This document shows positions 1 to 39,242 of a DNA stretch of 39,242 bases, one piece after another. Positions within the stretch are counted from its first letter, which is position 1; each line of letters opens with the position of its first letter. Position numbers and translations under genes: made by a program. The DNA is from Basidiobolus meristosporus CBS 931.73 (lineage: Eukaryota; Basidiobolomycota; Basidiobolomycetes; Basidiobolales; Basidiobolaceae). The stretch spans positions 1 through 39,242 of the forward strand of contig MCFE01000752.1 of assembly GCA_002104905.1 (NCBI GenBank), given 5' to 3'. A model generated the notes under the pieces. That model had not been told where the DNA came from. It saw only the letters and a program-made list of their open reading frames with translations, and did no database searches.

Positions 1-1142
1 ACGATGATTTGTTATTTTGTAAATTCGAATGGCTCTTTTAAGTAATGGTTGACACAAGTGACGATTCTGTGGACGTCCAAAGTTACGTAACAACAGCATG
101 GAAAAGAGGATGAGACGGTTGCCCTAATATGGAGATTCCTCCCCGAAAACATGATCTCGAACGGAGAGAGCGGTATTCTATTTTGAATCCCTCTCAGGTA
201 TCTGGTTGTGTAACATATCAACCAGCCGTAACCACTACCATTTTCGATAGTGTCTCGCAGCCCAGCATTTCGCATGTCGCCCAGTGGCCAATCAGCATCC
301 ACTCCCGTCCATCCCTAGGATCGTCAAGGTTATGAAGCGCCATGTCACATTCCTTGAAGCTTGTATACCCACGAATACTTTAATAAGGATTGCGCTGATA
401 GTGGACCCATTTGGTGGGGAACTCATAAATGCACGCATGACAACAAACCAACCGGTTCCCTAAATAATCCGAAATTACCACAAAACGGTGGAAACTGGAA
501 CAATTCGAACATTCTTGCTGGATGCCAACTTTAGTAATGTCTTGTATTCACAACCATACTTGATGATTAGCTTCAACAAATGGCAGAGGTGCTCAGACTG
601 GTTGTATAGCCGAATGATTCATGTTTGGCTCTCTCGCCACTTGGGCCAACAAATGGTAGGAACGTGCCGGAAAGCATTGGACAATACCGGTATGCCTAAA
701 CCCACGGAGAGCACACAGTCCAACAAACACAAACTGAATCTCAATCACAGACTAGTTACCACCTCGGTGTATCTCAAGTGATTTCACTAGTTTTCACTGG
801 GTGCAACCCAGGTTGGGATTAACCTGAGGGATCCGAATGCCGACCAAATCACCCGATTGCCGCTCATTACAGGTTTTTGTAGACAAGCGTAGCATTTATT
901 AAAACCAGGGCGTATTCTACAGTACGGTGGAATGCTTTTGCCTCTGACTGGTCGAAACAACCTCACCTAGAGGTAGCACGAGATTTACAACACATGAAGA
1001 TTGAGCGGTTGATAAGGAGGGTAGATTGTGAGAGGATAGCTGGGAGATTCATGTGGCCACTATGTTCCGATGTTTACAATACATCTCGTTTGTCTCGTTT
1101 GTTGTCAACGAGTGACGCTCAAGACAAAATGTACCACGCTGT
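1..1142. other. No supported gene; 3' flank of the ZRSR2-like gene
   Basis: I see no convincing coding region. Short open frames occur on both strands, but none has recognisable domains or coherent splice sites. The right part lies downstream of the stop codon of the minus-strand splicing-factor gene and should contain its 3' UTR and polyadenylation site. No tRNA, rRNA or repeat array was seen. Confidence 0.6.
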
Positions 1143-3268
1143 CTACCTAGAGCTGCGATGGCGATCTCGTGACCGGCTTCTCGTGCGCCCAGAAGACTCA
1201 TGTCGAGAGGAGCGGGAGCGGTGGTGGTCACGGGAGCGATGTCGGTGGGAGCTACGCCTACTTGGTGATTCCCTTCGTGTTCGTCGTCTAGAGGGTGAGC
1301 GGCTGCGAGAGGGATTTCGTTTACGGCTCCTCGAGGTGTGCGATGACTCGCTACGTCTTGAAGGGTCTTGGGGATATCTGTCAGGGCTTCGGGCCTGCTG
1401 CGACAGGCCTTCAGGTGCAACCTTTACATCGATAGCTTCGCCTAGCAGAGAGCCGGAGTTAGTCGAAACTGGAAAAGGAGAGTTGATCCAGAGTGAAACT
1501 CCATATTTACGTGAATCAGCCCTGATGAGACTGTGAGCTGAGACCGAGTCTAGGCAATCGTCGGGATAAAGGTTCCCAGGATTTCGATACACATGCAGGA
1601 AGTTGCAATCTTTCCCTTTTGGGCACTGTTGACGTTGGGCCATGCCTACACACAGTTGAGCATCTTCGAGGCATCTTGAATAAAACGACGAAGACTTACC
1701 GCATATGGCCGCATTCCAGCTTTCAATTGCAACCAACTCGCAAGTCAGTTGTTTGCCGGCATACCAGCGACCATGCAGAGCCTCCACCGCCGAGGCTGCT
1801 TCCGTGCTTGTGGCGTATTGCACATAAACATTTCCATCCAGGTGGGGCAGTTCGTTGCTGCAAACCTAGAGAAGGCGTTCAGCGTCATCCAACAGGAAGG
1901 TACCTAGCAAGCAATACCTTTAACTGATCGATCTTTCCGAATTTCAAAAGCTCCGTGTGCACATCCTCAAAGAAGTTTTCGAAATGCTTGTATGCCTCTG
2001 CTTCATCGAACTTTGGAAGAGAAGATTTCCATTAGAAAATAAGGGAGAGCTTGAGTTAAGGATGAACTGGATCATAGTGAAACAAATCATAAAGCGCACA
2101 AACAACCAACTGGAGAACAAGAAAATAAGAAACAGCAACAAGAGAAAAGCTATGATCCCGATGTTTCTCTCCATGGGTCTATAAACGTGATTTTACCTCT
2201 AAGGTATCATCTGATTCTTCATCCACCATCAATCGTGGAATTTTCACATACATATTCTTAATCAAAATAGTTTTACTCTGTGTAGGATACGGGTGCTCTC
2301 GACTGCACAAGTTTCCGTAGCGACATGCGCCAGTCTTCAAGTAAAACGGGCATTTCGTTGATTCCTGGAGTTTTGCTCTTAGGAATAATCAAAGACGAGT
2401 AACGATAATAGCAAAGTACCTTCTCCGTCTCGTCGTTGTCGCCTGGATATGGTGGAGGCTGGGCGTTTACAGTGGCTTCCTTTGCAGAAACCTGTGAGAA
2501 AGAATGGCTGTTAGGAAATGGCGAACAAGTTGGCCATCATTGAGCAGCTGCAGACTAACCATAGAGCTTTTGGCGCGGGTATCCGATAACAAAGCCCTTG
2601 AGGCAATCTCCTAGACTCGGTGTAAATACAGGTGGAAACCAGCAGGAATAAGCAATCAACTTACCCTGGCAACCTTTTCGGAGACACTCTTGATCCTTTC
2701 TCTTTTGAGTTCTTCCTCTCTCACTCTATCGAATTCCTTGTCTCTCAGCTCCCATAACAGCCGTTGTCTATCACTTGAACGCAAATGAGTCTTGGTGGAT
2801 GGAATCGAAGTACTTTGAAAGCCAAATTACTGTTCTTGCTCCTCGATGATGCGTGCCTCTTTTTGTTTTTCTGTTTCTATTTGGAAAATGTCGGTTTGAG
2901 GAGAGTTGGTTTAATACAGGTGGAAGTAGATCAACCCTTAAATCAACTTAGTAACCTTCAATTTCCTGCTCCTTCAGCTGGTACAGTTCTTGTCGAATCG
3001 CCCTTTTTCTCAATTTTTTCTTGAGCTTTCGGTACTCGTTTCGGGGCAATCTCCGGGTTTTCCCCGTACCACCTGTGCCATTAACAGCCTGCTCTTTGTT
3101 GATCCCCCGATCCGTTTCGAGCACGGCGTTCTCTGTAGGGGCGTGGGGGGACACATGGTCGCCATGGTGGATCTCAGTCGTTCCAGTTTGGAGACTGTCG
3201 AGCTGTGTACTCAGAGAGCCTTCCATCACAGTAAACTCGTCAGTTGGAAGCTCTTGGGCTAGATGCAT
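1143..3268 (-). CDS. U2AF35-related splicing factor, ZRSR2/URP type
   Basis: Eight exons inferred: 3268-2956, 2876-2831, 2773-2665, 2491-2420, 2364-2197, 2010-1918, 1865-1700, 1645-1143, giving 489 aa (human ZRSR2 is of similar size). All introns are GT-AG and the reading frame joins exactly. Order of parts: a basic, Glu/Arg-rich N-terminal helix region; a first CCCH finger at about residues 185-204 (C-x8-C-x5-C-x3-H); a U2AF-homology RRM containing GRWYAGKQL; a second CCCH finger at about 322-340 (C-x7-C-x5-C-x3-H, with [13 protein letters not shown]); and a long C-terminal RS domain. In the family this protein contacts the 3' splice site, chiefly of U12-type introns, in the nucleus. The long N-terminal extension before finger 1 separates it from plain U2AF35. 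The ATG at 3268 is chosen because an in-frame TGA lies shortly upstream and the next codons are coherent. Exon 1 uses an unusual donor, GTTACT. A further small exon inside the 173- or 186-nt introns is not excluded. Confidence 0.9.
1646..1699 (-). other. 54-nt in-frame stopless intron inside zinc finger 2
   Basis: The sequence has a GTAAGT donor at 1699 and ends in GTGTAG at 1646. Its length is a multiple of three and it contains no in-frame stop, so naive translation reads straight through it. Removing it restores exact C-x7-C-x5-C-x3-H spacing in the second CCCH finger, which is why I call it an intron. Retention would insert 18 residues between the first and second cysteines. Confidence 0.85.
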
Positions 3269-3713
3269 TCCCACAATAAATGGTTGAAAATTTCAAGGAT
3301 CAATCACTTCTCACATTGCTGATCGCTTGATTCTAGAATGCTCGATTGGGAAATAGGAAATCTTGGTTAGCAACCCATATGGAGGTCAATCGCCCGTGAA
3401 GATAAAATCCAACTTGATCTAGGTTACTGCAGCTTTAATATTATATCTGGTCAAATTATCTCTATAGAACCGACTGTTTACTCGAGGCTCAAAAGGTCAA
3501 GGAATGGTTGTATCTAGATGGCTAAGGATTTTGTGGGGAACACGCGAGGCCTTTGAATTATTATTATGGAGTAACGGCCGACGAGACAATTGTTAAGGCG
3601 CGCCATTTTAGGGAGGATCGGAAAATTGTGAACAAACGTTGTATACAAATAGCAAAATGACAAGTATCAAAAGTGGCAGGGAGGTTGATGGATAGGCACT
3701 GGGGTTACAGCGG
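3269..3713. other. Intergenic: promoter side of ZRSR2-like gene, 3' side of CLASP-like gene
   Basis: Both flanking genes read on the minus strand. This 445-nt stretch must hold the terminator of the CLASP-like gene and the promoter of the ZRSR2-like gene. It is A+T-rich with no open frame of note. I could not fix a TATA box with confidence. Confidence 0.5.
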
Positions 3714-4993
3714 TCAGACTCTGAATGGCTTGCGATCTGGAAGATCTTCGGGAATGGGATAGACCCGAAGACTCGAGGGAAAGTTGTTCACGTTGGCACC
3801 GCTGGTTTCCCAAGATTTCAAGCCAAACGTTGTCGCCAAAGTGCTTTGTGAAAGTCGATGATGATAAGCGCGGGTGGATTTCATGAAAGGAAGGTCATCG
3901 CAAGGCACGGTGAGCTTGGAGATACGAGACGAGAACGAGGCGGTGCTGACGGGCGAATCTTTCGACATATACTTGGAGGAGCTTGCTGACGAGCGCAAAT
4001 CCAACGGCTTTATCCGGTTCTGAGGGGTGATGGGGGCCGAAGGGGTAGATGATCTTTGTGGTGTGCCCGAGGGCTCGGTGACGTTCTCCGAATCGCAGTC
4101 TGACCCCTCACTTAGACTAGGGATGGACTGTGACGGAGAGCTTTGGGACGATCCTGCTTTCAAATTATTCTTACTTTCCTCGCTCAAATCATCCTTGAAT
4201 GTCTCCGCACGTGCTTTGTATTGTCTACGATAGGCATCGTATACTCTTTTGGTCACCTCCCTTACTTCTTGACTTGGGTCCATACACCCTACACGTATGG
4301 CGTCTTCAAATATATCCAGATACGGCTCGAGCTTGTTATCGAAGAACTGAATATACTCCACCAGTATCTCCATAATGTTGCATTTCGCAAACTCGTTTCC
4401 CCCTTTGAAGCCATGGATGACTCCGGCGGTATGGGAGAGTAGCTTGCCGTTTTGTACCAAAGTAACCAGGCACTCCCTTGCACGAAGCTGAAAGATCCTG
4501 GAATCACGATGAATCAACTCCAGAATGGATGGGACAAACTGCTCTTCCAACGGGAGGAACTTGTCGGCATCCAACTTCATACCCAAGGTTTTCACGAAAT
4601 CAAGAGTAGTGGCAACTAGAATGCTTTTTTGTGATGTCATCTGGAAAGGCTATGTGAGTAGGGTGCGGGCTGAGGACCGGGGAAGGTTCAACATACCAGA
4701 GTTTTGATATGAATGGCCAATTCCTGGAGCAGGGTGGGAAAGGTATCGGGAAGCTGGCCCTGTTTACAGAAATCGTCAAGCTCACGGATGGTTTCATTCA
4801 GCAAAGACCAGGTGTCGTCAGTCTCAGGAGTATTTTTGAGGATGTTGGCAATTTCATTATACAGCTTGACAGAGCTGGAAGACTAGATGGCAAGGGGATG
4901 AATATGAATGGCGACGAGATGGTGTCAATGCAAGAACCGAGCCCGACTTACATTATCAGAGTTATGAACAGGGGAGTTGGCAATGTCCAGCAT
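3714..4993 (-). CDS. CLASP-like TOG-domain protein
   Basis: Three exons inferred: 4993-4952, 4882-4697, 4640-3714, giving 384 aa. Donors are GTAAGT and GTATGT; acceptors are CATCTAG and TTTCCAG; the phases join cleanly. Residues about 15-240 form helical HEAT-type repeats that resemble the CLASP N-terminal TOG domain, with runs such as LLNETIRELDDFC, EQFVPSILELIHRDSRIF and AIRVGCMDPSQEVREVTKR. TOG domains of this family bind tubulin and stabilise microtubules at plus ends or the spindle. The C-terminal ~130 residues are Ser/Pro-rich with basic patches, as expected for a microtubule-lattice-binding tail. The protein is much shorter than typical CLASPs and has a single TOG, so it may be a reduced paralogue. 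The start is the first ATG after a TATA box about 235 nt upstream. The TOG call rests on pattern recognition, not a profile search. Confidence 0.7.
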
Positions 4994-5226
4994 TTTGGAA
5001 GTCTTTATAGTACTGATCAGTGATGATTAGGAGCGTGTGTAGGGTTCTATAAAAGTAGAGCAATAATAAGCCACGTAAACTTCGAGAAAGTGATTATGTG
5101 AAAGGAAGGCACCTGAACACAGAGTTGAAGAGATGGTATGCGTCTAGGGAAGGAAGGGAAGAAATATGGATGAGAGAGGAGGCTTTTGACTTGAGTGCTT
5201 TACAGGAGATTAAGGCCCACTCCGCC

Positions 5227-5233
5227 CTTTATA
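5227..5233 (-). promoter_or_regulatory. TATA box of the CLASP-like gene
   Basis: TATAAAG lies on the minus strand. The ~230 nt between it and the chosen start at 4993 contain no ATG and a CT-rich leader, consistent with a real transcription start here. A second TATAAAG lies just upstream of the ATG and is too close to serve it. Confidence 0.45.
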
Positions 5234-5239
5234 ATTCCC

Positions 5240-6737
5240 GAAAGCACACCAGTTACCCATGTTGATCCGAGCTCGCATTCTCACCAAAATTGTTAATATA
5301 AATGGAATGAATCGGTGAATTCACTTTAATTATGATAGGAATATATTGTAAGGTTCTGGACTAATTTAAGTATCAGTTTCACTGCAATGAATGTCGGAGT
5401 AAATCAGTACAATACGGAACGATCTTGAAAATATGAAACTAATACCAAATACTTAATCAAGTTCGATGAGCGAGGTGAATGAAATATGCGAACTCTCCTG
5501 TTTCAAGGTTAGCCAGCAAGATCCATGATATAGCTAGGATTCCTGCTCCAATCCAGTCGTCAAACGCCATAATTTCTTCCTTCTCCATGACAGTGCTGAA
5601 TTCATGGGTTGGATGCGATGCGTGCATAGCAATCAGCTTGTAGACCAGCACACGCACAACCAATTCATTAATTCAGCTCCGGTGTGTATCACTCCTCATC
5701 ACACTCTTGTGAAAAATGCATCATGCTTTGCATCTCCACCCTGTTACATTGCGGCAGTTGCTCATGTAACATACGCTGGTTCTGAGTTTAACCAGAAACT
5801 AATATGTCAAGAAATTCACGATTATCAAGTTTTCATACCACCCTGCATTCATCCACAGAGTCCCACTCCTTCTCATTAGCCCCTATTGTATCCGTTTTGG
5901 TTCAAAGCGCTGCCAAGTCTTGGAGCTGAGCAGTTGCGAATAGCTCAGATTTGGCATCGATGATCATATCAGCATCCGCAACAGCACTTTGTAGGGACTG
6001 AAGTCGCACCTCATTGTGTCTTCGTCATTGAAATCTTGTTGGGCATACCGGTTCTCATTCCTCCTTGATTGGCCAACGTTGTCGTGAGGAGTCGTAGGGC
6101 GATTCCGGACACCTTGGAACACTGAATCCTGGACCAACGTCATCATACAATCTTGAAGATTCGAGCTTCAGGTGCTACTCGAGTTCTAGTCGTTAGCGAC
6201 TGAACACAAAATGTAGTACAAATTAGCATTTTGATGATTCGCTGTCCACTCTGCCTGCCTCAGCGATGCCACAAAATCAAGGTCATACACGCATCCTAGC
6301 TCATGATGGATCCAGAATTGGCAGGCCTTTTCAAGTCAGTTGTCTGAGAAGAGCGTGGTCTTCCTGGCAGGCTTGGCCCAGAGCACCCGCGTATCGCGTG
6401 GATCTCATTCGAACCATCCCAATCCCGCTCAAGAATCCAACTTTGCCAGTGCCTCTACCTCAAATCCAACTTGGAACCGCTCGAGTGGAAATGTTCTCTA
6501 GTATCATTATTAATAAACCTTATTTCACAGCATTCAAAACTGTTGATGACAACAAAAGGCTATACTATTCTATCGACAAAGGAAATAAATATTCAAAGAT
6601 AAGGTGCTCAAGAAATCATACATCAGAAGCTATTGAAAATCTATATTAGATCAAAAGGGTGGAAATTTTACAAAAGTAGCAGAAGACGCTAGGCCATAGT
6701 GCAAATCGGCACATGAAGACAAACATCACCAATGCAT
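5240..6737. other. Gene-poor interval
   Basis: Beyond the CLASP-like promoter I see only short, incoherent open frames (for example 6266-6649 on the plus strand, proline-rich, with no recognisable family). The right end is the 3' flank of the large minus-strand gene that stops at 6738. No RNA gene was recognised. Confidence 0.5.
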
Positions 6738-9700
6738 TTACCGTTGATGCTTCCTGAGTAAGGTTTCAAAATCATCTTCCACATAGCCCTGTTGGCCCTC
6801 TGCGTCGTAATCAAGATCCCCGCCACCAGGTTCAGATCCACCAGAGGCCTCTTTGGCTTTGTTTTTCTTCCGTTTCTTCTTCTTGCTCTTCGCTTTCCGT
6901 GAGGCGGTTGTTCCGGTCAACGCCTCTACTTCTGCAGGAGCAATATGCGGGTATTTGCAGTCCGGCTTGGTGCACACACCAGTACTAGCAAATGTGAAAC
7001 AGTATCCGGCTGGGCCAGGAAGCCTCGGAGGAAATGTATATGGTACTTGGTCCGGGGGCCCATTCCAGGCTGCAGGTATGTACGGGATGGTCTTTAGGTC
7101 AACGGCCACTGGGCTGGAGTGGGCCTTATGAAGATCATAATGGTTGGGTTGTGGTTTATCCGTAAGCGAGACATTTCTAAATATAGAGGCGTTGATTTCA
7201 CCCTTCGTGTGAGTGATGAGATAAATGCCGTTCGCAAAGCCTTGAACTTTCGTAAAGAGATAATGCAATAATTTACTGTGTGGGCGCGGCCAATTTCCAT
7301 TCGGTATGATGTCTACCATATTCCGGCGCTCCACCTTTACTAATCTACCTGAGAGTGCGTCTATTCTGCCGACCATCAGGCTGGCATCCCCACGTATGAA
7401 CGTATGAATCCACCAGCGCGCCTTCTCCTCCGCAACCACATCCTCGAAGCCATGATCGAGATGATATTCCATCTTGGTCTTGATCCCAACCAACTTTGAC
7501 TTGTTCTCCGGCCCATTGCTCTTGATAAATCCATGAATTTTGCATCGAATCAATACAGTGAAGCTTCCGAATGTCCATAAGGTATAAGTTGTATCATCCA
7601 TATTTTCTGGATTGGTCAGATTGGATTTGTGCTGCGAAACATCAGAACCCGGAAGTTTGTCGATTTTACCAGTTGCTTCTGGTGCACAGGTGTTTGGGCT
7701 GGGCTCAGGATTGGTACATTCTGGATCGTGCAACTCAGACTGGATTTGAGTCGAGCTGTCGTTACTGGACGCCGTGTTGTTGTTCAGCGTAGCATTGGTG
7801 GTGGTGGGAAGCGAGTTGAGATTCTCAGGAGCGCTTGGTGGGATATTTGAAGTGGCGTCGGGTGGAATGGCTGAAGGAGCCTCATGTGGCATATCTGAAG
7901 GATTCGATGCATTATGGCTTGGCGATGTGACGTGTTGTGCTTGGTTCTCCATGACGGGTTTTTCAGCAATACTGTTGATGCCATTAGTTTTCACAAACAT
8001 ACTTTTGAAGGCCGCGTTGAAGAACTGCTGATTCCTGGAGCGAGGAGTCACGGATTTTTTCAGAAGTGGCTTGTCTATAAATATCACTTTCTTGGTTTGC
8101 CCGTCTGATAAAGTAATTTCTTTGACTACTACGGGGATTTCGCATTCACTATCCAATGATGCTTGTAAAGCAACTAATGCAGAAAGGCCACCGGATGATA
8201 TAACGATATCTACATTATGCTTGGTCACGAGATCTTGAACATATGGATCCTTGCTAACCACTGGAGCCTTCTTCTTACTCCACGAGTTGGAGCTTTCGGG
8301 TGGGTTAAGAGAGCTTTGCTGAGGGCTTTCGGGTGGAATATAGTTTTCCCAGCATTTCTTGTTGATAGTAATCTCAAGGGGTTGTTGGAAAAATGGTAGG
8401 TCAAGTTGATGACAGTTGCCCACTCGCAACAATGTTTGCTTGTAAGATAGTACAGGCTCTCGGGGTGAAGGTGCGCCTAGACGTAAGCCGACTGTATGCA
8501 AAAACTCATAATGGCGAGGATACTGTTGCAGAATACGTTGACGATCAACTTCGAGTTTCTGTTGAATCTGCTTTGCTATATTTTCGTCAAGTATAAACAA
8601 CCTATCTTTAGTAGTCTCGTATTGCCATTTATGAAAGAGTTCCCTTTCTTGATCAATGCGTTGGCGTAAGCGCATATATAATGTATGATCAGCGTCCGAG
8701 AGCAGCGTGTTATTCTTCTCCGAAAGCATATGGATTTTTAAGAATTTCAAATGATCCTCCTTCGTAAGTGAAGAGATAGGAATCGATGGTCTCTTCGTGT
8801 CATTGGCCGATCTGGTGGATGAGGATGGAGATGAGCAGGTTTGTTGGGAGAGGACTGTTGATGTTTCTGAAGGCAGCTCTGAAGTTGGTAACACTGTTCC
8901 ACCAAGAGAGGAGAGAGCAATTAGCATGTCGGTTGGAATGGCTTGTGGGAATGGTCGAGTTGCCTCATAATTAATGATGCCTTGAGGTTTCTCTTTTGCG
9001 CTGGGTACTTCAGTTATTTTCTCGATAAGACTATCAACAGATTGAATCTCTTGTACTGGCTTTTCAACCTCTCTTTCGTCAGCAACTTTTCTCTCTGGCG
9101 CAGCATCTGTGTTGGGTCGTTGGGCAACTTCACATTCAGTGGAGTCGATATTGTCTTTCTCTAACATCGATTTGTTGGTCGCTATAAATTGTGAGGGAAG
9201 ATTCTCAGTATTGCCGGTACATATTGTATCGGTATGCTCAGGGCCATTGGGAGAGACGTTCGATTGGTTTGTAAATGGAGTGATTATATCGCACATAGAG
9301 CCGCCAACGTCGACTACCTCCTCAGTTATGAGTGAATCCTCTATGATACTAATCGCCTGAGGGACTCCAGCTAACAGATAATACACACATTAAAAAAACC
9401 CCAATCGATTTGCTTAGCAAGATGACATACCTGGTTGGCTCGACTCATTTGATGCTTCACCATTTTCTTTACTTTTCCTTTGCTCGGAATCACTGGTTGG
9501 TTTTATGACTGGCGAATCCGGTTTCCTGAAATCTTCGATCGAATTGTCCTTAGATGTTACTGTTTGCATGTTTGCCTGCTTCATCAATGACGCAGGCTCG
9601 AAAGATTGTGTCGTTGTCTTCGCTTTTCGAAGAGGTGGGAGGGTAGGTGACATTGGAGATGGAAGATTCTTCAGTAGGAGAAAATCTTCTGATGATTGAG

Positions 9701-11493
9701 ATGGAGGAGGCGTTTTAGATTGTTTGAATGATGAGCTCTTTTTCCGTGGTTGTACATCCGTTGGCAATTCCTCCTGCTCCGGCCTAACTGTGACCTCCAC
9801 AGTAGAAGTAGGTTCAGGATTTGCGGACAGGTGACTTTCAGAGGACTTCTTTATTTTTTTGGAGGTAGTAGAATCGGTAGACTTCTTGCGCTTTTTGGTA
9901 ACCTTGCTGGAGGCTTTTTCACTAATATTCGAGTCTACTTGGATGTTATTAACATTCTCGGTTTGCGAATCTATCCACATTTGCCCCTTGTTGGCTGGAA
10001 GAACAGTGGCTGTTTCGTGACCCATAGAGTTCTGACTTGAATCCAAGAGCATGTAGTTACTGGTCTGCAAGTTACGGATTGTCGTTTTAAGATCGGAAAT
10101 TTCGATTTGTTGCTCAGTGAACACATCTTGCAACACGCGCTTTGCTTTCTCTAACTTGTCTATTTCACCTCGTAACTGTGCAATGATTGATGGATCAAAG
10201 CCTGCGTTAGAATGTTTGACTGCATTCGGCTCCGGTAGCTTTTTGGCTGTCTTCAGTTCACTAATAGTATGTTCTTGCTTTGTGAGTAAAGATTTTGCAG
10301 CATGGAGCTTTTTCTTCAGGCCCTCAGCTTCTACTTGATGTTTAGTAGCCTCAATATTCAGTTTCTTCTCAAACTCTGACTGGGCTTTACGAGATGCATC
10401 CTGTAGCTCATTGATCAAATCTTCCTGCCTTCTGAAATTACTTTCAAGTTCGTGATAACGCTTATCTACGCTAACTTGCTGCTCTTTTGTAATCTCCAGT
10501 TGGGTTTTCAAGTCAGAAATCTCCTCCTTCATCTGATTAATTTTTGATTCAGACTCATCATCACTGACATTATCAATCTGCTCTCGTAACAGCTCGTTCT
10601 CCAACTTCAACTCATTAATAAGATCCTCTCTATAATCGGTATACATTAGGACCTGTGTAGTACGCTAAACAAACCAAATTCGCACTTACTTTGCCTCCAA
10701 TTCAACTTTCAAATCGTCCGAAATAGAGTTCTTCTTTTCGCCATCTTTTAACTTGAGTCCTATTGACTGATTTTCCTTTTCCAACTGTTTGACACGCGCT
10801 TTCAGCTGTTCACAGAGCGATTTTTCATTCTTCTCTTGTGTTCCTCTGAGATATGCAACAAACTTTAAATCACTGAAGGCATACCATACATTAAATAATT
10901 CAGCTTTTACCTTGATTCCAAGTCCTTGGTTAACTTGTGAATTTGTTTTTTCTGGTCTTCCACTAAATTCCGGAATGGCTCCAACTCTTCCAGTTGATAC
11001 TGAAGCTGATTTTTCAGAAGCTTAAGGTTGAAATTGCCGACATTAGATCAATTAAGAGACGATAAGAAACCGAAATTGGTTACCTCCAGTGAGGCAAACT
11101 TGGATTTCCATTTTTCCATCTCCTCGCGTAAAGAAACGCTGACTTTCTCTTTCTCCGATGAAGAGGTTTGGCATTGGTTCAGTGCGTCTTTCAAACGTGC
11201 AATCTCATCTTTGTATACTACTTCCTGGTGAACCGATCTTAAAGTAGAGCTTTTTGTCTCTTGTAACTCTTCTTGCAGCTTCTTGATGGTTTCTTTCGCT
11301 TTCTTATTTTCTATCAAGGGATTTGTAGTTCAATACGAGAAGGTTTCAAACAAATGCCACCAAACAATGTACCTTCTTCTTTCACGTCAAATATTTTCAA
11401 CAATTTGTTGGTGTTGATGATTCGCTCTTTGATCGCCTGTATGTTCTCTTCGGGTGAGACAGTTTTTGGTTTACTCTTCTCCTCGTTAGACAT
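6738..11493 (-). CDS. Little Elongation Complex-like fusion: ICE1-like coiled coil + ICE2/NARG2-like domain + CCCH finger
   Basis: Six exons inferred: 11493-11373, 11310-11084, 11020-10911, 10845-10690, 10629-9431, 9370-6738. All junctions are GT-AG and keep frame, giving 1,481 aa. Residues about 15-395 are predicted coiled coil. The segment IKERIINTNKLLK near residues 21-33 recalls the N-terminus of animal ICE1. A Lys-rich nuclear signal (KKRKKS) lies near 450. Residues ~810-910 (helical, ending in QQYPRHYEFLHTVGL) and ~1200-1365 (starting YTLWTFGSFTVLIRC, ending PYTFPP) resemble ICE2/NARG2, whose C-terminal domain is Pfam NARG2_C. A CCCH finger (C-x8-C-x4-C-x3-H) lies at ~1395-1413, then a KSKKKKRKK stretch. 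In animals ICE1, ICE2, ELL and ZC3H8 form the complex that drives Pol II snRNA transcription. The gene model is strong; the ICE1 and ICE2 assignments are from memory and need HMM support. The key junction is the 60-nt intron at 9430-9371, which joins the two large reading frames. Confidence 0.65.
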
Positions 11494-11501
11494 GCTGACA
11501 T
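11397..11501 (-). promoter_or_regulatory. Upstream ORF overlapping the start of the LEC-like gene
   Basis: An ATG at 11501 precedes the chosen start at 11493 by 8 nt and is out of frame with it. It opens a 34-codon frame that ends in TGA within exon 1. If the mRNA begins upstream, this ATG is met first and could lower initiation at the main start or force leaky scanning. It matters only if 11493 is the true start. Confidence 0.35.
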
Positions 11502-13399
11502 GAAGATGCACGCTCTTGAGAAATCCGAAAGGCTCGATTCTAATTTTCTTCCCTTGCAAAAAGAAAAAAACGATCTAAGGAATTTCCAACACTAATACTA
11601 AAGGAGGGACAACTTGGAAAATTCGAACTTGCACCTAGTGTTAAATATCAGAAAATATCAATATCTTGAAGGTATGAACTTTTTTTTCGCAGTCCAATTA
11701 CTTTTTAATCAGCATTCAATGTCAAGTTTGTGATGTATTTCAGAGTGCCTTTTGATCCATTTTGATTGGTGCTGATCTCCGTTGGTATTGCTGATATCAA
11801 TTCCGATGAATATTTCAGAAGCACGACTGTCAGAAGTTGAATGAGATGATCCATTTTATTCATACCCAGGGCATATGATACCTGCACGTATATTTTGGAC
11901 TGCATTGCTGAGGGAGCCGTTAAAAAAAATACTTCTTGGCATAAAAGGCTTCTAAGGGATTTTGTTGATCGATGACGGTTGTGTAATTTGGTTCACCACC
12001 GGGAGGAAGTGTCTTGAGTGTTCTCGTATGTTCAAGAAAGAGTCATAGCACTCGGCTTACCTAGAGAAACCACGAGAAGCCTGCTTCAAGAAGCAACCGT
12101 TATTCTTCTTAGCAGTTTTGGAATTGGTCCTTGTTCGTTGACCACGTACTGGTAAGTCAATGTGCGTCTCTTACTAACGTACGAGTTTGTTTGACGAAGT
12201 TGCAATATTAACTTGCCTCTCAAATCGCTCTCGATAGTCATATTGGTGAGAAGGCCACTTAGTGAGCTAAGCAATACTCAGATTAACCAGCTAAGCTTAC
12301 ACTCCTTGTGGATACTTAATTTGCTGCCCAGGCCTTCAGCGATGGTATGGCCAATAGCATCAAAGTAAGTAAAGGCACGTATAACTTCTTATCAGGCAAA
12401 TTCACACTAGGGAGATGAAGCATAGCGTATCAATATTCCAACAAGCAGAAGCACGCTTTATTGAATATCTCATGATATTCGGTGTTTGATCGACTCTTCC
12501 CCACACCATTGATAGACTTTTCACCCCTGGTTCTTAATCTTGCTTACAACTCTGCTTAAATATGAGTTTATCAACGCTAGATTGTCCAAGTTGAAAATCC
12601 TACAAATATGATCGCAGTTGGATATTAATCCGAGGATTGCCTCAACGCAATTGGAGATATTTCGGGATCTTGATATCAAGATATAAACACTCCTGAATCA
12701 TACCCCAGCCACTAATATTGAATTCAAGGAAATGTTGCTGGGTTCAGCTTATAAGCCCCAAGATGTGCAATGTACCTTTTGAGAATTATTATGTCCCTTT
12801 CAGACACATACGTGAAAACAGCTGTATTAGGTGGTTATAGAGTAAGATGCAATGATAGAATTGCTAAAATTGGAATGAGTTTCTCCACAAAATTCTCTTG
12901 AAGACATTATGCAACAAAGAATACCTTTATTCGTTGAATTGTGGGCTGCTTGAATACATTTCTACACCCCGCACCCTCCTTGCGCAAGCACTACGACCCT
13001 CGAGGTTCAGGTGAGCAAGAGTTTGCTGAGTACTGGTAGACAACAATGAGCATTGGGGTGTTCTTTTTCATTCCAGGTGTTACATATATACTATAGCATC
13101 CATTGCTATAATGGAAACACGATATGATGCCAGTTGTGGGACAAAAGTAGCAAGTTATCAACTGCAAAGTCTGCGACACAAGGAAACTATCTAGATTGAA
13201 AGCTAGCCAATCAAAGAGACAAATAGCTCATTCATCTCAATAGGGGCCGTATTCCAAACAATATGGGAATATATCAAATATCAAGAGGAATTGAATTCAA
13301 AATCGGCCCTCTGAAATTTCTAGAAAAATATAGGGAAATGATCAAATGATAAGCTAGATTTAAGGTAAGTAACTTGTTCACATAAGTTACATCCACAAC
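11494..13399. other. Interval with unrecognised open frames, no firm gene
   Basis: The minus strand has two modest open frames (about 12274-12086 and 11905-11705). The second contains a helix-rich stretch (MDHLIQLLTVVLLKY) and could be an exon. I could not join them with convincing splice sites, and translations in between meet stops. This may be a decayed or many-exon gene. Nothing else is recognisable. Confidence 0.3.
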
Positions 13400-13890
13400 A
13401 TTTGGGACTCCAAGGTCTTTTCTCTCAAGAATTTTATTCGTGCTGCGAAAAACCCATTTATCATATTTTAGAACACGTTAGCATATACTCGACTGACATC
13501 TTTGTTGTTTCCCATTTGCCATGGAGTGCCTCAAGTGGTTTATTCCACTGTTTCTTCTTCCGCAACCTAGCGCTTCGCCATACTTTATATATTTATTTTT
13601 GTTTTCTTATATCCTACACAGTAAGCCTTGTGTCTATTGTACGATTCTATTAGTAGCATTACTAGGCTCTACTTGCTACTGGGGGACCGATCATTGTTGG
13701 GTTGACACAAACCACATGGATATTTTCTCGCCTCGAAACATTTCGCTATTAACCCCACTCCCGCTTCAAGAAGAGCAGATATAATGCAAGAAATCCATCT
13801 TACGATACCTCTCTTTTTGACCTTCCCCCGCCAAGCTAGAGATCATAGTGTTTTCCCGCGATAAAGCCCTCTTCGAGCTACACAAATTTG

Positions 13891-13977
13891 TCAAGGAGCC
13901 AGACAGCCGAATCCTTCCGCAGCTTGCAAACCGATTTTTTCCCTCTATGAAAAGGATTCGTCTGTCTGGTGCCTTGA
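13891..13977. repeat. 26-bp imperfect inverted repeat with 35-nt loop
   Basis: The left arm 13891-13916 and the right arm 13952-13977 are reverse complements with about three mismatches; the core CCAGACAG-CGAATCCTT matches at 17 of 18 positions. The spacer is 35 nt. Weaker similarity continues outward, so translations outward on both strands share a short peptide pattern (RIRLSG). It could be a foldback or MITE remnant, or the stem of a structured RNA. Confidence 0.6.
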
Positions 13978-15523
13978 AAATAAGTTTTGTATTATTGCGC
14001 TTTAGTATTCGTACTTGTCGCGAATCTGAAGTTTTCTTCACTGACATCATCTGCCATTTTGGTTGAGTTTGTTGACTTCATATAAAGGTTAATATAATTC
14101 TACGCCGACGTCTACTAGTACCTAATTTTCATCTGTAGTATTTGACGACTACTTTAAATGACCGGCAGAGTAGCCCATGCACAGAAATATCCTTTGAATT
14201 AACTAATGATGGGCTGGCTACCTTGAATTCCCATACTCAAGGTACAAGGTTCTCTTGTCAAATACGTTGCCAGAGAGGAGCAACTACAAAAAAGGAACAT
14301 TCACAAAATCGTAATAGTCTGCTGTGGAAAATTGGGATGGTATTAGCAAAAGCCATATCCAACCAGGAGGTCAATCCCAGTAGCAAATGTATTCGAGCTC
14401 ACCAATTGATCATTCGTTGTCTGATCTATCATGTAAAGTTTAGTAGTCCATGAAAGGATAATTAATGATAGATATTGAGAGCACCGTATTTTTTAGCCAT
14501 GCTACTGTGGACCTAGTTCCATCAAGATGTTTGGGTACTGTTATTGTTGTTTTGAAGTAATCCAAAAGGAACCAGTGATATTTCGTGGGGTCTTAGGGAA
14601 GTCCATACACTAGCGATTTTCAAGCAAATAATGGTTCTCCAAGATTGTCTAATGTCCAATGGCCATTGGCCGAGAAACGAAGTGATCAATGGGTTACTGG
14701 AGACCAGAAACATCTTGGAATGCGGTTGGTATTGGCAAATTGGTCGCGTATTGTCTCATACCCTGTGGATGTGAAGTCGTTGAATGTCTCAAAAGAAGGC
14801 CACTGGCTTGACAAATCATGCTTCCCAAACTACTGAATTTATGCATCAAATATCTTCTATCGAAGAATCTGTGAATATGAAATTCACACCCCCTGAGTAC
14901 AAGTTCAAAGAATAATAGGATTCTTCAAGCTGGCCAACAGTAATGATATCAAACTCGATGGACTGAGCTATTTTGAACCCAGAGGCTAATGGCCAATCAG
15001 GTCAATTTTTTCAGTGACACTTGCAAATTGCAAACTTGGTTAGCATTTATTTCATTGTGGTCCGGAGGTCTGCCACGTTGAGTCATGACCATGTGAGCAC
15101 TACTTCTAATTATAGCATGTTGAAAATCGCCCATATCGGAGTTGGTTTAAGTATGGCAACGTGGATTTTGTATACTGTTCTTATGCTTCACCAAAGACTT
15201 AATATTACTTTGTTGGATCCAATATTTACAAAATCGATCAAGAACGATACAACCACACTATAATTCAGACTGTCATATGCATGTTGCGTTAGCTGCTAAC
15301 GAAACTGCAACATGTTATTAGCTCAGGAATACAAATCATTTATTTCATGGGTTTCTCATATAGAGGCAGGAAAAAAATGGTACCAACGGATCGTTCGGGT
15401 TAGTCCACAGGAAAGTTACAAGGTAGTCGGTAGTTGGTAGTCTAATTAAGTGCTTTATGAATGTTGTCATTGAGGTGGTTATGTAAGCGGGCTTGAAGTC
15501 AAAGCTTCATGTTTACTCGGCGA
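13978..15523. other. Gene-poor interval
   Basis: I see no convincing coding frame; the longest frames are about 100 codons and lack family features. The right edge is the 3' flank of the minus-strand transporter gene that stops at 15524. Confidence 0.5.
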
Positions 15524-17118
15524 TTAAAGTCCACTCTTCTTGCGTAGTTTTTCTCCCTTAAACTTAACCCACAGCATTGCTGTGATAATAGCCAAGTTCA
15601 GTACTGCAAGTAAGACGGAGAGATATCTGACGCCAATACGTTGAATCAGTGGCTCGGCTGTGATTGATAAGATGGCTGCTATGGTCATCCTAACAAAATT
15701 CGCAGCTGCTGATGCGCTGGCGCCACGACCGGGCACAGCATCAACCAAGTAGGTTGTTGCTGATGTTGATATTTGCATTAAGCCAAAGCAGAGAATACCA
15801 AATCCGATAATCGGTGCTACTATATATACGCCATAGTATACAGTCCATCCGAAGATTAGTGCGCCCCCGGGTACTATCAAATACCCGCTGAGCCACATGT
15901 GTGGTGCTAAGCGATCTTCAGGAATATTGGTTCCACCACGACGTTTGCTTGCTTGTCGCATGAAATAGTCAGAGAGTACACCGCCAACACAACTTCCCAA
16001 TATGTTGCCGCAACCGGCACCGAGATACGTAATCCCTGTTTGCGCAGAGGATAACCCATAGACATGTGAAAACAGCTCAGGCAAGATAGTTTCTATCGTA
16101 AACATTGTGCCAAAGGATATACCTGTCTCGATAGACACAATAACAAGAAACCAGTGCTTTAGGAGAGCAAGCGAGGCAAATGGGTTCATTCGCTTGGTAG
16201 TAGTTCGAGTATTGCGTGATACATGGTTAGGAATCTTGATTTTCACGGTCTCATGTATATCCTGGGCTTCCGACGCAATAGTATTTGTGCCCTTTTGCTG
16301 TAAGTTACTACTGTCCGAAGGCAATTCTAACCATTCGTCTTCTCTCCTGTATGTCTCTGGCAGAGCAAAGAACATGATAAAGAAGATAAAGACTCCAAAT
16401 GCGCCGCAGAAATAGAATGTGGATCTCCAACCAAATCTAGACGTTAAAAAGCCTCCGATGGTGGGTCCCTAATACGGAACATCGTTAGTCAACTGTCTAG
16501 AATTAAATAAGAAGCAATCAAGGTACTCACGATCAAGGGGCCTATGTATTGGCCTAAGAATAGCAAACCCATAGACATGCCTCTCTCATGTATGCCAAAG
16601 CAATCCGCAATTGTCCCTGGGCTCAAGCTATAAAGAGAACTGGATCCACATGACTGGATACAGCGGAGTATAATCAAGAGGGTGGTGCTGTTGACGAAAG
16701 CTGCGCCAATAGTGGCGCCAATGAATATCAGGACAGACACCAAGTAGAGTACTCTTCGTATACCATAGTGATCGGATAGACTGGCCCAGAAAACGGGTGC
16801 GATACCCATGAACAAAATAAACAATGATACAGTAGCATTAACGGCTATACTCGATGCATTCAAGTCTCTGCTAATGGCTGGAAGCGCAGGGAAATAAATG
16901 GTAGAAGCCAAAGGCGCCAGCATTCCACCAATTCCTAGTTGTGCCACGATAAGTGTCTTGCTTGTTTTTGAGAATGTACGAGGGTCCTTTTCAATTACGG
17001 GATTGGGCGTAAGTTGACGTTTAAAGTAGGCAACGATTTTTTCTCCCATGGTGTTATTGTGGGAGCTTTTCTCAACGGTTACTTCGGGGGTAGCTTGTGT
17101 ATGACTTGGATTATTCAT
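15524..17118 (-). CDS. MFS drug:H+ antiporter, DHA1-type
   Basis: Two exons inferred: 17118-16531 and 16468-15524, split by a 62-nt intron (GTGAGT donor, TTAG acceptor, candidate branch site GACTAAC), giving 510 aa. It is a polytopic plasma- or vacuolar-membrane exporter of the fungal DHA1 group (QDR/AQR/TPO-like); such proteins pump small organic compounds outward using the proton gradient. Motif A appears between TM2 and TM3 as SLSDHYGIRR. Motif C in TM5 is GQYIGPLIGPTIGG, and the intron falls inside it; the exact rejoining supports the splice model. A hydrophilic central loop of about 60 residues follows TM6, and six further hydrophobic segments lie in exon 2. The start at 17118 is the first ATG after a TATA-like element. 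The substrate cannot be read from the sequence. Confidence 0.88.
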
Positions 17119-17256
17119 AGTTAGGTTTTTTAAGGTTGGGTTACTTGTTTTTAGTTGTTTAGATATAGCCTGAAGGACTAAGTCGGCTATGAATGCAGGA
17201 GTATAGGTCAATGCTGATATATGGGTTATGGAGATCAATGCTTGCAGAGTGGCACT

Positions 17257-17265
17257 CTATTTATG
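17257..17265 (-). promoter_or_regulatory. TATA-like element of the MFS gene
   Basis: CATAAATAG lies on the minus strand about 140 nt upstream of the chosen ATG. No other ATG lies between them, which supports both the element and the start. Confidence 0.4.
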
Positions 17266-19933
17266 TAGATCGAAGACGACCATTCTAATCTTAGAGAAGG
17301 GTACAATCATTTAGGATTTCAACCCTTTCCATCAATATCATAGAATTAGATGTGTTGGCGAGTATTTGGGGGTTTTCCGATCGGTAAACCATTGGGTATG
17401 TAGCCCTAACCTTAAGAAAGGTTCTATGGTAAGAAATGGCAGGAGGTTCTGTAGTTACAATATGTGGTTTTGTCATGCCTATCATTCGTGGTTCCCAGAG
17501 AAACCTTATGCGTAAGCGTTCATTGATGGGTAATTTTGATAGACGTCAAACCGATTCAATGATAAGGTTGGCTCTAATGCAGAGCGCACGAATACCACAC
17601 GCCTCACTATGTGCATATAAAACTGAATATCTCGCAAATCAGACTGGTTTTCCTCGCTAATCATGGAAGTTCTAATTGTGGATAATCCCCAATACCATTA
17701 ACTTAGCATATCTGATGAACAAACAGCCACAGCTCAAGTTGTGAATATTCCGAATATTCAGGGGATTGGTTCCCTATAGCGGTTGCATGAAGCGCCAAGA
17801 TGTAAGTTAGGATTGGCCCGGGAGGGTTTAAGCCGCACCGAAGTGACCATTTGTTAAGTGAAAAATATTAATGTAATTCAGCAATGCTATAGCCTTCTAA
17901 CGTGGTTTGTGCTTGGCAGTGACTCAGAAGAGTCTATTCCGCCCAGAACATCTATTCATTCAGTAATGGGGAAACATAACCACTCCCAGTGCTAAGTGGG
18001 ACAGGTGAAAAGCCATCTGAGCGTCATGAAATCATCCCATACGATGTTATTCAAGATGCACAACGTTTCCCAAAATAGCTATACAACTGAGGTGTATGTT
18101 CTACGGATCAAACCCAAAGCCCATGAGTTGGTAGTATGTGGATCAATATTTTGAGAAGATCAATGCTGACAAAACAGGCCTACACAGCCGCTGATGAAGT
18201 AGGGATGCGATTGAAGTACTAGATACGCTGTCCAGGTTGGATGATTCATTTCCAGCAGGTGATCTAGATATGGGGGTGGCACTCCCTTGAGCTCTGATGG
18301 GCTAAAGCCCTCTATGCGAACAGGGGAGAGCTCACTTCGTTCAACATCAAATTGTGGGTGGGTTGCTTAGGAGAACATTTGGCCATCTTAAGGCTTTATC
18401 AGCTACGCAATAGCCCAGATAACCCAGAACCTCCTCTCACGACTCTGGCAGAACTACGAGCACAGATGATCTAATCACCTTCAATATTTTTCATGTAGCC
18501 ATAAATGGGCCGCACCACAAGAGTAAGGCTAAATGTACCCTCATAAATACCTGCGCACCCGATAACAGGTATGTGTCCACTTAGGAGAGGCTTCGCTCAT
18601 TGTTGATAATCCACCATTGGCTGATAGTTCGAATCGAGGATGAAACTTGGCCTAATCATCAGATGTGTTAGATGTACGTCTATGGCAACAGTATTGACAT
18701 AAACCATTCAGATCCGCCATAAATGGTCTCTATGGTTAGCTGTTCTGAAGCAATGCCCACTTTTACCAGTAGATGCAATTGTTGCCTACGTGTATACAGA
18801 GCAGTACTATATTCACCTTGGACGCACTGGATCTCTTTTTCATATGGTAGAGTGTTGATGGCCGGTGGGAGTTGATTTGTCATAGTAAATCCCCCATCCC
18901 TGGTAGACCGACATGCCTGCAAAGCGCGCTACAGATCCCGTACGATTCCTGTTTGTGGGCAAAGCTAAGCTCTCCACCCAAGAAACCTTGATTGATATGC
19001 CACTGCTGAAGCCATAGGATAGAAGGGCAGATATGCATCTATCGAGCAACATCCTCGTTCTGGTAGATCAGATAAATGATGCTTTTGTGTTGTTTGTTAG
19101 GGCTCGTGTAATGCCACCATAAGTTTTACTTCTCTGAGTCCTGTCAATAACTTTTTCCTATTTGGGCTGGCCCATCAGTCAACCGTAAACCAAATTAAGC
19201 TTCTGATTGTCGCCTGGGTATTTGGCACTGGAAGTTAGGAAGTGTGGGTGTGACGCATGAGCATTTGCTTGAAATGATGTCATTTGCCTGTCATTGTAGC
19301 AAGGTGCCCTATGCGCTTGACAGAAAAGTGGATTCTAACGCTCTCGCGTGGCAGCCAACTTACTAGTTACACATATGGAGTGTTAGGTTGCTTACTCATA
19401 ACTCTGTGCGGGGATCATCGGGCTGTATTACAACCTCATCAGTTTTTCACTTCTACTCCTTTCAACGGCAAAAATACTTGAGAATAGTGGGACACCTTGC
19501 CAAACAATAGCCAGAGGCTCTCATTTTAGAAACCACTGTACAAACTGTCTTACGTAATGATTGGTTCAGATATTGTTTCTCTTGAGCGTATAAGATTGTG
19601 GAAAATGGATTGCCAATGCCCCGTCTGAATGTCTATGATGTCTTTTGTTTCAATTACAACGATTTACTTTTGATTTAATTTCAAGGTAAACATGTGCTAT
19701 AGGACGTGAGGATGGTGAGCGTAAATATGTATGGTACAGTTGACTTTTGGGGTCTCAAATAATAAATACAGGCCAAAGGGATACTCCTCGATGTGTAGCG
19801 TTAAGGTTGTGCAAAGGTTCACGTCGCCGTAAAGAAATTCGGGACACACAATTAGCTTCAAAAAGACGATCAAAATCTCGACCTTGGCAATGTCCTATTA
19901 GCATTATATTTCGGTCCTTGATTTTGGTGGGTT
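17266..19933. other. 2.7-kb interval without a supported gene
   Basis: Only short frames in all six readings, many stops, mixed composition. It separates the start of the transporter gene from the stop of the forkhead gene. No RNA gene, repeat array or transposon remnant was recognised. Confidence 0.5.
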
Positions 19934-21073
<1,140 letters not shown>

Positions 21074-24000
21074 GGTTGAAGTGTAATAATTTGGCCTAAG
21101 TATGATGAGCTGAATATTTTGGTCGAGGGAATCTAAAGATATTAAATTTCTCAGGTTTTTTGAAATACGGCAGACAAAGACCAGGGATCACTGAAATTGT
21201 TATATAAGTCAATAATGGTTGATGGAGTGGCATGGAGTTCATGGTCTATTATATACGAGAGTCACTGACAAATAGACTGATTTTAATGGCGCGCCTCAAC
21301 TTGTGTGGAAAAGCATTTGCTGACTGGGTATCCCAAGGGAAATGAGTTATCGAGGAATTAGCAAACTGCTGATACCTAGTTTCAAATGAAAAATTACCCT
21401 CACTGGCTATCATGGATGCTTTCTTGTAATAGAATTGATATTGGATCCAGTTTACAAATTCACGGATGTTCCTGATAAAAACCCATTCAGTTGATTTGGA
21501 ATGGGCTTGAAAAGAAATTATTAAGACTCAATGAAATGACTGACGGCTAGTACAGATCGAATATGTACGTCTTGAGGCGAAACGCATCTTGCTATGAAAG
21601 GGTCCATCTTCGAGATTTATCTATGCATTCCTGCAACCAGATCGAGACGGAATGATTGGTGGGCTCGTCTCACTTAAGGCCACTATTAGGGAAAGGATTC
21701 AGCTGAGTGTAGTCGTTGTTGCCTCTCCAAAACGACTGAATATTCCGGAGAAATTCTGTAGCAACATTACCACCGGCGGCACCCAAGTCTTATTAGTACC
21801 AATATCAGCTCGGGTTGAATCGCCATCAATAAGTACGTAGATGATACATCTTCACCAACATGCGTTTGTGATATAGCGATACGCTACCCCATTCCACCAT
21901 CCATCATTAGCAGGGAGCGCCGCCAAATTTGCCCCTGGATATAATTAATCTCAAAGCAGCACGGCATTCAATTGAGGCGTAGATTCTCACTACCTGCACG
22001 CGCCATATGGACAAGGAGCGCTTTTTGGCGAGAAAGTGATACTCCGAATAAAATTATCATATCGCAACAACAGTACGTATCTTATTTTCGTGAGCATCGT
22101 TAACAAGACCATAAGGCCGACACGAATCCACGTATATCGCGGGTTGATCCAAGATAGGGTTGTTACCAACTGGGGTAAGAAAATCCTAGCGTATAAAACG
22201 CTGCATGAAAGTCCATTACGTTCCATACTCATGGAACAAATTACCGCACTAACTCATCGAGGCAATGCAAAGTTATGACTGTTGTTCGGCCAAGACCTAC
22301 CGTATAGTTCACGACTTCATGCTCTAGTCCGACAACGGCTGGCTATTGGCAGGTTCTAGGTTAAAGTAAATTTGCTTGATCCATGGAAATATTTATAATG
22401 CGGAATATTTTTGGGGAATCTTGGCGTTTCTGTCGAAAACTACATCGCTAATCAAGTCAGTGAGACCAATTTTAATTTAATAGTATTGATCACCAAATGT
22501 GTCATAGTCTCACATAAACTCACTGGGTAGTCAACAGACATTCATTGCAGCAATCCTCCATGTCAAGAGTATATGGGGACTGTGGTCTGGGAGAGTGCAC
22601 GCCACACCATAACCCTGTGAAAGTAATTACAAAGCTGCCAATATCGAACATAACACTGGCACTAAGAAACTAATGATCGGGTTAGTCGTTTCAGACATTA
22701 TAGCAACCAAACTGAATCGACCTGTTATTTTTGAGAGCATCATTCTTGGGACCTGTACCGTCTCCCAGGTGTTACTCGATTTGATTACCCTGCGCTAACA
22801 GCACCTTTGTGTCAGTATAATTTGGAGCTGCGAAGGCAGATCATAGAGACTATAATGTGGAAACAGCAGAAATAAAACGTTGGCTTTGCTTTTCTATGCA
22901 TGAAGTGCAGTACAAATGCCAAGATACATTATGCAAAATATATTTCTAGAGGTGGCCGCCGATGATCCACTGTTATCACCTTTCGGGCGAGTCAATGGGT
23001 GATGTTTAGGTATAGGAGGGGTATGCACTGATTGATCAGGTATAAGGGTGCAAACCTACCACTCTAGTTTGAAGTATTGTCTCATAACGGAGTTGTTCCA
23101 GCTCCCTTAACTGCAAAGTTACCTATTGGTATCATTTGAAGCGAGTTGGTGATGCGCCCTTGTTTCTCTCCAACATACAAGTTCGAATCAGCTCACACTT
23201 CCCACCCCCTTGTTTATTCCATCACAGGGCATTCAAGACAGGGCTCACCAACATGCTTTGCATCAAATGATATCAAGCAATCCTAAACTAATGGGTATAC
23301 TTTGCGTCTATATATCTACTCCCACTGCCGTTACATATGGAAGAGCTTGAATTCACGCGGCCTTACAGGTCAGGATGTCTGTGTGTACTAGTTGATATGG
23401 ATTCGGATATCAGGTGTTTTTATTAATTACTTGATGATCTATCATTGGATTCTCTGGCTAAATGCAAATTATGATCAAGAATAATTAGCATACATTCTGA
23501 TCTCGTACGATATGATGGCAATCACCCCTAGTAGAGAATCGTTGGCGTGCCATCCCCTATCTTCCCAGTATCGTGCTCAATAGCAAACTGATATCAATGA
23601 GATGATGAGATCTCCAATATCCTATTCCAATACGTTAGCGCTATCAGTGGTCTCTCTATGACCTAGCTTCCCGCATTAGTAAATTCAAAGAATCCATTTC
23701 ATTAGGTCAGCACCAGTCTTTGGTTAGTTCGAAGATCTAGAACATATTGGACAGTTGCATATGATGAGACCATTGCCAGTATCTTGTGTACTATTACACC
23801 ATATATACGCTTTTTGGGCAGTAAATGCGCGAACCTGATGTAAATGCGCTCTCTATGGTAAGAGATAGATTTTAAGATTGGATCCACAATTTCAGCAGTG
23901 ACCAGTTTCACTGATGAGAATTGAATCCTCAATTCCAAACCAGACGGTATCATGCACCCCACACTTGCTTTGGCACGTGAACAAGATCGTTTACCTCATC

Positions 24001-24587
24001 AGATTAGCAAGAGCTCTGCTGACTGTGGAAACCTTAATGTTTACGCCCCAACATGCCAACATAATGATTGTGGTCGTGGCCAATGAGCCTTTGCGACTCA
24101 CTTCTCATACACCGTATCGAAGAGCAGACTCCTGAAAGCTGAGATGGTGACATGTTGGCTTCAGCTCTAGCGGTTACCCAAACGTACGTCGCTAATCTGC
24201 AGGATTATTAATGATGCAAACCTGCATCGGTTAAAAAGGAAGCCCAATTGGTACCCTTATGGCATGTTACTTCTATGAGCCTAGTTAGGTGGATCCATTG
24301 ACTTTATATGTCTAAATAAAGACCAGCATTATCCCAAATGTCAATATCCAACTGCAATTTTTGGCTGTATCATTACAAAATTGCTTAAATTTACATGAAT
24401 AGACATAAGTGACAAAAAAAGGAGCAGGAAAGCCCAATCACCTCTGTTCCATCGCTTCTACACTACTTGATGGGTGGGCTTTCAAGAACTATCATGTATT
24501 AAATAACACATCCTCCTCCTCACTAGAGAACCGGTTTTGCGGTCTTTATCACATCAGACCTGCACTTGAGCACATCCTACTCCACAC
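21074..24587. other. 3.5-kb gene desert
   Basis: No frame longer than about 90 codons, none with recognisable motifs, frequent stops on both strands. The left end must contain the forkhead promoter. I found no tRNA, repeat array or element termini. It may be decayed transposon sequence too old to recognise, or regulatory DNA. Confidence 0.5.
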
Positions 24588-24595
24588 TATAAATA
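24588..24595 (+). promoter_or_regulatory. TATA box of a candidate small gene
   Basis: TATAAATA is followed by about 240 nt with no ATG until the start of the 114-codon frame at 24834. An ATG-free leader of this length in A+T-rich DNA is suggestive but not proof. Confidence 0.35.
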
Positions 24596-24833
24596 CTATC
24601 CCCCAGTCGCCAAATTCAGTAGCATTCCTAATTCCATCATCCAGCTGGTCCAATTTTTGCCTTAATTATTCATAGAGCAATCCTTTGTTCATATTTCCTT
24701 TAACACGGACACGTCCAATTTCACTCCAGTAATACAGCACGAAAAAGCAGAATTCATTTGTGCTCGACACAAAGTACGATTGGTAGCTACCTACTGACCT
24801 CACTATATCTCGTCTCCGCAGCATTTGCATACT

Positions 24834-25178
24834 ATGCCTCCGTCAACAAATCCTTCGCAGCCAACCAAGCTACAAATACGATCAAGTGGTATGGCGGCCC
24901 GTGCCACAAAGTTCGGCAAAAATCGAGTGGGAGCAATCACTAGTGACATAACTGAAGACCCCTCACAAGAGATCAAGGAGTACGACTCGTTAGCTGAAGA
25001 GCTTTCTCGTGAGCGGATACCTGTCTCGCAAGCTAGTTGCTCGCTAATCAACTATGCAGTAACGAAACGAGATCTCTTAATTCCGAGCACAGCGATGGAC
25101 CGGGCCATCAAGCGTAGCAGTAGATATAATATTGAACCCACCCAAAGTCCACCCCCATGCTTGTGCCAAATTATGTGA
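24834..25178 (+). CDS. Candidate small protein of unknown function, 114 aa
   Basis: I do not recognise this protein. The frame begins at the first ATG after a consensus TATA box and a long ATG-free leader. It is hydrophilic and basic at the N-terminus (AARATKFGKNRVG), with an acidic stretch (DITEDPSQEIKEYD) and a Pro/Cys-rich end. There is no signal peptide or membrane segment. It lies alone in a gene desert. The frame could be chance; the support is the promoter arrangement only. Confidence 0.3.
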   Translation: MPPSTNPSQPTKLQIRSSGMAARATKFGKNRVGAITSDITEDPSQEIKEYDSLAEELSRERIPVSQASCSLINYAVTKRDLLIPSTAMDRAIKRSSRYNIEPTQSPPPCLCQIM

Positions 25179-27005
25179 TAACGAATTCGCTCATAAGTTA
25201 ATATTGATTAGCATCTTAACATTATTGAGGTTGATTTCCCTTAGACTTGTTGCTGGCAGAGAAATATGTAATAAATACAATGCCTTTGAAACATACAATT
25301 CCTTGATTCTCTCTGCCACGATGATGGATTAATAGGGATTTTTTGTTTGTTAGACTCAGCCACCAAATCAGTAAATGATATCATTCTTCCTTGATGAGAA
25401 GAAACATGCAACTTCTTACACCATTCAACTACGCCCCCACTGTTTTTGAAGGGATTTACAGAAGGTAGTATTCCTCAGATAAACATATAGGACTTGCTAC
25501 GTAAAGGAGAATACGTTTATAATCTTGCTTTAATATCTATGGAAAATTCTCTCGGCTACGTTACACTGCAAAACAGCATTCAAGGTAGAAAAATTGCAGA
25601 TAAAACTGAAAGCCTTATTGCACATCCCCTTCATCACACCTTAAGTGCTGTCGAGGGTAAGAATGGTAGATAAAGAATAGTATATAATTTATACAACTGA
25701 ATGGGAGTACCCACAAATCTGGTGGTTTAGAGATCATCCCTCCACTGGGTGAACGTAATTCAGATAGTCTACCACCTTTGTGGCATTAGAATTAAGAGTG
25801 CCATTATAGTGTAACATCAATTGTTACAAGACATCCCAAAAACCGTATTGGAGTACTACACGTTTGAAATAATAGCCCAGCAATCCATGAGCTCGAGCAC
25901 GAAAGTCTGCACCAACTGGAGCTTTACATTGGATGCGCTAACAAATATAGAAGACCTGGTAAACGGAAACACGAGATTATAGAGCCCATATATGCTAAAA
26001 GAATGAGCGGTTTGGAAGCCTGCTGAAGTAACCAGATCACAAGTACGGAAAAATTCTCCATGGAAAAAAGGAATCATCAATGACCTGTTGCTGTGATGGA
26101 CATATTACTGGTCGAAATGATATGGATAAATTGGACTAACCAACAAAATCAGTCTTAATTTCTCCACTTTCCGATAAATAAAAACTGCGCCATTCTGTAC
26201 AGAACACGGTCTACAACACTAACCATATTTCCCCAAGATAATCCGAATGATATCAGACACCAGACTAATTTATTATCAGTTAGAATATATCGCTTTAAAC
26301 ATGCTGATGTTTAATATACGTATTTACGAGTGGCCACACCTGATTTGCTCTTCACTGAATGATAACGGCGCCATATGAAAGCTTAAAATGGTCGAGGTTC
26401 GGTGTGAATATGGAGTGTCCCATATGCGATTCAACGGTCCTATAATGGCGCTGCTTATGTAGTACTCTAGGTTTGCATCTCAAATAATAAGTAGTCAACG
26501 GGTTGTGGATCCGTTGTCCCCAGTTCTCATGGCCATTTTGCGTCATACATGAGTAAGGATTTAAGCTTAAAAATACATTGAACCAGCCAATTTAAGGTTA
26601 CACATTGCGAGTCCTTATATCGAGGCAATTAACCGTCATTGGAGAGTTCGGTATTTCGCTTACCAAGAAGGCTCCATGCTGAGTTGTTTTTGTTTGCTCT
26701 TTATTGCCAGGTCCACATATGACCCCATATCTGTATGTTATATTTATAGATTCCTGATTACTACTTTAAATGGACATATTGGGGTAATACTTGTGGATGT
26801 TCAGTACGCCAAATGCAACAGCTCTGAGGCAGATCAAGACTCCAGGTTGGCTTTGTGGCATGAGGCTTCAGTTCCCATTCTATAACAGATCACATATTTA
26901 GCAAGGATGAAAAAAGGGCATCAATTGGGTCTAGTTCATCTATATGATAATTCAATCAGGGATGCTTGTGGCGAAGAACGCTAATTTGATTTTATAATCC
27001 CAGGA
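25179..27005. other. Interval without a supported gene
   Basis: A+T-rich, only short incoherent frames. The right end is the promoter of the chitin deacetylase gene. Nothing else was recognised. Confidence 0.5.
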
Positions 27006-27011
27006 TATAAG
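27006..27011 (+). promoter_or_regulatory. TATA box of the chitin deacetylase gene
   Basis: TATAAG lies 58 nt upstream of the ATG at 27064, giving a leader of roughly 25-30 nt if initiation is about 30 nt downstream. Confidence 0.5.
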
Positions 27012-27063
27012 TAGAGGCTAACAGAACATCTGAATTGCAGATTTGTTTTCTCCAATATTTGAG

Positions 27064-28179
27064 ATGTTAGCGAAACCTTCCCTTGCTACTATTACACTTT
27101 CCACTCTTGCAACTCTATCAGTACTTCACGGGGTTTTGAGCGCTGTGGACCCCTCCCAACTTGGATGTAGTCCTTCTAATCCGTTGGTTCAATGCCCAGT
27201 AGGTTATTGTTGCTCTAAGCATGGCTTTTGTGGACAAAGCGACGACTTTTGCAAGGCAAACTGTGGTTTTCAATGTGACGGACATCCTGAGGCTAGTAAT
27301 GCGCCAGCTCCTCAGGTCGGGACTTACATCCATCAATGTAATATCCCTGGTACCGTTGCTATGACCTTTGACGATGGACCTCATACTCTAACTAACCAGT
27401 TGCTCGACACCCTCAAAGCTAAGGGCCTTCACGTCACCTTCTTCATCATTGGTAACACGTTAGAAAACGCCAATAACGGACCAATTTTGAAGAGAGCTTA
27501 CGATGAGGGTCATCACATCGCTCAACATACCTATAATCACATTGATACAGGCCTAAAGATTGTACCAGAGGCCGAAGTTCGTGCTGATTTGGCCAAAACT
27601 GAAGACGCAATTTATAAGATTATTGGGAAGCGTACTCGTTACTTCCGTCCCCCAACTGGTATCAGCTCACCTGAGCAACTCAAGATGATGACTGAGTTGG
27701 GATATCAAGTAATTCACTGGAACTTGGATACCAATGACTGGCGCCACAGAGATGCCCAAAAGGTTCGGGATGTTTATGCCCAGACCCTTCGCGGCATGGA
27801 TCCCAAGAAACATCAACTTCTTGCCCTACATCACGACATCCACGATGCTTCAGTTATTGCTGCACCTGATGTTATCAAGATGGTTGAAGATGCTTGCTTT
27901 AAAATTGTCACAGTTCCTGAATGTCTTGGGGATAAGCAATGGTACAAAGATGAGGGTGAGCATGCTGGCCATCGTGTTCCTTCAATTGATGCCAATTGTG
28001 TCCCCAAGTATCCTGAGTTGCCAGTAGTAACCCCTAACGCCACTTTATCAAGCGGACAACCAAGCCCTACCGGAAACGCGACCTCTGATGGCAAGGACGT
28101 AGGTAAGTCCGGCTCAACCGTAAATTTGCCCTCTCTTATTGTCAGCGGAATCATCTCAGCAGTGGTAGCACTGTTGTGA
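27064..28179 (+). CDS. Secreted, GPI-type chitin deacetylase with CBM18 domain
   Basis: A single exon of 371 aa. Residues 1-27 form a signal peptide (cleavage likely after VLSA). Residues 35-71 are a hevein-type chitin-binding domain (CBM18) with the full eight cysteines. A polysaccharide deacetylase (NodB, CE4) domain follows with all five motifs: TFDDGP at 101-106 (general base and metal Asp), H-T-Y-N-H at 155-159 (metal His), RPPTG at 195-199, DTNDW at 222-226, and LLALHH at 252-257. It removes acetyl groups from chitin to give chitosan in the cell wall. The Ser/Thr/Pro-rich region and hydrophobic C-terminus (SLIVSGIISAVVALL) indicate GPI anchoring. Translation from ATG 27064 is preferred; the frame is open 21 nt further upstream but without an ATG. 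A second CBM18 protein follows 0.4 kb downstream on the same strand. Confidence 0.95.
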   Translation: MLAKPSLATITLSTLATLSVLHGVLSAVDPSQLGCSPSNPLVQCPVGYCCSKHGFCGQSDDFCKANCGFQCDGHPEASNAPAPQVGTYIHQCNIPGTVAMTFDDGPHTLTNQLLDTLKAKGLHVTFFIIGNTLENANNGPILKRAYDEGHHIAQHTYNHIDTGLKIVPEAEVRADLAKTEDAIYKIIGKRTRYFRPPTGISSPEQLKMMTELGYQVIHWNLDTNDWRHRDAQKVRDVYAQTLRGMDPKKHQLLALHHDIHDASVIAAPDVIKMVEDACFKIVTVPECLGDKQWYKDEGEHAGHRVPSIDANCVPKYPELPVVTPNATLSSGQPSPTGNATSDGKDVGKSGSTVNLPSLIVSGIISAVVALL

Positions 28180-28496
28180 ATTTAGTTTTGTATCCAATTA
28201 TTTCGTAACGCTCATTATTATCCATGTATTACTATGCATATCACTATTACAACTACTTGATACTTGACTCATTTATTAGAGAGGTTGGAAAGCTTCAATA
28301 TCTGGCATTTCGGCATGAATAAACCGAGGTTTCCATCTTAAATTATAATGTGCTCATTGTTCAGAGCATAAGCAAGCGCTATAATTGTTGTGTGCTTGTA
28401 TTATTCGGTGACGAGGTGCCTCCATTGCCATCATCATAAAGCCAACAATATTGATTCTTTTTAGAGTTGAATTGCATCGGAATTTAATACGGCACC
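28180..28496. other. Intergenic between the two chitin-binding genes
   Basis: This contains the 3' UTR of the deacetylase gene and the promoter of the next gene. No open frame of note. Confidence 0.5.
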
Positions 28497-28504
28497 TATA
28501 AATA
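28497..28504 (+). promoter_or_regulatory. TATA box of the small chitin-binding protein gene
   Basis: TATAAATA lies 81 nt upstream of the ATG at 28585. The leader between them has no ATG and carries a short CTAACT-type repeat. Confidence 0.55.
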
Positions 28505-28584
28505 TCTAGTGGTGGTATCTTGTTTACAGCAGTTCAAACCTAACTCATCTAACTCTAACTCTAACACCATCTAATAATAGTAAA

Positions 28585-29010
28585 ATGAAAAATAGTTCCA
28601 TAATCTTGATTGTTATTCTTGCATTCGCCAACTTCATGTACACTTCCGAAGGGGTTGTAAGCGTAGACGGCACTTGTGGTGTTGGAGTTGAATGCCCGGC
28701 TGGATCTTGCTGTTCCCTCTGGGGATACTGTGGCTCCGGAGACGGCTTTTGCAATACGCAACATTCTAATATTCATTGGGTAAATGGCCAGCCTTTAACA
28801 CCATCAGCCACCTCACAAACAAGTAGTCAACAATCTGCCAGTCCAGTGGGACAGCCAATCAAGACTGACCAATTCGCTCAGAACGGGGTAGCTCAACAAA
28901 GCGGCAATATGAAGCCGGAAGATAAATATACAATGAGTTCCAGTGTCTCAGTAACTCCCGGATTTTTACTAATGTTTCTCGTCACTATTATGACTTGTAT
29001 ATTCCAGTGA
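28585..29010 (+). CDS. Small secreted CBM18 (hevein-like) protein, six cysteines
   Basis: A single exon of 141 aa. An N-terminal hydrophobic signal (IILIVILAFANFMYT) spans residues ~1-23. A hevein-type domain at 31-56 has cysteines at 31, 37, 42, 43, 49 and 56 in the CBM18 pattern (SCCSLWGYCG), with the aromatic residues that stack on GlcNAc. It lacks the last cysteine pair seen in the upstream deacetylase. A Ser/Thr/Gln-rich linker follows, then a hydrophobic C-terminus (PGFLLMFLVTIMTCIF) that looks like a GPI signal or membrane anchor. It has no catalytic domain. A likely role is binding wall chitin at the surface, either structural or shielding; the role is inferred. Its position beside a CBM18 deacetylase suggests local duplication of the binding module. 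Confidence 0.85.
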   Translation: MKNSSIILIVILAFANFMYTSEGVVSVDGTCGVGVECPAGSCCSLWGYCGSGDGFCNTQHSNIHWVNGQPLTPSATSQTSSQQSASPVGQPIKTDQFAQNGVAQQSGNMKPEDKYTMSSSVSVTPGFLLMFLVTIMTCIFQ

Positions 29011-29777
29011 GGCTTATCAAACCGACTGCTCACAAGAGAGTTTGAAATGAAGCTTTTGCATGGTACATAGCTATCTTAATAGACATGCTTAGAGTGCACT
29101 TGTAGCCGAGAATACCTAGAAATAAATCCACTTTCAGTATTTATTGCTTTCGGTAGCCTATTCAGATGGCACCTGGTCAGAGAGCTGGATGACCGGCTGA
29201 ATCGTTTGATTAGACGGCAAAACGAAAGTTGGAGTGTTCGGGTCGTGACCACAATGGATAAAAAATCCTCAGTTCATTTTACGATTCTATCAGAACATTA
29301 GTGGTTGATTTTCGTGTTTCGCATGAACAGTAGTTTATAGGATTATCAAGCAATAGGCGGTAAATTGAATTACAATTAAATCCAATTATTCAATTGTCTC
29401 GAACGTATTATGTAGGAACGGATGCGGCAGCTGTATAGTGAGTGGATGAAAATATTTTAAATCGAATCCGTAGCCAAGATTACTAAGAAACCATCATCGG
29501 CCAATCATCTAGAGCGCCGCCTATGACCAATCAGCTTCAGGTAACGATCGGTTCCATAAGTTTTGGTTGGGCGATCTGCCAGGTTCGAATTGAGGCCATT
29601 TCCAAAAAAGCTTTATGACAGAACATATGAGAAATCACCAGAAAAGCCTGAAGCATATTACTGATCAATGGAAAGCTAGATCAGATGTGAGGTTCTACTT
29701 AAATATCGCCGATTCTATGACACATTGCTCATTATAGCTTACCAAGTCTCCCTAGCTCCTGTGGATGGACGAATAGC
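29011..29777. other. Intergenic, promoter side of the BAG-domain gene
   Basis: A+T-rich with no frame of note. Both flanking genes read on the plus strand. I could not choose a core promoter with confidence. Confidence 0.45.
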
Positions 29778-30917
29778 ATGTATCCGCCTTACACCGAGTT
29801 TTATCCGTACGAGGCTGTGTGCCAAATTCCAACTCAACGACGTAGAGTCCTTGAGCCTGTCTATTATGCCCCTTCGATTTCTACTTCACGTCGCTATGTG
29901 CATCCAGAAAATTACATAGAATATGTTTCACATCCTCGGTATTACCATACATCAAGTCCAAGCGAGCGGTATTTCACACAAAGCTCTAGATATCCGAGAG
30001 CTTTTGAGCCTGATGTTGGAAGATCCTACATCCACCCAAGCCATATAGATCGTGCTGCTAGCTTTACACCTGTTATAAACCAGATACGGCTACAGCCAGC
30101 AAGAGAGTCAAGCCAATACAAGCTTCTAAGGCCCAACAATGGCGCACTACCACTTGATTACATGCGCCAATCTCTTCCTCCACCTGAGGCTAGTTATGGC
30201 AACCCACGGAGAATTCACGGACAGAGACTGAACAACTCTGTACTGGACATGCATCATCTTGAGTATCATCCCGAATATAGGGTATCGGCCCGCGATTCCC
30301 TGAACAACCATGCAGCTCGTTATTCTGCGCAACCATGGTTGCAAAACGCTCTGTTACAACAAGAGCAGCATACACTAATGATGGAGAACCAAAAGAAGCG
30401 ATTAGAGGAAGAGAGAAGGATCCGGGCTATTCACCTTTTCATACTGAACAGGGCAACAAAAACGATTCAACGCCAGTGGCGACTCTACTGTGGGCGACGC
30501 CGAGTCAAAGCAGCTGAAACAATTGTAAACTTCATTATTTCTCAAAGAGAAATCCATCAGGCACGTAAAATCAAAAGTAGTCTCCGACAATTGCGCGACT
30601 ATGGCAAGGAGGTTGAGAAGATTCATGATAGTCAGATACCAAGAGTCTTCGAACACCCGCTGAAGTTTGATTGCTCTGCTGGGAGTGCTCAACAAGTTCC
30701 GCCAATCAAGGAGAACCAAATCTTTCTTGGATGCGAGGAAGCTTTGTTAAAAATGTTGGTCCGCATTGATGGAGTGGAAAGTATGGATTGTATGATAATA
30801 AGAGAGGTGCGAAAATCGCTGGTGCAAAAGGTTCAATCATTCCTTGATAAGCTTGATAATTATAAGGTAATTCAGTACGAGGAATATCTCCAAAAGCAGA
30901 TCAAGCAAGTTGCATAG
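29778..30917 (+). CDS. IQ-motif and BAG-domain protein (Hsp70 co-chaperone type)
   Basis: A single exon of 379 aa. Residues 1-200 are low in complexity, rich in Tyr, Arg, Pro and Ser (many RYY, YHP-like pairs). A basic coiled-coil/IQ region follows; the IQ motif at ~230-240 matches IQxxxRxxxxR exactly (IQRQWRLYCGR) and predicts calmodulin binding. Residues ~316-362 match a BAG domain: LLKMLVRIDGVES, then IREVRKSLVQKVQSFLDKLD. BAG domains bind the Hsp70 ATPase domain and act as nucleotide exchange factors. The IQ-before-BAG order is best known from plant BAG proteins. The BAG call is from pattern, with the conserved Arg/Lys-x-Leu-Val-x-x-Val-Gln helix visible. The ATG at 29778 is the first of this frame. 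Confidence 0.8.
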   Translation: MYPPYTEFYPYEAVCQIPTQRRRVLEPVYYAPSISTSRRYVHPENYIEYVSHPRYYHTSSPSERYFTQSSRYPRAFEPDVGRSYIHPSHIDRAASFTPVINQIRLQPARESSQYKLLRPNNGALPLDYMRQSLPPPEASYGNPRRIHGQRLNNSVLDMHHLEYHPEYRVSARDSLNNHAARYSAQPWLQNALLQQEQHTLMMENQKKRLEEERRIRAIHLFILNRATKTIQRQWRLYCGRRRVKAAETIVNFIISQREIHQARKIKSSLRQLRDYGKEVEKIHDSQIPRVFEHPLKFDCSAGSAQQVPPIKENQIFLGCEEALLKMLVRIDGVESMDCMIIREVRKSLVQKVQSFLDKLDNYKVIQYEEYLQKQIKQVA

Positions 30918-31420
30918 TAACACATATTATTAATGAGATGATATGTACATAATCCTATAACTTGTCATTTTTAATTGGAATACAGACACATCGGATTAGA
31001 GAAACTCGATTATCAGTCTGATAAGCGAATAAATAATAACCAAGTACATTAGTAAATCGCATATCAATGGAACAATATTGTGTGATAGTCTGGTTCACTA
31101 AACCTTGAGTGGAACTATCAGACACCACAAAGGACTTCAGGATGAGGATGTTCCTGCAAAGGTTCGGAACAAGAAAAGCTTGTGAACACAGCGCAATGCA
31201 AAATAGGGCTATTGAAACAAAATATTCAATGATTAAATGTTTGGTTTACTGAATATCTTGTATCAAAATCTGAATATTGATTTTTGTGTGATCATCCTGG
31301 TCCTTGCATAGGAGCTTGAATCTCTCTGACCTTTCTCCAATGCAGCTTGCTTGAAAATGTAGGAAGGAAAATAAATCCACTACCAATGAAATGTTTCTTT
31401 TAATAATTCAACCTACAGTT
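30918..31420. other. Host flank before the retrotransposon cluster
   Basis: A+T-rich, no gene seen. It contains the 3' end of the BAG gene and ends at the first LINE 3' tail (G-run at 31421). Confidence 0.5.
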
Positions 31421-31579
31421 GGGGGGGGAGAAAGTCACATACATGTAAGATTATTGATTTGAGCAAAGCAAAAAGGCTAGTGCAACTTTTGTTACTTCTT
31501 TACAAGAATATAGTGCCAATATGAGTTGGCATTTAGACATTAAAGAGTAAACAATAGCCCATCAACATTCTAAGGGTTA
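31421..31579 (-). mobile_element. LINE copy A, 5'-truncated 3' end (diverged)
   Basis: On the minus strand this ends in GTGACTTTCTCCCCCCCC, the same end as the other LINE copies, preceded by a short self-complementary stretch. Only about 150 nt remain and no coding part is left. At 31571-31585, where it meets copy B, the plus strand reads TAAGGGTTAGGGGGG, which resembles telomeric repeats. Confidence 0.5.
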
Positions 31580-31613
31580 GGGGGGAGACAGTCACCAACA
31601 AGTGAAATCTTTA
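31580..31613 (-). mobile_element. LINE copy B, truncated to the 3'-terminal ~35 nt
   Basis: On the minus strand this is AAAGATTTCAC...GTGACTGTCTCCCCCC, nearly identical to the last 35 nt of the complete tails at 35946 and 37041. Its 5' end abuts the C-run of copy C directly. It is an extreme 5' truncation. Confidence 0.65.
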
Positions 31614-31882
31614 GGGGAGGGAAAGTCACCAAGTTAGTGAAATCTTTATTTGAGTAAAGAACTAATCTAAGTACAAATAAAGAAGCCAATTAAGAAGTCT
31701 AGAACCTCTCTAATAAGTAATCTAAATTATGTTTTGTTTCATCTCTAATGCTTGTTTCAATAAAGTAAAGCTCATCAGGGGTAAATATAAAATTCAAGGG
31801 TTTTGGGGGAAGTACAAATTGTAAATGTTTCTGATCAATATAATCCAAGACTGGAACCCAGCCTGGGATTAGGTGTAGTAGG
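31614..31882 (-). mobile_element. LINE copy C, 3' part with ORF2 C-terminus
   Basis: The minus strand carries about 60 codons ending at 31699 that match the C-terminal end of the LINE reverse-transcriptase ORF at 37103 (PLN, then an EL-containing helix). A 3' UTR follows with AAATAAAGATTTCAC, a small hairpin and CCCTCCCC. The 5' side is cut by the copia LTR at 31883. The tail is closer to copy D than to copies E and F. Confidence 0.65.
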
Positions 31883-32231
31883 TGTTGTAAGAGTCTTGGA
31901 GATATTGGAAGTGATTGGGAGAACAAGTAGATTATGTGGTTTTCACTTAATGATTTATTGAATGTAAAAGTAGTATTTATACTTTTACCTGGTCTTGGCA
32001 TTAAAAACACGTAGAATAGGTTAAGGAAGGTCCCAAGAACATGTGTGCAAAGTTTGGGGCTGTTTGGACAACTTTGAGAATTATCATGTTCTGGGTACCT
32101 GGTATTTTGGTGAAAATAATCTAAGTAAATCCCGACAAGGAATTTGGTCAGTATTCTCTAGGATTTGAAGGTAATGATCTAAGTGACTAAGTTAGGTGAA
32201 TATTTAGGTGGAAATACAAACTTTTACAACA
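31883..32231 (-). repeat. Copia 3' LTR, 349 bp
   Basis: This begins and ends with TGTTGTAA...TTACAACA. It is about 97% identical over its full 349 nt to the LTR at 33651-33999 (I count 11 differences). On the minus strand it directly follows the polypurine tract and the pol stop codon, so it is the 3' LTR of the element to its right. The opposite LTR is missing. Confidence 0.9.
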
Positions 32232-32241
32232 CTCCCACTCA
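32232..32241 (-). other. Copia polypurine tract
   Basis: Minus-strand TGAGTGGGAG lies exactly between the pol stop and the LTR's TG, the expected position of the plus-strand primer for LTR-element reverse transcription. Confidence 0.7.
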
Positions 32242-32242
32242 G

Positions 32243-35056
32243 CTAAATGTTCATACTGACTAGTCCTAATTTTGACCTAAGATATTCAAACTTGTCTCTA
32301 GCTAATGGTTTGGTAAATATGTCTGCAATCATTTCATCTGTAGGACAGTAAACTAAGCTAACTAAGTTATTCTCTATAGCTTCACGTATGAAATGATGTC
32401 TAATATCTATGTGCTTGGTTCTAGCATGAAAAGTTGGATTTCTACCTAATTGTATACATCCTTGATTATCTTGAAATAAAGTAATAGGCGTTTTTTGACA
32501 TAGGCCTAAATCTGTAAACAGCTTTCTTAACCACATTGCTTCTTTTGTAGCTTCACAGGCTGCCATATACTCTGCCTCTGTGGTGGAAAGCGCTACGGTT
32601 GGTTGCTTTCTTGAATTCCATGAAATTGCTCCTTTACAATAAAGAAAGGTGTATCCTGTGGTGGATCTTCTGTCTTCTAAATTTCGTCCCCAATCAGCAT
32701 CAGAGTATCCCACAAGATCCTGTTCTGAGTCCTTATAAGTATATCTTAAGCAGATATCAGCAGTTCCTTTTAGGTATCTAAAAATCCGCTTAACTGCTGC
32801 AATATGATCAGATCCATAGTTCTGATTATGTTGGCTGACAACTCCCACCAAATATGAGATATCTGACATGTTCCAAGCATGATATACATCAGACTGCCGA
32901 CCATAGATTGATAAGGAAAGTCAGGGCTTTCAGATGGCACCAAGCTCTCTTGATTTGGTTGAGTTTTGACCAAGTTAAGGTTTGTCTACATTGGGGTAGC
33001 TGCCGGTTTACAGTCTTCCATTTTGTACTTCTTTAGTATATCTTGAATATACTTGGATTGGCTTAGGGTAATAGTCTGGGTACTTCTGTCTATGGAGAAC
33101 TTAATCTCTAAGTAGTAACTGAGTTCTCCTAGATCAGACATCTTGAACTCTTTAGATAGGCTGGATTTAGTCTCTTCCAATGTTTCTAGGTTATTGGCGG
33201 CTATAATAAGATCATCCACATATAGAGCTAATAGAACTGGATTTGCTCTATCTGGCTTATTGTATATACTATAGTCAGCATTACTTCTTTTGAAACTCAA
33301 AGATTCCAAATAAGAATCTATCTTGCAATTCCAGGCTCTCAGTGATTGTTTGAGACCATATAGTGACTTTTTAAGATTGCAGACCAAATAGGGGTTATCT
33401 TGGTCAATAAACCCATCAGGCTGGTCCATATACACATCCTCATCAAGTTCTCCATTCAAAAATGCAGTTTTTACATCCATTTGATGAATAAAAAACTTAT
33501 ATTTTGCTGCAATAGCCAATATTAATCTGATGGAATTAAACTTGGCTACCGGTGCAAAGGTCTCAGTATAGTCAAGTCCTTTTGTTTGAGAGTATCCTTT
33601 GGCTACAAGTCTTGCTTTGTATCTTTCAATTGTACCATCAGCCTTGTATTTGTTGTAAGAGTCTTGGAGATACTGGAAGTGATTGGGAGAACAAGTAGAT
33701 TATGTGGTTTTCACTTAATGATTTATTGAATGTAAAAGTGGTATTTATACTTTTACCTGGTCTTGGCATTGAAAACATGTAGAATAGGTTACGGAAGGTC
33801 CCAAGAACATGTGTGCAAAGTTTGGGGCTGTTTGAACAACTTTGAGAATTTTCATGTTCTGGGTACCTGATATTTTGGTGAAAATAATCTAAGTAAATCC
33901 CAACAAGGAATTTGGTCAGTATTCTCTAGGATTTGAAGGTGATGATCTAAGTGACTAAGTTAGGTGAATATTTAGGTGGAAATACAAATTTTTACAACAG
34001 TATTTTGTCTTGAAGACCCATCTGCATCCAATTGATTTTTGGTTGATTGGTAATTTGACTAAGTCCCAAGTTTGATTTTCCATCAGGGCCTGATATTCCT
34101 CAGTCATTGCAGATCTCCAAAACTTTGTCTGAGGGCTATTTAGGGCCTCTTTTACAGTCTGGGGTTCATCAATATGGACTGAATAGGCATAGGCTAAGTT
34201 TGTACCCTCATTGATATAGTAATTTGGGCTATTTCTTGTCCGATCGGATCTCCAGGTATTTGATACTGGAATGATCACTTCTGGGATATTCCTGGGCACT
34301 GATTCTGGCTGAACCATGGTTGTAGAGTCCTCTGGAGTGAAAAAATTTTCATTGTTTTGCTCTGATTCAATCCTGACAATTGGTGGACTTGAGATCAAAT
34401 TTTTGTCATCATCTGATGTCATTTTTTGTGAAAATTTTGAATTTTCATCAAACAACACATCCCTGGACTTGATAAGCTTCTTTGCTTTGGTATTGTAGAG
34501 TCTGTATGCCTTACTCTCATTGCAGTAGCCCAAAAATATGCATTTTACACTTTTTGGCTCAAATTTTGACTGATTTCCGGCCAGTTTTTTGGCATATGCT
34601 GTACACCCAAATATTCTTAGAAGTTCTGCACTTGGTCTGTATCCATACCATGCTTCAAATGGAGTAGAATCACGAAGTATTCTGTTATAACTCCTATGTT
34701 TAATGTATACAGCAGTAGCAACTGATTCCGCCCAAAATTCATAGGATAATTTTTGATCATGGATCATAGATCTTACCATATCAATTATTGATCTGTTAGC
34801 TTGTTCTGCTACTCCATTTTGCTATGGGGAGTATGGTACAGTAGTCTCTTGCTTTATCCCATGAATTTTGCAGAAGTGGATGAAGAGTTTTGAGGTATAT
34901 TCTCCACCATTGTCAGAGCGTATTTTCTTGATTTTTTCACCAGTTTCTCTCTCCACCATGGCTTTAAACTCCCTGAGCTTAGACAGAGCTTCTTCCTTTC
35001 TCTCCATGAAGTAGACCCATGTGTATCTTGTATAATCATCAATAAAAGTGATTAAA
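32243..35056 (-). pseudogene. Decayed Ty1/copia pol (integrase, RT, RNase H)
   Basis: Read on the minus strand. The integrase core begins abruptly at ~35056 (FIDDYTRY, RSDNGGEY; catalytic Asp residues visible). RT follows with MDVKTAFLNGELDE and LYVDDLIIA, then RNase H (SDADW, LSTTEAEYMA, DNQGCIQL, TKHIDIRHHF), the standard copia order. Lesions: a TAG in integrase at 34824-34822; a solo LTR inserted at 33651-33999 early in RT; a TAG at 32988-32986; and a one-base frameshift near 32870. Gag, protease and the 5' LTR are absent, because LINE copy D begins at 35061 where they should continue. The element is not autonomous. Confidence 0.92.
33651..33999 (-). repeat. Solo LTR of the same copia family, nested in RT
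   Basis: 349 bp with TGTTGTAA/TTACAACA ends, flanked on both sides by a 5-bp target duplication GTATT (33646-33650 and 34000-34004). The copia frame resumes exactly after it. It is a full insertion later reduced by LTR-LTR recombination. Confidence 0.93.
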
Positions 35057-35945
35057 TTTAGGGGGGGAGGGAAAGTCACCAAGGTAGGTGAAATCTTTAT
35101 TTGATTTCAGACAAGTCTAACTACAAATAAAGAAGCCAGCTGGGAATAGAAGATTCCCAAAGTAAACACCAAGTTGAATATGAATAAATCTAAGCTAAAG
35201 TTAAGGCAGTATCCCAAAGTACACTGGAGTTCAGGTTCATGGGGGAGTGAAGTAGATAAGCTTGAGAGATATAATAATCTTTGAGGAAGTGGGTAACAGC
35301 AGGTGAAGGGGAGTTTTTGATAAGTGAAGTGAATCTTGAGAGCAGAGATTCCTCTAATGAGAAGGTCTTGTAAACTGGAGAATCAGGAAACTCTTTAAAG
35401 GCATGGTCAGTAGGTTCCCAGTAAAACTGGTCAGAGACATTTTGAGAGAATTGTTTAGCAATACTTTTGTCAAGTACTACCTCCAGAGTGTGATGGTTGA
35501 TAAACCTCATGTTAACAATCTTGGACAAATTGTAACCTTGTTGCTTGAGATACATCCTATGCTCAGATATAGGAATAAACTCCACATTGGCAAAGTAGCA
35601 GACAGCCCAGTCAGTAGCAGGAGGCAAATCAGAAGTGGCAGGAAACTTTCTTTTAGTCTTGGGAGGAGCAGCAGGATGTCTTGAGGAAGCAGGAACAGGC
35701 TTTTTGACAGCTTCAGAGTAGGAAGAGTGAGCAGGAGCAGATGATTCTTGGGGAGTCTTGTTGACAGAAAGAGCTGGCAGAGAGACAATAGATTCTTGCA
35801 GATCAGAGAAGGCAGAAAACAGCTTTTGGACTTGTTTCTTGAGTAAAGCATTTTCAGCTTCAACAAGTGCAAGCCTTTCCTGAAGGAAGGAAATCTGAAG
35901 GGAATGGAGTGAAGGCATACAAAATAAGAAGAAGAGGGTAAGATA
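35057..35945 (-). mobile_element. Short element D: ORF1-like gene with LINE 3' tail
   Basis: About 890 nt. On the minus strand it starts just after the C-run of copy E, has an ATG 27 nt in, one 242-aa frame, then a 3' UTR with AAATAAAGATTTCACC, a TCACC/GGTGA hairpin and CCCTCCCCCCC, followed by TAAATT of the copia element it interrupts. It carries no reverse transcriptase. Its tail belongs to the subfamily of copy C. It is either an internally deleted LINE or a distinct non-autonomous element mobilised by the LINE. Confidence 0.7.
35190..35918 (-). CDS. ORF1-like protein of element D, 242 aa
   Basis: Residues ~8-45 form a leucine-heptad coiled coil (FLQERLALVEAENALLKKQV). A Ser/Pro/Lys-rich basic linker (~55-95) follows, then a globular domain (~100-200) with an RRM-like pattern (VCYFANVEF, KIVNMRFINHHTLEVVLDKS). 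This coiled coil + basic linker + RNA-binding-like layout is that of many LINE ORF1 proteins, which multimerise on element RNA. The frame is fully open, without stops, suggesting recent activity or selection. The fold assignment is inference. Confidence 0.6.
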   Translation of the reverse strand: MPSLHSLQISFLQERLALVEAENALLKKQVQKLFSAFSDLQESIVSLPALSVNKTPQESSAPAHSSYSEAVKKPVPASSRHPAAPPKTKRKFPATSDLPPATDWAVCYFANVEFIPISEHRMYLKQQGYNLSKIVNMRFINHHTLEVVLDKSIAKQFSQNVSDQFYWEPTDHAFKEFPDSPVYKTFSLEESLLSRFTSLIKNSPSPAVTHFLKDYYISQAYLLHSPMNLNSSVLWDTALTLA

Positions 35946-37040
35946 GGGGGGGGGAGACAGTCACCAACAGGTGAAATCTTTATTTCAGTTGAAACAAAGA
36001 AGCCAGCGCTACTGTTGTAGCTTTGATACAAGAGTGTGTAGCTGAGGGGAATTAGTAGGTAAGTTAATAAGAAGTGATGATAGTTCTTCAGTGCTCAAGA
36101 CACTGTTCAGTGGGAAGGGGGGTAGCAAGAGAGGTAAGAATGACTTGTGAACAACATTAATGAGGGGAATGTGATAAGGATTGATATTCATCATAAAGGG
36201 AGTGTGCTGCTGCAGATATTGCTGCCAAAGGTCTGTCAAGTACTTCAGGTAGGCCAGCTTGGGTTTTTCTGACTGCAGAATATAGTGAGCAAACTTCTTG
36301 ACTTCAGGATCTCCGAGTATAGTTCTCCAGCAGGAGCCAGGTGTTGTGTGGTGTGTTCTCTTCCAGGCCTTAATCAGTGGGTTGTTGCAGTTGTGAAGTC
36401 TGAGGTATAATCTGGTTCTAAGGTAGAGAAGTCTGATCTTATAGGGCATAAACCCAAAAGCACCAAGAATAGCATGTCTGTAGGGGCATTCAGGCAAATG
36501 AGGCACCAAGGAGGTAATGCACCATACTGCAAACTTGTCAAGCTTAGTGCAGTCTCTAGAAGTAAGAGAGAGAAGTGGTAAGCCAAATTCCAGGACAGGG
36601 AAGACAAACTGCTTGAGTAGAAGGAGGCAGCTGGGAGCTGAAGTTGTAGGAGGAGTAACAGCCAGTAGCTTGTGGAGTGCCTGTCTTGCCAGGATAATTC
36701 TCTTCTTCAGGTGTGCTCCAGAGTCTAGTCCAGTAGGAAGGAAAGGAAAGCCAAGATATGTAGCAGAAACCTGAGCAGGTAGAGTGGAGTTCTCCAAGTT
36801 GATGGGAGAGCCCAAAGGTACTGTCTTTGCAATGGAAAGCTGGAGATTATTCTTCTGCAGATACTGGTGGATGGTCTGGGAGTCTTGTTGCACATTGGAG
36901 GAGGATATTCTGATGTCATCAGCAAAGAGAGTAACCAGGCAGTCAGCTGAGAGTCTTGGGAAATCATTCAGGAAGATGGCAAACAGTATAGGACCAAGCA
37001 CAGAGCCTTGAACCACTCCATTAGGAACTGAGAACACTTA
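35946..37040 (-). mobile_element. LINE copy E, 5'-truncated, about 1.1 kb
   Basis: Nearly identical (about 10 differences) to the 3' 1.09 kb of copy F. The 5' end breaks at 37037 within the RT frame, just after the RT core region preceding FSVPNGVVQGSVLG. The tail ends in nine C's on the minus strand (35954-35946) and directly meets element D. It retains the end of the RT (LFADD) and C-terminal region, with the stop at 36009. Confidence 0.93.
36009..37037 (-). pseudogene. Truncated LINE reverse transcriptase (copy E)
   Basis: 342 codons are open, beginning in RT motif B (VVQGSVLGP) and including the catalytic LFADDIRI motif and the whole C-terminal region. The N-terminal half of the RT and any endonuclease are missing through 5' truncation, so the product cannot be active. 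It differs from copy F at only a few residues. Confidence 0.9.
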
Positions 37041-39242
37041 GGGGGGGGAGACAGTCACCAACAGGTGAAATCTTTATTTCAGTTGAAACAAAGAAGCCAG
37101 CGCTACTGTTGTAGCTTTGATACAAGAGTGTGTAGCTGAGGGGAATTTGTAGGTAAGTTAATAAGAAGTGATGATAGTTCTTCAGTGCTCAAGACACTGT
37201 TCAGTGGGAGGGGGGGTAGCAAGAGAGGTAAGAATGACTTGTGAACAACATTAATGAGGGGAATGTGATAAGGATTGATATTCATCATAAAGGGAGTGTG
37301 CTGCTGCAGATATTGCTGCCAAAGGTCTGTCAAGTACTTCAGGTAGGCCAGCTTGGGTTTTTCTGACTGCAGAATAAATTCAGCAAACTTCTTGACTTCA
37401 GGATCTCCAAGTATAGTTCTCCAGCAGGAGTCAGGTGTAGTGTGGTGTGTTCTCTTCCAGGCCTTAATCAGTGGGTTGTTGCAGTTGTGAAGTCTGAGGT
37501 ATAATCTGGTTCTAAGGTAGAGAAGTCTGATCTTATAGGGCATAAACCCAAAAGCACCAAGAATAGCATGTCTGTAGGGGCATTCAGGCAAATGAGGCAC
37601 CAAGGAGGTAATGCACCATACTGCAAACTTGTCAAGCTTAGTGCAGTCTCTAGAAGTAAGAGAGAGAAGTGGTAAGCCAAATTCCAGGACAGGGAAGACA
37701 AACTGCTTGAGTAGAAGGAGGCAGCTTGGAGCTGAAGTTGTAGGAGGAGTAACAGCCAGTAGCTTGTGGAGTGCCTGTCTTGCCAGGATAATTCTCTTCT
37801 TCAGGTGTGCTCCAGAGTCTAGTCCAGTAGGAAGGAAAGGAAAGCCAAGATATGTAGCAGAAACCTGAGCAGGTAGAGTGGAGTTCTCCAAGTTGATGGG
37901 AGAGCCCAAAGGTACTGTCTTTGCAATGGAAAGCTGGAGATTATTCTTCTGCAGATACTGGTGGATGGTCTGGGAGTCTTGTTGCACATTGGAGGAGGAT
38001 ATTCTGATGTCATCAGCAAAGAGAGTAACCAGGCAGTCAGCTGAGAGTCTTGGGAAATCATTCAGGAAGATGGCAAACAGTATAGGACCAAGCACAGAGC
38101 CTTGAACCACTCCATTAGGAACTGAGAACACAGCTGATTGCTCACTTGGGTGCAGAATTCTTGCTTGTGGATCCAGAAACAGAGACCTGACAAGGAGGGT
38201 GAGAGAGGTACTGGAGAAGCATTGCAACTTGGACCAAAGCAGATTTCTGTCAACTGAATCAAAGGCCTTAGTAATATCAAACAGAACAGAGGGATACTTG
38301 CACTGGAGAGAGTGATCTTGGCTAAGTATGACTGCATATTCCAAGGAGAGGCCAGGAACAAAGCCAAACTGTGCAGGATGAAACTTGAGGGAGTCAGAGT
38401 AGAGCTCCTGAGCAAGCAGAAGCTCAAACACCTTTCTGCAGGTGGGCAGCAGAGATATTGGCCTGTAGGAGCTAGGATCCAGGTGCTTTCCTTTACCCTT
38501 GTACAGTGGCAGAACATTTGCAAAGGACCATTCCTCAGGAGTAGAAAGCTGGGCTGAGCATTGCTGAAACAGTGGAAGCAGAAGTGCAGACATGGCCTTG
38601 GTACTAGTCTTCAGAAGCTCATAGGAGATTGTGTCCACACCTGGAGCAGTAGAGTTGGGAAGCCTCTTCAGCACATTATGGATTCTCCTTTGATCAAGTG
38701 CAAGTGGGATGGGCAGAGTCTTGAAGTCAGGATGAAAGCCAGGAGTTGAGTACTGCTTTGTAGAGAAGAAGATGTTAGCCAGCTGTTCTGTTGAAGGTAA
38801 CTTCCTGGAAGAGGGCCTCATTGCCCTGTAGAGTCTTGATACTGTTCTTGTTATAGAGTTGGAAGATTGCAGAGGCAAAGAACTCATAATATGATCCCAG
38901 AGCTGAGTATGCAGAGTGTGGTGAATTGCCTTGGAGTGGTGTATTGCTGTCAGGAGGAGTTTCTCTGTTTTTGGGTTAGGAAACTAAGGTAGCTTTGTTG
39001 CAGGGCTGAAACAATGGATTCCCATTTTCTTGAGGTAACAGCAGTAGTCTTGCATGGCAGTGAGAGGGAGGCAGACACCAGAATCAGATGCTTCACAAAG
39101 AGCCAGGCAAAGTTGAGATCATCTGGCAGAGAAAGTAGCAAACTGGCAAGCTTCAAGTAGTTCCCAAAGTCTTTCTTCTGATTCTTGGTAGCTTTGTGGG
39201 TGAGCACAGTAAGTTTGGCAGCTTCTTCTTCACACTGGTTGC
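37041..39242 (-). mobile_element. LINE copy F, extends beyond the window
   Basis: At least 2.2 kb of a non-LTR retrotransposon. From 5' to 3' on the minus strand: the frame entering at the window edge, a frameshift near 38970, a 594-codon RT frame ending at 37103, a short (~60 nt) 3' UTR with AAATAAAG and a TCACC-TGTT-GGTGA hairpin (37068-37055), and eight C's followed by TAA. No poly(A) tail is present. Confidence 0.93.
37103..39207 (-). pseudogene. LINE ORF2 reverse transcriptase, frameshifted (copy F)
   Basis: The main frame 38887-37103 holds RT motifs in order: APGVDTISYELLK, YRPISLLPTCRKVFE, GFVPGLSLEYA, FDITKAFDSVDR (first catalytic Asp), NGVVQGSVLGPILF and LFADDIRI (catalytic Asp pair), then a long thumb/C-terminal region with no RNase H or zinc knuckle that I recognise. 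Upstream, the frame at 39207-38950 continues the same protein in another phase; the switch is in an A-run near 38970, consistent with a one-base indel. The 5' part lies outside the window, so the endonuclease type and clade are not known. It could be a programmed or sequencing shift, but decay is simplest. Confidence 0.8.

What the first reader, a model, noticed from the sequence alone, without database searches (positions are those of the whole stretch)
6738..11493. One polypeptide that seems to fuse Little Elongation Complex subunits (ICE1-like + ICE2-like + CCCH)
Two large minus-strand frames, at first sight separate genes, are joined by a clean 60-nt intron (9430-9371), and four further introns add an N-terminal coiled coil. 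The N-terminus carries IKERIINTNKLLK, which recalls animal ICE1. The C-terminal half has a NARG2/ICE2-like domain (YTLWTFGSFTVLIRC ... PYTFPP), then a CCCH finger. In animals these parts are separate proteins (ICE1, ICE2, and the CCCH protein ZC3H8) of the Pol II snRNA elongation complex. A single-chain version in a fungus would fix subunit stoichiometry and suggest an ancestral or derived fusion. Seen: gene model and motifs. Inferred: the homologies.
Basis: partly seen in the sequence, partly recalled or inferred. Interest (0 to 1): 0.78.

Follow-up and report, generated by a model that had tools for sequence, protein, structure and literature searches.

The report
Fungal ICE1–ICE2 fused transcription-elongation protein
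In this fungus one gene appears to encode the front half of the transcription factor subunit ICE1 joined to most of its partner ICE2, two proteins that are separate in animals; the part of ICE1 that is reported to grip ICE2 was not found.

Summary
The gene model holds: six exons, five GT-AG introns of 60-65 nt, one 1,481-residue frame, minus strand 11493-6738. Residues 803-1413 are ICE2 (NARG2_C 75.5 bits, cut-off 30.8), the only ICE2 found in the genome. The N-terminal coil matches the N-terminus of an Endogone protein, P0004, which is a fungal ICE1: its C-terminus matches a profile of vertebrate ICE1 C-termini (40.8 bits). So the chain is ICE1 N-terminal half + ICE2.

The ICE1 C-terminal domain, reported to bind ICE2 in human cells, is absent from the chain and was not detected elsewhere in the genome. 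The CCCH finger is no ZC3H8 fusion: it belongs to ICE2 in 3 of 3 Glomeromycotina relatives.

The join is supported by coding signal between intron 5 and the first methionine of the ICE2 frame, not by transcripts. In the few relatives seen ICE1 and ICE2 are separate, so the fusion is probably derived. ELL and EAF genes are present. Best reading: a covalent tether has replaced the ICE1_C-ICE2 contact in a slimmed Little Elongation Complex. Eight paper searches listed nothing on this.

The parts
6738..11493 (-). whole gene, ATG to stop, 6 exons, 1,481 aa
11373..11493 (-). exon 1, start codon at 11493
11389..11454 (-). ICE1 N-terminal block, residues 14-35, 21 of 22 residues identical to Endogone ICE1 (P0004); carries the IINT motif shared with vertebrate ICE1
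11311..11372 (-). intron 1, 62 nt
   Evidence: the P0004 alignment runs without a gap over the junction
11084..11310 (-). exon 2, coiled coil (by eye)
11021..11083 (-). intron 2, 63 nt
10911..11020 (-). exon 3
10846..10910 (-). intron 3, 65 nt
10690..10845 (-). exon 4
10630..10689 (-). intron 4, 60 nt
9431..10629 (-). exon 5, rest of the coiled coil and linker without recognised domain
10074..10163 (-). second ICE1 block, residues 361-390, at the end of the coiled coil (KAKRVLQD...)
9371..9430 (-). intron 5, 60 nt, phase 1, joins the ICE1 and ICE2 parts; stop codon of the upstream frame inside
6738..9370 (-). exon 6, ICE2 part
9297..9370 (-). coding-like stretch upstream of the first in-frame Met (Met630) of the ICE2 frame; evidence that exon 6 is spliced to something upstream
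7974..8777 (-). ICE2 N-terminal region, residues 803-1070, 35-39% identical to the Glomeromycotina proteins
7074..7607 (-). NARG2_C domain (PF10505), residues 1193-1370
6945..7001 (-). CCCH finger C-x8-C-x4-C-x3-H, residues 1395-1413 (by eye), conserved in the fungal ICE2 proteins found

Best explanation
One gene encodes a single-chain subunit of a fungal Little Elongation Complex (LEC). Its N-terminal ~400 residues are the coiled-coil half of ICE1; after a ~400-residue linker without recognised domain follows ICE2 (residues ~803-1413, with the CCCH finger of fungal ICE2s). The ICE1 C-terminal domain and the N-terminal [FY]F[TN]R[DE]AY motif of its ICE2 relatives are both gone, as expected if the 5' part of an ICE1 gene was joined to the 3' part of an ICE2 gene. 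In human cells ICE1 is the scaffold and its C-terminal part binds ICE2; here the covalent link would take over that contact, leaving the coiled coil to bind partners such as ELL or the cap-binding complex and the ICE2 part with its CCCH finger to work beside it. Shown: gene model, both homologies, what was not found, and ELL and EAF genes in the genome. Inferred: that the gene is transcribed and spliced as one mRNA, that the product sits in an ELL-EAF complex, that it acts on snRNA-type Pol II genes, and that the tether replaces the ICE1_C-ICE2 contact.
Against: No transcript or protein evidence. The two papers differ on which half of human ICE1 binds ELL. A profile of 9 vertebrate ICE1 N-termini did not hit the window or P0004; the direct window-vertebrate resemblance rests on a 22-residue block (10 of 5,000 shuffles as good), so ICE1 identity depends on the single bridge P0004, and P0004's own best gapped alignment to vertebrate ICE1 in the coil lay elsewhere than at that block. 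Only 1 fungal ICE1 and 3 fungal ICE2 proteins were seen, 2 of the 3 named 'partial'; no second fused protein was found. The genome search for ICE1_C goes exon by exon on a fragmented assembly and could miss a diverged or much-split domain.
Confidence: 0.72

Rival explanations
1. Two neighbouring genes on one strand, an ICE1-like gene ending in the retained 'intron' and an ICE2 gene starting at Met630; the fusion is only on paper.
For: The upstream frame has its own stop at 9416-9414 and the downstream frame its own Met at 9296; 852 aa from Met630 is close to the 891 aa of Cetraspora ICE2. ICE1 and ICE2 are separate in the other organisms seen.
Against: Only 118 nt would lie between the genes; 9370-9297 is coding-like in the ICE2 frame upstream of Met630, and that frame has no ATG there; the ICE1 gene would lack its C-terminal domain and the ICE2 gene the N-terminal [FY]F[TN]R[DE]AY motif that 3 of 3 relatives have.
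Confidence: 0.14
2. The fusion is real, but ICE1 was split: a separate gene for the ICE1 C-terminal domain survives undetected elsewhere, so the complex has an ICE1N-ICE2 chain plus a free ICE1_C.
For: The search is exon by exon and the assembly is fragmented (1,311 contigs); any withheld stretch would read N.
Against: P0004's C-terminal part is detectable across fungus and vertebrate (E 3.5e-10 to 1.1e-6 for 4 proteins), yet in this genome only an unconvincing match appeared (C609:54676-54936, E 5.95) with no ICE1_C around it; family PF25817 gave 0 candidates, though its control rang nowhere, so that search alone proves no absence.
Confidence: 0.2
3. The N-terminal coiled coil is unrelated to ICE1: an ordinary coiled coil on an ICE2 protein.
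For: Coiled coils resemble one another; direct similarity to vertebrate ICE1 is short and a vertebrate N-terminal profile missed it.
Against: Only 1 of 1,022 candidates passed E 10 and it is a protein with an independent ICE1 C-terminal domain; two separated blocks agree, the first with 21 of 22 residues identical.
Confidence: 0.05

Closest known systems
ICE2 (NARG2), Little Elongation Complex subunit 2
   Same: NARG2_C domain above cut-off; collinear with three Glomeromycotina ICE2 proteins over two regions and the CCCH finger.
   Different: Carries an ICE1-type coiled coil in front; the N-terminal [FY]F[TN]R[DE]AY motif of the three relatives was not found.
ICE1 (KIAA0947), Little Elongation Complex subunit 1; Endogone BC937DRAFT_88232 (P0004)
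   Same: N-terminal block PEENIQAIKERxINTNKLLKIF and end-of-coil block, collinear.
   Different: No ICE1 C-terminal domain (PF25817; the human C-terminus is called a putative MIF4G domain in PMC5896957, passages); ICE2 stands in its place.
ZC3H8, CCCH protein of the animal complex
   Same: A CCCH finger in a protein of the same complex.
   Different: One finger, not three, placed right after NARG2_C as in the fungal ICE2 proteins found; no ZC3H8 sequence was compared.
S. pombe Ebp1 of the ELL-EAF complex (recalled, no call supports it)
   Same: Recalled as an ICE2-like ELL partner in a fungus.
   Different: Not compared; two searches found no paper that holds its name together with the other terms.

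Membership tests
ICE2 / NARG2 | NARG2_C domain above the curated cut-off | tested here: met
   75.5 bits against 30.8, residues 1193-1370
ICE2 / NARG2 | second conserved region upstream (about 803-1070) shared with other ICE2 proteins | tested here: met
   39%, 38% and 35% identity to P0001, P0002, P0003 (for P0003 the match is 771-1062)
ICE2 / NARG2 | N-terminal [FY]F[TN]R[DE]AY motif of the Glomeromycotina ICE2 proteins (3 of 3) | tested here: not met
   no match in six frames of the window to a relaxed pattern (a motif split by an intron would be missed); P0003's N-terminus matches nowhere in the genome. Whether this motif defines the family beyond these 3 is not known
ICE1 | N-terminal block with the IINT motif and coiled coil | tested here: met
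   direct to a vertebrate ICE1 10 of 5,000 shuffles as good, profile of 9 vertebrates no hit; coiled coil judged by eye
ICE1 | ICE1 C-terminal domain (PF25817) | tested here: not met
   no Pfam match in the protein at E 1; vertebrate profile -18.2 bits while P0004 scores 40.8; so the chain is not filed as a full ICE1
ZC3H8 | three CCCH fingers | tested here: not met
   one finger by eye in the translation; three predicted fingers in ZC3H8 per PMC6057032
Little Elongation Complex | ELL and EAF partners in the genome | tested here: met
Little Elongation Complex | physical association with ELL-EAF and action on snRNA genes | not testable with these tools
   needs pull-down and run-on or ChIP data

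The most novel reading that the evidence does not exclude
In this fungal lineage the scaffold logic of the Little Elongation Complex was rewired: ICE1's ICE2-binding domain was discarded and replaced by a peptide bond, so that one chain (ICE1 coiled coil + ICE2 + CCCH finger) with ELL and EAF forms a minimal complex. It would be a natural experiment showing that the main duty of ICE1_C is to hold ICE2, and that its reported exon-junction/NMD role is dispensable.
Probability: 0.4. Interest if true: 0.66.

Novelty: new variant of a known kind. Interest (0 to 1): 0.54.

Why it matters
A natural fusion of two subunits is strong evidence that they act together, here outside animals. The work also shows an ICE1 with both its ends in a fungus (P0004); the passages on ICE1 that I saw deal with animal cells. 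The fusion separates the two halves of ICE1: the half that stayed and the half that may have become dispensable once ICE2 was tethered. It gives a single-chain object for structural work; by sequence no solved relative was found for the ICE2 half and only weak coiled-coil matches for P0004.

Tried and rejected
Structure prediction of the ICE2 part with four sequences gave mean pLDDT 36.2, pTM 0.25: too poor, so no fold search was made. PDB searches by sequence: nothing at E 1 for the ICE2 half or for P0001, and only 3 weak Sec2 coiled-coil matches for P0004 (E 0.12-0.42). A profile of 9 vertebrate ICE1 N-termini (82 of 119 proteins held the motif, thinned to 9 below 93% identity) hit neither window nor P0004. 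The best gapped alignment of P0004 to a vertebrate ICE1 N-terminus was not at the motif but elsewhere in the coil, so gapped coil alignments were not used as evidence. PF10390 first gave no ELL and PF09816 no EAF at E 0.001; they were recovered with PF07303 and with E up to 10 and confirmed on joined exons; of two donors tried for the first ELL intron one gave only 96 aa and was dropped. A weak ICE1_C-like match at C609:54676-54936 (E 5.95) was rejected: no surrounding homology. Papers on a fungal ICE1 or on such a fusion: none in the listings (20 of 324, 20 of 56, 0, 2, 10, 20 of 627, 16 and 7 papers listed; titles and starts of abstracts seen; many are on the unrelated plant ICE1/ICE2).
Full report
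Gene model. On the minus strand, 11493-6738, six exons separated by GT-AG introns of 62, 63, 65, 60 and 60 nt give one frame of 1,481 residues. Intron 1 is supported by homology: the alignment to the Endogone protein P0004 runs without a gap over residue 41, where the intron lies. Intron 5 (9430-9371) joins the two big frames. Unspliced, the upstream frame stops at 9416-9414. Of 100 GT-AG pairs between 9600 and 9201, 11 keep the frame open; among the 8 with stricter splice sites 3 do, all from donor 9430, and the 60-nt one fits the length of the other four introns. The first Met in the ICE2 frame is residue 630 at 9296. The 24 codons between the intron and that Met score +0.54 bits per codon with codon usage trained on the rest of the gene (junction left out), against -0.87 and -0.92 in the other frames; the intron scores -0.63 in that frame and -0.25 and +0.13 in the others. 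0 of 1,675 stop-free windows of the same length from two flanking stretches, 11700-13400 and 5000-6700, reach +0.54 (overlapping windows, so not independent). A gene starting at Met630 does not explain this; a splice from upstream does. No transcript data were available.

The ICE2 part. Pfam NARG2_C matches residues 1193-1370 (75.5 bits, cut-off 30.8, E 5.4e-21), and this is the only match in the 89.0-Mb genome. A search with residues 1190-1400 gave 3 proteins of 223 candidates: Cetraspora (891 aa, with a start Met), Racocetra and Acaulospora (both named partial), 44-51% identical. They agree with the window over about residues 803-1070 (35-39%; 771-1062 for Acaulospora) and 1197-1420, the CCCH finger included. 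All three have a motif [FY]F[TN]R[DE]AY ahead of these regions, not found in the window in six frames with a relaxed pattern (an intron inside the motif would hide it); in the whole genome, P0003 matches only the window's three ICE2 segments.

The ICE1 part. A search with residues 1-140 of the full chain gave 1 protein of 1,022 candidates at E 10 or better: P0004, Endogone sp. BC937DRAFT_88232, 981 aa, E 1.0e-5. It shares PEENIQAIKER[IV]INTNKLLKIF at the start (21 of 22 residues) and a KAKRVLQD... block at the end of the coil. Is P0004 an ICE1? Pfam alone gave ICE1_C at 14.8 bits, below its cut-off of 27. A profile of the C-terminal 420 residues of the 114 longer than 1,800 aa (5 shorter ones left out) scores P0004 at 40.8 bits, E 1.3e-10 for 20,000 sequences; the best of 300 shuffles of P0004's C-terminus reached -1.1 bits; hhalign gave P 3.6e-12. 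So P0004 has both an ICE1 C-terminus and the N-terminus seen in the window. The direct comparison of the window with a vertebrate ICE1 (P0005) is weaker: the 22-residue block LITLKQKIINTDNLLTEYQKKC scores 36 at residue 18, reached by 10 of 5,000 shuffles, and for P0004 37, reached by 6 of 5,000; P0004's best gapped alignment lay elsewhere in the coil, and a profile of 9 vertebrate N-termini found neither protein. That residues 1 to about 400 form a coiled coil is judged by eye.

What is missing. The window protein has no Pfam match to ICE1_C at E 1 and scores -18.2 bits on the vertebrate profile. By tblastn P0004 matches the window in the two N-terminal blocks (E 7e-9 and 1e-5); three other matches have E 0.87 or worse. 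In the whole genome P0004 finds only the N-terminal block at this locus (E 7.9e-6) and one match at E 5.95 that does not hold up. PF25817 found 0 candidates, with a control that rang nowhere. Since P0004's C-terminus finds 4 of 4 vertebrate ICE1 C-termini at E 3.5e-10 to 1.1e-6 in a search space of 59 million residues, an intact ICE1_C in one or two exons should have been seen; a much-split or diverged one might not.

Partners. ELL is encoded at L003 (450 aa after splicing; PF10390 32.2 bits, cut-off 22.9; PF07303 32.8 bits, cut-off 31.2) with a second copy 86% identical over 3.3 kb at L004; EAF pieces at L002, joined approximately, score 66.4 bits, cut-off 26. So the core partners of the animal Little Elongation Complex exist here.

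Mechanism. A review passage states that ELL binds the N-terminal domain of human ICE1 while ICE2 and ZC3H8 bind its C-terminal domain (PMC5493778); another paper states that the C-terminal half 1191-2266 binds ICE2 and ELL and the N-terminal half binds CBP80 (PMC7044329, passage). They differ on ELL, but both put ICE2 on the C-terminal half. In the window that part is missing and ICE2 is attached directly. I therefore think the peptide link replaced the ICE1_C-ICE2 contact. A third paper assigns a putative MIF4G domain at the ICE1 C-terminus to the exon junction complex and NMD (PMC5896957, passages); this function would be lost here or done by something else. These steps are inference.

Evolution. 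ICE1 (Endogone) and ICE2 (Cetraspora) are separate as annotated, as in animals, so the fusion is most simply derived in the lineage of this fungus. The sample is small: 1 ICE1 and 3 ICE2 proteins from fungi, found under the length limits of the searches, and 142 of the 262 hits were not shown. The CCCH finger is not a third fused subunit: it follows NARG2_C in 3 of 3 Glomeromycotina proteins.

Verdict. It is a new variant of a known kind. Eight paper searches listed nothing on a fungal ICE1 or such a fusion; three of the lists were capped at 20, and most subscription papers are not in that library.

Noticed in passing
G000:C587 (L003) and G000:C847 (L004): Two ELL-bearing segments, 86% identical over 3.3 kb including DNA outside the ELL exons: a duplicated region or two diverged haplotypes. 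The fusion gene itself was found once.
   Followed up: partly
window 35947-36246 and 37041-37340: A 300-nt direct repeat, 99% identical, 1,094 nt apart, in a stretch with two RVT_1 reverse-transcriptase frames (36009-37037 and 37103-38983): probably a rearranged retroelement.
   Followed up: partly
window 33955-34821 (-): Frame with SH3_retrovirus and a weak match to the start of RVT_2, below its cut-off: probably remains of a Copia-type element.
   Followed up: no
window 27034-28179 (+): Polysaccharide deacetylase with a chitin-recognition domain, probably a chitin deacetylase.
   Followed up: no
window 3714-4649, 15524-17256, 19934-20659 (-), 29721-30917 (+): Neighbouring gene pieces: CLASP_N, an MFS transporter, a Forkhead domain and a BAG domain (10 frames of the window were scanned).
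   Followed up: no
P0001-P0003: The Glomeromycotina ICE2 proteins share a second, incomplete cysteine motif (NYCFVFADTGxC) after the CCCH finger, not seen in the window protein.
   Followed up: no
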